Source of the DNA: Amphibalanus amphitrite
Lineage: Eukaryota > Arthropoda > Thecostraca > Balanomorpha > Balanidae
NCBI RefSeq assembly: GCF_019059575.1
Contig: NW_024881574.1
Span: 1,112,001-1,176,000, forward strand
Direction of reading: 5' to 3'
DNA: 64,000 bases
Of the stretch, positions 1-64,000 are shown piece by piece (position 1 is the first letter of the stretch; each line of letters begins with the position of its first letter). Made by a program: the position numbers and the translations under genes. The notes below the pieces were generated by a model, which searched no databases, was not told the DNA's origin, and saw only the letters and a program-made list of their open reading frames with translations.

Positions 1-779
1 AACTGGCATCATCATACTGAATATCGTAGGATTTGAGGACACTGCATATGACCTTTTTTGTGAAATCCCACTCCCATAGCAACAGCTCTTCAGGACCTTC
101 AGAGTTTTCTTGACATGCATATGTTAACATGTGAAAACACTCGTAGACGCATTTTTACACTGCCTGTGTCGATAGAAGGCTGGCCTCTGTGACAAATCTC
201 GGTCCACAAATAACGTCATAGCGCTGCTCTCGATCGGCGTCCGGACGGTGCAATCCTCGCGGGATGTTTGCCCCCCCGATTGAGCTGGTCATACATCCGG
301 CCACGTAGCCCGGCAAGAGAGGATGCTGGGCATGAGATCATCAGGGGGATTCATCTGCGATTTGCGAATAGAGTGGCTGAGATGGTGCAAGAAATGCTGT
401 AGTTACCTTCATCTCATTTATTTAATTTGTTAATTTGTTTATGTATTTATTAAGAAGTCATTTCGAAGTTTTATTGCACTATATTCCATGCCATATTTTT
501 AATGTGCAACGGTAGCCTTTTTGACAATACTGAAGGATTTCTGGCATATTTTTACTTTTCATATGAAACAATCACCAGCATGCACTAACTTTGACTAGTG
601 TTTTCCACACGCATATATGGGCATTAGGTATAAGAAGCATAATGAAATGTGAGCAGTGTGGTAAAAGGAAGAAGCAGCAGGGCAAAATAAAAAAATGTTT
701 TTCTCTAATTCTCCGCAAAGGTAGGTCTGGCTGGGTGTGGTGCAGTGGGTTGGGCAGTGGGCACTTCCTCTCCAATGGC
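1..779. other. Upstream flank without a recognised gene
   Basis: I see no convincing coding region, RNA gene or transposon end here. The sequence is mixed to AT-rich, with short open frames only. The frames around 572-890 lie on both strands with no family resemblance and look like chance. Confidence 0.5.
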
Positions 780-1485
780 CTGCGGCGCTCACCGCCCGCC
801 AATCAGGCACGAGTGAGGATGGTGCCGGCGAGGCGGCCATCACAGCACGAGCTCCCCCTCCCTCTCCGAAGACGGCTGTCACGAGCGTGACATCACGCCG
901 TGACCTTGCTGTTCACGCGCGTGTTTTCCCGAATCTCGGCGAGAGGAAGTCACGGCCATTGACGCGGCTGAGCGCGGCACCACCCGTGAAAACGCCACCC
1001 TAATGATCTTTTTGCAACCGGCCGCCTGGGCGACGCGAGGGCGACGCTCGCGCGCTGCCCCTTGTCGCGCAGACCGTCGCCGCGCGACTATCGTCTCCTT
1101 CCGCGCCCTCGGGGACAATTAGAGGCGAGTAATCGACGGAGCTAGTCCGGCCAGCAGCGGTGATCACTGCAGACACGCTTCCGGCCACTTTGTTGTCGCA
1201 GCGGCGCCCGGAGGCGGTGGAGAAGGAAGCGATTCTGTGACCCGGCGTACCCCGCGGCCCGGAGGCGCACGCTCCACCCTCCGCCCGAGCCCTGCGGTGC
1301 AGTATCGCCGCCAGGTGGGGCAGCGCGTGTGACGTCACAGCGCCCGTGTGGGCCGGCCGGCCGAGGCGGCGGGCGACCACGCTTCACTCAGTCGCTGACG
1401 GCTTGTCGGGTAGTGCGGGGGTGCGACGGACAGACTGCATGACACGCGTGTAGACTGAGTGGTTAGCGCTGAAGCCGCTCGGAGT
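780..1485 (+). promoter_or_regulatory. CpG-rich promoter and 5' UTR region of the zinc-finger gene
   Basis: This stretch is strongly GC- and CpG-rich compared with both sides and leads directly into the first coding exon at 1486. No TATA box was seen close to the exon. An in-frame TGA at about 1456-1458 closes the coding frame upstream, so the first ATG at 1486 is the natural start. A CpG-island-type promoter fits a regulatory zinc-finger gene. The transcription start itself cannot be placed from sequence alone. Confidence 0.5.
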
Positions 1486-4400
1486 ATGACGATAGAAATG
1501 CCGAGTTCTACCGGCGGTAGGGCTCCGGAACTGAGGACCATGGAGGATTTGATTGCAGGTGGGTTCAGCTCGGGTCGCCCCGCGGCCGAGGACTTTAGTG
1601 ACACGGAGGTGTGGTGGTTTATCGGGGTGTCGACCGGATGCTCTGTTTATTGTGTGCGTGTTTTTTTATCTATTTGTCGGTTGCCAACAATGTGGGAAGA
1701 CGTACAATTCTTGTGAGCAATGCAGGCTATTTGTTGTGTTTATGTTGCGCATTTTATCGTAGTATGTATTCGACGTACCGAAATTTTGTTTCAGTCGGTC
1801 TGATTTCAATGGATATGGAGCGTCGTTCATGTAGGCATAGTACTTCAAAGTTTGAAACAGCCACCATCAAAGCTATTGTAAGCCTTCGCATTACCTAAAG
1901 GTAACTTTAATGTAGACTCCTCGTAGACTGACTCCTCGGGTCGTCCTCTTTTCCTTGCTTTCGGTTGTAAACGCATTCTGGTGATGTTCCCTTTCACGAA
2001 ACATTTCTTTTCCATGAGACGAACAATAACCACGAATGACCACGGAATACGCCCTGTCCTTCCGCAATAATGTTCAGAACCAACACCAAAGGAGAGATGC
2101 ATGCAACTGCATATGTTTACGCGTGCTTGATAGCAGCCTCATTCTCATGCTGCAGATGTCAATGACATTCGGTAACTATGAATAATTCAACGGTCATCTG
2201 GCTTGGGTTGTGACCGGGTCGAAGTCTCTCCCGTCGGACGAAGCGGGGCACGGCGCAGCCTTTCTGAATCATCTCCAGTGCCCACATTTCTGTGGCGAGC
2301 CGGGTGATGACAAAGCTAGGCGAGGCGCTCGGAAAAGCGTCCGTCTCCGTCGCCCAACACGCCATCATGATATGTCTGATGATAGGATGTCTGCTCGAAC
2401 GCTGAAAACGGCGCAGAAGCATGATGCGAGCTTCAGCCATAGCCCATAGCGTCACCCGGTATAAAAGCAATCTTTTCGGGCTAGTGGGACTGTTGAGATT
2501 TGTGCATCGGGCCTCTTCCGATTGCAGTGGTCATTGACATTGCAGAGACATCGTGCAGACAGAGGATTCGACACTTACATTTTACAATCTAGGTGGGTGG
2601 TTTGAGATCACGATCTGTTTGCCTACTCTCGCTGGGTGGTTCCCCCAGGCTCTGCAAGATAAACGGATCAACACGCCAGCGAGTGCCATGAGAGGCGTCC
2701 CGGAGTACTTTGAAATGAACATGAGAGCATATCGTGCGCCCCTCAAGTGGTGTGTAAACTAAGGACCCGGTGGGAATGGCTAAGTGCGTTCAAATGAAAC
2801 TATGACCATGTTATGATATGACTGTATTATATGAACTGACAATAGAACATGCATCATCGATTTATTCCATCATCGATCCCGAATTTGCATGAAATGGAGA
2901 AGAAGGCAAATTTTTAAGGGCTCATCTCTGAGCGTGTGATGTTAGAGGCCCCACAGTGACACGGAATGTGACCTCTGGGCCCACTTCAGCTGAAAGGGGA
3001 CTTCACCGCGTGCGGTACCCATGGCTGGCGAGGCCCCGTTCGAGTGTCCGAATATTATAATGTGTGCACACTGCACACTGCAGAGTGCAGAGTGCAAATC
3101 TTGTTGACTTCGATAGCTTGAATGTGGTTAAATTCGGTAAGAAAAGCTTTTGCCGTTAAATTACGCCTAAAGCTTCAGCAGTAACTAATGTATGCGTGGA
3201 AGGATGGATATTGGAGATGTTTAGGAAGTATGAAGTTTTGGATTTGTCTGTGATATGACGCTAAACATAGCGGGATCGCCGTTGTCCTGCTAATGCCGGG
3301 CGTCGGACTGTGAATCACACCCCCGTCCCTCACCCATCCCCACCAAATCACTCCCATCGCTGTGATCAACCTGACCCGATCGTGCGACCGGCCGCCCTTC
3401 CCAGAAACGAGGGAGCCACTGCCTCTCGGTGCCTCCCCTCCTACACACATACAGCACGAGCTCTAAAATTTGATCACTCAAAAAGAATGTGCAGGCCCTG
3501 CAGGGTGAACGCAATTTTCACAGATTTCTTTTCCCCTTACCACCCTTCGATTAAAGCGGATATAGACGTTTGGTATCAACCGTGTCATGTGCCTTTGTAC
3601 ATGGAGAGTGAGAGGCGAACGGTGAACGGTGGACGGTAGACAGTGGACAGTAATCAGTGGACAGTGGACGGTGGACAGTGGACGGTAGACAGTGGACAGT
3701 AAACAGTAACCAGTGGACGATGGACAGTGGACGGTAGACGGTAGACAGTGGACAGTAGGACAGTGGACAGTTAACAGTGGACAGTGGACAACGGTCGTCG
3801 GTAGTCGGCGCCCTTTCGATGACAGTAACAGGTGCCCGTGGTGGCGGCTCCTTCATCCCGGCGCGACAGCAGAGGTCAGATGACTCAGTCGCTCCCGACG
3901 TGTATGCGCGGCTGACCCATGTCCGGCCCGTGACGACCCGTCACGGCTTGTGACGCGCCCGCCAAACGACGTGACGCCCCAGTCTGACGGCGCTGGGTTA
4001 GCAGCGCTTCTGGGGATGTCGTGTCACCGTGACGAGACGGTTATGAGGGTGGTGACGTTTGTGTGCGGGTGTGTGTCTGTTTCTGGGTTTAAACGTTCGT
4101 TGACTTAATTTGGATCATTATGGATGAATGGGTTTTGCTCTTGATATTTCCTAGAAAACAAACCCTAAAACAAAATTCAGTCTAAGCTAGACTGCATCAT
4201 TGTTCATATACAATAATGCAAACAGTCTTATCCGTTTTCTTGGATGGCTTCCCGACCCCGGTGTCGTATTTTTATCACTTAAACGTATTTTAAAGTACAA
4301 GTTTTCACTGCGAATTTTGCATCCATTTATTGACCTTTCGTATGTGCCGGAAATACACAGCAAACTAGGATTAGGTGACTATTTGTCACAAAGTTAAGTA

Positions 4401-7400
4401 CCCTTTTCGAAAATATATTTCAATGGAATGTAGGACTTAATTAAACTTCACGTTTCCGGGTGAAACAGTCGGTTTCGCTATTTTCATCAGATAAACTTTA
4501 AACGGCATAACTTTCCATAACCGCGCGTCCGGCTTTTCAAGCCACATGGCCACCGTTTAATTTGATTGGTGCCTTTGAAACAGCTTCGACAAGCCACTTG
4601 TTACAAAATAAAGAACTGGTTTCACTTCCGCTGCACCAAGCAAAGAATGCTTGGGATGAATCGTTGCGTGACTTTGGCGAGGGATGCATATCGAACATTC
4701 TACAGAGGATTACGGGATCATATTGCGCGAGACGTAACTCTTTTTTAAGCTGCACTTGGCGATAAAAAGCGATTTTGCAATAGTATAGGTAGTGTTGGTC
4801 AGAGGCCGATCATATTCGTTTGGTGAAAATGACGGGATCGGGGTAGTCATTGCTAAACGGTATGCGTAAATTTAGAAGAAAAATGTAAGCACCTATTTTC
4901 AACGTCCGCCAGCTTTGGGAAAACGAAATATAAAAGTAAGCATTAACTACAGAAAAAGCAGACGCTATGTATTGCCGCCCCTTTGGTCCATCAAAGAGCG
5001 CATTTGACAGAAATCACGTAGGCACGCACTTCTGTCGGCGCGTCCCCATCCGTCGGCTGCGTCTCATATCTCCGCGTCGGCTGCGTTATCCATATCTCCC
5101 ACCACCCGCTGTGTATCTGCTGGCCACATTCTCTCCCCTACTTTCACACAGAAGCGACGCCGGGTGCGAGGCGCGTCTGTTGGTAGCCGTGCGCCTCCCA
5201 CGCCCTCGGATGTGTTTTTATCGCTCCTCTCTGCGGCCGGACGGCTGACTGACCGACTTTGGTTTCTCTTGTTCGCAGAGTATACCAGCTCTATCCTGGC
5301 TCAGGTGCAGGCGGCTGGGAGACAAGTGGATCCCGCCACGCTGGCCAGCCTACAGCAGGACGCTCGCAGGACTCTGCTCAACATCCAGGTGCGTCACGGG
5401 GCTCCGTATTTGGCGTCGTGCTTTTTGTTGTGCTGTCATTCGGGGTGTGATTAGTTTATCAAAGCCAATGGAGGTAGCGAATGGTTGTTATAGAGCAGAT
5501 TCGAAAAAACAGTTTACTGAAGTATTGGATCCCTTGCTGCGGATACTGGTGGATCCTGTCGCGAGGAACAGGCGGATCCAGTCGCGCAGAGACCGGTGGC
5601 TTGCGACGTGAGAGACGGATGAGTTTCGGTGGCCCTAATCGCCGCTCTCGGGGTTTGTTTTCGTCGCTGTGACAACAGCCCGAGCTCGGCTGAGAGGGAT
5701 CAGCGCTGGATCCCCGCCCAGGTAATTGACCGGTCTGCGCCACTCTTCCGGGTATCTGGCGTACGTCAGACGGCCTGACCTCATGGGAACTGAGCGTTAC
5801 ACGTGAGAACGGTGACAGATATGGCTGCAGAGAAGCCTGCAGTCTGCGGGATGGTCAACAGAGGAGAAATGTCACCGGTGGCGGTGGCGGAAGTCGGCTG
5901 TCCCGGCTGACCGCCAACCGCGACCTGTCGCCGGCGGTGAAACGATCTGACAAACTGGCGCTGCTCTCTTTCGGCGCTGATGTTGAAACTTTGGCGAGCG
6001 TCTCTCGATCTGGCCGGAGATGTGACCGGTTGTCGCCGGACGCGGGCCGCCCTGCTCTGGAGGAGGGCGTGTCGCCGGGCGACTATTGTTGCATTGTCTC
6101 CGCTCCGCTCGGGTCGTTTCTGGGCCTGGACTCGGTATCCTATCTGCGCCGATCTGCAGAGACATTGTTGCCGCGTGCCCTGCTTCCGTTCTTTGTCACT
6201 TTGCAGGGTTTCTCGTGCCGGACGCTGGTCATTGTCCCGTGCCGGTTAGCCGGCCCGGCTATCCACTCGCTAGGGAGATTGTCATCGCGATCGTGCACGT
6301 GACGCACGAGATGTAGCCATGGGGCCCGCACGGTTCCTGTCTGGACCACAGGCGTTATCACGGCGGCTGGGCCACGTTTTCGGCACCGTGAATGCACCCC
6401 CAGACGGAAATACGCTAGCGGTCGTTTGTAATAGTTGCAAGAGTAAGGTGATTGTTATTTTCTTAACCCGCGCCGTGCTGGTGGCCTGAACTTTCCGCCG
6501 AGTGCTGGGGGGGGGGGGCGTTTTCACGCCCCCCCCCCGTCTAACTCGGCTCCTGGGCCACGTAGCGACACGCGGTAAGCGGCAATCGAAAGAGCGTCAA
6601 AAATAAGGACGAAAACACTTCGGTCATTTTTTGGGTCAGGTCAAAGGTCAGGTCACCAGAGGTCACCAAAGGTAAAATGTTGACTATTTCAACATTTTGG
6701 AAACTGCCAACGGCTATCTCGGGAACCGATAGAGCTACAGCGCCGCGGAAAAGCGCATTCGATAGCCCTTTTACAGACCTTTCTGAGCAATGTTCTCAGA
6801 TTTGACCTCAGGTCAACGGTTTAGCCTCCAGAGGGCAAAAACTCCAAAAATAGCCGTTTTTACGAAAAACGTTTTTTCGTCAATAACTTTTGACTCATAA
6901 GCGCCATGACATTACTTTTGCCAGCATCGTGTTCCTCTCGTCGAGACGCGTCGAATGAATTATTTGTTGACCTTGAAAGGTCATTTTGAAAATTTGACCT
7001 CAGGTCAAGGTCATGACCTGACCGAAAAGGGTCATGTTGCATATCAGTCGATCCGTATCGTCGAGCTGAACACATCTGACGTGTTTTCACCGCTCTAGCA
7101 CGTCTCTATCAAAAGTTATAGCCAAAAAACTGCTGGCGACCGTTCATGACCTGAGATGACCTCAGGGGCACACAGAGGGGTCACAGGTGCATTTTTCCTA
7201 TTCAGTGTGTCATGTTTACCTATGAACCGATGTTTGAGAGCGTTTTGAACGATATTCGTCCAAAAGAGGCGCATTTCAATTTTCTCCCATTGACTTATAA
7301 TGGAGAGGTCGCAAAATTGACCTGACCTTAGGTCACAGATATCAAAAATCCGAGATATACATTTTATACATACTGTTACTCATATCAATCGCTGAAAGTT

Positions 7401-10400
7401 TCAAAGTGATCGTTCAGTCGGTGTAGCTATAGCGAGCCTTTGAACTTTTTCTGAGGTAAGGTCACTTGACGTGACCTGGTGACCTGACCTTGAACGGCCT
7501 AGGTCTGAAATTTTCACAACATGTGCGGAAATGATGTAGGAACACGTGTACCAAAAACGGCGGCGCTGCGCGCCGCCGTTTTTGAGATATTCGCGAAAAA
7601 CCTGAGGGGGGGCGTAAAAACGCCCCCCCCCAGCACGGCGCGGGTTAAATGTCACACCGATTAATTTGCTACCAGAGTTCGTTGTTGCTATGCGTCGAAC
7701 TAAATGGTCGCTGGCTTATGCTCTGCTTTTGTATGTTATTTAGAGCTAATATGCGTTTATTTCATGCCTTCGCTTAATTAATTCCATGTACTGTTCTTGA
7801 TGGGTATAATGTCTCAGAGTCGGTGAAACTCTCGTAACTTTCTGAGGAATATATCCTTTTTTGCAGTAAATTGTCAACCGGCCGTATCTCCCTCTGGTCT
7901 AGACCTTTCGCTGACACCCATCTCCCCCACCCGCAGGGCCCGGACCGTGACGCCGTCGTCCCCCCAGCCCGCCCCAAGAGGCCCTCCTCGGTCGGCGCTG
8001 ATGGTGATGCTGCGTCCCCGGAGACCAAGCGTCGTGCTGTCGGCTCCGTCCCCGCCCTGGCTGTGCCCAACTGGACGTCAGTCGGCGCCACCGCCAGCCT
8101 CCTCCGGGTGCGCGAGTCCCTGGAGCAGCGCGGCGACGACAGGATGTCAGCGAGAGAGCTCGGCTCACCGTCCCCAGATGGGTCCATCGGTCACAGGCGC
8201 GAGGTCAATGATGTTCTCAGCGAGCCCCTGCGCGGCATTCGCTACCCGAACGGCATGGTGGTTCCGCAGCCACTGCCGCCGCCGCGCCGTTCCTCGCCGA
8301 CCCGAGCCGACCGCGCCTCGGTCAGCCCGCCGGTGAAGCAGAGCTCGCCTCGTGTGCGCACCGCCGAAGAGTACGTGACTCTGGATGACGACGAGGACCC
8401 GATGGCAGATGCAATTCGTCTGATGAAAGCCAAGGGAGAGTTCCCCTGTCGGCTGTGTAATCAGATCTTCAGGAACCTACGTGGCATGAAGGGGCACGTG
8501 AGAGACCACTTCGAGAAGAAGCCGCCGTACCACTGCAATGTGTGTACGCTGTTCTACCCTGACAAGGCGGCGCTGGGAAGGCACATGAAAATCCACACAG
8601 GAGAGCGACCGTATGAGTGCCGTCGCTGCAACTTTGCCTTCACAACAAAGGCCAACTGCGAGAGGCACATGAAGAACCGCCACAAGCTGACGCGGGAGGA
8701 GCTCGCTGACAACATGAACGTGCTGCCCAGTGACACCCGTCCCAAGACGAGGTCTACGCCGCCGCCGATGCAGAGGGCGATCCTGCCTCTCGGCACTGAC
8801 CTGACCGTCTGCACCGTGTGCGACGCCAGCTTCGGTGAGTACACGCCGGCCGTGCAGCACGTCAAGAAGTTCCACCCGACCAAAGACCCAGCGCTGGTGC
8901 TGAACGCCCGCGGCGCAGCCCGCAGCGCCGTGCCCAGTCCCGGAGAGCCCACCCAGCGGCCTCCGCTACCACTGTCGCTGCCGCCGCTGCTGCCGCTGCC
9001 GGTCAGCCTGCCCGAGCGTCCACTGTCGACTCAGTCGCGCTCGTCCACCCCGCACTCCGTGCAGAGGCCGGTGGACTCGCCTGCTCCGGCCGCCGAAGAT
9101 GACGACTCAGCGCCGCTGGACCTCAGCCGGAAGTCGGAGAGACCCCAGGCGGCGCCGGAGCTGCCGCAGCTCTCACCCGCTGAGGAGGCGCTGCGCTCGG
9201 CTGCGCTCATGCAGATGCCGTACTGCATGCCGTTCCCGATGCCGTTCTTCATGCCAAGCATGCAGATGATGAACAGGCAGATGGAAGAGATGCTGGCGCA
9301 GACGCGTAACGCCGGGCTGAGCTCGGGTGGCGGCATCCTCACGGCGGCACAGATGCAGGCTGCGCTTCAGTCGGCGTTCGGCGTCGGCGCCCTGGGTCAG
9401 GTGCCACCGGCACCGGCGGCCGAGGAGGACCGCGACACGGAGGATGAGAATGCGCTGAACCTGACCGGCACATCCAGCGCCCCGAGCACCCCCGGCGCGC
9501 TAGACGATCCGCGCAAAAAGCAGAAGCAGCGCCGCTACCGCACCGTGAGGCCCTACCAGTGCGTGCACTGCGACGCTCGCTTCACACTCAGCACCAACAT
9601 GGATCGGCACGTGAAGAACACCCACCCGGACAAGTGGGAGCCGAAGGCGCGCGGTGTGCGCCGCTCGGCCACCGCGGTCAGCCCGATGGCGTCTCCGGCC
9701 GAGCCCCCCTCGGCGAGCGAGCCCGGTCCCTCTGGCGGCGCGGCGGCCACCGTCGTCTGCGTCGAATCCGACGACGACGGCGGCCTGGTGATCGACGAGC
9801 CGTCTCGCGACGAGACTGACCTCGCCAGCGTCGACCGACTGGTGGTCAGCGCGCAGGCGCAGACCTGTCAGCAGTACTTCCGTCGGGACGAGGAGCGCAC
9901 GTCGGAGGTCGGTTCGGAACGCGGCGCTTCGGCGAGCCCTGTCGGCGACGAGGACTCGGATCGTGCCGAGAAGCGGCGCAGCGCCTACTCCAACGCCCCG
10001 AACAAGATCCCGTGTCGCTTCTGCGACCGCGTGTTCCCCTGGAGCAGCTCGCTGAAGCGCCACGAGCTGACCCACAGCGGTGAGAAGCCGTACAGCTGCC
10101 CGCACTGCCCGGTCCACTTCACCACAAAGTCCAACTGTGACCGACACCTGGTGCGCAAACACAGCGGCGGCAGCAGCGGCGACGACTCGGCTAACGCGCC
10201 GCGGCCCGTGGAGCGGCCCTTCAAGTGCACGCTCTGCCCGAGCTCAACGTTCTCGACGCAGGAGAACCTGTCGCGCCACCACGCCGAAAAGCACGTGCCG
10301 GGAGCCGCCGGGCCCTCCACGCACCAGTTCTGGTGTCACGTCTGCGACCGGCGGTTCTTTGACCTGGAGCGGGCGAGGGATCACCTGGAGGCTGAGCATG

Positions 10401-12998
10401 AGCAGAGCTGGGCTCAGCTGGAGAGGAGCAACAGTCGCTGGGTGTCGCAGATCGCGGAGGAGGACCAGGGCCAGGACCAGGTGAGTCGCGCATAAACAGC
10501 CGGCTTTTGTGCTCATGTTGAAATTCATTTATAAATGTTCATTGGTTTCATTTTAGAAACAATAACCACGAAATCGTAGCGTAATCGCATCGTAATAAAG
10601 TATTCATCAGTTCGTTTGCGGACCGCGATATAAATGACAATATTACTTCTTGGAACGGCTCAGAGTCTTTGGTGTTTTATCTTCAAGAAGAGCCCATTCT
10701 CTCATCATGGTGATTTGCTAATCTGGGAAGCTTTATGATGAAACTTAGCCAAAGATTATTCTGGATTTTCACAGAAGCTTAATGCACGATTTACACCATC
10801 TGAGCTCTGCAATCTCAGTCTGACGCTTTGTATTCACAATTCTGAAAATAGGTACTAGAGATGATAGGGAGTGTCCGTTCTCTGATCTTTTCAATCTGTC
10901 CTGCTAGAGATTTATATTTTTCTAGGCTGTCTTAGTCATGGCTCTCAGAGCAGACGTCTAGGAAAAAGCTATAATTTGGACCACGCTGTCTGCCTGGGAT
11001 GGTCGGAGAGCAGCAGCCCGTGTCAGACGATCGCGTGAGAGCAAAGCCGGCGAAGCTGCTTTGGAGGCGAGAAATCGGAATGTGGATCTGGGGTCGAGCC
11101 GCCCGTCTCTGGCCGGGCTCAGATGCCAGCTGGGACTGGCTAAAAAGTTACGGAAGTAGTCGGCGCCGTGACCCGAAAACATGGGAGAGCTGGAAATGGA
11201 CGGCACTTAGAGCACACTTGGCCACAAACGTTCAAATTGGCTCCTAAAATAAGACCCGAGCGTATTTGGGAAACGGTTCTCTTGTATGCTAGTAATTTGT
11301 TCAAATGAAATGTCGGTTTCAGATTGTTGACCTCTCGCTTTGGGCTACGATTAGAAAACCATCCGAAAGATAACTGATTGTAGATATCGTAGATTTACTT
11401 CGCTGCAACCCCGACTTTTCCGCCACCAGAAGCAAAACGAAGATGATACCGTTCATATCATTATTAATTGGTATTGGTGAAATTTGACGTTCAATTCTAG
11501 CGAGATATTGCCTGTTCAGCACTTTTTGTTCTTTCTCTATAGTCATATAATAAACATAGGTACCTATGTGATAAAATGCTGATCATGTTCTCAGGTCGTG
11601 CATAAATCCCATTTTATTAGTGTCAAAATGATCTTTTTTTTAACCATTATCTTCCACGAAGCTCACAAGTCAAAACAGTTGCCAGAACTTTTAAATCTCT
11701 CGTTGGGCTACATCCCAGGTAGCACCTACCGTTCTGGACAAGCTCTCAGATCATCTTTGGCCATCTCTGGCGACATTTATCTAAAAACTTCCTGCGAGCA
11801 GGTCAGCCACCTCGCGAATTCACGGCGCCGATTCTCCCAGCGCTCCGGCCGGGGTCGTGACCTCGGGAGCGGCGCATTCCCGGCGGTCGAGCTTCCTGTC
11901 CGGCCGCTGCTGAGTTTGATCCGGTGGTCCGTGAGCGGGTCTCGGCGCCGGGTCAGTCTCCCGGGATCAGCGTTCGGCTGCTCTCCGGCGCGCCCCGCAC
12001 GTAATCCGGCCTGTCGCGCGCGGATCGGTCGGACGCAGCGTCCGCCGACTGCCGCTCATCCCGCCAGCAGTGGCAGGACCTGTTTTTGATCGCTCTCGGT
12101 GCGCGCTCCCGCCACGGCGTGTGCATAATGTGAGGTCGGGTCAACAGCCGGTGCGGTAGGAGGAAGGGCTGCACGCCGGCCGGAAACTGGTTTGCGTCCT
12201 CTCGCGCGCGCCCGCAGCCGATCTAAGATGACGAGATGACGGAAAGATGACAGCCAGATGACGGGAGCCTGATGTGTAGACGATGTCTAGATGAACGAGC
12301 AACTCTTGCAAAATTGCAGCTGGTGCATATTTCAGTCGGCTTGGGAGGCCTCGTACAACCAGGGCATATTTCTGTACAAGGAATGTGTCGATCTTCACCG
12401 CACAAACAAGGAAATTATAAGCTTATCCCTGCGGTATTTAATATGGCTAATCATCTTACAACACAAATGATTACGTTTCACTCATCTCAGAAGGTGGCTT
12501 AAAACAGCCACGACCGTTTCTCACCACCGCAAAGAACCAAAGTCATCTCGCTGCGGTCAGATGCTCGAAGTTTACCGCCTGCAAATGTTGATAATTTCAC
12601 CAAGGACTGACGTAACCCGCCTCCTCCCTCAGATTTTCTGCCTGGTGTGCCTGCATGGCTTCGCTGACACCGGAGAGCTGCGGCAGCACCTGGTCTCCGA
12701 GCACCAGTCGGAGGACGCTGGAGACGCCGAGGGCCCTCACGCTGCCGACCTGGGCTCGACGAGTCCTCCGCCGCCGGCGCGTGCTCAGTGCCCCGGCCGC
12801 AAGAGGCCCACCCTGGAGGACATCAGCGCCAGGCTGCTGGCAGGGTCGCGGCTGCGCGCTGCCGGCAGCCCGCCGGCCGAGGAGGTCAGCAACGACAAGG
12901 AGATGCCGGACGCGGTGATGGAAACCGACGACTGCGGCAGGTCGGCGGAAGGTGATGGGGAGGGCGCATCGGCCGCGGCTCAGGAGTGTGAGGCGTGA
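1486..12998 (+). CDS. RREB1: C2H2 zinc-finger transcription factor, RREB1/Hindsight (pebbled)-like, four coding exons
   Basis: Coding exons are 1486-1558, 5279-5388, 7937-10480 and 12633-12998. The junction phases are 1, 0 and 0, every junction has GT/AG, and the product is 1,030 aa. About ten C2H2 fingers are visible: residues about 230, 259, 287, 353, 601, 752, 780, 823, 859 and 910. Fingers 3 and 7 carry [10 protein letters not shown] and [10 protein letters not shown], which I associate with RREB1 and insect Hindsight. A canonical CtBP corepressor motif, PLDLS, sits at residues 454-458; CtBP binding is known for this family. Long Ser/Pro/acidic linkers separate the finger clusters, as in RREB1. 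The expected role is a nuclear DNA-binding regulator downstream of Ras/MAPK or in epithelial morphogenesis. Family assignment rests on finger signatures and the CtBP motif; another multi-finger family is possible. The small exons 1 and 2 rest on phase and splice consensus only. Confidence 0.7.
1559..5278. other. Intron 1 of the zinc-finger gene
   Basis: This is 3.7 kb of non-coding DNA. The only clear structure is the GTGGACAGT-type minisatellite at about 3619-3792. A TATAAAAG word near 2461 has no gene behind it. Confidence 0.5.
3619..3792. repeat. GTGGACAGT/GTGGACGGT minisatellite
   Basis: Degenerate tandem copies of a 7-9 base unit (GGACAGT, GGACGGT, AGACAGT) run for about 170 bases. The open frame on the opposite strand is a product of the repeat and is not a gene. 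Confidence 0.85.
5279..5388 (+). CDS. RREB1: Small second coding exon of the zinc-finger gene
   Basis: The acceptor is a pyrimidine-rich stretch ending at AG 5277-5278 and the donor is GTGCGT at 5389. The exon takes phase 1 from exon 1 and leaves phase 0 into the large finger exon. It encodes a short helical Gln/Ala/Leu-rich segment with no finger. The exact phase match on both sides is the main support. Confidence 0.6.
6463..7648. mobile_element. TTAA-flanked element E1 (6467-7644)
   Basis: TTAA at 6463-6466 and 7645-7648 flanks 1,178 bp with a perfect 15 bp terminal inverted repeat, CCCGCGCCGTGCTGG. Next to each end lies a poly(G)-CG-loop-CG-poly(C) hairpin. The interior is dense in AGGTCA/TGACCT words, including a perfect AGGTCATGACCT at 7008-7019. 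The shared 75 bp core is at 7286-7360. There is no transposase. TTAA targets with CCC...GGG ends are known for piggyBac-type transposons, so a non-autonomous piggyBac-like MITE is the likely class. It lies in intron 2 of the zinc-finger gene. E8 is the closest relative in the window. Confidence 0.85.
7937..10480 (+). CDS. RREB1: Large zinc-finger exon (848 codons)
   Basis: This single exon holds nine of the ten fingers plus the CtBP motif. The acceptor is CCGCAG at 7931-7936 and the donor GTGAGT at 10481. The open frame runs 22 codons upstream of the acceptor and a few past the donor, so the splice sites, not the open frame, set the ends. Codon usage is strongly GC-rich. Confidence 0.85.
10481..12632. 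other. Intron 3 of the zinc-finger gene
   Basis: No RNA gene or transposon end was recognised. A GC- and CpG-rich patch at about 11820-12210 stands out from the surrounding AT-rich intron. It could be an internal promoter or enhancer, but nothing in it decides this. Confidence 0.4.
12633..12998 (+). CDS. RREB1: Last coding exon of the zinc-finger gene, with final C2H2 finger
   Basis: The acceptor AG is at 12631-12632 after a CT-rich tract. The exon continues in phase 0 and begins with a finger (CLVC ... H ... H at about residues 910-933). A Pro/acidic tail follows and the stop is TGA at 12996-12998. Confidence 0.75.
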   Translation: MFCLVCLHGFADTGELRQHLVSEHQSEDAGDAEGPHAADLGSTSPPPPARAQCPGRKRPTLEDISARLLAGSRLRAAGSPPAEEVSNDKEMPDAVMETDDCGRSAEGDGEGASAAAQECEA

Positions 12999-14696
12999 AG
13001 GCGACTGGCAAACGACAGGCACGCTGCTGCTCAAAGACAGGGAAGGTGCCCTTAGAGGGGTCGGCCGCTCGGCATCGGCAGCAAACTGTTCGGAATGTGC
13101 TAGCTGCGTGGGTGATTTGCTGCACTCTAACCCGAGCTGCTGCTATGCAATGGCTAAGACAATAGGGCATCTGGTTGTGGACAAGATGTATTTTGACCAT
13201 CGAACGAACTGTGTTACTCTCGCGCTTGGGCAAGCGGCTCAAAAAAGCATCGACGAATGGCTTGTGTGGTCTGCTTTTTCAGATATTTGTTCACTTTGGT
13301 GTGGTGTGTCCACTTAACCGATTCGATTCGACTTAGGATTCATAATAAGAAAATGTTTCAATGATCTCGGAACGCCTTTGCTGTCCCTGGTCACAAAGCG
13401 ACTACCAGGACAGCAGTGCAATCCTGTGAGATGTATTATTAGCCCCGTTCGGTGGATTTGTGTAACTGGAGTTCGAATAGCCTGACTAGTGTATGGCTGC
13501 ATCTGGGCTAACCAGTGCGGCCCGCTTCTTGTGTGCATTGTTATTCTCGGCTGACAATGCAACATTTGATTCATGAAGGTGTTCATGTGCCGATCGGGTA
13601 TGTCGTTTTGTCCCACGCTTGCGCTTGATGTCATGTCGGCACCAGAAGTGATGTTTCCGTTTCACTGGAGAGGCGTCGTTTGCGTTCTGATCTCGTGCGT
13701 TTGCGGTCACACTGCGCTCTCCTCTAAGTGGCTTTGTGAGGTCCACCAGCGACCAACACGCCCTGAGCAAAGATCGGGCAATCGGCGAGAGCCGTTGTTT
13801 CTCTAGGCTGCATTCCGTTTTAGGGTACAATGTTGTTCTGTTTGGCACCGTCCGCCTCGTTCCTCGGGCCTGCACATGTGGCATTCCCAGTATGCATTCC
13901 AAGAGGCCTTCAGAGACGAGTGCACCGGCCCGTTTGCTGGCCGATTGCCGCTCCGGGTGCGACAGGGACGCCCCCTGTACCAGGCGCTGGCGCACAACTC
14001 CATGCGCGCTCCACCTACGTTCCGTGTGTACCAAAGAGTGAGATGTTCGTGTTTAGCACCGCTTTCACAACCGCTGGCGCCTTCTGAGGCTGTTGAACTT
14101 GTTAGTGTTGTTAGACACGAGTAGAGCAACGATTGCTAATACGGCGAATGCATCCGGTCATATCCCCTTACTTTTGCCCTCTGTGTATTTCACTCATTGT
14201 AAGGGCTCTTCAGGCCCTAGGAACACTGACTCATCTTTGCTCCTAGTTGGATTGCTCCTTTTGTGAATATTCTTTCTCAAATGTCTCGCTTACTTCCTAA
14301 GTGTCTGAGGCTTTCAGTGCCGTATCTTTTTTGGAGCGTTCGTCGCTTGCAGGCGACAGTAGCAGCCTCATGTGTAAATAACTTATCGGTCATGTGCTTG
14401 TCCGCTTTGTTGCTTGACTTTGGGTGCCATGCGCCTGGTCTTCACCAACCGCTCGTGTTTGTGACTGGCAGACGTTCTTGTGCAGTTCTTGCCGTCTGTG
14501 CCGATATCCCAAAGACTTATGTGGGACCTTTGTGCATTACACCGCTGCGTTTGAAGCTGCCCTGCATTTGCATTCTAGATTAGACGTGCATCACTCCGGT
14601 GAGTGAGTTGTGAGTGTGAGTTCGAGTGAGTTTTGACGTTATGATCGCTCAGCATTATATTGTTCGATTTGTGCATTGCCGTCCATTGATAATAAA
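12999..14696 (+). other. Probable 3' UTR of the zinc-finger gene
   Basis: Non-coding sequence follows the TGA. The first AATAAA downstream on the + strand that I found is at 14691-14696, which would give a UTR of about 1.7 kb. Open frames inside on both strands resemble nothing. The UTR end is an inference from the signal only. Confidence 0.4.
14691..14696 (+). terminator. AATAAA polyadenylation signal candidate
   Basis: Canonical AATAAA, about 1.7 kb after the stop of the zinc-finger gene, in AT-rich DNA. No cleavage site is verifiable. Confidence 0.35.
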
Positions 14697-17226
14697 TCAC
14701 ACGAAACCAATATTCGTATTATTTCGTTGGAACCCGTTTTTGGTCTGGCTAGCCCAATAATATGCCGATCCCTAAGTAATAATTAGCTTTGCTGCTATAG
14801 GTATTTTAATGATACGACGAATGAACCGCATAGTACCTGAGCTAATTGTTATAGTTCCTTCGCCTGCGTAGCTGGGGCGTTGATTATTACATGATAGGCC
14901 TAGTAGTTAGGTACACCGATGCGTTGAATATGTTCGCGTTCCTCTTCAACTCGGTCCCTGGGAAACTTACCCAAATGGCCAAGTAAATTGACAAAGTTGA
15001 AGGTTACGCTTAGACATTTTTTAATGGCTTTTTTAAAGCTGTAGACCACATGCAAGAACTTGACTGACATCATTGAACGCACCATAGAAAAAAGAGCTAG
15101 GAAACTCTTAGGCAATTATAAGAAGAACAGTATCCCACTCATCTAGTGTTCACGGTTTTCAACTACTCCCCGGCAGCTGGGCTCTGGCGTGCTGCCAACT
15201 GCCTCGGGGCGCTGCTGGGCAGTGACCTTTGCTGGAGCGGCCTTGCCTGGACACCTAGCGGTGACCTTTAAACCTGAGCTTCACCGGTTTCGCCCCTCGC
15301 CTACGTGCAGGAGAGGCGAAGTCGGGGGTCCCGCGCAGTATCCGGCCTCATTCGGTCACGGACATTCCAGGCTGTCTGGCGTCGGTTGCTTCCGTGTAAT
15401 CAGCTCGGTCCACGTTTTCGTCCTTGTATTCGGTCGCAGCATTTATAGCATTCTGTCGTGAGGCCATTTGTTTCATTGGCTGTGCATTAGCTGTTGGTAA
15501 TACCTAGCGATTTCCTAAATGATTGTGTATATGCCTATAGGGGTTGAGGAGACTTTGGGCTCGGACCGCGGCGCTGGTTGAGCGTTTCGGCCGATGGACG
15601 GGCCACCCAGCCGCTGAAACCGGCGCGGCGGGAGGGGTATATACTCCTTATGGAAATGCTCTCCACCGGTTGTATGGGGAGTGACTGCGAGACAAGGCTT
15701 GTGGTCAATGATAGGAATAGACAGGTCCTGAAGCTAAGGAAAGCGTCGTTTGAAGGCTCTGCTTTTTTCCGTCGTTGGTTTTCGCATCTCTTTCTTTTCT
15801 GTTCGCTTTGCTAGATGCTGTATGACTGGATCATTCGACATTTCCCTGTTTATAATGTCAGATAAGTCCCATTGCCCTCTTTAACCTGTTCCGCTTCCAC
15901 CTTCAAGAATCTGTCGGGGCCTTGATCTGTCGTAGGTTCTGAATGATCAGATAGGAAAACAGCATCCATTTTCTACAATGCAGGTTACACATTTATTGGC
16001 TCTCCTGAGTGCAAGCCTGCACTGCTCAGCCAGCGATTTCAGTATGAAATTTGTCCAGCCGCGGTTTACCACTGCACGAACAAGTAAGCTGAACTCGCAT
16101 CAGAAGAACAAGTACCTACAGCCACTGGGCAAAAGGCAGACTTATTAGCAAACCAGTGCCATCATGGACTAAAAGCATCCGGTTCCCAGAACTAAGTTGC
16201 ATTTCTTCTGTCGCATCGCAACCCTCATACACACCAAACGCATTTATTTAACTCTAAGAAGATCATCACTGTGTGGCGGGATGAGCTTCGTCGATATCAA
16301 ACGGCATACACTGTCACTTGAGTTGCGAATGGCACGCGTATAGTCTACCACACTATAGTCTACCACTAGATCTATATGTATCCACCAATAGATATGAGGC
16401 AGTTTGCTCGGTGCACATATACCTACAAGCTACAATGGCCCGTAGCTATCTACTAAAATAGTTTCTTGAACACTTCTCTATCGCTCAAGCAGTGTGCAGT
16501 GTAAACATGTCCATTTTTCCAAAAAAAAGTATTACGAATAATTGGTAACGCATCCTCCCTAAAATTCGCCAGCAAAGCAATAGAAATTTCGCAAACTACA
16601 AGATCTATAGATTCAACTTCAAGTCATGATATCTAACGCATTGCCGTTTCTGAGCTTTGGGTTGGATTTGTACATGTTCCTGAATTCTGACCTTTCCAAT
16701 GGCCATACAAATGCCAACACATAATTCTACATACTAAATGTAGTATTAGTTATGGTTACATGATTAGTTTCAACACGAGCCCTACTTACTACGCAGAACA
16801 GTACATGCACCTTGCCCTAGGCAAGCGACTAGCGAGTGCCTGACAATGTCCGTTCCAAGTGCCAATCTCTACCCTTTTATAACTTACTTGTTTAATCACA
16901 TAATTTTGAATGCACTATCATCTGTTTCCTAACACCTTTGATTGACATTAGTCGATTCAGGCTGCCAAGCCTTACATATCGTCGCTTTGCTTTCGTTAGG
17001 GACCAGTATTTACTTTCAGTACTGCATTTTCAGTACCTACCTACCATTTAGTTCAAAAGACATGGAATTTCGTGTCGCTTTTCAGTCCCCCATTTTAGAT
17101 CATCAGCCGTTACGCGTCATCATCGATCTTCCAAACTCAATCTTAGGACCGTCTCCTCGAACCTCTGATCATCCTCCAAGCGCATGCCTCCTCTCCTGCG
17201 TCAACCCCACGTGTGCTCCGTCTCGT
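14697..17226. other. Intergenic region between convergent genes
   Basis: No gene was recognised. The part next to 17226 must include the 3' UTR of the acyltransferase gene on the - strand. Candidate reverse-strand AATAAA words occur near 16243-16248 and 15992-15997, but neither can be chosen. Confidence 0.4.
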
Positions 17227-20200
17227 TCAGGCTCGCGCCGCTCCGCCGAGGTGGTCCCAGTCGTGGTCGGCGTCGTCGGCGATGGGCGACGCGACCTCGG
17301 CGAGGATCTCGACCACCAGACGGGAGAAGCGCTCCGCGTCCTCGTCGGCCACGCGGCCGCGCACATAGTTGAGGTCGTAGCAGAGCCTGCCGCCCACCGT
17401 CTGGAAGCAGTGGCTGCACAGAGAGTCGGTGAGCGCCGGCGGAGCGCGCACGGCGCGGTGCAGCTCGGCGGCACGCACGTCGCGAGTGCGTGGCATCAGG
17501 CGGTCCAGCGGCCCCAGGTTGTTGATGCTGTAGATGCAGCCGGAGAGCTCTGCCCCGCCGAGGCCGCCGCGATCGGACGGTGAGAACCACGACGAGGAGC
17601 GCAGCCGGAACAGCGGCTCCTGACTGTTGAGCTTGGTGCGGAGCTCCTTGCCGAGCGCCTCGGCCACGCTCCAGAACTCGGAGAGGTCCGCGTGCTCCAC
17701 GTTGACCGTGAGCTCCACGCCGGCCACTGTGGAGAGGTACATCCAGTCTGCGTCGGGCATGTAGCGTCGCGCGTTCACCAGCCACAGGGTGGGCAGGTGG
17801 GTGGGCACGTCGCTGGCGCCGGCCGTGGCCGCCAGCTGCGCGCTGGCGAAGGAGACGGCCGCGGACAGCGCAGCGTTCAGAGACACGCTGTGCGCGTGAC
17901 ACAGCGTTCGCAGACGCGCCACCTCGCTGTTGGGCACGGTCACGGCGATCGTGCCGGTCGAGTAGGCCGACTTGGGCAGGGTGCTCTGGTGGGGACGAAC
18001 GTACTTCTTCAGCAGCGGCGGCATGCTCCGGTCAAACAGGCTCGAGAGGAATTTTCCGGCTGCCATGGTGAAGAGGGACAGTCTCGAGTCGGGCATGTAG
18101 CGCTGCAGCATGTCTTCAACGCTGGGGAAGAACGGCGCCGGCTCGCGTTTGGGGATCTTGGACTCGCGGATCAGGAAGTCGAGGTTCTCCAGCACTCGGC
18201 CGCACAGCATGGCGTTACTGAGGCCGTCTGTGATGGTGTGGCACAGCGACAAGTACAGGACGCTGCGGTGAAATGGCGCTGGCGGCTCGTCGATGTTGGT
18301 CGGTCGGAGCATGAAGCAGGCCTTCCACAGAGGTCCGACGCTGGGTTCGATTTTGGTCTCGTTGAGCAGTTTGTGGTGGTGTTTGAGCCAGTCACCGCCG
18401 GGTTTGAGCACCTCCAATTTGATGCTGGGGTACGGTCCGACGACGAGGTACGACCCGTCGTCCCGGTCCTCCACACGCGTCCTCAACATCGGCACCTGCC
18501 TGAGGAAGAGACAGACAGCAGCGGGTCAGAACGAGTGTTCGTCCTACAAGGCGACTGTTAGCCTACTTGTGTCCTCGTACATATATTCATAGACGTGAGC
18601 ACGGATGGACGGACGGACGGATGGACGGTCACGTTATGGTTTAATAATAAGTTGATTTCCTTAGCGCGCAAGCCACTCTCAGCTAGTATTTCAGACAATA
18701 ATATTTTTCATCTTCCCAATGCCGTCCACGCCTTTTGAAATCTTCCGAAGCCGTTAGGCGCCCTGGTCGCAAACAATCGCATTTTTCGTAAAGGCTGTGG
18801 TCAAATTTTTTTCTCTTTTACCTTCAAAATATCAGGTCCTAAATTTGCTGATTGTAGACAGTTATTCCCTCTGCCTGCAGTTTCCAGGCTGCCCTCCTAT
18901 AGAGTATTATAGAGTATCCTATAGAGTATATTTACGCCGACCAGGATTTTCCCTATCTCAAAGGACACTCTCAGAGTACCTATCTGTTGATTTTGCCCAT
19001 TGGTGTGCGTGGTAACCTGACCTAAACTTGTCCACATAGCAAGTGGCTAAAACACAGCATTACACAATGTGTCCTTCTGCATTTAAAAAATAAATTGCTC
19101 AATGATCCATTTCTGTATATTTCGTAATATGCATTTCACTTTATTTAGCTAGATCATAGATGTACCTATGTCGAAGATCACTATGTCCCTACTACATCGA
19201 TGGCTATTGACAGCTTGTACTCTGTTTGGTCCAATCGTCCGCATGACGACCTATCGCTGCGAAGACTTTGATCTCAACGTTATCTATCATCTTAACGCCA
19301 CGGATAACCTAGTTATTCAATTGCGCCCTACTTGGACAAAGTTTCTGTTTAGTCGGCCCACGCTTCTGTCTGTTGGCATGAGCTCAACGTTTGAAAATAT
19401 TTCAACAAAGGGAAAATAAAACACGGCATCAAATCAAGATGTTGCTGATAAAAGCGCTAAATTGTTGTATGTTCTAAAGTAATCGATCAGTCGAGGTCGT
19501 GTGTTCATGGGGTCGATGTTCACTTCATTCCGACAGTCCGAAAGGGACACAAGGTATGTAGATCGACAAGTGTTTATATATTATCACAAGTCGAGACATG
19601 GGGCCACCGACCAATGCATACAAGTGCACATGAACTAATAAGAGACATAACTGTTACATCATACACTGTAGTCTGTATGTATGGGAAGCCAGGGTCACAG
19701 TCTAATCAGATAATAACTCATAGCACCTGTTACTTGGCAAACATTGGATCTATTCTTATCTAATTTTTTACCTATTTAGACTGCGACAAGGCGTTTTTTA
19801 TCCGGTTCGCTGTGTAGGTATATACATATGTCTCGGCATATGAGATATCTTGAATGTTGGAAATCAAAACACCGTCTTCAGAATCTCAGGAGGGCAGAAC
19901 GTGAAAAATACGCCAAGTGGGCCATGCCTCTCTGTTCCCGAATGGCCAAGATTATTTATCTCTCCTCTCATGTGCGTCAGAATGAACTATGAGCCCTGCC
20001 ATTTGTTTTTACCCCGGAACCTTTTGTAAGATACACAGCGGCCTAAAAACCCAGTATGCGTCCAGTCCACACAGATTAGGTTTTACACAGCATGACTGCG
20101 CCCATGGCTAAGCAGAGTTGCCTGTTTTTTTGCGCTCTATCTGCGCCATGTAAAGAGTCGTTCGAAAGGATCGATCCGGTGCGCAATTTTAACCCGCGCA

Positions 20201-22624
20201 CCGACGGGGGGGCGGATATCCGCCCCCCCTGAGGTTTTTCGCGAATAGCGGGAAAACCGTGGCGCGTAGCGCCGCGAAATTTGGTATGACTATAACCTCA
20301 TCAATTTTACACATGGTGTGCAAGTTTGAACCTCCTACCTTTTAAGGTCAGGTCACCAGGTCACTTTGAATGACCCAACCTCAAGTCACTTTTTTGCAAC
20401 TTTGTCACCGTGCCAGAGCTACAGTAGATGTCTGAGGCCTTTGAAAGTCGCAGGATATTATTAGGTCATTAGTAGCTACAATTTGTTTATCTCGGAATTT
20501 TGATATCGGTGACCTAAGGTCAGGTCAATTTCGCGACCTCCCCATTATAAGTCAATGGGGGAAAAATCAACTCCCTGTTTTTACCACTAAAACGGGTCGG
20601 AATGGCCCCATATACCATACATGACTTCATATACGATCAACCTTCACTACCTTGAGGCCTGTTTTGCTGTTGGGCAGCTGTAAGGTCATGTGACGTCATC
20701 AAAGGTCACCAAAGGTTTTTGGCCAATAACTCCGTACAGGAACAAGATACAGTCGCGTGGATGGTCTCATTGTGTTCAGCTCATCAAGACGCATCGAATG
20801 ATATACATGATGACCTCAAGGTCACGTGACCTGAGGTCAACCTTTGACCTTGACCTTTCGAGGTCAACATATATATATCATTCGATGCAGATTGACGAGA
20901 GGATCACGATGATGCCCTTAGTTTGTTTCTATCTTGACTAATTCGAAAGTTATTCGAGAAAAACTCTCTCCATATCTAGCGCCGCCATTTTGACTTTTTC
21001 GACCCCTGTGACGTCATCTTTGACCTGACCTGAAAATGACCTTAGTAAAAATTGTAGATCTTGGCCGTGCGTATCCGATGCCGTTTACCGCTTGTCGCTA
21101 TCTTGCTTCGTTCTCGAGATCTCAGGGGGGGGGGCGGTCATCCGCCCCCCCCCCCCCCGTCGGTGCGAAGTTGGCGCAGACCCCCGTCGGTGCGCGGGTT
21201 AATAAACAGCATTAGTGTCTACGCTGTTGGTAGTTTTGGGCTGTCAGCAGACTGCGACAGTTTATTCGTCGAAACCTTCTGTTTGGCGCAGACCGGGACC
21301 TTTCTTCAAACAGCCGCCATGATGTGTGGTCCTTACGTCAATTTGAAGAGGGTATGACGCAAGTCTAGGCTCTGTAGTGTGTCAGTGTTAAAATGTAACC
21401 CGCTCTTGCCGATCAAAGCTTATTGTAAGGGGTTCAGTTATGCGACATAGTAATTAATTTATCCAATACGCAATGACAGGACCTACCTTTTTTACTCTTA
21501 TTTAAATTTATACGTAATACCACCTACTATAGTGACCGTTTGACCTACCTATCAATAATAAGATAGATAAGAGAGCTTCATTTGTCACTACCCGGTTTAC
21601 ATTAATTAGAAAAGAGTGATTCCTGGATTAACAGGCTCTAGCTTATCATGCTATCAGGGCCTAAATGCGACGGTTGGCAACAATGATGATCTACCGTTTG
21701 AGGTTTTTTTTTGCAGGGCTGAAAGGTGAAACTAATAATCAGCCAGGAGCACAGTCTATAGAGAATGGCGGTCATTTTGAACATGCATTACGAAATAAAT
21801 AAATAAATACGAAATAATATAAATACGAAATAGATTAATATTCACGCACCCATGGGACATGTTTACTGTCGGCAATGTGCGACATGCAATGCGCAGTTTT
21901 TTTGTGGTTTGGCAATCGGCATTGCACCACAGTCCATCACATCACCCCAAATATTGCGCCATAGAATGGCTCCTTTAGGCATGTGCTTTAGTCGGCGGGC
22001 CCGGGAAGCAGGCCCAACCATTACTTCCGGGTCCTTCCCTCCACCTTCCCTGGACGGCCCTGTCTTACCCGGCATACAAAGAAGCTAAGAAAAAGACTAA
22101 AAAAAGAATTATAAGCAATATAAAATATTTGGTCTCTTGGTAGACTATCGGTAAAAGAAAAACAAACAAACAAACAAACAAACAAACAATGTAAACCAGT
22201 CACTGTTACATGACTGCCAAATGGTAACTGTAGATGCTCCCCCCCCCCCACCCATCCTTTATTCAGCGCCCAAGAGCAAACCTCCCTCTTTCTCCTCCTG
22301 CTCCGCCGAACCTAAGCCCTCCACTGACCTCTGCAGCGCCTCCAGCGCCAGCTGCACCATGTTCGGCGTCAGCTCCTGCTTCGAGTCCATCACCAGCGAG
22401 TACTGCAGCAGGCTGGCGCCGTCAGCGCCCTGGAAGAGCGCGTGCCAGCCGGTCTCCTGACGGCCCAGGCGGCGCACAGTGGTGCCCTCGACCAGCCGGA
22501 TCTTCTGCGGAGCACTGCTGCCGTCGATGAGAATCCTCTTGCACTCCTGGACCTCGGGGTCAGCCGGGAGAATCGTCTGACCCTCGCGGCGCGGCTCCTG
22601 CTCTTCGCGAATCACCTCGGCCAT
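17227..22624 (-). CDS. Condensation/alcohol acetyltransferase-like acyltransferase (HxxxDG), two exons
   Basis: The exons on the - strand are 22624-22329 and 18499-17227. The donor is AG|GTCAGT and the acceptor CCTCAG|G; the phase 2 join fits exactly and gives a 522 aa product. Exon 1 holds the amino-terminal motif VRRLGRQE and a helix ending LALEALQR. Exon 2 continues with QVPMLRTRV, as in the family pattern of an AL..L...HP.LR helix. The catalytic motif HTITDG has His186 and Asp190. SINNLG further on resembles the usual C-terminal latch region. The fold is that of chloramphenicol acetyltransferase-like CoA-dependent acyltransferases and NRPS condensation domains. The substrate cannot be deduced. 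No signal peptide or membrane segment is evident. The start is the first ATG in the open frame, just after a possible acceptor, so a longer 5' exon is possible. The intron carries element E2. Confidence 0.75.
18500..22328 (-). other. 3.8 kb intron of the acyltransferase gene
   Basis: It contains element E2 (20193-21198), an (AAAC)n tract at about 22161-22190 and otherwise unremarkable AT-rich sequence. Confidence 0.65.
20189..21202. mobile_element. TTAA-flanked element E2 (20193-21198)
   Basis: TTAA at 20189-20192 and 21199-21202 flanks 1,006 bp with a perfect 18 bp terminal inverted repeat, CCCGCGCACCGACGGGGG. Both ends have G-rich/C-rich hairpins around GCGGATATCCGC and its relatives. The shared 75 bp core is at about 20485-20559 in reverse orientation. 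The interior from about 20540 to 21120 is nearly the reverse complement of the interior of E6, although the two have unrelated terminal repeats. The short open frame at 20690-20941 recurs in E6 as part of this nucleotide identity and shows no sign of being a protein gene. Confidence 0.85.
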
Positions 22625-22799
22625 GACGGGTGAGAGTTGGGCCTGGTTCTGCGATGTGACAGTATGAACACGTCGAACGTCTTGGAAGCTATTTTGGAGC
22701 TCCGCGATGCCAGGACCCGCTCTCTTCAGCTGCCGATCGAACACTGAGACTCGATCAGCTGTCTGAGACAGACTGACCACTCCAGGATTAGGTAACGAC

Positions 22800-23330
22800 T
22801 AACGAGCGAACCGTGCCGCCGGGATCCTCCTGCGCCTCCACGCGGACAGCCGTGCGCCGTAGCAGCTCAGCTGTCGAAGACTGACGGACTGTTGATCTAG
22901 AACTGGGCCTTCAGCTGCGACGAAAGGACGTCACACGGCGCGGCCGTCTCCCTCCGATCGCTCCTGCCAGCGGCACTGACTCAGAGCAGCGCGCGCGCCG
23001 CGGCACGCCACCGCCGCGCTGCGGTCCGCACCGGGTCCAGGGTCCAAGGGCGCGCTGTGTTGACCACTCCTGGCCAGAGAGCGGGACGCCCGAGGACCGA
23101 GATCACGACAAAACGGGGCTGACGCTCTTTGTAAGAACTGCACGATGTGACTAATGAGAGGGATGACTGAGGGGAGGTGAGTTTTGAGAGTTCTACGAAA
23201 CACGTGTAGCAGCACGTAGCACGTGGCGTGCATAGACTGGCAGGATACAATGTTTACATAGCAGTGGAGGGCACTAGTGTGACTTATGGCAGTGACGAGT
23301 CGTGCACTAGCCCGCTCCATTAAAAACGCT
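22800..23330 (-). promoter_or_regulatory. CpG-rich region upstream of the acyltransferase gene
   Basis: A CpG-rich block lies directly 5' (on the - strand) of the first coding exon, with AT-rich DNA beyond. It is probably promoter plus a 5' UTR exon, since an acceptor-like tract precedes the first coding exon at about 22660. Confidence 0.4.
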
Positions 23331-23622
23331 GAATCTATATACCTACCTACTTTCTTAGAATGTGGTCAAGTGAGTGGCGCTATTCATATAATTTAAAAGA
23401 AATGCACGCGAAGGACACCTGATCTGAACGTTAATCAGCCAGCCAGGGCGGAAGTGCCGATTGTAGCACATCTTAGCGAGGGGGGAGACGTTTTACGTCC
23501 CCTCTAACTAAAAGCGATTTTTTCCGACTTTCACACTAGCTTCTTGAATAAATCAGCTCATAGCTCATGGACTACTTAAGCTAAAACGTCACAAAAAAAA
23601 ACATTCGTAGGTCTGTCTCTTT

Positions 23623-24248
23623 TTAACCCATCAGCCGCTGGGGGGGGGGGGGGGCATAAAGTTGCCCCTTTTACGTCTTGTAGAATATATCCGAAACCTA
23701 ATGAGCTACGAACGTGAAACTTGAATAGCTTCAAATGAATACCTAGGCGGCAAAGTTTGAGGAAAGTTTGGTGGTTGTAGCTTATAAGATGACGTCGCAG
23801 TGACGTCATAAAATTTTGTCGTTTTCCGATATGGACCGTTTCTGATGTCGCTGGGCATGAAACTCAACTGTAAATGAACTAAACAGCACCTGCTGTCGTC
23901 CTAAAACATCTAAGTACCTACACTTAAAACTAGTTTCTGACAAATAATCGGTCCTTTATATTCGCTCTCATATCTCGGATATATATCCTAAAGAAACTGA
24001 GAGTCACAAATCTATAAATTGACTTCTGATGTCACTGTGACGTCATTTCAAAATTGGATTGACACCAAAGTTGAACACAACCTCGGCTAGGTATTCAGGA
24101 AGATGTGTGCAAAGTTTCGTTTCTCTATCTCTTCGCGTTGCGGCGATATCGTATCGTCGCAGAAGTAAAGGGGGGGGCAACTATATGCCCCCCCCCCCCC
24201 CAGCGGCGGCCGGCGGGTGACGCGAAGGCCCAGCGGCCGCCGGGTTAA
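23623..24248. mobile_element. TTAA-flanked element E3 (23627-24244)
   Basis: TTAA at 23623-23626 and 24245-24248 flanks 618 bp. The terminal repeats CCCATCAGCCGCTGGG and CCCGGCGGCCGCTGGG match at 13 of 16 positions. It starts with a run of 15 or more G, a short loop and CCCC, with a matching hairpin at the right end. The interior carries TGACGTCA-type words and lacks the 75 bp core. Its right-hand TTAA is also the left-hand TTAA of E4. Confidence 0.75.
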
Positions 24249-25280
24249 CCCTCGCCGGCCGAGGGGGGGGGGCGGGTGCCGCCCCCCCATAGGGTTTTTT
24301 CGCGATAGCTCCGAACACGCTGGCGATAGCGAGCTGAAACTTGGCATACCTGACCTTTGATCCAAGCCGGATCTTTTGACACCAACCGCATTTTTGGGTC
24401 AGGTCAGGTCACTGACCTATGACGTCATAAGTGAACCTCTGCACGGTCTTCAGATGTCGCAACTTCGCAACGCCCTCACTGCCAGAAGAGATGTCACAGG
24501 GAAATGAAACTTTCAGGATCTAGTATCCATTATGAGTCCCACAACTTGTATATCTCGGATTTTTCCTAAAGGTCATATGAGGTCAGGTCATTTTCGTGAC
24601 CTCACCATTATAAGTCAATGGGGAAAAATTCAAACTGCTATTCTGGCGCCGGGAACGATCTTCAACTATCTCAAGCACACAGAATCGTGATTTGATGCAC
24701 TCCTTGCAAGGTTAGATGCGTCACTTTTGCAATGTTGACCTTGCGTGACGTCATTTATGACGTCATCAAGGTCATATTAGTTTTTCGTCAATAACTCTTG
24801 ATCAAATTGAGCTAGCGAGTCGGGAAAGCCACCAATGGACTAAGGAAGACCTGCCGAATCGAATGATATGCGACATGACCTCTTTCGACCAACTTCGTGA
24901 CCTGGGGGTGCTGACCTGACCTTGACCTGAGGTCAACACCCCAAGTTGACCTGACCCGGACAAAAAGTATATCATTCGACGCGCCTGAGCGAGGCGAACA
25001 CGATGCTGCCAAAATCGGCGCTCTGCGGCCGTTTTTTGCGAAGTTATTCACTAAAAACTGAACCGTACCTTGGGGCACTTGACCTGACCTCAGAGGTCAC
25101 CGGTTGACCTAGGACCTTAAAATCGGGTACCAATCTCTGCGTCTCGTAACGGCGCACACGCTCGTTTTTTCCGCGACGCGCTAGCTCCACCAGGGGCGAA
25201 ACGGCGAGGGGGGGGTCGTACCCGCCCCCCCCCCTCGGCCGGCGCGTATGTAAAAAACCAATAGGTCCGGCGAGGGTTAA
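24245..25280. mobile_element. TTAA-flanked element E4 (24249-25276)
   Basis: The element is 1,028 bp between TTAA 24245-24248 (shared with E3) and TTAA 25277-25280. Its ends are CCCTCGCCGG and CCGGCGAGGG. Poly(G)/poly(C) hairpins sit inside both ends. The 75 bp core is at about 24548-24622 in reverse orientation. TGACCT/AGGTCA words are dense at 24870-25110, next to paired TATCATTCGA/TCGAATGATA arms. Confidence 0.8.
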
Positions 25281-25521
25281 AGTCTTCCGCTATCTAGGAT
25301 TATCTAGGATTATATAGGACTATCTAGGATTTTCATAAAAAAATAATTCGGTAAGCCTATACCTAGGAGACAAAAACCGTCATTTGTTAGTACAAAGTTT
25401 TTCACCAATAACTTTTGGCACAAAGCTTGCATGACATTGGTCTTACACCAGCATCGTGTATCTCCCGTCGAGATGTGTCGATTGAATCATAATTTGAGTT
25501 TACCTTTAACGCACTTTAATT
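25281..25521. repeat. Spacer with TATCTAGGAT repeats and a solo fragment of the E1/E8 interior
   Basis: Four copies of a TATCTAGGAT-like decamer lie at about 25290-25335. About 25380-25500 resembles the E1/E8 interior (ATAACTTTTG, then the TCGTCGAGA and TCGA..GAAT block), without ends of its own. Confidence 0.5.
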
Positions 25522-26430
25522 TTAACCCTCGCATGTGTACGGGGGTCGGACGGACCCCCCCCCCATGGTTTTTCGCGAATAACTCGCGTAAAAAGCGGGC
25601 GATCGCAACGAAACTATCAGTATAACCTCGATTTGATCAATTTTACACCTACCCTGAAAATTTCATGACCCTGACTCAAATGACCTTTGACCTGTGACCT
25701 CTTTCCCGAGACCATGTTTGGCCGGAATCGCGATTCCGCGTATGTCGGCTCGCATTAGCTGCGCGTTTGCAAGCTTTTCGTCGTTTCAAACGTTCAAACA
25801 TGTGATTTGATGTTGCTCCCATGCATTAGGGTGGGTGTCAAGGTCACCTGGAGGTCAGGTCAAGTCAATAACTTATGACCTTTGGTGACCTCGGTTCACT
25901 TTTTCGAGTTTTACATATTTCTAGGCTAGTTTTTGGAGCTAACTTCGAATTTAGCAACCATTTGAACATTTACGAAAAAGCTTTGGTGACTTCGTAACAT
26001 GTTATGAAGCTGTCAGAGGTGGTTGACACGTACTACGAATACCCAACCCATCACGACGCCTACTGGTTGACCTGACCTGACCTGACCCGACCTGGTCTAA
26101 ATGCTTAAAGACATCATCTGTGATCAAAACTAACACGATATACGTGATCAGCACCCCGATAAACCCCTTAGCAGCCACACTTTACGACTTTCTAACAGAT
26201 CCCGATTTTTCCGACTTTGGGTCATTGACCTGACCTGGAATGTCAACCAATGACCTAGGACCTTAAAATTGGGTATCATCGGCTTCCTCTCGTGACGGGC
26301 AGCACGCTCGTTTTTTTCTGCGAAGCTCTAGCTCGATCAGGGGCCAAACGGCAAGGGGGGTCCAACCGACCCCCCCCCCCCCCTCCTACACATTAGAAGC
26401 TGGGAAACGCCGCACACATGCGAGGGTTAA
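25522..26430. mobile_element. TTAA-flanked element E5 (25526-26426)
   Basis: TTAA at 25522-25525 and 26427-26430 flanks 901 bp. The terminal repeats start CCCTCGCATGTGT. Hairpins are GGGGGTC...GACCCCC at the left and GGGGGGTCCAACCGACCCCC at the right. The interior has AGGTCA words but not the 75 bp core. A second copy of this family (E5b) further right is split by other insertions, so E5 serves as the empty-site reference. Confidence 0.85.
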
Positions 26431-26780
26431 CTCTAACTTTAACTTTTAACTTAATCTTTAACGTTAGGGCTGCTGAATTTTCACACCCTGCTGAGAGTGT
26501 GATTCGATGTTGCTCCCATGCATAGGGTGGATGTCAAGATCACCTAAAGGTCAGGTCAGGTCATTGACCTTCGGTGACCTCGGTTCACTTTTTCGAGTTT
26601 AACATGTTTCTAGGCTAGTTTTTGGAGCTGAATTCGAATTTAGAAACCATTTGAACATTTACGAAGTAGTTTTGGTGCCTTCGTAACATGTTACGAAGCT
26701 GTCAGAGGCTGTTGACACCTACTACGAATACCCGTCACGACCCCTACTGGTTGACCTATTCTAACCTGACCAGACGTGGT

Positions 26781-27777
26781 TTAACCCTATTCCTGGCGGG
26801 CTCCGCCGGGACAAGAAACTGGCGGGGGGGGCCGATTCGGCCCCCCCCTGAGATCTCGAGAACGAAGCAAGATAGCGACAAGCGGTAAACGGCATCGGAT
26901 ACGCACGGCCAAGATCTACAATTTTTACAAAGGTCATTTTCAGGTCAGGTCAAAGATGACGTCACAGGGGTCGAAAAAGTCAAAATGGCGGCACTAGATA
27001 TGGAGAGAGTTTTTCTCGAATAGCTTTCGAATTAGTCAAGATAGGAACAAACTAAGGGCACCATCGTGATCCTCTCGTCAATCCGCATCGAATGATATAT
27101 ATGTTGACCTCGAAAGGTCAAGGTCAAAGGTTGACCTCAGGTCACGTGACCTCGAGGTCATCATGTATATCATTCGATGCGTCTTGACGAGCTGAACACA
27201 ATGAGACCATCCACGCGTCTGTATCTTGTTCCTGTACGGAGTTATTGGCCAAAAACCTTTGGTGACCTTTGATGACGTCACATGACCTCACAGCTGCCCA
27301 ACAGCAAAACAGACCTCAAGGCAGTGAAGGTTCATCGTATATGAAGTCATGTATGGTATATGGGGCCATTCCGACCCGTTTTAGTGGTAAAAACAGGGAG
27401 TTGATTTTTCCCCCATTGACTTATAATGGGGAGGTCGCGAAATTGACCTGACCTTAGGTCACCGATATCAAAATTCCGAGATATACAAATTGCACATACT
27501 GGTACCCTAACTAAACCCTGAAGAGAAGAAATTGATCGGTCAAAAACTCTAGCTCTGGCGTGATTGCAAACTTTTCTGAGGTAGCGTCACCAAACCGCCT
27601 CTGGTGACCTGACCTGAGGTCAGATCAACTCAAAATTTTCAGACATGTTGCGTAGAAGCCTTTTAGGAAAAGTCAGAAAATTTGAGCTTCCTAGCTCAAC
27701 GCGTTTGGGAGATATAACCAAAAAACCTCAGGGGGGGGGGGCTCCTGAGGCCCCCCCCCCGCCAGGAATAGGGTTAA
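26781..27777. mobile_element. TTAA-flanked element E6 (26785-27773)
   Basis: TTAA at 26781-26784 and 27774-27777 flanks 989 bp with a perfect 15 bp terminal repeat, CCCTATTCCTGGCGG. Hairpins are GGGGGCCGATTCGGCCCCC at the left and a 10-12 G/C stem at the right. The 75 bp core is at 27412-27486. At about 27083-27200 there is an internal palindrome with CATCGAATGATATA arms around TGACCT/AGGTCA words. The interior is an inverted near-copy of E2. Confidence 0.85.
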
Positions 27778-28274
27778 AGGAAAAGGGCCACCTTCGTGAA
27801 ATATGAAGATATCGTTGTTTTTCATTTTGACATGATTATTTTTCATTTTCTTTTTAAAACTGGTGCCAGAAGTGCACAATTCGCGAAAAAGTATTTAAAA
27901 CTATTTAACATATTGGTACTCTTTACGGCACCTACTGTATGATGGCATAGCGATGACGTCACACTCAAGCCAATCAGCGTTCAGAAGACAGACTCGTCGG
28001 ATTGCGTCAGATAAGCTGATTGGTTAAAGCTGAGCTGGTTGGAGCTGATTGGTAAAAAACCAAAGCCTCGCCGCGGGTGGCTGTATTGTCGGATAAGAAC
28101 GCATTCCTGGGATAAGGACGCATTCCTGGCGTATTTTCTTTTAAAATTGCCGATAACTACGAATGGAGGCCGAAATCGGCCGTAAGGAGGAAGACAGATT
28201 GGTTTTCGGACACGGGCTACAAGATGGCTATCTCAGTTTCAATCCCCATGTTAAAGGTGGCCCTTTTCCTTTAA
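27774..28274. mobile_element. TTAA-flanked MITE E7 (27778-28270), different family
   Basis: TTAA at 27774-27777 and 28271-28274 flanks 493 bp with a 17 bp inverted repeat, AGGAAAAGGGCCACCTT. It lacks the CCC ends, the poly(G) hairpins and the AGGTCA load. It shares its left TTAA with E6, so two elements landed at one target. The interior contains CCAATCAGCG, TGACGTCA and CTGATTGGTT words. Confidence 0.75.
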
Positions 28275-28278
28275 ATGC

Positions 28279-30453
28279 TTAACCCGCGCCCGGCTGGGGG
28301 TCCTGGATTTCCACGCCCTGCTGGGGGGGGTGTTTGAACACCCCCCTTCTAACTCGGCTCCTGGGCCACGTAGCGATACGCGGAAGGCGGCGTTCGAAAG
28401 AGCGTCAAAAATAATGAGGAAATCACTTTGGTCAATTTTTTGGTCAGGTCAAAGGTCAGGTCACCAGAGGTCATTGAAGGCAAAATTTCGCCGATTTCCA
28501 GGTCGAATGTCGACAATTTCCAAGAAGCCAACGCATAACTCGGGAACCAATAGAGCTACAGCGCCGCGGAAAAGCGCATTCGATAGCCCTATTAACGCCC
28601 TTTTTGAGTAATTTTCTCAGATTTGACCTAACGTCAACGGTTTTGCCTGCAGGGCCAGGGGGCAAAAACTGCAAAAATAGCCGATTTTTTTCGGAAACAG
28701 TTTTTCTGCAATAACTTTTGACCCAAGCCTTGTTCGAGCTTACTTTTAGCCGCATCGTGTTCCTCTCGTCAAGACGCATCGAATGAACTATAACTTGACC
28801 TTGAAAGGTCAACTTGAAAATTTGACCTCAGGTCAAGGTCATGACCTGACCGGAAAGGGTCATGTTGCATATCAGTCGATCCGTATCGTCGAGCTGAACA
28901 CATCTAAGGCGTTTTCATCGCTCTAGCATAACTCTATCAAAAGTTATTTGCGAAAAACTGTTAGATACCATTCGTGACCTAAGATGACCTCAGGGCATAG
29001 GGTAAGGTGCCTAATTAGCGACCCCCTTAATTTGAACCGTCATTGCTCACGCTCTGTGGGTGCCACTGTATTACGGGCTTGATTTTCGGAGAGATCGTTC
29101 ATTTTTCTATTAAAATATAGTCATTTTCTGCCCCAATATTCACTAACTTATTTGTAGTGAGTATTTTGGCAAACCATTGCAAAAAACGCTAATAGGGAAC
29201 TCTTCCCGATTAGCGACCGGGGAGGGTCGCTAATAAGTCTATGGGTTTCCCCATATTAAAAATGACAAAAAATGCGACGCCTGAAAAGATGAAATATGAT
29301 CTCAAAAAGGTAACCTTTACGCAAAGCACTCAATCACTCGAACAGGAACGTTTATCCAACACATTTACGTAAGTAAAAACTGATCACGCGATGCACCGAA
29401 GGCGAAAAGAAGGCGGAAACCCAAATTTTGCGGGCTATCTCGTATGATATTCGAGGTCCGCGCTGAATTCGGCACCCCTGCAGTCGGTGACGACATTTGG
29501 CATCCCCTGCCACACATTGCAAGCTTCAGCAACACCTCATTTTCATTTCTCTCTTTTCCCCTTTCTTTCCATTCTTGAGCTATTTGCGACCATGTCAGGC
29601 GCAAATAGGAAATATGAGTTGCGACACATTTTTAACCGCCATGCTGTGCACAGTTGAGCGATTCACTATGGGAAAACGGCAATCAATTGAAAAAGGAATG
29701 TCGATTCAGAATAAAAAAGGTGCATCATCCTAATATGCATCGCTTTTAATCAGAGAGGGCCCAAACACATACGTTTTGGATAAGAAACTCGTCATTTTTA
29801 TTTAAACGCATCTGAAACGTCCCACCAGAAACATCGACGACCGGAAAATAATTTAATTTGATAACCAAAGTATGGCTGAGGTTTTGACGATGTTTTTACC
29901 CCGTTTTCTCCTACTAGTTTTTCTGTAGGGAGGTAGGTCGCAAATCGGAAAGGGTCGCTAATTAGGCACCTTACCCTAAACAGGGGTCACGGACACCATT
30001 TTCATGTTCAGTGTGTCTAAACCACTTGTAATGCAGTGTTTGGGAGTGTTTATAATATCTTTCGTCCAAAAGAGGCGCATTTCAATTTTCTCCCATTGAC
30101 TTATAATGGGGAGGTCGCAAAATTGACCTGACCTTAGGTCATCGATATCAAAATTCTGAGATATACATTTTGTACATGCTATTGCTCTTAGCAATCGCTG
30201 AAAGTTTCAAAGCGATCGGTCACTCGGTGTAGCTATGACAGACATTGAAACTTTTTATGAGGTGAGGTCACTTCAAGTGACCTGGTGACCTGACCTTGAA
30301 TGACCTTGGTCTGAAATTTTCACAACATGTGTAGAATTGATGTATGATTAGGTGTACCAAAAACGGCGGCGCGGAGCGCCGCCGTTTTGAGATATTCGCG
30401 AAAAACCACAAGGGGGGTGTTCAAACACCCCCCCCCAGCAGGGCGCGGGTTAA
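28279..30453. mobile_element. TTAA-flanked element E8 (28283-30449) with E9 inserted
   Basis: TTAA at 28279-28282 and 30450-30453. The terminal repeats CCCGCGCCCGGCTGGGGG and CCCGCGCCCTGCTGGGGG match at 17 of 18 positions. The hairpins enclose TGTTTGAACA at the left and TGTTCAAACA at the right. It is 2,167 bp, but without E9 it is about 1,188 bp, close to the 1,178 bp of its relative E1. The 75 bp core is at 30092-30166 and AGGTCATGACCT is at 28836-28847. Confidence 0.85.
28998..29978. mobile_element. E9: TA-flanked element inside E8 (29000-29976)
   Basis: An insertion relative to E1 is bounded by TA on both sides. It has a perfect terminal inverted repeat of about 25 bp that starts GGGTAAGGTGCCTAATTAGC. 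The spacing of E8 is restored to that of E1 if it is removed. The TA target suggests a Tc1/mariner-type or similar MITE. No transposase frame was seen. Confidence 0.8.
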
Positions 30454-30779
30454 AGACATCATCTGTGATCAAAATTAACACGATATTCGTAATCAGCACC
30501 CCGAAAAACCCCGCGGCAGCCACACTTTACGACTTTCTAACAGGTACCGATTTTCCCGATTTTTGGGTCATTGACCTGACCTGGAAGGTCAACCAATGAC
30601 CTATGACCTTAAAATTGGGTATCATCGGTTTCGTCTCGTGACGGGCAGCACGCTCGTTTTTTTTTCGCGAAGCTCTAGCTCGATCAGGGGCCAAACGGCA
30701 AGGGGGGTCCAACCGACCCCCCCCCCCCCACCCCCTATACGTTAGAAGCTGGCAAACGCCGCACATACGCGAGGGTTAA

Positions 30780-31808
30780 ATTTTTCGTCACTGAGCTTGC
30801 TCATTCTCAGATAACACCAAACAACGAAGCATTTCACGTCTGATTTAAACACACCTCTAGGGTTCGACAAAATACTTCCGACACTTACAAAGCACAGACG
30901 CAAAAAACACTGCAACAAGTACCCACACGGGATTGCGGCTGTTGCCATCTCAAGCGAGATGTTTGTAAAAGAGATCAGAGTCGATTCAGGCTCAAGAATT
31001 CAGACGTAGTTGGCCACCACACATCTGCATCAACAAACGTTAGCATGGAAGCGTCGAGAGTGCATGAGTGCAGCTACGGACCAAGACCACCCAGACTTGA
31101 CCCACATCAGCGCCATCTGTGAAGTGGGTAGCGAACCAAGTCCGAGGGGCCGGGACACACCTTAGGACGCTGGGCTGGGCTGACGCCTGGTGGCGCTCGT
31201 CACAAACATCAGGGAAACATTCAGCCGAACCGGGAAGGGAACACCGCGACCATCTGCGGCAGCGCGTCTCGGGCTGGGGAGCTGACATAGAGCAGGCAGG
31301 TACACGGTCATCGAATGGATGTCACACTTAGACCATTGAAAGGAAACAATTGCTTGCATGGTGGGCGGTATAGCAGACATACAGATAGCCTTCGAACCTC
31401 AACACTGAAGTGACACATGAGCCATCACCAGTTGTGCACATTTCTGTCCTACAGTTTACAAATAACAACTTGTTCACATCAGCGACACATATTCTACGAA
31501 CTCGGCTGAGGACACTAGCAATGACACCAATCGCAAACGGTAAAAAATGGCGGAAAAAGGTACCGCTTGGCAACTCATTACATTTTTCGGGGCCAGCCCT
31601 ACCGGTACAAATAATTGACAGTTACCTGATGGTCAAAGAAACCACTCGAGGCGGACTATAACACAGTCCACAGTTTTATCCATCGATCATTTTGTGCCGC
31701 CTACAGTTACACGTATCCAGCCTATCCGTAATACATCAAAGGTTCATCACATCGACAGGCGACAGCGGCCCCCTCCCTCCACAGAGAAACCGCCCCCAGA
31801 TTCAGACC
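30780..31808. other. Intergenic; probably includes the 3' UTR of the MYND gene
   Basis: No gene or repeat was recognised. No clear reverse-strand AATAAA was found, so the 3' end of the neighbouring - strand gene cannot be placed. Confidence 0.4.
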
Positions 31809-33665
31809 TCACCGGCAGGGCGAGGCGTCTCCGGTTCCGTCTCCTTCTAGAACTGTCACGAACTGATTCAGGAAGAACACGTCACAATCGTCCTCGCGAC
31901 ACATATCGCGCACCGGCTTGGTGCTGCCGAACGGGTTTTTGGCCGCCGGAAGCAGCACGGTCAGGCTCGGCACGGCCTTCTCCAGCTCGTCCAGGTCCTT
32001 CCGCAGCTCGGTGCGCGTGTAGGCGGTCAGGATAAGCGGCACACGCTCGTGGCGCACGAGGAACGGCAGCGACTCGCGCCACGTGTCCTCGTCGCGCTCG
32101 GCGAACTCGTGGATGCCCGAGTTGAAGGCGACCACGGCGTCTGGCCGCGTCCAGTGCTGTCCGCGGCAGTACTCGTGGTAGGTGACCGGTCGCAGCTCGT
32201 GCACCACCGAGCGCTGCCGACGGCTGCAGTCGGCGCAGCGCGTGGCGCCCGAGTCCTCCACGGCGCCGGCCATGTCGTCCCCGCAGCCGCGGAACAGCTC
32301 CGGACCGACGAACACCAGCCGGATGGCGCGCAGCCGCGGCAGACGGTGCACCAGGTACTCCCACTTGATGATGCCCAGACACTCGACCAGCATCTGGGCG
32401 CCCACCACGTGCACCGTCAGCGACTCGCGCTCGCCCACCGGCCGCTCGCCGGGCGCCTTCAGCAGCGCGTACAGCACCGTCAGCGGGAAACTGAGCCGCT
32501 CCGTCAGGAAGGCGATCAGCACCGGGTCCACATACGCCCCCTCGGGCACCGACTCCTTCTCGGCGAGGATCTGGCTGCTCAGCATCGAGACAATGTCCTC
32601 GGGGAGGTCCTGGAACGTTTCGTCCACGTCTGGCAGGATCGGAGGGTCGGCCAGACCGTTGAGCGCCTCGTATCTGTCGCAGGCCAGCGCCAGGCGCAGC
32701 TGTTCGCACCAGCGCTCGTGGCGATCGGCGTCCTGCTTCGCGTGCACCTGGTCGCAGTAGAAGGCCGAGTGGCAGCGCTCGCACTCCAGCTGCTCGGCCG
32801 GCCGGAACTTGTGACACACCTCGCACACGGGCGGGAAGAAGAGCATCTCCTTCTCGTGCTGTCGCAGCTCGCGGCCGAGCATCAGGCGCAGTGCCAGCGT
32901 CTGACTGGCGCGGTGGCGCAGCCAGGCGGCGCTGTCGATAATTCCGGCGCCGTCGGCCAGCACAGAGCTGCCGTCGTCGTTACGGAGTCTGCCAAAGGAC
33001 GAAGAGGGGTCAGCACTCAGCAGCAGTTTGCTGAGGGAGGTGAAGCTATGAATAGTTGCATTACCAGGCCGTGACACTGACCTTCTCTTTACAGTGTCAC
33101 CCATGTGACACTGCAAAGACATTTCTTGTATTTAGTCATGCTAATGGCTAAATACAAGAAATTTCTTTTCATCCATAATAGCATACTATTCCATGATAAG
33201 GTACTAGGCCTAATGCTTGTGGCATAGGGATAAAATGCAAATTATGCAAACTTAGATGTGAACAAATTTTAAACCTATCTGTCACTAAGCAGCATTTCTA
33301 ATAGGAGGGAAAGCATTAGGTACATAAGAAATACACTGCAGGCTCAAAAACTGGATGATTTTATCACTGACAAAATCATCACAGATCAAATTGAAAAGGG
33401 CAAGTCACAGAGTACAATAAAAGCATAATTTCTCAAACCAGCAGCAGCATTTCACTCACTTCTTGCATATAGTTTTGTGCACTGGCCAGTCCATTTTCTG
33501 GTGCTCCTTGCTGCAATACTTGATCATGCGGCAGTTGGCACAGCGACTGAGGCTGCCCCCAGCTGGAGGCGTGGCCTTGCAGACAAAACATGCACCGGGG
33601 AAGTAGTGTGGTGGCACATCCAGCACCTGCTGACCCCCCTCGCCGGCACTGCCGATGGTTGACAT
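31809..33665 (-). CDS. Double-MYND zinc-finger protein with MSS51-type C-terminal region, two exons
   Basis: The - strand exons are 33665-33460 and 32988-31809. The donor is AA|GTGAGT and the acceptor GGCAG|A; phase 2 is restored exactly, giving 461 aa. MYND finger 1 spans residues 26-67 (C26, C29, C42, C45, C51, H55, H63, C67) and MYND finger 2 spans 124-163. In both, the sixth ligand is His rather than Cys. The C-terminal half has the conserved strings TVHVVGAQ, VAFNSGIHE and KNPFGSTKP, which line up with the C-terminal domain of MSS51 and ZMYND15-type proteins. In yeast Mss51 acts in mitochondrial COX1 translation; animal homologues are linked to muscle metabolism or transcriptional repression. 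The function here is therefore open. An acceptor tract just before the first ATG implies a 5' UTR exon further up, or additional N-terminal coding sequence. Confidence 0.8.
32989..33459 (-). other. Intron of the MYND gene
   Basis: A 471-base intron. It holds a 15 bp inverted repeat (ATTTCTTGTATTTAG) at 33121-33135 and 33148-33162. The open frame that continues from exon 2 into this intron has no MYND or MSS51 resemblance. Confidence 0.7.
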
Positions 33666-35686
33666 GGCTTCACAGGCTGGACACAGGGCTGCAACCTGAA
33701 AAAACAAGTAAATTACCTAGCATTATTTGTTTCCCTTTCAACTTTCAAAGCCTAACACCAATACCTTCTTACTAATACTGACCAACCACATTCCATGAAT
33801 AAGTTGATCACAAATTTCCAACATCTTTTGTAAAAGGAACACATGGGATGATCATGGGAAGATGCACCCACTATGCTAGGTTCAATCTGGTTATTATATT
33901 TTTAATGGAATAACCTTCTGTTTAAAATTCTAAACATTGCCAAAAGTTACAAAAAGACACTGGTTTTTATAATTTATATTGTGCTATTTCTGCTTGTGGT
34001 GTCGGTAGCTATTTTTTGCATTTATTACTCATATGCACAATTTATAGGTTGATATATGGTTTGTGACGATATGATGGTGTGGTTGTTATTAAATTTTGAG
34101 CCTGGGGTGCAAAAGGGCGATTTCGCTTTGACCTGGCATGGCAATGGTCTCAGTCTGGAGAATTCATGCGACTTTGCACTTTACCCTCATCGCAAATTAA
34201 CAAGATGACCAAAATGCAATTCTGTATACCTTGGCTGTAGCGCCTATGAATCTGCTCTGGTTACGCCGAAACCACAATTGATGCAAAAAGCAGGAAAACG
34301 ATTTCTTAGGTAAATAATGTGAACAATGAATTATAGCACTTCTCAATCAACACTCGATCAATCAAACATCGTTGAATGTTGTTATAAGAAGTGTTTAATT
34401 ATTCTCGAAAGTCCTGTTAAGAAACACACAACAAAGTAAAAGAAAATTAAAGTTGCGTTGATAGTGAACAAAAGGAAAATTTTTTTATTAAATAGCACTA
34501 GGTGGACCCTATTTATTTTGAAGGACTCTTAAATGTCACTTAACATAGCTTAAAAAGAATTAATTTAAAACAACTATCATCTCTGTAAAAGCGTTCGCAA
34601 ATTAAAAAACTATTCTGAACACAAACAATCGTCATTGTTGCGCAGTATTCGCTCTCTTTATAGAGTGCTCCCATATTTGCTTTTTGAAGGACACTTTACA
34701 AAACATGAGGTCGCGCAAGGTGGACCTGGCATTCAATCTTTGAGATGCTTTGGTAAAAGCTTATTCTTACTGTGTTTTATTGTATTTTACAAGCATTTAA
34801 TGACTAAATGACACATTTAATCAATATCTGACACAAACTAAATAAATAATTGTTTTATTTTATTTCACCTCTTGAAGGATTTTTGATATTTGAACAAATT
34901 GTAAACAAACATTTGCCCATTTGGTTCAAATTGTTCAAATCAAAAGCTCTGAGCAAAACGCTCGCGTCTACGCGGCTTTATTTTTAATGCAATAAATATA
35001 CTACCCTACCTAACTCCTGCTGATCTTTGTATGGTTTTGGTGGTAGGTAATGAATTCCTTGTTGGCTTTTTTCAGTTTTGAATTCCGTTTTCTTTTGCTC
35101 AACCGAAAGCTTCTGGTTCAAATGCTAATTTTTATGGATAAAAATAAGTGTCTAGAGGCTTCAAGTTCAAGGCTCAAGCTCAAGCTCCAATGAATTATTG
35201 TTGCACGTTTCCTGTTATGATTGTACTCTGTACCACAAATAAATAACACCTTTTCACACTATGCAGTGCAAGGTGCGCAGTTCACTTCATTTTATTCCTT
35301 AAAATCTTAAAAGTAAAAGCTACCACAAATATAATGGCAATTAGTTAATATATCATGTCAATCCTAATCAATAACATCTTTTACATCCTTGATTCTTTGG
35401 TTATGCCAACTTTCAATCAACTATTTATTTTCTATGTTGATTTATTGTTCCTGACGGCTGACCATATGGCTTGGTTTTTATCCAAGTCAGACAATTAGTC
35501 CTGGTTGCCAATTGTGATATTTACTAATTTCTTTTTTGTGGGTTTCAAAGGTTTGGAGTGGGCCTAGGCACAATAATCAGCAGTCTGTGATTTTTCTGAT
35601 GGTAAAACTAGCCTGAGAGCTGAGTGATAAAAATAGTTTCTAGCTGACAATGCTGACACTCTGGTTTGCTGTCTGTTTTCCTGCAG
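33666..35686. other. AT-rich divergent intergenic region
   Basis: About 2 kb separates the MYND gene (-) from TBC1D31 (+). It is AT-rich with no recognisable gene. It should hold the 5' UTR exons and promoters of both, since each first coding exon starts behind a splice acceptor. Confidence 0.45.
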
Positions 35687-35699
35687 GCAAGTCGGCACC

Positions 35700-38600
35700 A
35701 TGCCGTCAATGGTCAGCACCATCGGTGGGACCAAGTTTGGCACGCCACAGAAGCTGACAGATACAGTGGGCCGTCTCTCTGGCCGGCTGGCCAGGGGAAA
35801 AGGCACACAAACCAAATGTGTAGACTCTGTGGCGGCCAGCTTTGCGCTCAGGTGGGTGTGGTGATATAGCTGCACTGCCAGATATCATTTCCAGACTAAG
35901 TCCAACATTTTATTATCTTATCAGCTACATGCATCATGCCTTTGGTCACTGGTTTAACTGAATCTGACATGACATAGTGGACTCGACCACAATTTTGACC
36001 TTAGAAAATTTTAGTGATGGATGTCACACCGTAAAGTAGGTATCTCAATTCCAGCGAGATCCTGACACTGGAGTGCTCAGTGCTCATTGCTTAGCCAGCT
36101 CGAAATTTCCATAATCTCTGCGTACTTTCTACTGTCTCTGCTTATTACCGAGGTCAGTGGGATTAACCGCGGAGCGTACTTGCTTACCGTGGCCTGTGAG
36201 GGTATTCCGCGGTCAGTGAGGGTTTTCCGCGGTTAGTGAAGGTTTTCCGTGATCTCTTCAGTTTTACCGTGGTATGTGCTCATCTACCGTGGTCTGTGAG
36301 GTTTACCATGGTCTGTGAGGGGTTAACGCGTTTTTTGCGCATTTATCGGGATCTATGAGGTTTTCCGCTGTCTGCGAGGCCCTATCGCGGATAGTGAGGC
36401 TTTACTGCGGTCTGTTAGGCTCTACCGGGATCTGTGAAGGTTTACTGCGGTCTGTGCGACTTAAAGGGGTTTTATGCTAATTTACCGCGGCATGTGAAGT
36501 GCTGAAGTGTGTGCTTAACACCGTATTCTGTGAGGATTTACTGCGTTTTTCCGGATTCACTGGGGTCTGCAGAGTATAACGTGGTCACTGAGGGCTTACT
36601 GCGGTCTGTGGGGTGTTATCGCGGTCACTGGGCTTATACCGGGGTATGTGACGGTTTGCCGCAATATTTGCGGATTTATCGAGATCTGTGGGGCTTGCCG
36701 TGATCTGTATAACTTACCTCGGCTCGCACTTAGGTGCTAGCCGTGATCTCCCTCGGGTTTACCGTGGTCTGCGAGTGTTCATCATGGTCTGGAAAAGTTT
36801 AGCATGGTCTGTAACGGTTTACCGCGGTATGTGGAGATTTTTCGTTATCTGGGCGAATTTACTGCGTTCTGTGAGGATTAACCTCGGTTTGTGCCTATTT
36901 GCCGCAATGTGGCACAGATCAGCCGTGAAGCTATACTGCCTAGGTTAATGATTTGTTGGAGACTCGGCGAGACAAGCCTGTAGATGATCAATCTATTTAT
37001 GTACTGTATGTGTGCAAACTACAAATGGCATGCTCTGAGCTTAGATCTTCTTTGTTGCGGACTGGTGGGGACTAATTGGGGGGGGGGGCAGGGGGTCGGT
37101 GTGGCTTTCCCCTGCTGTTGCGAGTCGTCTACTCTGCTGTATACTATTCAGTAAAGAACAGAGGAGGTGGTGGCTCTTGTACTTGGGATGTTTTTTTTTG
37201 CAATTTATCTTAAATATCAGTTGCTAAGCGAGCCATTTAAGCTTCCGCCGCATGCCCAGGTTGGTCCTCTGCGTTTACTGGTTGCTGACATGCGATGTAT
37301 TCTTTTTCAGCACGAAGCACCGTCTTCTGGCGGTGAACCCAGATGACAACGACACCCGCAGCCTGCAGGCGCTCGTACTGACCTTCGACTCAGATGGAGA
37401 GAAACTGCTCATCGGCACTGCGCAGGGCGCCATCTACAAGGTGGACTTGCTGGCCTTCAGGTGGGTCATTAGTGCTTACTATTTACTAAAGGTCTCTAGT
37501 TTTCATTAGTGTCATCTGATAGAGCGGCTTCTGTACTTAGGAACTTTTTCGGTAGCACGGGCCCTAACCACTTGGTTACTTCATCCGCGCCTGTTTCATT
37601 GGCATAAATATGATTCAAATATGTGATTCATCGCAAGGGAGGTGACACGATCCTATCGAGGCGTGTGCGGAACGGAACTTGTACCATTCAGTCGGGATTC
37701 TAGCCACTTTTTGACGCTTGGGACTTGAAACTACATACATACAGGGACGGTCTTCGGTAAATGGAAACAGCAGTCACGTGACCTGACTGACGGGTCAGGC
37801 CATGACCTACTGTCACCTGTGACCGGACCTGACCTGACCGCTCGCCAGGTTCCACCTGATGGCGTATGTGCCTGACGAGATCACGTGTCTCGTCGCGCTG
37901 CCGACTGAGCCCGAGCCTTTCGTGGTGGCCGGACAGAAGAACGGACACCTCTTCTCCGTCAACCAGGGTCAGTCTTTTATGTGTCAGCCATTACAGTCAC
38001 TCGCCGTTTTTTTTTTTTAACGATTCACTTTTCGCCATTACAAGACCGTTTTTTCTGGAAACGGACACACCCTGAATGTGTACAATTGGTTTGTCACTTA
38101 TATTTGACCGCTTGCAAGCTTATATATTTTGTGTTTTAAAGGAAAGTGTGATATTCATTCAACAGCTCTGAACCGTCGCGCTCATCCCATCCCTTTCCGC
38201 ACAGTGACGCACGAGCGGTCGGCGGACCGGCCGGCGCATGGCGGTCCCGTGCTGGGCGTGTGTGCCACCACCTCCTCTGGCACCCTGTGCAGCTACTCCA
38301 AGACGGAGGCGTTCGTCTGGCGTGGCGGACAGCTGAAGAAGATGTTCCAGCTGAGGCTGAATAGCAGCGCGCTAATTGTCAAGGTACGGTGTCATTGGGT
38401 GGGGTGGGATAGGGATGCGGCTGCAATGGTAGTGAGGCCATCGCATAAGTCAACGTCTGAATCATCCTTGGTCTGGTTTGTCAGTGTCGTGTACTTTCAC
38501 TGAGCTGCGTTTAGCTGAGTGGAACTTACTTCTTATTGTAGTTTGTATTTTAATATATTCCTGCCCGGGGCCGGGATGATTCAATAAATGTCACCGAGGT

Positions 38601-40780
38601 TTTTTTAGCGAAAACTCCGAGGGCCGTTAGGCCCGAGGTGATTTTGCTAAAAAAGCGAGGTGACATTTATTGAATTCCCGGCCTTAGGGCTGGAGTGGAA
38701 GGTGTTTCCCATACCTGCCAAAAAGCTCACAACTATAATTGATAGTGACGTCAGCAGCCGTGTGGTTCAACGTGTTTAACCACACCCCTTGAACCACACG
38801 GCTTGTAATATTAAAGCATTGCATTAAACTTTGAAAAGTGTGGTACAGTGCACGTGCCGTTTAAATGCCTGGATGTCTCGATTTAATCATGCAATATAGC
38901 AGGTGTGGGAAAAAGTGGTGATGCGCCCTTGCTTCCTTATTTCACGACTCCGTTTTTCACTTCACTCACATCTTCAATCTGGTTGCTGGCTTCATTTCTC
39001 GTTTCCTCACGTCAGACTCTGCACCTGAGCTACACTGCCTGGTACGCCCCACCATAATTGTAGATCCCTGTCATCTGGGCATCATTCTGACACTTTCGTT
39101 ACTCTACGTCACCCCTATCTCACTTAAGGAGTTACCCCCGCCTTCACACCCCTCCTTAGCTTTCCTTCGCCGTCACATCTTTCTATCGCCCCCTTACTGA
39201 TCGAACTCCCCCTACCATCAGATGATCTACCTGTCGGACTCGGCTCTGCTGGGCGCCTTCGGTGACGACTCTGTGTACGTTTGGTGTCTGGAGACCCTTC
39301 AGGTCACCCACGAGGTCCTCCAGCTCAGTCGACATCGAGCCGGACTCACCGACGTCGCTGCAGCTGAGTGAGTGTCCCTAGTAGTTAGAGACGGTGCTGA
39401 AGCCAAGTGAGTGTCCCTAGTAGTTAGAGACGTTGCTGAAGCCGAGTGAGTGTCCATAGTAGTTAGAGACGTTGCTGAGAATGGGAAGAAGGGGGTGAGG
39501 CTTGTATGGTTGAGAGTTTCTGGTTAGGGGTGGTTAGGAGTATGGTTACCACTTTGGGGTATGGTTTTATTTTTATGGTCGGATAAGCTGCTGTCACGTG
39601 TGGGCATTGCTCACATAGGAGTGAGTCAGACTTGCTAGAAGGAAATGTTACGTACGCATCACACTCATTTAGTTCGTTGTCTGCAGATATGTGATTGTGG
39701 ACTCCGCGGATGTTTCTTACGATGTATTATTTCAGCTGGACGTTTTGTTTTTTGTTTTGTTGGGTTAGGCCCTTTCGGTCCAATGAGACCATTTCAGAGC
39801 CGGGAGGATGATAGGATATAGGGGGAGACATTGGTCTGGACAGGCACCCTAGTGAGTCGCCGGGGCTGAGCCCGTCCAGAGGACAGGCCACCCAGCCCCA
39901 AGGCACTCACTGCACTCGGGTACGGGGTGCGCTCCCTCGGGAGCAGCGGTGCCGCTCCAAGGGAGCAGCCCGCATGAGATAAAGTTGCCTGTCCAGCCCG
40001 GAGGGGGGTTGCGGCGTGGAGGAGAAGGATTTCAGTATCGTGAGGACAGAAGCACGGAACGGTGTCAGCTGGACGCCCGATTATTTACCATTATTCTCAT
40101 TGATCACGCTGATTGTGACACGTATCGATTGGAACGTGCGTAACACATGGCAGCGACTTGTTACATAACTCAACAGGGAAAGTAACCCGACCTATCCTTT
40201 AGACACAAACACTGACGCATACCTCATTCCCCCAGAAGTACTGACAGTCCCCGTGTCTTTCCCCCAGGGACAGTGACGTGTTTTACGCGGCCGGCAAGTC
40301 GAGCCAAGTGTTCGAGTTTAGCCTCGCCGAGGACCGCGTCACCAGGATATTCTCTCTGCCGGATGGCAGTGGCGCCGTGGCGCACCTCTCCGTGTTCCCC
40401 GGACCGTTCTTTGGACAGGTTAGGGAATTAATGGGGAATAATGACGTCGTAATTGAGCTCACAAGGTTCTGAAAGTCGTCGCCAGTCGAGAAACGTGATA
40501 AGTTTATGCGTATTGCGTAGAGGAATGGGCATTCCGCATTTACACATCATTACCGTTGAGTGGATAGTTGGGTATAGGACATTATTTTAGTAGATTACCA
40601 AGCAGTCAGTAGACATTTATGCTCCCTCTGTTGTCGGCTGGATAGTGGATACCATATGGCTCACACTATCTGCTCATTTTCAGATTCTGCAGGTTCTGCT
40701 GGAGAGTGGCGTGAACAAGTTCATTCACACGGAGACAGGACATGTCGTACAGAGTCTCGGCCATCCCAGGATCCGAATCG
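35700..40780 (+). CDS. TBC1D31: TBC1D31 exons 1-7: N-terminus and WD-repeat region
   Basis: Residues 1 to about 331. Beta-propeller strands are visible: LLIGTAQGAIYKVDL, FVVAGQKNGHLFSV, GDDSVYVWCLETLQ and FYAAGKSSQVFEF. These follow the small-variable-strand pattern of WD repeats and line up with the human N-terminal propeller. The first about 50 residues are low in conservation. Exon 5 ends in a tandemly repeated donor region, see repeats. Confidence 0.85.
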
Positions 40781-43700
40781 GTCAGTCAATGGGAGCTTGA
40801 AGTTCTCGTTCTCGTCACGTGGGCGTGGAGAGGGGGGGGGGGGCACTGGGGGTGGTAACTTTGGAGACGAGCATCAGCCGTGATAGTCTAGTGGTTAGGA
40901 CCTCGCGTTGTGGCCGCGATAACCCCGGTTCGAATCCGGGTCACGGCAGAAGGGAAACGTTTTGGTGGTTGTGCGAGCACTATGAAATTGGACGTTGCTG
41001 TGGCAACTTCCCAATAGCAAAAGAATAGTTATTGCCACTGGCCACGCAGTTCGTAATGGTATAGTCTCGTGAAGTTGATGCAGGGTGTGTGGACTGTGGA
41101 AAGTAAATGGCAATTTCTCAATATCTTGTCTTGATTTCATTGCTCATCCCTCTTATCCTAGCTGTGCTGGGTGGCTTGCACAAAATAGCGGAACATTTTA
41201 TTCCTGACAGGCAGAATATTGCTGATATAAAAAACATATGAAACTGAACATGGGTCATAACCATCACTATCCTTTGACAAGATCAAAATGTGGAAACTGG
41301 AAAGGTTGAGGAATGTGGAATGTTCTTTTCGTCATCGAATTCGTGCTGATTTTTTCCTAAACTTTTTATTGGTTTCACCGTTGCAATTCAGATCCTCTCA
41401 GTCGATTCGGTTTGAACACAACAATCTAACTTCATAAATTAGCAGCCAAGCAATTCAACCGTCTTATGTCTGTCGTGGTCCGCGCGGGATAGCCGCCCAA
41501 AATCTTAACTTTCAGCGATGGTGGTATAGTGGTGAGCATAGCTGCCTTCCAAGCAGTTGACCCGGGTTCGATTCCCGGCCATCGCAACGTCTTGCCTCAG
41601 CCAAGAACAAGGCACTGTCCATTTTTCATGTCTACAGATTATAAGCATGAGTTTTCCGTCGCTATAGTCACCCTTGAAAACCGTAACGGGGGACCATCAA
41701 AGCGTCCAAAACCGCAGCATCCAAAGCACGCAACATCCAAAACCGCAGCGTCCAAAGTACGCAACGTCCAAAATACGTCCAAAATCGGGTATATAGGGAG
41801 CATTCACAACGTCCAAAACCGAAACATCCAAACCCGCAACATCCAAAACGTATCATCCAAAAACGCAACATCCAAGGACGCATCATCCAAAGTACGCAAC
41901 ATCCAAAGTACGCAACATCCAAAACCGTTAGGTTAGGTTAGGCTAGGTTAGGTTAGGTTAGGTTAGGTTAGGTTTCCTTATCCCCGGTAGGCATAAATCA
42001 GTAGGTTAGGTTAGGTTAGGTTAGGTTAGGTTAGGTTAGGTTAGGTTAGGTTAGGTTAGGTTAGGTTAGGTTTCCTTATCCCCGGTAGGCAAAAATCAGT
42101 AGGTTAGGTTAGGTTAGGTTGGGTTAGGGATAGGCAAAAATCAGTAGGTTAGGTTAGGTTAGGTTAGGTTAGGTTAGGTTGGTTTTGGATGTTGCGTGCC
42201 TTGGATGTCGTGGTCTTGGACGTTGTGGTTTTGGAGGTTACGTACTTTGGATGTTGCGTCTTTGGATGTTGCGTTTTTTGGATGATACGTGTTTGGACGT
42301 TGCGGTTTTGGATGTTTCGGTTTTGGACTTTGTGAATGCCCCCTATAAACCCGATTTTGGACGTATTTTGGACGTTGCATACTTTGGACGCTGCGGTTTT
42401 GGATGTTGCGTACTTTGGACGCTGCGGCTTTGGACGCTTTGATACGGACCCACCGTAACATGTCACGTCTACGCCACTGTTTGCCTTCACACGATTCAGC
42501 AGCTATTCATGCACCAAGTCTGAATCCCTGGTGACATTTTATAATCTGAGCTCTCCCCGCCCCCAGCGTCGACTTCCAGCAGTCACACGGGCCTCTTCCT
42601 GGCCTGCCTGCTGGCCACCGGGCACATCTGCCTCCACCACAGCACCGGAGAGGTGTTCAGACGAATCGTGCTGCCCGAGGCGTTCTACGACAACAAGCCG
42701 CGCGTCCTGCTAGTGGACGACTCGACGACGCGTGTCAAGACACCGGCAGTGGCGCATCGTTCCGGCTCGGCAGCTGTGGCAGGGACCAGGAGAACGCCCA
42801 AGGTCGGTCTCAACTGGTTGTGGCGATGTGTCTGTTGGAAGGGGATTATGTGTGGTAAAAGCTCGTGTGGTATATTCTGTTTTTGTTGTTTTTTTTTTTT
42901 TTGTTGGGTTAGGCCCTTTCGGTCCAGTAAGACCATTTCAGAGCCGGGAGGATGATAGGATATAGGGGGAGACATTGGTCTGGGCAGGCACCCTAGTGAG
43001 TCGCCGGGGCTGAGCCCGTCCGAAGACAGGCCACCCAGCCCCAAGGCACTCACTGCACCCGGCTACGGGGTGCGCTCCCTCGGGAGCAGCGGTGCCGCTC
43101 CAAGGGAGCAGCCCACATGAGATAAAGTTGCCTGTCCAGCCCGGAGGGGGTTGCGGTGTGGAGGAGAAGGATTTCAGTATCCTGAGGATAGAAACATGGA
43201 GCGGTATATTCTGTAGAGCGGTGGACTTAAGACGAATGGAAGAATGGAGCTAAAATTGAGATAGTCGAGCAGTTTCCATGGGTACCGGTTTGGCCGTGGG
43301 GTTTCCTTTGGTCGCGTCCCTCTTGCTCAGCCTACTGGTAATTGTTCCCACTCTCCTCAGCGCGGCAAGACGCCACTGCTCAACACAGCCCGGCTCGGCC
43401 CGATAGTGCGCGAGCACGGCGAGTTCCCGGCTCAGTACCGCCGGCTCGTGTGGCGCCACCTGCTGGAACTACCTGGTGCGCATGCGCTGTACGTGACGGT
43501 CGCCGAGAGAGGGCAGCACCCGGCGTGGCGCAACGCTGCGCAGCGATACCCGGTCCGCGACCCGGCCGTCGCAAAGGTGCTCTCCAGGTCAGTGACACTG
43601 ACAGGGTAGATGGGAGATCGGGTCTCCGCGGGATGATCAATCCTGTTCGTCCTGGAGTCGGATGCACGTCAGTCGGCACGAACTTCATGTGTTTTTTAGT

Positions 43701-46700
43701 GTAAGTAATGTGTTTTTAGTTATGCAAGCATGAAAGTTTTTATCCTGTTTCTATTCCTGTTCCTATTATTCCTGTTCCGACAATTTTGATTTTAAGTTTC
43801 ATGATATTCGACGAACGCTTTCGATTTCCATTTCCAGGCCAGGCCTGTGAGTTTTATTGTATTTTAATTTGATTTACCATTTGTTTTGTTAGTTAATTGT
43901 GTAATGTGTATATTTAGATAGATTTTGTTAGCAGTTAGCACTGCTTCTTCCAAGTCATTGCACGACCTTTTTCATTCCATGGCAATTTTGTTTTGCGATG
44001 CACACCACCAGCTGCCACGCCGCCCCGGCCTGTGGCTCTGACGTCCGCCCCTCCCGGTCGTCTGGCCTCTCTGTGTCCTCCCAGCACGCTGTCGGCACTG
44101 GCCTGGTGGTGTCCCCTGTTCGCCGAGGTCGAGTTCCTGCCCTACTTCGTGTTCCCGTTCTGTAACGTGTTCTCGTCGGACCCGCTCACCGCCCTGGAGA
44201 TGGTCATCACCCTGCTAGGTGAGAAGCGGAGAGGGATGGGGTGTCCCGCAGCGAAACGGCTCATCTTACTGTTTGGTGGGGCAAGTAAAATGGGTTTCCT
44301 GGATTAAATGTTACGGTTGTCTCGCGTCAATTTTGTTTTATCTCAGGGTTTTCAAGCCGAGCTCCATGCCTTTTGCGTCCGTCGGTGGCTATTTTGCACT
44401 TAACCCTCGCACGACCAGGCCATTTCTCATAACACGAACGACCAGGGGGGGGGTTGTTACGACCCCCCCTGGCGTTTCGAAACGGAAGGTCGTAGAGCTT
44501 AGCGGAAAAAACCAACGGATTGCTCTCAACGAGATCTCGCGATTGGTGGTATATTTTTTGGTCCTAGGTCAACATTTGACCTACTTATGACCGGTCAAAG
44601 GTCAAATTTTCCGAAAAAATCAAACTTTTTCAACTTTCCGCGGCGATTGCGGCAAAACGGTGGGAGATATCGACTTGAAACCTTCACTATCGTGTTCCTT
44701 GATCAATTCTCTATCGTTTGGTATGTATATCGTTTCCCTAGCTCTAAAAATGGCGCGTTGGGAGCGCCGGAAGTCGGCAAGGTCACAGTCGGCGGCAGAA
44801 ATTCGAAAAATCAAAATTTAAATTTTTGAAATCTGATTGTATTTTTGGATTTGGGAGGTCCATTTGCTCCCTATAGAAGCTAATATTGCTGCATATTCCC
44901 ATTGAGGTGACAAGAATTAGCAAAATAGTGGTTCGGGCGATTTTCAAAAATAGTACCGGACGCTGTTCCTCTTGTGACGTCATAGCTCCGTGACCTGACC
45001 TGACCCGGTCAATTTTCTTGCACCACACGATAGCCAATGCTTGCCCCAACATGCATGGGAAGTTTCATCATGATCCATCAAACAATGTGGGTATCACCGG
45101 CAGAAAACCTAGGGATTCGGCGCACACGTTTGGTAACTGTCGGCCGGAGGCTGTACCTCTTATGACGTCATAACTCCGTGACCTGACATGACCCGATCAA
45201 TTTTTTTTTCGGCAAAAGATGCGCAAAGGTTGCCCCAGAGGGTATTGAAAATTTCAGCCCGCTACGACAAGCCGTTTAGCGTGCACTTCGAAAAAACCTC
45301 AGGGGGGTTGATACAACCCCCCCCCCCTAGGCGTTCTAGGGTTAAAGCTTGGTATGAAATTATTATGTTACCCGCATCACATATTTTCTCTTGGAAATGC
45401 TCATTCACATTTGAGGCCAATTACGTCAGAAAATGTGGTTTTACTACGTTTTTTTTTCGTGCTTTCGAGTCTGTTTCGCCTCTATTGGGAAGGGGCCGGC
45501 ATTGCGAGTGCAAGTCGGATTGGACATGGTATAGACCCCTGATTAGGCAGCCTATTAATTACAAGCGTCTTGTGAAACATGTCGCATTATTGCTATTCAA
45601 GTCTAATATTCGTTTGTCTCGACAAGCTTTGCAGTCTGACCTGCACTTTGTCACGGCTTTTGACTGCTGAATGTAATAAACGGGGAGTCTGCCGTGACCC
45701 GGATTCGAACCGGGGTTATCGCGGCCACAACGCGAGGTCCTAACCACTAGACTATCACGGCGATGCAGTGCAGCGTTTAATTGTAATTTCCCAGAATTCT
45801 ATAAAATAAAATAGTGCATATATTATACCAGTTTTGATAAGCTGGTTTCGCATCAAAGAGATGCCATCTCGATGAATAATTCCATCTGTTCATTTTTCTT
45901 ATTTTGCTGATATCAATCTTGCTACAATTTTGAATAGGTAGGGAAGGTAGTAAGTAGGTACTACGTTTGACTAACTTCAATTTATTTGAAGTTACATCCT
46001 GCTATTATAACTCATTTTAATGATATTGAAAACAACTAGAAGACATTGAAACAACTAGAAGACATTGAAAACAGAAAACTAAACTTGGTTGTTTTCAACC
46101 TCCCCGAGACCGGCAGCAGCGAGGGAGACATCGCAGCATTCAAAGAAATGATCAAGTCTGAGTTCAAGTTATCTGTGAAGTTACAGGAGGCGACAAGACT
46201 TGGAAAGATGAAAGACACAGGCTCCAGAATACTTAGAGTGAAACTCGAGGCACTGAGTGAAAAGAAGCTGATCTTGGCTAAAGCGAAGGATCTGCGAACA
46301 AGCCGTGAAGAAACATATACTAGTGTCTTTATCCGTCCAGATCTTACAAAATGCCAACTTGAGGCTTCAAAAAACTTGCGAGCACTGTTGCAGGAAAAGC
46401 GCCTAGCTTTCCCAGAAAAGAAATGGATGATAAAACGGAACGAAGTGGTCATGGTTCCATCACTGCAAAGCTAAACATCCAAGATGGCACGAAAACAACC
46501 GGGCCCCCAACACATTCAAGTGCGTTAAAAGTGTTTTATGCGAACATCGATAATTCTATCATGAGTAAATACGACTCTATTTTGGCACTCATTGCACTTG
46601 AGGACTACGATGTTCTTGCGTTATCAGAAATGAAGCCCAAAGTTGGATTGATACCTGAACATACTGTTATGGAAGTGCCTGGGTATGACCTTTTTACTAG

Positions 46701-49700
46701 CAAATTTTCTGCCGAAGGTACAAGGGGTACGGGAATTTACGTCAAGAAAAACTTACTGGCCAAGCAAGTGTATCCCACGGTAGGCGGCAACTTTCAAGAT
46801 TGTACCTGGATTTCAATTGGTGCCCAGGCTGGGGTCAGTATGCTCGTTGGGGTGATCTATAGAAGTGGGTCACCAAACAGAGCTATTCCTTTGGATCATG
46901 ATCTCCACAAAATGTTTGGTTGGGCGGCATCCTCAAATCATTCCCACAAAGTCATAGTTGGGGACTTCAACCACCCAGAAATATTTTGGACCCCGGACCC
47001 CGAAGTTCCAGAAGGTGTCAGCCAGAACAGCCCAGCCCGGAAGTTTATAGAATGCATACACGACACCTACCTTCTACAACATATAACGGAGCCAACAAGA
47101 TACAGGGATGGACAGCGAGCTACTCTCGACGACCTACTATTTACAAATGAGCGGGAGTTGGTTGAGCAACTCAGCATTGGTGACCCGGTTGGAGCAAGCG
47201 ACCATGTCAGCATCTCATTTGTTATGTCGTTTGCACCAAAGGCTCCAGCGAGAAAGAGTGCGGTGCTGAACTACCATAAAGCCAATTATGAAGATATGGG
47301 GGAAGCACTTAACATGGATTGGCAAGGATTGTTTGAAGGTAAATCTGTGCAGGAGATGGCAGATAAACTTGAACAAACGATCGCGGATCTGATAGAAGAG
47401 CATGTGCCCAAGGTTGATCCTAACAAAAAATCGAAAAGGGGATATCCCCTCTGGATGAATCGAAATGCTCTGAGGATGGTGAAGAAGAAACAGCACGCCT
47501 GGATTCGTTTTTTGAACACTAAAGATGTTTCTGATTACCAGAGCTATGTTAAGGCAAGAAATGAAGCTACTCACGCGACAAGGAAAGCAAGGCGAGAATT
47601 TGAGTCGAAACTGGCTAAAGAAGTAAAAGGTAACCATAAAGTGTTTTGGAACTACGTCAACCGCCGTAGGAAGTCGAGATGCGGTGTATCTGACTTACGC
47701 AGTGCTAATGGAGAACTCACGAGTAATGACAAGCACAAAGCTGACATATTGAACCAGCAATACGCGAGCGTGTTTACAAAGGAGGACGTATCATCAATTC
47801 CAACAATAGCATCGAAGCCCTTGGAGTCAGAGATGGAAGTTACAATAACTGTTCAGAGAGTTAATGCCATGTTGAAGACACTTAAGGTCGATAAATCACC
47901 AGGCCCGGACAAGTTACACCCTCGTGTATTACAGGAACTTGCGGACCAGCTTGCGCCACCTATCACGGCATTATTTAGAAAAAGCGTTGAAACTGGGGAA
48001 ATTCCCCTGCAGTGGAAGCTGGCGATCGTCACACCGATCTTTAAGAAGGGTGACAAAAGTGATCCTGCAAATTACCGACCAGTTTCATTGACATCAATAC
48101 TATGTAAGCTTTTGGAGAGGATAATTGGCGAAGACATCATTACTAACCTGAAGACAAATAACTTTATCGCTCATCAACAGCATGGCTTCATCACGGGAAA
48201 ATCCACGGTCACAAACCTACTGGAAGCACTTGATGTTTGGACAGAAGCGCTTAGTCACAAGTTACCTGTGGATGTTGTATTTTTAGACTATGCCAAAGCC
48301 TTCGACACTGTGCCCCATGAACGGCTTCTGGCCCAGGTCAAGGCTCTGGGAGTCGATGGCGTAACATGCCGATGGATAAGGAGCTTCCTCACTGGCAGAC
48401 AGCAGAGGGTGAAAGTAAATGGATCGCTTTCAGATTGGGGGAATGTAACGAGCGGGGTGCCACAGGGCTCAGTCCTCGGACCTCTCTTGTTCTCTATGTT
48501 TGTTTGTGACATTCCCGACCTGTTAAATTGTTTCATTTCCATGTTTGCCGACGATACGAAAGTCTATCAAGTCGTCAACGAGTCTGATGATTCAAATGGC
48601 GTACAAGAGGACATAAACTCTATACAGGATTGGGCAAGAACAATGCAGATGCTATTCCATCCACTGAAGTGCAAGGTCATGCATCTAGGATCAACTAATC
48701 CTGAAAAAGATTATACTATGACTACTATAGATGGAGACAATCACACTCTGGAAGCAGTCAGTGAAGAAAAAGACCTAGGAGTTACTATTGACAAGAAACT
48801 ATCATTCTCAAAACATGTCATGAACCAGGTTAACAAGGCCAATAGAATTCTCGGAGTCATCAAACATACCTTTGCAAACATTGACAGTGATGTCTTTCAA
48901 GCTTTGTACAAGAGCATCGTGAGACCCCATCTTGAGTATGCCGCTGTTATATGGAGCCCCAAATTTAAGAAGGATAAAGACGCACTCGAGCAGGTGCAAC
49001 GGCGGGCAACGAGACTGGTGAAGGGGCTGTCTCACCTATCATACTCAGATCGTCTCAGAAGCCTCAATTTGCCTACCCTTGAATTCCGAAGGCAAAGATC
49101 AGATATTATCGAGACATTCAAAATCTTAAAAGGCTTCGACACGGTGAACTACCAAAGAGAGTGCTCGTGTTGTCGCAACAGCATGTTCAAGAACTCTCTT
49201 AGCCGTACCACCCGAAGTCATGGTCAAAAGCTGCAGGTTCAGCATCAGTTGGGACCTAGGAAAGCCTTCTTCGCGGCACGAGTGACTCGGGCGTGGAACA
49301 AGCTGTCTAGGAACACTATTGAAGCACCAAATGTCGATGTTTTTAAGTTCAGACTTGGGAAAGAATGGAAGGACCACCCCGACAAGTTTAACTACAACTT
49401 CTCCTACTAATGCTCAAGAGTGGCTACTCATCGTATGAACAACAGTAGCTACTGTCACTAACAACAGTGGTCGTCATTTTATGGCGACAACAAGCATGGC
49501 AGCCAACTCGTCTTCATCAAGTGCATCAACTCGAGCAAATTTCAGAGCCATGTTAACGAACATATATGAGTGACGAAAATTTCTCAAGAATACTGTTAAA
49601 CGGTTTCTTGGGAGAAAAGATATATCTGAAGTGCGGTATACGTCAAGGGGATCCGGTATCAGGATACCTATTCAATTTGGCTGTTAATGTTCTAGCAAAT

Positions 49701-52700
49701 CAAATCAAACAATCTCGGATACTATCTGGTATCCAGCTCTCTCCTGATAGCGAAGTAAAAATCATGCAATATGCGGACGACACGGTATTATTTCTTGACG
49801 GTGAGGCAAGTTCAATACGAGGAGCACTATCAGAATTAGAAACATTTTCAAATTTCTCTGGCCTAAAACTCAACATAGAAAAAACAGCATGTCTTCCTCT
49901 CGGGGTAGACCCTCGGCGATACGAGTCTGAGAACTTCGGCTGTAAATGGGTTAGTCAAATAAAGATTTTAGGAATAACTTTCTCTAACAACAATAAGGGA
50001 ATAACTGAAACGAACTTGGAACCAAAAATCGCTCAGATTAACAAAGAAATAGCGCAATGGCGGAGGCGAAATCTTACTCAACTGGGAAAAATAACTGTGA
50101 TTAAGTCTTTATTGTTGTCGAAGCTAGTTCACTTATTAACTGTTCTGCCTAATCCTTCACAATTCATACTCAAAAAGCTAGAACGCATTTTCTTTTCTTT
50201 TGTGTGGAATGGGGGAAGGGATCCTATAAAAAGAGCCAAAACGATGCAAAGTTACGCTGCAGGTGGATTGCAAATGATCGATATTAAAGCTTTCGTCCAA
50301 AGCCTTAAATTGACATGGCTTAAGAGGTTAAGGGAATCTAAAGCTTCGTGGGTAAGACTAGCTGAGAATGAAGCCTACCATGTGTTGAAAGCATTCCTCA
50401 ATTTGGAAGCAAAAAGTTATTAAGGATCCGCTCCAAAATAAACAATCCATTCTGGCAGGATGTTTTGGAAGCGTACAGCCGCTTTAGCATAGACTATAGC
50501 CCAGACGATGTCGGTATACTAAATGAGAGCCTATGGTTCTCGGACTATTCGAAATATAGCTGTTCTATCGTGAAAAATTGGAACGAAAAAGGACTTAGGT
50601 TCATAGCAGATTTGATTGACGAACAAACTGGGCGGATAATGACGAGGGAAGCGGTGCAAGATAGGTTTGGAATAAGAATGACCATTCTGTGCTATTCAAG
50701 CCTCGTGAGAAGTTTACCTGAATGTGTGAGACGTCAATCTTTCGACGACATACCGAAACCAATAATACCAACGAGATTAAATCTCGTTATGAATCATGCG
50801 AAGTTCTCACGCTATGCATATCAGATGGCAATACAATCAAAGAAAGCCGAAACAAAGAATGCGGATGAGCGTCTAAGACAGAAATGGATGACAGATATTG
50901 GACACTTTGCAGAGGATAGCACAGTGGCTGTAATGAACGCCACACATTCAACACGACTCATTATGCTACATTACCGAATAGTTAACAGATTTCTCACTAC
51001 AAACAAATTTCTGAATATCATCAATGTGAAAGACGATGATAAATGTACGTTTTGTCACAGACACGCAGAAACTTTAGCGCACATGTTTTGGTCCTGTACC
51101 GAAGTTCAGAGTTTCATTACCGACATAAAAGTATTCTTACAATCTACACACCAATTTGCACTTCAAATAACTCCAAAAACAATATTTTTCGTACAAAACC
51201 TAAACCCAATTGAAGTACTCATTTTAACCTTGATGAAACAAGTAATATGCGAAGCACGATCGAAGGAAGCTATTCCAAACGTAGTACATTTTAAATATAA
51301 ATTAAAGCGCGAAGCTGAAACTGAAATAATAACAGCTAGACACGTCAACAAAATAAGGGTGTTTGAATCGAAATGGGGGGCATTGAAAAACATTTTACAA
51401 CACGAGTAGTCAGCTCGTGTAGTCACAAGCTTACCATCCATTGCCAAGTTGTGCGTAAGGAGATGCGCAGCGCACGCAGCTGCCGGCGGGCCGGGGCCGG
51501 ACGAGGCGCGCCGCCAATTGCCCGATTTGTAGGTACAATGGCTCTTATCACGGTAATCAGTGCTCTGGCTGGCGGGGCGTGGCCCGTTGGCGGCCCTGCC
51601 GGCGCGGGCGGGGACCGGCGGACCGGCGAGCTCGCGCGGTGGCGTGCGCGGGCGGTGCGGGCCTCTGCTGGCGCTGCCGGTGGCGGGGGCTGGTTCCGGC
51701 GGGGGGCGTGGCCGGCGGGCGACGTGGTGAGCGCCGTTTCCGCGCGTCGGGCTCCTCGGTCTTCGATGTCTTACTTACCCTATACATAGGATACTCTGTC
51801 GCTGCTGCCGTCGCGCCGCTGCCGCTGCCGCTGCTCGCTGTCGCCGTGGGCGCCGTTGTGACCGGCCTCACCGGTTTGAGCATCATTAAGTGCGCTTGCG
51901 TACGTGCTGCTGCTGCTGTTGGTTTGTGTGTCTGTTAATAAAAAAAATCAGCCACCGCTCCCAAGACCCATCCGGGCCAACCCGGGACCGGCCTCTTCGA
52001 CTGGGGCCGGTCGGCCGGCCGGGCGTGCGGGGCGCCGGCCCTACAAGTCGACGGCTCGCACGCCCGGCCGGTGGATAGGGGGCGCCGCCCGCGATACCCC
52101 TTCGCCGGGCGGCGCGGGCGGTGGCTGATGGCCCGCCGCGTTTCTTTAGTCCATGAAAAGACACCGGGGCGGCTTGACCAGGCGGGCCACACCACGTCGC
52201 GTGGTGGTGGCGAGCTCTATTTATATAGCTCGGCCGCCGCCTATAGTTAAAATGCAGTTGAAATGTGGCGTCCGATTTGTGTATATTGCCAGCATTGTAT
52301 GCCAGCGTGTACGCTTGCCAAATTACTCGCAAGTTGTGGGGGTTTTGAAAGCCCTATTGTGTCGGTGCATATCGGGCGTTTGCGGGTTTAAACGTCTCAA
52401 CCTGGGGCGCTCGTTGGCATAGACGGGAAACCGGCTGTTTCGTGTCAGAAGCCACGACAGCGACTGTCCTTGTTGGGCTTGAGAGCCCTCGATTATTATA
52501 CACCTGTGTCATATTTGTATGAATTGTCAATAAATGTTGGAAAAAAAAACTCGTCTTCATCAGAAGAGGAGGAGGCGCCTCTTGAGTAAAGGGTCTTATT
52601 ACTCGAAAGGGTATCTAATGACCTTTACTTAAGGTAAATACTTAAGGTATATACTTAAGGTAAATATTCTGTAACTGTATTTATCACCGTAAAAGAAGCA

Positions 52701-55700
52701 GACATAATAACAGTCGATGTGTCCATTAATCGATTATAAATGGTCCGCCAGAACTAGAAGTAGGTACTATCGATTGGCAACTACCCCGACCACCCCAGCC
52801 AGAATATCTGGACTGGCTCTTGCGTCATTTTTTATATTCATTTTCTTTTCCACAGTGAACTAGTGTCAGCGCGTCATTTTTTTATATTCATTTTCTGTTG
52901 GTGCAGTGAACTGGTGTCAGCGCTGGTTCGAGTTCTTCCCGTACCCGCCCATCTCTGTGCTGGGTCTCGTGGAGAACATGCTGGCGCACCACTGTCCCGA
53001 GCTGCTCAAACACTACATGAAGCTGGGCGTGACGGCGCACGTGTACGGCTGGCCGCTGCTCGAGACCGCCTTCTCAGAGGTGATAAGTCGGGGAGTAAAC
53101 TCACTGAAGCTGTGTGGTGGCCAGCTGTGGTCTTTGTAGGCAAGAAAGGTATCTTGATTGTGTGGTGTTTCATCGATGTCTGGGTGCATGCTGTTCGTTC
53201 TGTAACACAGTGCTGTTCAGGATTCTATGACATTCACTGTCTGAAGTAAGACGAACATTGAATTCGATGGTTTTGGAGAGGTCTTTTATCAGAGGCCACT
53301 TTTACTAAAAGAACAAATCGCCGTCTGCGGCTATTTTTTTAGGGGGGGGGGGGCATTCATGTCGCCCCCGAGTTTCGCAGACTAGAGGAAAAAGTCGTTG
53401 ATGTGAAAAAATATCCGCCAGCCTCAGACGTGATATTTTCATATTAGCGGTTCTTTTTCACTTGACTGCTTTGTGGAAAACCAAAATATTTCAAATACCG
53501 GCAGCCGGCGATTTTTTACTGGAGGTATAGCTGACCCCAGTTCACCCTGACGCAGGGGGGTACGCTCCGGCTGTTTAGCATTACGAAAAATGGTGACAGA
53601 CGTTTGTGGAGGATTGTCGACGAACTCTTGTTCCGCGAGCAGTACTTACACGCTAGCGGAAAATTCACCAATCAGCGCTCGGCCGTACTCGACGCTGATT
53701 GGTCCGACGCTCGTGACGAAATTGTGGGGGACCGCAGTTATTCTCTATGGACCCGAATAGGCTTTTGGATTTCGGAGGGGGTTCTTTAAAATTATATGCT
53801 GTTTGGAGCTGTTTTCGAGTTGAAATATATTTCTTATGACTGTTAGCTATATAATGACACCATAAAATCATGATTTTAATAAATATTACCGATGTAATAT
53901 CGGCCGAAAAGACATGCTGTCATGGCACGGACTGCCCTGCGGCTGATGTGGGGCCCCTAGTGCCAGCGTATGGTAATAATGGGTTGACGAAGGGTTATTG
54001 GAGAAACTTAGAGCCCCATCAGCATTCAGTATAGGGTCATTAGACGCCGGGAATGTCCATCAGGGGTCTGAGTAGGCCTGTCATAGGGGCATACATGACA
54101 CATTATGGCCCATGGGTCAATGTAGATCCATTAGGGGCCGTTGAAGGGCCATCATTGTTCAGCGTGGGCTCGCAATTACCTCTGATGGGCATATGCCGTG
54201 CCCCGATGGACTATAACGCTGGCCCCTGATGAACCATCACCAGCCCCTGATAGGTCTACAAAGCCCCCTGCTGGGTCCAAATTGGTCACTGATATGCCCA
54301 AATGGGCCACTGAGAAACCCGTACAACATCCCCTGACTGCACCTGCTGGACCAGTGCCGTCCCCTCATGGGCCCACCGCAGCTCTTGAATGACCTTTTCA
54401 AGTCCCCTGAAGTGCCTTTATTGGCCTAAATGGCCCCTGATTGACTTTTGTAGTCCCTATTGGTCCTATATGGTCCCCATGAGCCCTCAACGTCCTTAGA
54501 CAGCCTTACATTATATGCCACTGGGCCCTGTTGGGTCAGCACCGGCCCCTGATAGGCTTGCACTGGACCCACCGGGCCTATACCGACCCATGAAGGGCCT
54601 ATGTCGAGCCCTCATGGACCTCCGATGACCACACGCCGGCATGTGTGGCCCCATCAGCAGTGGTCCGTCTATCCCATGTACTTACGGTCTTTTTGGCCGA
54701 TGTGACACCGGTAGTAAATAGAAATGTTATGATTAAATGTCGTTATTACACAGTCAAAAGTCACAGAAAGAATATCCAAGCTCAAAAATGGCCTCAAAAC
54801 CAACAAAAACTGGTATAAATCACCTTCAAAAGCCGTAAGTCTATTAAACGCCATAGGGGAATAGCTACAGTCCCCCGCAATTTCGTCACGAGCATCGGGC
54901 CAATCAGCGTCGAGTATTGCCGAACGCCGATTGGTCGATTTCCGCTAGCCTGTAAATGCTGCTTGCGGATATAGTTTTGAACAAGTGAGGGTCGCGGCTA
55001 CTAATTATCGCTTGTCAGCACTTTTTCGTCGGGAACGTTCTACCTGGTTTATATAGCCTTGCCCTGACGTTACCTATTAGGCATGCATTACTGGCCCGTC
55101 ATCATCAGGGAATTTCGATGGTTTGTCTCCATTTACTTATTCCCACACCGTTTTTTAAATTGTGTCTATCATTATACCCTGTATTGTCCTGCATCGTGTC
55201 GTGTCTCTTCTTTCATTTTTCTAATGCGCTCTTGCCCCGCTCCACGGCAGGTGTTTACGCAGAACGACTGGCTGGTGGCGTGGGACCACATCCTCTCCAA
55301 CCACCCGTCCTTCATGCTGGCTGTTGTCGTGGCCTACAACGTCGTCTCCCAGGCGGCCATCACTCGCTGCAAGTCGGCCGACGATGTCACCGTAAGTATT
55401 CCATCACTCTCGCTACCTAGCGTATCTAAAAGCGTCCAAAAACTTGCTACAAAATATGGGGAGGGTTTGTGGGGTTACTTTTATACATTTTGCTTATGGA
55501 GCCATTCAAAGAGCAGTGGAGGTCTCCGCCGTGATAGTCTAGTGGTTAGGACCTCGCGTTGTGGCCGCGATAACCCCGGTTCGAATCCGGGTCACGGCAG
55601 TACCGTTTTCGCCTGCTGGAAACAAATGGCACAATTGTTTCTCTGCTGTCCTCACAAGCTGCAATACACCTTTTTGCACTCAAAATAGGCATCTTTTCAT

Positions 55701-58700
55701 TCAATTTCGGCGAATTGCATTCAATTTTAGCGATCTCTCATTTGTTTCGAATAGAGAGATCGCTAAAATTGAATGCAATTCGCCGAAATTGAATGAAAAG
55801 ATGCCTATTTTGAGTGCAAAAAGGTGTAGTTTTAACCTGTGTTCCCTGATTATTTTTATGTAGTTGTATTTTTATATATCATCTAAGGAATAGGAAACAT
55901 GTTTACAAAGGAGTAACCGCAGGTTGTTTTACTCGTAATACCTTATCACCTACCGAATTCTAGACGGCCATTTCTGTGGTAAAGTATACGAATACTGCAT
56001 GGGGGAGCGGGCAATAGCAAAAAATATTGCCCGATGTGACGTCACTGTCGCCCGAGGGTGAAGACCGAAACAAGTGCTATTGCCCGAGGCGAAGCCGAGG
56101 GCAATAGCACTTGTGGAGGTCTTCACCCGAGGGCGACAGTGACGTTACAGAGGGCAATATTTTTGCTATTGCCCGCTCCCCCATGCAGTATTCGTTTTAT
56201 TACATGGCCAACTCTCGGAATCTTTACTTAGTACCTACTCATTCATCCCGTAATAAAAAATATCCAAACACAAATATCATGGTACAATTGAATGTATTGG
56301 ATATACAATCATAGCCACGTCACATGTCTACGGCACACACTTAGTTGTTTTCTGTTTTCTGTTTCTATTTTCTGTTTCACGCCGTACTTGAGAGTGTGGA
56401 GACTTCGATTTGTAGCGTTCGCCGTCCTTGCGTTTTACAGTAATGAAGAACTCCTTCACAGCGTTGTCCAGGACATCGTTGCTGTGCATGCAGCTTTCAA
56501 CAGATATGCCTTTTACTTGTAAGAACTCAATGAAGACGTCTTCTGCTGATTTAATCACCTTTTTAGTGCCCGGAGCCCTGCGCGATGAAAATAGCTCATC
56601 CAATTCATGCGGCTCCAACAAATTAAATCGGGGCATTTGAACGGACATGTTCAAATGACGGCCCAGTTCTAGATGACTTGACTAGCCAATCACGAAATCA
56701 AACTGAACAGTCTGAGAAAACGACGATAAAATTACGACATTTGAATTTTGTTCAAACACCACTGCGCGAGCAACTTACTATTGACCGTTGACATGGCAAC
56801 CGCTTCTCACCTTCAGAAAGGTCAGTAACCTGACACTGAAAGGTCAGTAACCTGATGCCGGGCAATAGTAAAAAATATCTCATGCCAAATTAACACAGGA
56901 GCCATGTAATAATGAGTTTTTTTTTGTGGATCGGTTAGGCCGGGTCATTGACAACACACCAAATGGTTAAACGAAATTTCTTGAGGCTGTTTCGAGACAC
57001 GTTTTATTTTGCTTACCTTGAGTTCATGACTCACGAAATGAATCGGCCTGATTGCCTGCCCTCAGAACCAGATCGCGTATTAGCGATGGTGGTATAGTGG
57101 TGAGCATAGCTGCCTTCCAAGCAGTTGACCCGGGTTCGATTCCCGGCCATCGCAGCCTTTTTCCCAAAATAGATGTAAATAGGGGTTGTAAAATTCGTGA
57201 TAAAGTGCAAGAGGCACCGTATGATATCTGTACAAATGTCTCGGCTCCAAAAGCCCTGCGTGTGGAAGGTCCGTGGGCACTAGCTTTAGAAAACCCACTT
57301 AACCCCACCACTGAGTTATCGCGATGCGACGCTGGTGCCGCAAATACAGTGCTGCTTAGAGCCCGTGGGCCCAAATCTGGCAGCTCATCTCGGTGAGCGT
57401 CTAAACGAACACCGCCGTGACCCGGATTCGAGCTGGGGCTGTCGCGTCCACATTCCGGTGTCCTGAACGCTAGTCTTGTCAGTGTGATAAGATCTCATCG
57501 AAGTATAATCTTGCAATATTTTGTCATGAATAGGTTCTGATTTGAATAATGTTTGCATCTAAGCTGCTTGACACGGTTTTACCACGCCGTTTTGGAATTG
57601 CGAGACGCTTTCTTAGGTGGGCGTCTGAACCCACCGTGCCGGGGAATGGTTTGCACATGAAGCAACGTCCGGAGACTTGTCAAAAATATTTACAAATACG
57701 CCGCGGCGATATTAGTTTGAATGTAAGAAACCAAGTAAATGGTCAACAGGGTTGTCACTTGTCATAAATGCGCCTTTGACCTTCAATCGCAACCAGTTAC
57801 GGCAGCCGTTCGTTAAATCAAATGCCTATGATTTTTCAAGAGTAGGCTAATAAATAAACAATATAAATATAAACAGGACAGCTGCTGGGCTGTGATTAAT
57901 TCATCCCACCCCACCTCTCGCCCCACTGGCAGTACTACTTCCGTAACCAGAACGTGGTAAGCGTGCGCCACGTGATGCGACGGGCGTACTCCGTGCACGA
58001 GAACACGCCCGACGAGCTGCACGCGCGCCACTACATGGACAAGTTCGAGCCGATCGGGCCCAACGCCTACCCCGTCTTCAACAAGTACCCGACGTTCATC
58101 GTCAACCATCAGGTATTTGGTTTATTACAGCAGAGTGGTGGGGTGGTTTGGTCGGCGATGAACATCAATTGCTTTGCTTTGGGAAGTACTTGCTTCATAT
58201 CTGTGCCAGTATGTATGTTTTTGTCACTTGACTTATGCCTTGCAATTTTCTTTTGAGGACTGAGCTAAACGAATCGGGATTCTGCCGCCTTCCTCTCTAG
58301 AAAATATCGTCGTCCTTGTCAGACTTTGAACTCTGTGGTTTTCCTCTGACCCCGTCTGACCTCTAACCTCTGACCCCGTCTGACCTCTGACCTCTGGCGT
58401 CAGCTGGAGGAGCGGGAAAGGATCAGTCGCGAGCACCAGACGTTCCTGGAGGAGCGAGGAGCCGCCGTGGAGCTGGCTAAGGAGCTGCAGGACAACCGCG
58501 TCAAGCGGCGCCAGTGGGCCGACAAGCTGGCTTACCTCAAAGGTAGGCCTCACAGGGTTACCCCAATGGGAACTGGGCAAAGGGAAGCGTGCCGTGACCC
58601 GGATTCGAACCGGGGTTACCGCGGCCACAACTCGAGGTCCTAACCACTAGACTATCACGGCGATGAAGTCTGGATAAGACACTTTCCAGCGAACAATTAG

Positions 58701-61700
58701 TTATGTTGAATATGAATTTTATAAGAAAGATGTCAGGACTTGTCCAGTTACCATCTAAGCTGCAAAGAGGGAATGTCCGACCCTATTTTTATTATATTTG
58801 TAGTCAGTTTACTCCATCGGTAGGAACAAAAGGTGAGGTCTTTTTTTGCCTGTAATCTGGGCTCTGCAGTTCGCGAAGGGCATTGATAATGGAAGCAGCA
58901 GTAACAGCAGTAAGAGCAATATGATGCCTCCACTTCCTCCAGGGATTGCTTCCAATCTTTAGAACGGCTGGCTAATGGCGCCCACATTTGGTGCACCGTT
59001 GGGGACCGATTAGTTATAGGGTGTCGGCCGGGGAAAAGTCAGCTGGGACCCCGTTTGCACGTGGAAACGTGCAGGATACCGCATCCACGTCTCATGAACG
59101 GCTAGGTCAGTTCCTCTCAAATTTGAAAAGTCGTTTAGGACTGGTTCATACAAGTCAGTTGGGGTTTTCACTTTGCTCTTCCGCACGTGCAGGACTTACC
59201 CTCGCGCTCGCTCCTGTGTCGCCCCAGAAGGCGTTTCACCAGCAATGTCTTCGTAATAAACTACATTAAGTGGAAACTAATAAATTGACTGGTCAGATAG
59301 GTGGGTATATATTTCTTTTTTTTTCATCAGTGTTCTGCTCAAAGCGTGGACCTGACGGAGAACGCCTAAAGCTCTCTTAGAGTTGAGTTCTCCTGTGCAA
59401 TAAGTTTGATAAGTACCGGGGCTAGACCGCCATAGTGTACCAGGTGACCTTTGCTGTTAAAGCGATGGTCTTGGCCACAATTAGGTAGTCCGCCCAGTCC
59501 AAGGTGCGCCCGGCCGAGTGAGGTGAAAGTAGGCCCATTGCGGCCGCGAAGAGAGCATTTTGCCATCACTCAGCGGCTCGTTGGTCTAGGGGTATGATTC
59601 TCGCTTAGGGTGCGAGAGGTCCCGGGTTCAAATCCCGGACGAGCCCAGTGTTTGGCTCAAAATTTAGATCAAAATCATATTATGGAAATTCGCTGAAAGC
59701 AAGTTGACGTCGATAATCTCAAAGATTTTGAACGCACCGCTTCCTTTTGGTTGGCAAATACTCACGAGAATCCGTCAGTGTTGTTTAGGCATAAATCGGC
59801 GTGCTCTTGATTCCATTTTTATTTCGTTAAAATTTCATCTGATCGTTCATCCTTCTCCTGCCGAGGGACAGGACATCTCTTGTCGTTTTTTCGTGTTTGG
59901 TCGGAACGCTTGAAAGATAGAAAACAGAAATTTTGGCGAAAGCTGAGATTTAGCGCACTGGCCTTTGATTCAAGCCAGGTCCTGACAAGTACCTACCGCA
60001 TGGTCAGGCCAGGTCAGGTCAATGACTTATGACGTCACATGTCAACTCTACACTGTCATAACCTGTTACAACTTCGCCACGATCCCAGTGTAGTACCAGG
60101 GAAGGGATCATTCTCAGCGAGATGTGACCTTGAGATAGTAGCAGGCTGACGTTTGACCTGGTGTATGCCGAAAACCGGCAGGCTGGTCGAGGCGAAATAG
60201 AGAATAGACCCGCTGCTACGATTGAGGAAGTAAAGTGCACTGTGCTAGTGATTGCGCAGTGCGGCACTCGCACACTGTACAAAGGCACCGCCCGCCCTCT
60301 GAGAACCATCGTACTGCATACCAATGCTACCAACCTAATGCATCTGTAATTTAATCGAGCGGGACAGTTGAACCTGCTCCCTTTTGTTTGTTTGTTTGTT
60401 TGTTTGTTTGTTTGTTTGTTTGTTTGTTTGTTTGTTTGTTTGTTTGTTTGTTTGTTTGTTCATTTGTGTGTGTGTGTGTTTGTTTGTTTGCTTGTTTGTT
60501 TGTTTGTTTGTTTGTTTCTTTGTTTGTTTTGTTGGGAGCAAGCTCTTTCGGCCTAAAAAGACCATTGCAGGGCATGGGATGCTAGAAACGGCGTTGACTT
60601 GAGGCTGTGCGGGACACCGACAGTGAGCCGCTGAGGCGAGACCGTCCCCATGGGACCGGATTGTTCCCTTGGAAAAGTTCCCCCGCCTCCCAATCGGTCA
60701 CCCGGAGAGGAATTACGGGTCTCAGGTGAGGACCCGGCCTCATCCACCGATTGTCAGGTGGGGTGACCGCCTGCCCGCAAAGGAGCGTGAGGCGATTGTG
60801 GATGGGTTTGTCCTGTGGATGGCACGGACGGATGACAGTACTCTCAATGTAATAACCATTATAAATGATCGCGGTTTGCTCACAGCTTCTCGCTAACAGG
60901 CTAGGCGGAGCCTGCGCGGCGATGACGCTCGCTTAGTGAAAGTGACCTCAACGCCGGGCTAAAAAATAACACTGGAATGCATCTCAGCGGCTCGTTGGTC
61001 TAGGGGTATGATTCTCGCTTCGGGTGCGAGAGGTCCCGGGTTCAAATCCCGGACGAGCCCAATGTTTAACGCACGCCAGCTCAGGTGCCGAATGCAACCG
61101 CTCCCCCGGCCCCGGTAGGTATAGTGTAAACTGTAATCCCAAACCGGTCTCCTACGGTGTGCCAACTTTGAGCAGAATCGTCCCAGCCGCTTCGGGATGT
61201 GGGTGCGTCCCCACTCCCCCTTCACGATTAGAGCGCCAAATGAGGCTGACACGATACCTGAAGATAAAGACGAATGAAATGAAATAATCACCCAGGTGCG
61301 TTAGGGCCTTTGCCCTGCATGCAGATAGGCGGCGGAACGGGGAGGGCACCGGGGCACCGTGCCCCCTTTTATTTTGACATTTTAACATTAGCCCTATGGG
61401 CGTTGCATGGAAAGAATGGGACCAAAAGTCGGCGGTACCCCTCCCCCCTTAATTTAAGGTGTTCCGCCGCTACTGCATGCAAAAACATAACCGATGTAAT
61501 AATGCGGTACGATGGGTTGCCTCCCTGCACTTTGTTTTGGTACCTAATCTGACCGCGGGTCTGGTCTCGGTTGGACACTGCTCTCAGTCCCCACAGCCAC
61601 CTCGTCTGTCCTCAGTCCTCTCAGTTCTCTGTCTCAGTCTTCTGTCTCAGTCTGTCTCTGTCTCAATCCTCTCTGTCTGTCTCTGTCTCAGTCCTCTGTC

Positions 61701-63535
61701 CTCTCAGTCCTCACAGCCACCTCGTCTGTCCTCAGTCCTCTCAGTTCTCTGTCTCAGTCCTCTGTCTCAGTCTGTCTCTGTCTCAGTCTGTCTCTGTCTC
61801 AGTCCTCTGTCTCAGTCTGTCTCTGTCTCAGTCTGTCTCTGCCTCAGTCCTCTGTCTCAGTCTGTCTCTGTCTCAGTCCTCTCTGTCTGTCTCTGTCTCA
61901 GTTCTCTGTCTCAGTCTGTCTCTGTCTCAGTCCTCTGTCTCAGTCTGTCTCTGTCTCAGTCCTCTCTGTCTGCCTCTGTCTCAGTCCTCTCAGTCTGTCT
62001 CTGTCTCAGGCCTCTATCCTCTCAGTCCTCACAGTCACAGCCACCTCGTCTGGTTCCCAGACGCCGAGGCGGCACACCGCGAAATGCTGCGCCAGTCGGA
62101 GGCCAAACTGGCGTCGCAGCGGCGTCGTCTGGCGGCCCTGCAGCGGACGCTCCAGCGGCGCGGCCGGGCAGAGCGCGACTCGGAGAAGTCGCGCGAGCTG
62201 CTCCGGCAGACCACCGAAAAGGAGCTGCTCATCGGACGGCTGCAGGACGAGATACGGAAAAAGGTATCTACCGCGGGACAGGCCGGAACAGTGGGGTGGA
62301 TCAGCAGCGAAGTGTCGGAAAGGCGGCTCGTGAGAAGGCAGCGCTGTACCACTGCTTTAATTAAAGCGCTCGTTGAGGTTTACTTTTGCATCATGACCTA
62401 ATGACGCTTGTCTATGTATGAAAGGCCGCTGTCTCTTTGTATTTAATGAAAAGGTTTATCTCTGAGCTCGGTGGCAATTTGTTAACATGCTCGATGCGCC
62501 GTTCCCCACCCCTCAAATCCCCTCTTCTAACCCACACTTTCCTGTGTGTCCATTGCGTCAGGAGCCGATTCCCAGGCCCCCCCCCCCAAATCTGGCCCCC
62601 TGCCCCTCACACCCTCCCTGTCTAACCCCAGTCCCCCAATCGTTCACAGCGCCAAGAGTCGGACACGATCACGCAGCAGCTGAGAGAGGAGGAGCTCGAG
62701 TATGGCGGTCCGGCCGGCACCGGTTCCTCGCCCCCCAGTCCGGCGGGGTCCGTGACCAGCCGCACGTCCAGTCGCCGGCCGGCAGAGTCGGCCGCCAGTC
62801 GACGGTAGGCCAGCGCCGGGAGTGGGGCGATGGGCGGGGTGGGGTTAGTTAGCGGGGTAGCGATGGTTTAGAGACTTGTAAGGAAAGTTGGCAGACTTCT
62901 GGTACTTTGGTGGTATTTGTGACTTAGTTGTGTTATCCGGCAATCTGTACGAAAGAAAGCATCGCGTTAGTGGCGTAAAGTCGCAGAAATAGTTAGATGA
63001 AAATGGGATACATTTTCTATCTCCTGCTTGATTATGTTTCGAGTGTTGTAGAACTGTTAGTAAATCTGCTCTCTCCACCGCTCTTCCCAGCTCCGTGGCG
63101 ACGTCGCCGCCGTGGCGCGGCCGCTCGACGCGGCGCCTCTCTCCGGTTCGCTCCGCCCTGCGCACGGCCCGCTCACCGCCCAGCTCGTACGGCAGCCCGT
63201 CGGCCGGCTCCTTGACCGCCTCCCGGCCCGGCTCGGCCCGTCTGAGTCCCACGCGCGCCACCGTGCCGCCCGTGAGCCCGCCGCGGCGGCGGCTGTCCCG
63301 CAGCCCGCCGGCCGACCCGCGCGCGCGCGCCGCCGCCGCCCGCGCCGCCGCCAGGGTGGCCGCCGCGCGCGCCCGCCGCCCGCTGGCCGCCGCCGCCACC
63401 GTGACGGCGGGGAGGAAGACGCCGGACGGCGCGGGCCCGGTGCTGAGGAGAAAGAGCAGTCTGCAGAGCAGCCAGGAGCGAGGCGCGGAGAGAGCGGAAC
63501 TGGTCCGGCCGGCGGTCACCCGACGCGTCCGAATG
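35700..63535 (+). CDS. TBC1D31: TBC1D31 orthologue (WD repeats, TBC domain, coiled coil), 17 coding exons, 3' end beyond window
   Basis: Exons: 35700-35851, 37311-37460, 37849-37967, 38205-38383, 39222-39367, 40268-40418, 40684-40780, 42567-42802, 43361-43587, 44085-44218, 52907-53079, 55251-55391, 57933-58112, 58404-58542, 62061-62263, 62650-62804, 63091-63535. All junctions are GT/AG and all phases match, giving 1,009 codons so far; the human protein is 1,066 aa. Strings such as TLSALAWW, NWCQRWFEFFP, YGWPLLETAFSE, LSNHPSFML and PVFNKYPTFIV match vertebrate TBC1D31 in order. The protein is a centriolar-satellite scaffold linked to ciliogenesis. The ATG at 35700 has a good context (CACCATGCC) and lies 13 bases after a splice acceptor, so a 5' UTR exon exists upstream. 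The last donor (ATG|GTGAGT at 63536) implies at least one more exon to the right. Confidence 0.9.
36150..36930. repeat. Degenerate satellite-like array in TBC1D31 intron 1
   Basis: Irregular copies of a unit close to TTTACCGCGGTCTGTGAGG, about 19-20 bases, recur for some 780 bases with many substitutions. Neighbouring DNA lacks the motif. Confidence 0.8.
38575..38810. repeat. Two inverted repeats in TBC1D31 intron 4
   Basis: TCAATAAATGTCACCGAGGT followed by TTTTTTAGC at about 38580 is mirrored by GCTAAAAAAGC and GAGGTGACATTTATTGA at about 38646-38676. A second inverted pair, CCGTGTGGTTCAA and TTGAACCACACGG, is at about 38758-38803. Both look like foldback or MITE remnants. Confidence 0.7.
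39346..39480 (+). repeat. Tandem repeat covering the exon 5 donor of TBC1D31
   Basis: About three copies of a roughly 43-base unit contain GTGAGTGTCCCTAGTAG. The first copy begins inside the exon and includes the authentic donor at 39368. The later copies repeat the same donor sequence within the intron. Confidence 0.85.
39757..40063 (-). mobile_element. SINE-like repeat, copy 1
   Basis: About 307 bp, nearly identical to 42899-43205. It starts with a T-rich TTTTGTTGGGTTAGG tract, which is consistent with a reversed A-rich tail. It shares GGCCCTTTCGGTCCA and a long block with GGATGATAGGATATAGGGGG. No protein or tRNA-derived head was recognised. The orientation is inferred from the T-rich end. 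Confidence 0.7.
40877..40948 (+). tRNA. tRNA-His (GTG)
   Basis: A full cloverleaf: acceptor GCCGTGA pairs with TCACGGC. The A box is TAGTCTAGTGG, the anticodon GTG is at 40910-40912, and the B box is GGTTCGAATCC. A TTTT terminator follows shortly after. It lies in TBC1D31 intron 7, same strand. Confidence 0.95.
41515..41586 (+). tRNA. tRNA-Gly (TCC)
   Basis: Acceptor GCGATGG pairs with CCATCGC; the anticodon loop is CTTCCAA and the B box GGTTCGATTCC. It is in TBC1D31 intron 7, about 570 bases from the tRNA-His. Confidence 0.95.
41695..42443. repeat. Foldback with (TTAGG)n core
   Basis: Two inverted arms (about 41695-41926 and 42181-42443) are built of CATCCAAAACCGCAACGTCC-like 12-14 base units. 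They flank a (TTAGG)n array at about 41928-42183, which is broken by three short spacers such as TTTCCTTATCCCCGGTAGGC. The arms match in order and at most positions when one is reversed, including the odd CGGGTATATAGGGAGCATTC segment. It lies within TBC1D31 intron 7. Confidence 0.9.
42567..58112 (+). CDS. TBC1D31: TBC1D31 exons 8-13: end of propeller and TBC domain
   Basis: Residues about 332-695. Exon 9 starts the TBC region with the RxxxW-type string RRLVWRHLLELP. The place of the IxxDxxR arginine-finger motif reads QRYPVRD, with no such motif. The Rab-GAP residues therefore appear absent, as in the human protein, which supports a scaffold rather than an active GAP. Exons 10 and 11 are separated by an 8.7 kb intron full of transposons. 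Confidence 0.85.
42899..43205 (-). mobile_element. SINE-like repeat, copy 2
   Basis: Near-identical to 39757-40063 apart from small changes. It sits about 100 bases after exon 8 of TBC1D31 in the same reversed orientation. Confidence 0.7.
44400..45345. mobile_element. TTAA-flanked element E10 (44404-45341)
   Basis: TTAA at 44400-44403 and 45342-45345 flanks 938 bp. The ends CCCTCGCACG and its right partner CGTTCTAGGG are only loosely inverted. Hairpins GGGGGTTGTTACGACCCCC and GGGTTGATACAACCC lie near the ends. Inside, a segment with TGACGTCATAGCTCCGTGAC occurs twice (about 44975-45020 and 45160-45205). It is in TBC1D31 intron 10. Confidence 0.75.
45690..45761 (-). tRNA. tRNA-His (GTG)
   Basis: The same cloverleaf as at 40877, in antisense orientation in TBC1D31 intron 10. 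The anticodon stem is intact. No TTTT follows immediately, so termination may be weaker. Confidence 0.9.
46046..46474 (+). pseudogene. LINE ORF1 C-terminal fragment (RRM-like)
   Basis: About 142 codons starting with a non-ATG codon, with a stop just upstream, so the N-terminal part is missing. The string RKLNLVVFNLPE and the following alpha/beta pattern resemble the RRM-like RNA-binding domain of LINE ORF1 proteins. The end overlaps ORF2 by 52 bases in another frame. Confidence 0.7.
46423..49410 (+). CDS. LINE ORF2: apurinic-like endonuclease and reverse transcriptase, 995 aa
   Basis: An uninterrupted frame. The endonuclease domain spans residues about 35-265 (LALSEMKP, GDFNHPE at about 180, SDHVSISF at about 258). 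A linker follows, then the reverse transcriptase at about 480-770: SPGPDKLHPRVL, FLDYAKAFDTVPHE at about 622, GVPQGSVLGPLLF, MFADDTKVY at about 707. The thumb and C-terminal part contain RPHLEYAAVIWSP. The domain order and motifs are those of the Jockey/CR1 superfamily. The frame has no stops and keeps the catalytic motifs, so this copy is young or still selected, although the element as a whole is 5'-truncated. Confidence 0.9.
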   Translation: MDDKTERSGHGSITAKLNIQDGTKTTGPPTHSSALKVFYANIDNSIMSKYDSILALIALEDYDVLALSEMKPKVGLIPEHTVMEVPGYDLFTSKFSAEGTRGTGIYVKKNLLAKQVYPTVGGNFQDCTWISIGAQAGVSMLVGVIYRSGSPNRAIPLDHDLHKMFGWAASSNHSHKVIVGDFNHPEIFWTPDPEVPEGVSQNSPARKFIECIHDTYLLQHITEPTRYRDGQRATLDDLLFTNERELVEQLSIGDPVGASDHVSISFVMSFAPKAPARKSAVLNYHKANYEDMGEALNMDWQGLFEGKSVQEMADKLEQTIADLIEEHVPKVDPNKKSKRGYPLWMNRNALRMVKKKQHAWIRFLNTKDVSDYQSYVKARNEATHATRKARREFESKLAKEVKGNHKVFWNYVNRRRKSRCGVSDLRSANGELTSNDKHKADILNQQYASVFTKEDVSSIPTIASKPLESEMEVTITVQRVNAMLKTLKVDKSPGPDKLHPRVLQELADQLAPPITALFRKSVETGEIPLQWKLAIVTPIFKKGDKSDPANYRPVSLTSILCKLLERIIGEDIITNLKTNNFIAHQQHGFITGKSTVTNLLEALDVWTEALSHKLPVDVVFLDYAKAFDTVPHERLLAQVKALGVDGVTCRWIRSFLTGRQQRVKVNGSLSDWGNVTSGVPQGSVLGPLLFSMFVCDIPDLLNCFISMFADDTKVYQVVNESDDSNGVQEDINSIQDWARTMQMLFHPLKCKVMHLGSTNPEKDYTMTTIDGDNHTLEAVSEEKDLGVTIDKKLSFSKHVMNQVNKANRILGVIKHTFANIDSDVFQALYKSIVRPHLEYAAVIWSPKFKKDKDALEQVQRRATRLVKGLSHLSYSDRLRSLNLPTLEFRRQRSDIIETFKILKGFDTVNYQRECSCCRNSMFKNSLSRTTRSHGQKLQVQHQLGPRKAFFAARVTRAWNKLSRNTIEAPNVDVFKFRLGKEWKDHPDKFNYNFSY
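49520..52547 (+). mobile_element. L1/Tx1-type LINE fragment nested in the first LINE
   Basis: It is flanked by a 15-base target-site duplication, AACTCGTCTTCATCA, at 49505-49519 and 52548-52562. It ends in AATAAA (52529-52534) and a short poly(A) run just before the second copy. The content is a 5'-truncated reverse transcriptase followed by a 1.1 kb GC-rich 3' UTR (51410-52540). It was inserted after the first LINE. Confidence 0.88.
49566..51409 (+). pseudogene. Truncated, frameshifted L1/Tx1-type reverse transcriptase
   Basis: The first part (49566-50423) has GIRQGDPVSGYLFNLAVN and QYADDTVLFLD, the palm and active-site motifs of the L1/Tx1 type. The second part (50465-51409) lies in a different frame, and the likely shift is at about 50410-50420. 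It carries NPFWQDVLEAY and a Cys/His motif CTFCHRHAETLAHMFWSC, typical of LINE C-termini. Another frame break is probable at about 49560, because upstream sequence reads as LINE protein in another frame. It is non-functional. Confidence 0.85.
52841..52906 (+). repeat. Duplicated splice-acceptor region before TBC1D31 exon 11
   Basis: A segment with GCGTCATTTTT, TATATTCATTTTCT and CAGTGAACT(A/G)GTGTCAGCG occurs twice, about 50 bases apart. The second copy holds the acceptor in use at 52905-52906. The first also ends in CAG at about 52856, but its exon-like sequence reads into TAG. Confidence 0.85.
53268..53600. repeat. Possible relic of a poly(G)-hairpin element
   Basis: TTAGGGGGGGGGGGG, a short loop and CGCCCCC at about 53339-53370 resemble the hairpin caps of the TTAA elements. 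No second end or TTAA pair could be matched. Confidence 0.4.
53632..54969. mobile_element. Long-inverted-repeat foldback element
   Basis: Arms at about 53632-53750 and 54851-54969 are inverted copies with roughly 85% identity by eye. They include GTACTCGACGCTGATTGG and GCTCGTGACGAAATTG. The interior at 53930-54650 is a peculiar sequence in which CCCCTGAT, GGGCC and CATNAGGG words recur with irregular spacing. No gene was seen. It is in TBC1D31 intron 11. Confidence 0.8.
55528..55599 (+). tRNA. tRNA-His (GTG)
   Basis: Identical over the gene to the copy at 40877, with different flanks and a TTTT a few bases after the end. It is in TBC1D31 intron 12. Confidence 0.95.
55665..55828. repeat. Perfect 75 bp palindrome with 14-base loop
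   Basis: Arms 55665-55739 and 55754-55828 are exact reverse complements as read by eye; the loop is ATTTGTTTCGAATA. It starts 66 bases after the tRNA-His. Confidence 0.95.
55988..56195. repeat. Near-perfect palindrome of about 100 bp arms
   Basis: It begins ACGAATACTGCATGGGGGAG and ends with its inverse. It includes inner GGGCAATAGCAAAAAATATT and GTGCTATTGCCCGAGG words. A related word, CCGGGCAATAGTAAAAAATA, occurs again at about 56860. Confidence 0.9.
56328..56648 (-). pseudogene. Fragment of a KIAA1958/Crypton-like (tyrosine-recombinase-derived) protein
   Basis: A 106-codon frame from an ATG at 56648. The pattern FNLLEPHELDELF, then TKKVIKSAEDVF, then LDNAVKEFFITVKRKDG matches the N-terminal domain of KIAA1958-like and other Crypton-related proteins common in invertebrate genomes. 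The recombinase catalytic domain is missing downstream, where the palindrome at 55988-56195 lies. It is probably a decayed mobile-element gene. The assignment rests on a remembered family pattern, with no search. Confidence 0.55.
57083..57154 (+). tRNA. tRNA-Gly (TCC)
   Basis: The same gene as at 41515, with a TTTTT terminator directly after. It is in TBC1D31 intron 12. Confidence 0.95.
57414..57486 (-). pseudogene. Degenerate tRNA-His
   Basis: The 3' half in antisense still reads GCCGTGACCCGGATTCGA, but the anticodon and D arms have many changes and the 5' acceptor strand no longer pairs. It is a decayed copy of the neighbouring tRNA-His family. Confidence 0.85.
58404..63535 (+). CDS. TBC1D31: TBC1D31 exons 14-17: coiled coil and basic low-complexity tail
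   Basis: Residues about 696-809 are charged heptad-rich helix (LEERERISREHQTFLEERG, then a second coiled stretch in exon 15). This matches the QERERIRNDELDYLRER region of the human protein. Residues about 810-1009 are Ser/Pro/Arg/Ala-rich, with an Ala-Arg run in exon 17. This part is weakly conserved, so exons 16 and 17 rest on splice signals and phase more than on homology. Confidence 0.75.
58590..58661 (-). tRNA. tRNA-His (GTG), one anticodon-stem mismatch
   Basis: Complete, but one C-to-A-type change in the anticodon stem (TCGAG against CGCGG) leaves a mismatch and a wobble pair. No TTTT follows closely. It may be a weakly functional or decaying copy. It is 47 bases after TBC1D31 exon 14, antisense. 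Confidence 0.8.
59575..59646 (+). tRNA. tRNA-Pro (AGG)
   Basis: Acceptor GGCTCGT pairs with ACGAGCC; the anticodon AGG lies in CGCTTAGGGTGCG; the B box is GGTTCAAATCC. It is in TBC1D31 intron 14. Confidence 0.93.
59930..60085. repeat. Solo fragment related to element E4
   Basis: GGTCAGGTCAATGACTTATG, a following GACGTCA and about 150 surrounding bases line up loosely with E4 at about 24320-24475. No ends or TTAA pair are present. Confidence 0.55.
60383..60532. repeat. (TTTG)n microsatellite with adjoining SINE-like sequence
   Basis: About 150 bases of TTTG repeats are followed by TTGTTGGGAGCAAGCTCTTTCGGCC. This resembles the T-rich end of the SINE-like repeats at 39757 and 42899, so the tract is probably the reversed tail of a related, diverged SINE that reaches to about 60800. 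Confidence 0.75.
60989..61060 (+). tRNA. tRNA-Pro (CGG), possibly the head of a SINE
   Basis: Identical to the copy at 59575 except at the anticodon (CGG). About 220 bases follow that end in an A-rich AAGATAAAGACGAATGAAAT tract, so this copy could be the Pol III head of a tRNA-derived SINE. The perfect cloverleaf argues for a young or functional gene. Confidence 0.85.
61581..62047. repeat. CTCTGTCTCAGTC minisatellite before TBC1D31 exon 15
   Basis: Many copies of CTGTCTCAGTC and CTCTCAGTCCTC run right up to the acceptor of exon 15 at 62059-62060. The long Ser/Leu/Val-rich open frames here are made by the repeat. Confidence 0.9.
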
Positions 63536-63545
63536 GTGAGTGTTC

Positions 63546-63670
63546 GGGGGCGGCTCAGGGATCCCACAGCAGAGCTCAGGGCCGTGGTGGTTCAGGGCTC
63601 CCACACTCCACAGTAGAGCTCAGGGGCGGCTTAGGGATCCCACAGCAGAGCTTAGGGGCGGCTCAGGGCA
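63546..63670 (+). repeat. Short tandem repeat after TBC1D31 exon 17
   Basis: About 50-base units with GGGATCCCACAGCAGAGCT occur two to three times in the intron directly after the donor. Confidence 0.7.
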
Positions 63671-63846
63671 GGAGCAGGCCGGCGCACACGGCACCTGTGC
63701 TTCAGCCTTCGGTCGTCAAACTCGACCTCAGCGGATGTCTTACGTTGTCAGCTACGGCATGCAAGCTGTCTCTTGCTTTCACTCTACGAGTGGAGCGTTG
63801 AAGTCACCAACCCGGCAGCGTTCCAGTCTCTCAGGGGATGCGCTGA

Positions 63847-63918
63847 GCGATGGTGGTATAGTGGTGAGCATAGCTGCCTTCCAAGCAGTTGACCCGGGTT
63901 CGATTCCCGGCCATCGTA
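63847..63918 (+). tRNA. tRNA-Gly (TCC)
   Basis: A third copy. The last acceptor pair is G-T instead of G-C (CCATCGT). A run of T follows. It lies right of the last TBC1D31 exon traced. Confidence 0.92.
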
Positions 63919-64000
63919 AGCCTTTTTTTCACTGACATTCAAGAGCATATCAAATGGTGTTTAGTTCATTTCCCTTCGATAGTCTTATCCCGGCCTAACG

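Follow-up and report, generated by a model that had tools for sequence, protein, structure and literature searches.

Among known systems, the one closest to the elements reported here is the well-studied piggyBac (IFP2) of Trichoplusia ni, which codes for its own transposase. Its left end comprises 35 bp (LE35) and its right end 63 bp (RE63), the latter containing an insertion and a duplication, and both ends carry a palindromic internal repeat of 19 bp that is located at bp 17-33 of the left end and is bound by a dimer of cysteine-rich domains (PMC7351741). These lopsided ends are termed enigmatic in the accessible part of the same paper. From the letters of the T. ni right end (PMC3078864, accessible part), we counted that the word AAAGATAATCAT is present at bp 7 and again at bp 34, i.e. 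at an offset of 27 bp, and that the palindrome starts at bp 45. Unequal ends of the T. ni type are not universal in the piggyBac superfamily. The element piggyBat of Myotis lucifugus, which codes for a transposase, differs in having three palindromes in the left end and none in the right end (PMC11707139, accessible part). Inner inverted repeats have been described for invertebrate and human piggyBac-like elements, among them the human MER75, MER85 and Looper. These three, compared by description only, resemble the present elements by their TTAA sites, inverted ends and subterminal inverted repeats, and the accessible part of their description does not mention homopolymer arms (PMC12324416). 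Among arthropods, the Pokey and mPok elements of Daphnia are likewise members of the superfamily with TTAA targets and large non-autonomous derivatives (about 750 bp); mPok has ends of 12 or 16 bp and about 90-110 copies, both Pokey and mPok are also found in rDNA, and poly-G palindromes are not mentioned for either in the accessible part of the source (PMC3849761). Among the listed open-access papers on piggyBac, none deals, by its title and the beginning of its abstract, with poly-G palindromes in piggyBac-type elements, and no open-access paper was found on barnacle genome transposable elements and piggyBac.

The window, i.e. the whole stretch of 64,000 bp of the barnacle Amphibalanus amphitrite that was analysed, contains eight full copies of elements of the form TTAACCC...GGGTTAA, all of which display CCC...GGG tips (8/8); these are the copies listed in the original prediction, and they are real. 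Positions within an end are numbered from the first base after the TTAA, and strand + means that the long end is at the left. The elements E1 (6463..7648, strand +, 1186 bp), E6 (26781..27777, strand +, 997 bp), E8 (28279..30453, strand +, 2175 bp including a nested element at about 28998-29978) and E10 (44400..45345, strand +, 946 bp) have a long left end with the G-run at bp 41, 40, 41 and 42, and a short right end with the G-run at bp 14, 14, 14 and 15, respectively. The opposite arrangement, with the short end at the left, is found in E2 (20189..21202, strand -, 1014 bp; G-runs at bp 14 and 41), E3 (23623..24248, strand -, 626 bp; bp 14 and 44), E4 (24245..25280, strand -, 1036 bp; bp 15 and 43) and E5 (25522..26430, strand -, 909 bp; bp 16 and 44). 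A single TTAA, the left one of E4, is common to E3 and E4; Pokey and mPok also often insert into the TTAA flanking another copy (PMC3849761, accessible part). A ninth copy, E9, is similar to E5 and is split by E6, E7 and E8 into a left part (26498..26780, strand -), the start of which is missing, and a right part (30450..30779, strand -) carrying the long end with its G-run at bp 47. E7 (27774..28274, no strand assigned) is a distinct TTAA-flanked element without G-run palindrome, whose inverted ends of 21 bp (TTAAAGGAAAAGGGCCACCTT) correspond to a self match of bp 1-21 with bp 481-501. The recognisable genes of the window (zinc fingers, MYND/MSS51, an acyltransferase-like protein and reverse transcriptases) are all located outside the elements. 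Three other candidate ends were rejected, namely TTAACCC at 57299 and GGGTTAA at 36320 for lack of a palindrome, and the G-run hairpin at 53342 for lack of a TTAA end. The position 23431 may represent a decayed long end. The internal hairpin CCCCATTATAAGTCAATGGGG gave no match in a scan of IMG/VR contigs. Repeats of the TTAGG type are indicative of an arthropod source.

A hairpin had been described just inside both ends of each element, and a G-run and a C-run, in this order and separated by 9-10 nt, are indeed found in the 16 ends of the eight full elements, as well as in the surviving end of E9. The pattern G6+ / 5-14 nt / C6+ has 15 matches in the window, compared with 0.02 on average and at most 1 in 100 first-order Markov sequences, so that an origin by chance was rejected. 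The poorest case is the left palindrome of E3 (G15 versus C4), and for the left ends of both E3 and E5 the best dyad of the scan is situated elsewhere than the G-run and C-run. The loop word had been said to recur inverted at the other end. This holds mainly for the outer half: the words of the two ends are identical in E8 (TGTTTGAACA at left and right), differ by one base in E1 (CGTTTTCACG / CGTTTTTACG) and have the outer part in common in E2 (CGGATATCCG / CGGATGACCG), E3, E4, E5 and E10; in E6 their match is poor (CCGATTCGG versus CCTCAGGAG). In the window, the centres of the palindromes are comprised between 25 and 33.5 in the short ends and between 52 and 64 in the long ends.

The two ends are unequal in all eight window elements, a feature that was not noticed in the earlier reading of the sequence: the G-run starts at bp 14-16 in one end and at bp 40-44 in the other, a difference of 26-30 bp. 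This layout was compared with that of 48 places outside the window (8 loci from the genome search and 40 fetched, all on the contig C1), where the criterion for a partner end was a TTAA together with a tip that matches in 9 or more of 13 bases. A partner end is present in 34 of the 48 places, L005 being counted with the long end of L006, and is absent in the 14 others, which were left out of the element counts. Both palindromes are recognised in 31 of the 34, and the far end is long (bp 40-48) in 31/31; the near ends were preselected as short by the search pattern, and the far ends were free of length selection. The 42 elements thus available have 84 ends; the palindrome is recognised in 81 of these, and 238 of the 372 core positions are complementary. 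The three elements with an unrecognised palindrome at one end were left out of the layout counts. The 39 scorable elements (8 in the window, 31 elsewhere) all consist of a short and a long end, with G-runs at bp 11-16 and bp 40-48, respectively. The difference between the two G-run starts is 27 bp in 24 elements, 26 bp in 6 and 28 bp in 6, the values 29, 30 and 34 being observed once each. In the long end the tip word is repeated within the additional ~27 bp, ahead of the palindrome; among 25 representatives, which include near-duplicates such as two parsings of TATTCCTGGC, this direct repeat has an offset of 27 bp in 15 and of 26 bp in 6.

The original prediction would have fallen if the genome contained no other copies, and this is excluded. 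In 807,550,619 bases, the pattern TTAACCC-N(3-30)-G7 has 22,123 forward matches, against 470 for the reversed-pattern control. In three gap bins of equal width, 8-14, 20-26 and 35-41 bp, there are 21,296, 899 and 24,660 forward matches on one strand, the reversed-pattern controls giving 100, 139 and 129; the controls are far below the real counts, which excludes an origin by chance at the scale of the genome. Only forward counts were used because the reverse-strand counts were inflated, each start inside a C-run being counted. TTAACCC and G7 are built into the pattern, so that the CCC tip is not an independent observation in these counts and ends with shorter runs are uncounted. If both strands are alike, the 21,296 short-type and 24,660 long-type ends correspond roughly to 43,000 short and 49,000 long ends, from which we estimate about 40,000-50,000 element copies and, at the median length of 1,012 bp, some 5-6% of the assembly; this estimate misses decayed ends and takes in solitary ones. 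The elements have the traits of MITEs, namely the absence of coding sequence, inverted ends and a very high number of copies. A median of 1,012 bp is large for a MITE.

The ends are specific to families. In 100 listed places we found 41 different tip words of 10 bp, near-variants and near-duplicates included. When the ends of the eight window elements are re-paired in all 40,320 ways, the true pairing is the best for the tip, for the word preceding the palindrome (X) and for the outer half-core, each taken separately, and 12 of the 40,320 pairings reach the true one for the inner half-core. When the 25 representatives are paired at random 100,000 times, the observed match is never reached for the tip, X, the outer core or the inner core; outside the window the test of the tip is biased since partners were picked by tip match, and the word X' and the cores were not used in picking. 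These results suggest that tip and palindrome may change together as transposase specificity changes.

Insertion into TTAA is supported by two comparisons with empty sites, both paralogous and not allelic. For the first, the flanks of E6+E7+E8 were joined, with the TTAA kept once per insertion point, and aligned with E5. The joined flanks ...GGTTTAAATGCTTAAAGACATC... meet ...GGTCTAAATGCTTAAAGACATC... in E5 without any gap. The insertion point of E8 is a TTAA in the uninterrupted E5, and that of E6/E7 is CTAA in E5, one base off, with TTAA beside the insertions. The first TTAA is common to E6 and E7, and the second was taken by E8. E9 is an E5-like copy cut by three later insertions, and E5 provides the paralogous empty site with TTAA. 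In the second comparison the inserted element is a coding piggyBac and not one of the poly-G type: at L068, 2,681 bp of a coding piggyBac are inserted in an element of the GCGCCCTGAT family, and the latter without the insertion (1,142 bp) aligns with the element of L020 (1,186 bp) with 1,128 identities, 44 gap positions and one TTAA.

The TTAA sites, the CCC tips, the pairing of a short with a long end (35 and 63 bp in T. ni), the tip-proximal word duplicated at an offset of 27 bp and the palindrome in both ends are all features of piggyBac. The centres of the window palindromes spread beyond the values of 25 and ~53 of piggyBac. The present elements differ from piggyBac, whose palindrome has arms of mixed sequence (TGCGT...ACGCA), in that they are non-coding, have poly(G)/poly(C) arms and vary by family in tip word and core. 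The homopolymer hairpin caps had been noted as unfamiliar from described piggyBac MITEs. The idea that palindromic caps are foreign to piggyBac elements finds no support, given the 19-bp palindrome of piggyBac, which is about equally far from the tip (PMC7351741), and the inner inverted repeats already known (PMC12324416), as described in the accessible parts of both papers. Since the layout is that of piggyBac written with other letters, the hairpin caps are best read as its docking palindrome; their location at the place of the transposase-binding palindrome makes them most likely family-specific docking sites and not a new structure. We propose, with a probability of roughly 0.8, that we are dealing with non-autonomous piggyBac-type DNA transposons, the palindromes of which would be family-specific dimer docking sites for a transposase made elsewhere; excision and binding are predicted from the sequence. 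A piggyBac transposase encoded elsewhere in the genome would supply the activity, its core domains gripping the tip word and its paired cysteine-rich C-terminal domains gripping the palindrome. It would bridge the short and the long end, cut the element out at TTAA and insert it into another TTAA. The homopolymer arms would form the outer part of the dimer docking site, and the tip word and the palindrome core would jointly set which transposase family is used, which would explain why ends agree within an element and differ between elements.

The contribution of the arms to such a docking site may be questioned. They could have no function, a short ancestral palindrome having been extended by replication slippage and passively carried. 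The G-run has a median of 10 and a range of 4-17, the C-run a median of 7 and a range of 4-14, and the lengths of both runs differ between copies and are unequal within one palindrome, e.g. G10/C14 in E2, as expected from slippage. However, tens of thousands of ends have a G-run of at least 7 where it is expected (G7 being part of the search pattern), and such runs are kept across the 41 tip words of the 100 listed places, and we regard functionless arms as possible although rather less probable than not.

The non-coding interiors can be swapped from one end family to another, as observed in one case. The elements E2 (GCGCACCGAC ends) and E6 (TATTCCTGGC ends) are 96% identical over 685 bp of interior and differ in their tips, and the element L032 has the tips of E6 and a different interior. 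In E6, the segment of bp 1-43 is the same as in L032 and matches E2 at 60%, bp 44-70 are 89% identical to both, bp 71-670 are 94-100% identical to E2 and 52-76% to L032, bp 671-720 are 92% identical to both, and bp 721-997 are 90-100% identical to L032 and 48-76% to E2. E6 is thus a double recombinant, an L032-type element with an E2-type interior, with one junction at the C-run of the long-end palindrome and the other near bp 700. The family of E2 has seven more copies among the fetched loci (L021 and L035-L040, 95-97% identity). Four further copies of the E6 type (L029, L031, L033 and L034) have an identity of 96.7-97.8% to E6 along some 1 kb, so the recombinant has multiplied; it stands for a single recombination event. 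A broader scenario, for which we have limited confidence, is that a genome-wide piggyBac-type swarm has split into dozens of end families with matched tip and core and has swapped its AGGTCA-rich interiors, the poly(G)/poly(C) arms possibly serving as recombination joints that refit interiors to a new transposase specificity; E6 would be a frozen example of this.

The interiors themselves are rich in AGGTCA, which we take to be the nuclear-receptor half-site. AGGTCA/TGACCT occurs 132 times in the 10,062 bp of elements (E7 and the parts of E9 included) versus 50 occurrences in the remaining 53,938 bp of the window, and exceeds 5 per kb in 39 of the 42 elements. This density is solid, and it raises the question of whether the interior, and not the ends, is under selection, the half-site arrays having been adopted by the host or keeping the elements in chromatin that is open or active in the germline. 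The comparison of E1 with E8, with the sites masked in the alignment, is in favor of such a selection: 20 of 21 sites are intact versus 40% of the other hexamers, and 17 of 18 after merging of clusters (binomial p = 2e-6). In unmasked comparisons with E2 and E6 the conservation of AGGTCA is above background too, but the remaining comparisons are less favorable or point the other way. When E1 or E8 is compared with E2 or E6 (four pairs, sites masked), 6-10 of 21 sites are intact versus 8-10% of the hexamers elsewhere, and three pairs with E4 have 2-3 intact sites; in all seven of these more diverged pairs the base identity is lower in site columns than in the rest. For E2 and E6, 15 of 19 sites are intact versus 56% of other hexamers, but with the sites masked the base identity is alike in site columns (0.86) and in the others (0.87). 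The pair E5/E9 has 8 of 11 sites intact, no better than shifts. In the 12 copies that have the E2/E6 interior, the sites carry fewer private changes (4/1,056 versus 47/5,844), a difference that is not significant (p = 0.17). Moreover, the motif is absent from three elements (E3, L011 and L046), and in the first kb of the 14 places without partner end it is absent in 5, present three times in 3 and present 12-19 times in 6. A selection on the motif is thus only suggested, and we consider it unlikely that it is the interior which has been selected. Among the listed open-access papers on AGGTCA and transposable elements, none deals, by its title and the beginning of its abstract, with poly-G palindromes in piggyBac-type elements; regulatory sites borne by elements are known, by titles, from mammalian repeats.

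The poly(G)-loop-poly(C) palindrome could also work as a structure of the DNA (an extruded hairpin, a cruciform or a quadruplex) needed for excision, replication or recombination, and not as a duplex binding site. The length of the arms (medians of 10 and 7) and the junction of E6 at the C-run of a palindrome are compatible with a structure, and hairpins or cruciforms of the inner repeats of piggyBac-like elements are theoretically possible (PMC12324416, accessible part). However, the known docking site accounts for both the position of the palindrome and the asymmetry of the ends, and a pure structure would not require cores that vary by family and agree between the two ends, as these do. We therefore judge a purely structural role improbable.

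In agreement with the original prediction, no transposase was seen in the window elements: the window has 73 frames that reach 120 aa, and a scan of 71 of them, in batches of 7 and 64, gave no match to a transposase, the second batch giving one weak unrelated match (YukD, E 0.0038). Two candidate coding copies elsewhere were rejected: the frames of 252 aa and 210 aa of L030 have no Pfam match, and the transposase of L068, seemingly inside poly-G ends, is that of the nested piggyBac, of the CCCATTAGTGCC type. The genome contains 116 scored matches to DDE_Tnp_1_7, those listed being above the curated cut-off, many of them with open frames of 550-680 aa. Two transposases were confirmed in Pfam; that of L049 is similar to the transposases of piggyBat and piggyBac whose structures are solved, and L049 and L077 both have a cysteine-rich C-terminus. 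Among 30 inspected loci of the 116, none has poly-G palindrome ends as its own ends. Matched tips of their own, without G-run palindromes, are present in 18 of the 30, 14 of them of the CCCATTAGTGCC type, and the other 12 have no recognisable end pair within about 1.5 kb on each side; this sample is narrower than it appears because 11 of the 30 are near-identical copies of one family of 604 aa. The ends of L049 display a palindrome of 10/10 pairs centred at bp 24.5, the expected docking place, a score reached by none of 2,000 shuffles, and L049 is the only coding element inspected with a clear palindrome at this place. The ends of L075 have 8/10 pairs at 24.5 (55 of 2,000 shuffles reach at least 8 somewhere), and those of the L053 type have 8/10 pairs at 56.5 and 61.5. 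The TTAA targeting and the mobilisation of piggyBac type that had been put forward are supported by the paralogous empty site, by the layout of the ends and by the presence in the genome of piggyBac transposase genes with long open frames. That a transposase of another superfamily moves the elements, with TTAA and CCC/GGG tips by coincidence, is highly improbable: no cognate transposase was identified at the 30 inspected loci, but the TTAA, the short and long ends, the 27-bp offset and the internal palindrome reproduce piggyBac in detail.

Within the piggyBac-type reading, what is unusual in these TTAA elements with G-run/C-run palindromes is the poly(G)/poly(C) nature of the palindrome arms, the 41 matched tip words, the recombinant E6 and the dense AGGTCA; the homopolymer arms, the diversified matched ends and the recombinant are worth following. 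The dense AGGTCA in tens of thousands of copies is a lead for regulatory sites borne by elements. If ends and interiors recombine at the homopolymer arms, this would be a simple way for non-autonomous elements to change helper. Many end families coexist in one genome with the same short/long spacing, tip and core changing together at both ends. They constitute a natural series of substitutions that may indicate which bases set the specificity of the transposase and why two unequal ends are needed.

In the window, E7 (27774-28274) is flanked by TTAA on both sides and has 21-bp inverted ends with no G-run; it is distinct from the G-run elements and has one TTAA in common with E6. Another element, of about 980 bp, is nested within E8 (about 28998-29978) and is delimited by 27-bp inverted ends (TAGGGTAAGGTGCCTAATTAGCGACCC); comparison with E1 suggests that TA may be its target site. 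Immediately to the left of E3, the segment 23431-23505 (TTAA, G6, core between the G- and C-runs, C4) possibly represents a decayed long end. A further block resembling a hairpin, with the sequence CCCCATT-GACTTAT-AATGGGG or a near variant of it, occurs in the interiors of E2, E4, E6 and E8, and an imperfect palindrome of about 150 bp occupies the centre of E2 and E6. The locus L030, fetched from elsewhere in the genome, contains two overlapping frames (1028-2196), one of 252 aa and one of 210 aa. The 252-aa frame shows a zinc-finger-like spacing; neither frame has a match in Pfam.

The window also comprises interstitial GGTTA-type arrays (41927-42132), a telomere repeat of arthropod type, adjoined by a 152-bp inverted repeat pair (41696-41847 and 42292-42443). 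A perfect palindrome with arms of 75 nt and a spacer of 14 nt is localized at 55665-55828. A stretch of 23 kb (40877-63918) contains nine genes for tRNAs, of which four are His, three Gly and two Pro; some occur as identical copies on the two strands.

Within 100 bp of the tip, a GGTTTTT box, in many cases as GGTTTTTCGCGAATA, was detected in 26 of the 39 short ends (G-run at bp 11-16) versus one of the 39 long ends (G-run at bp 40-48). Its presence near most short ends indicates that the elements have a common polarity.
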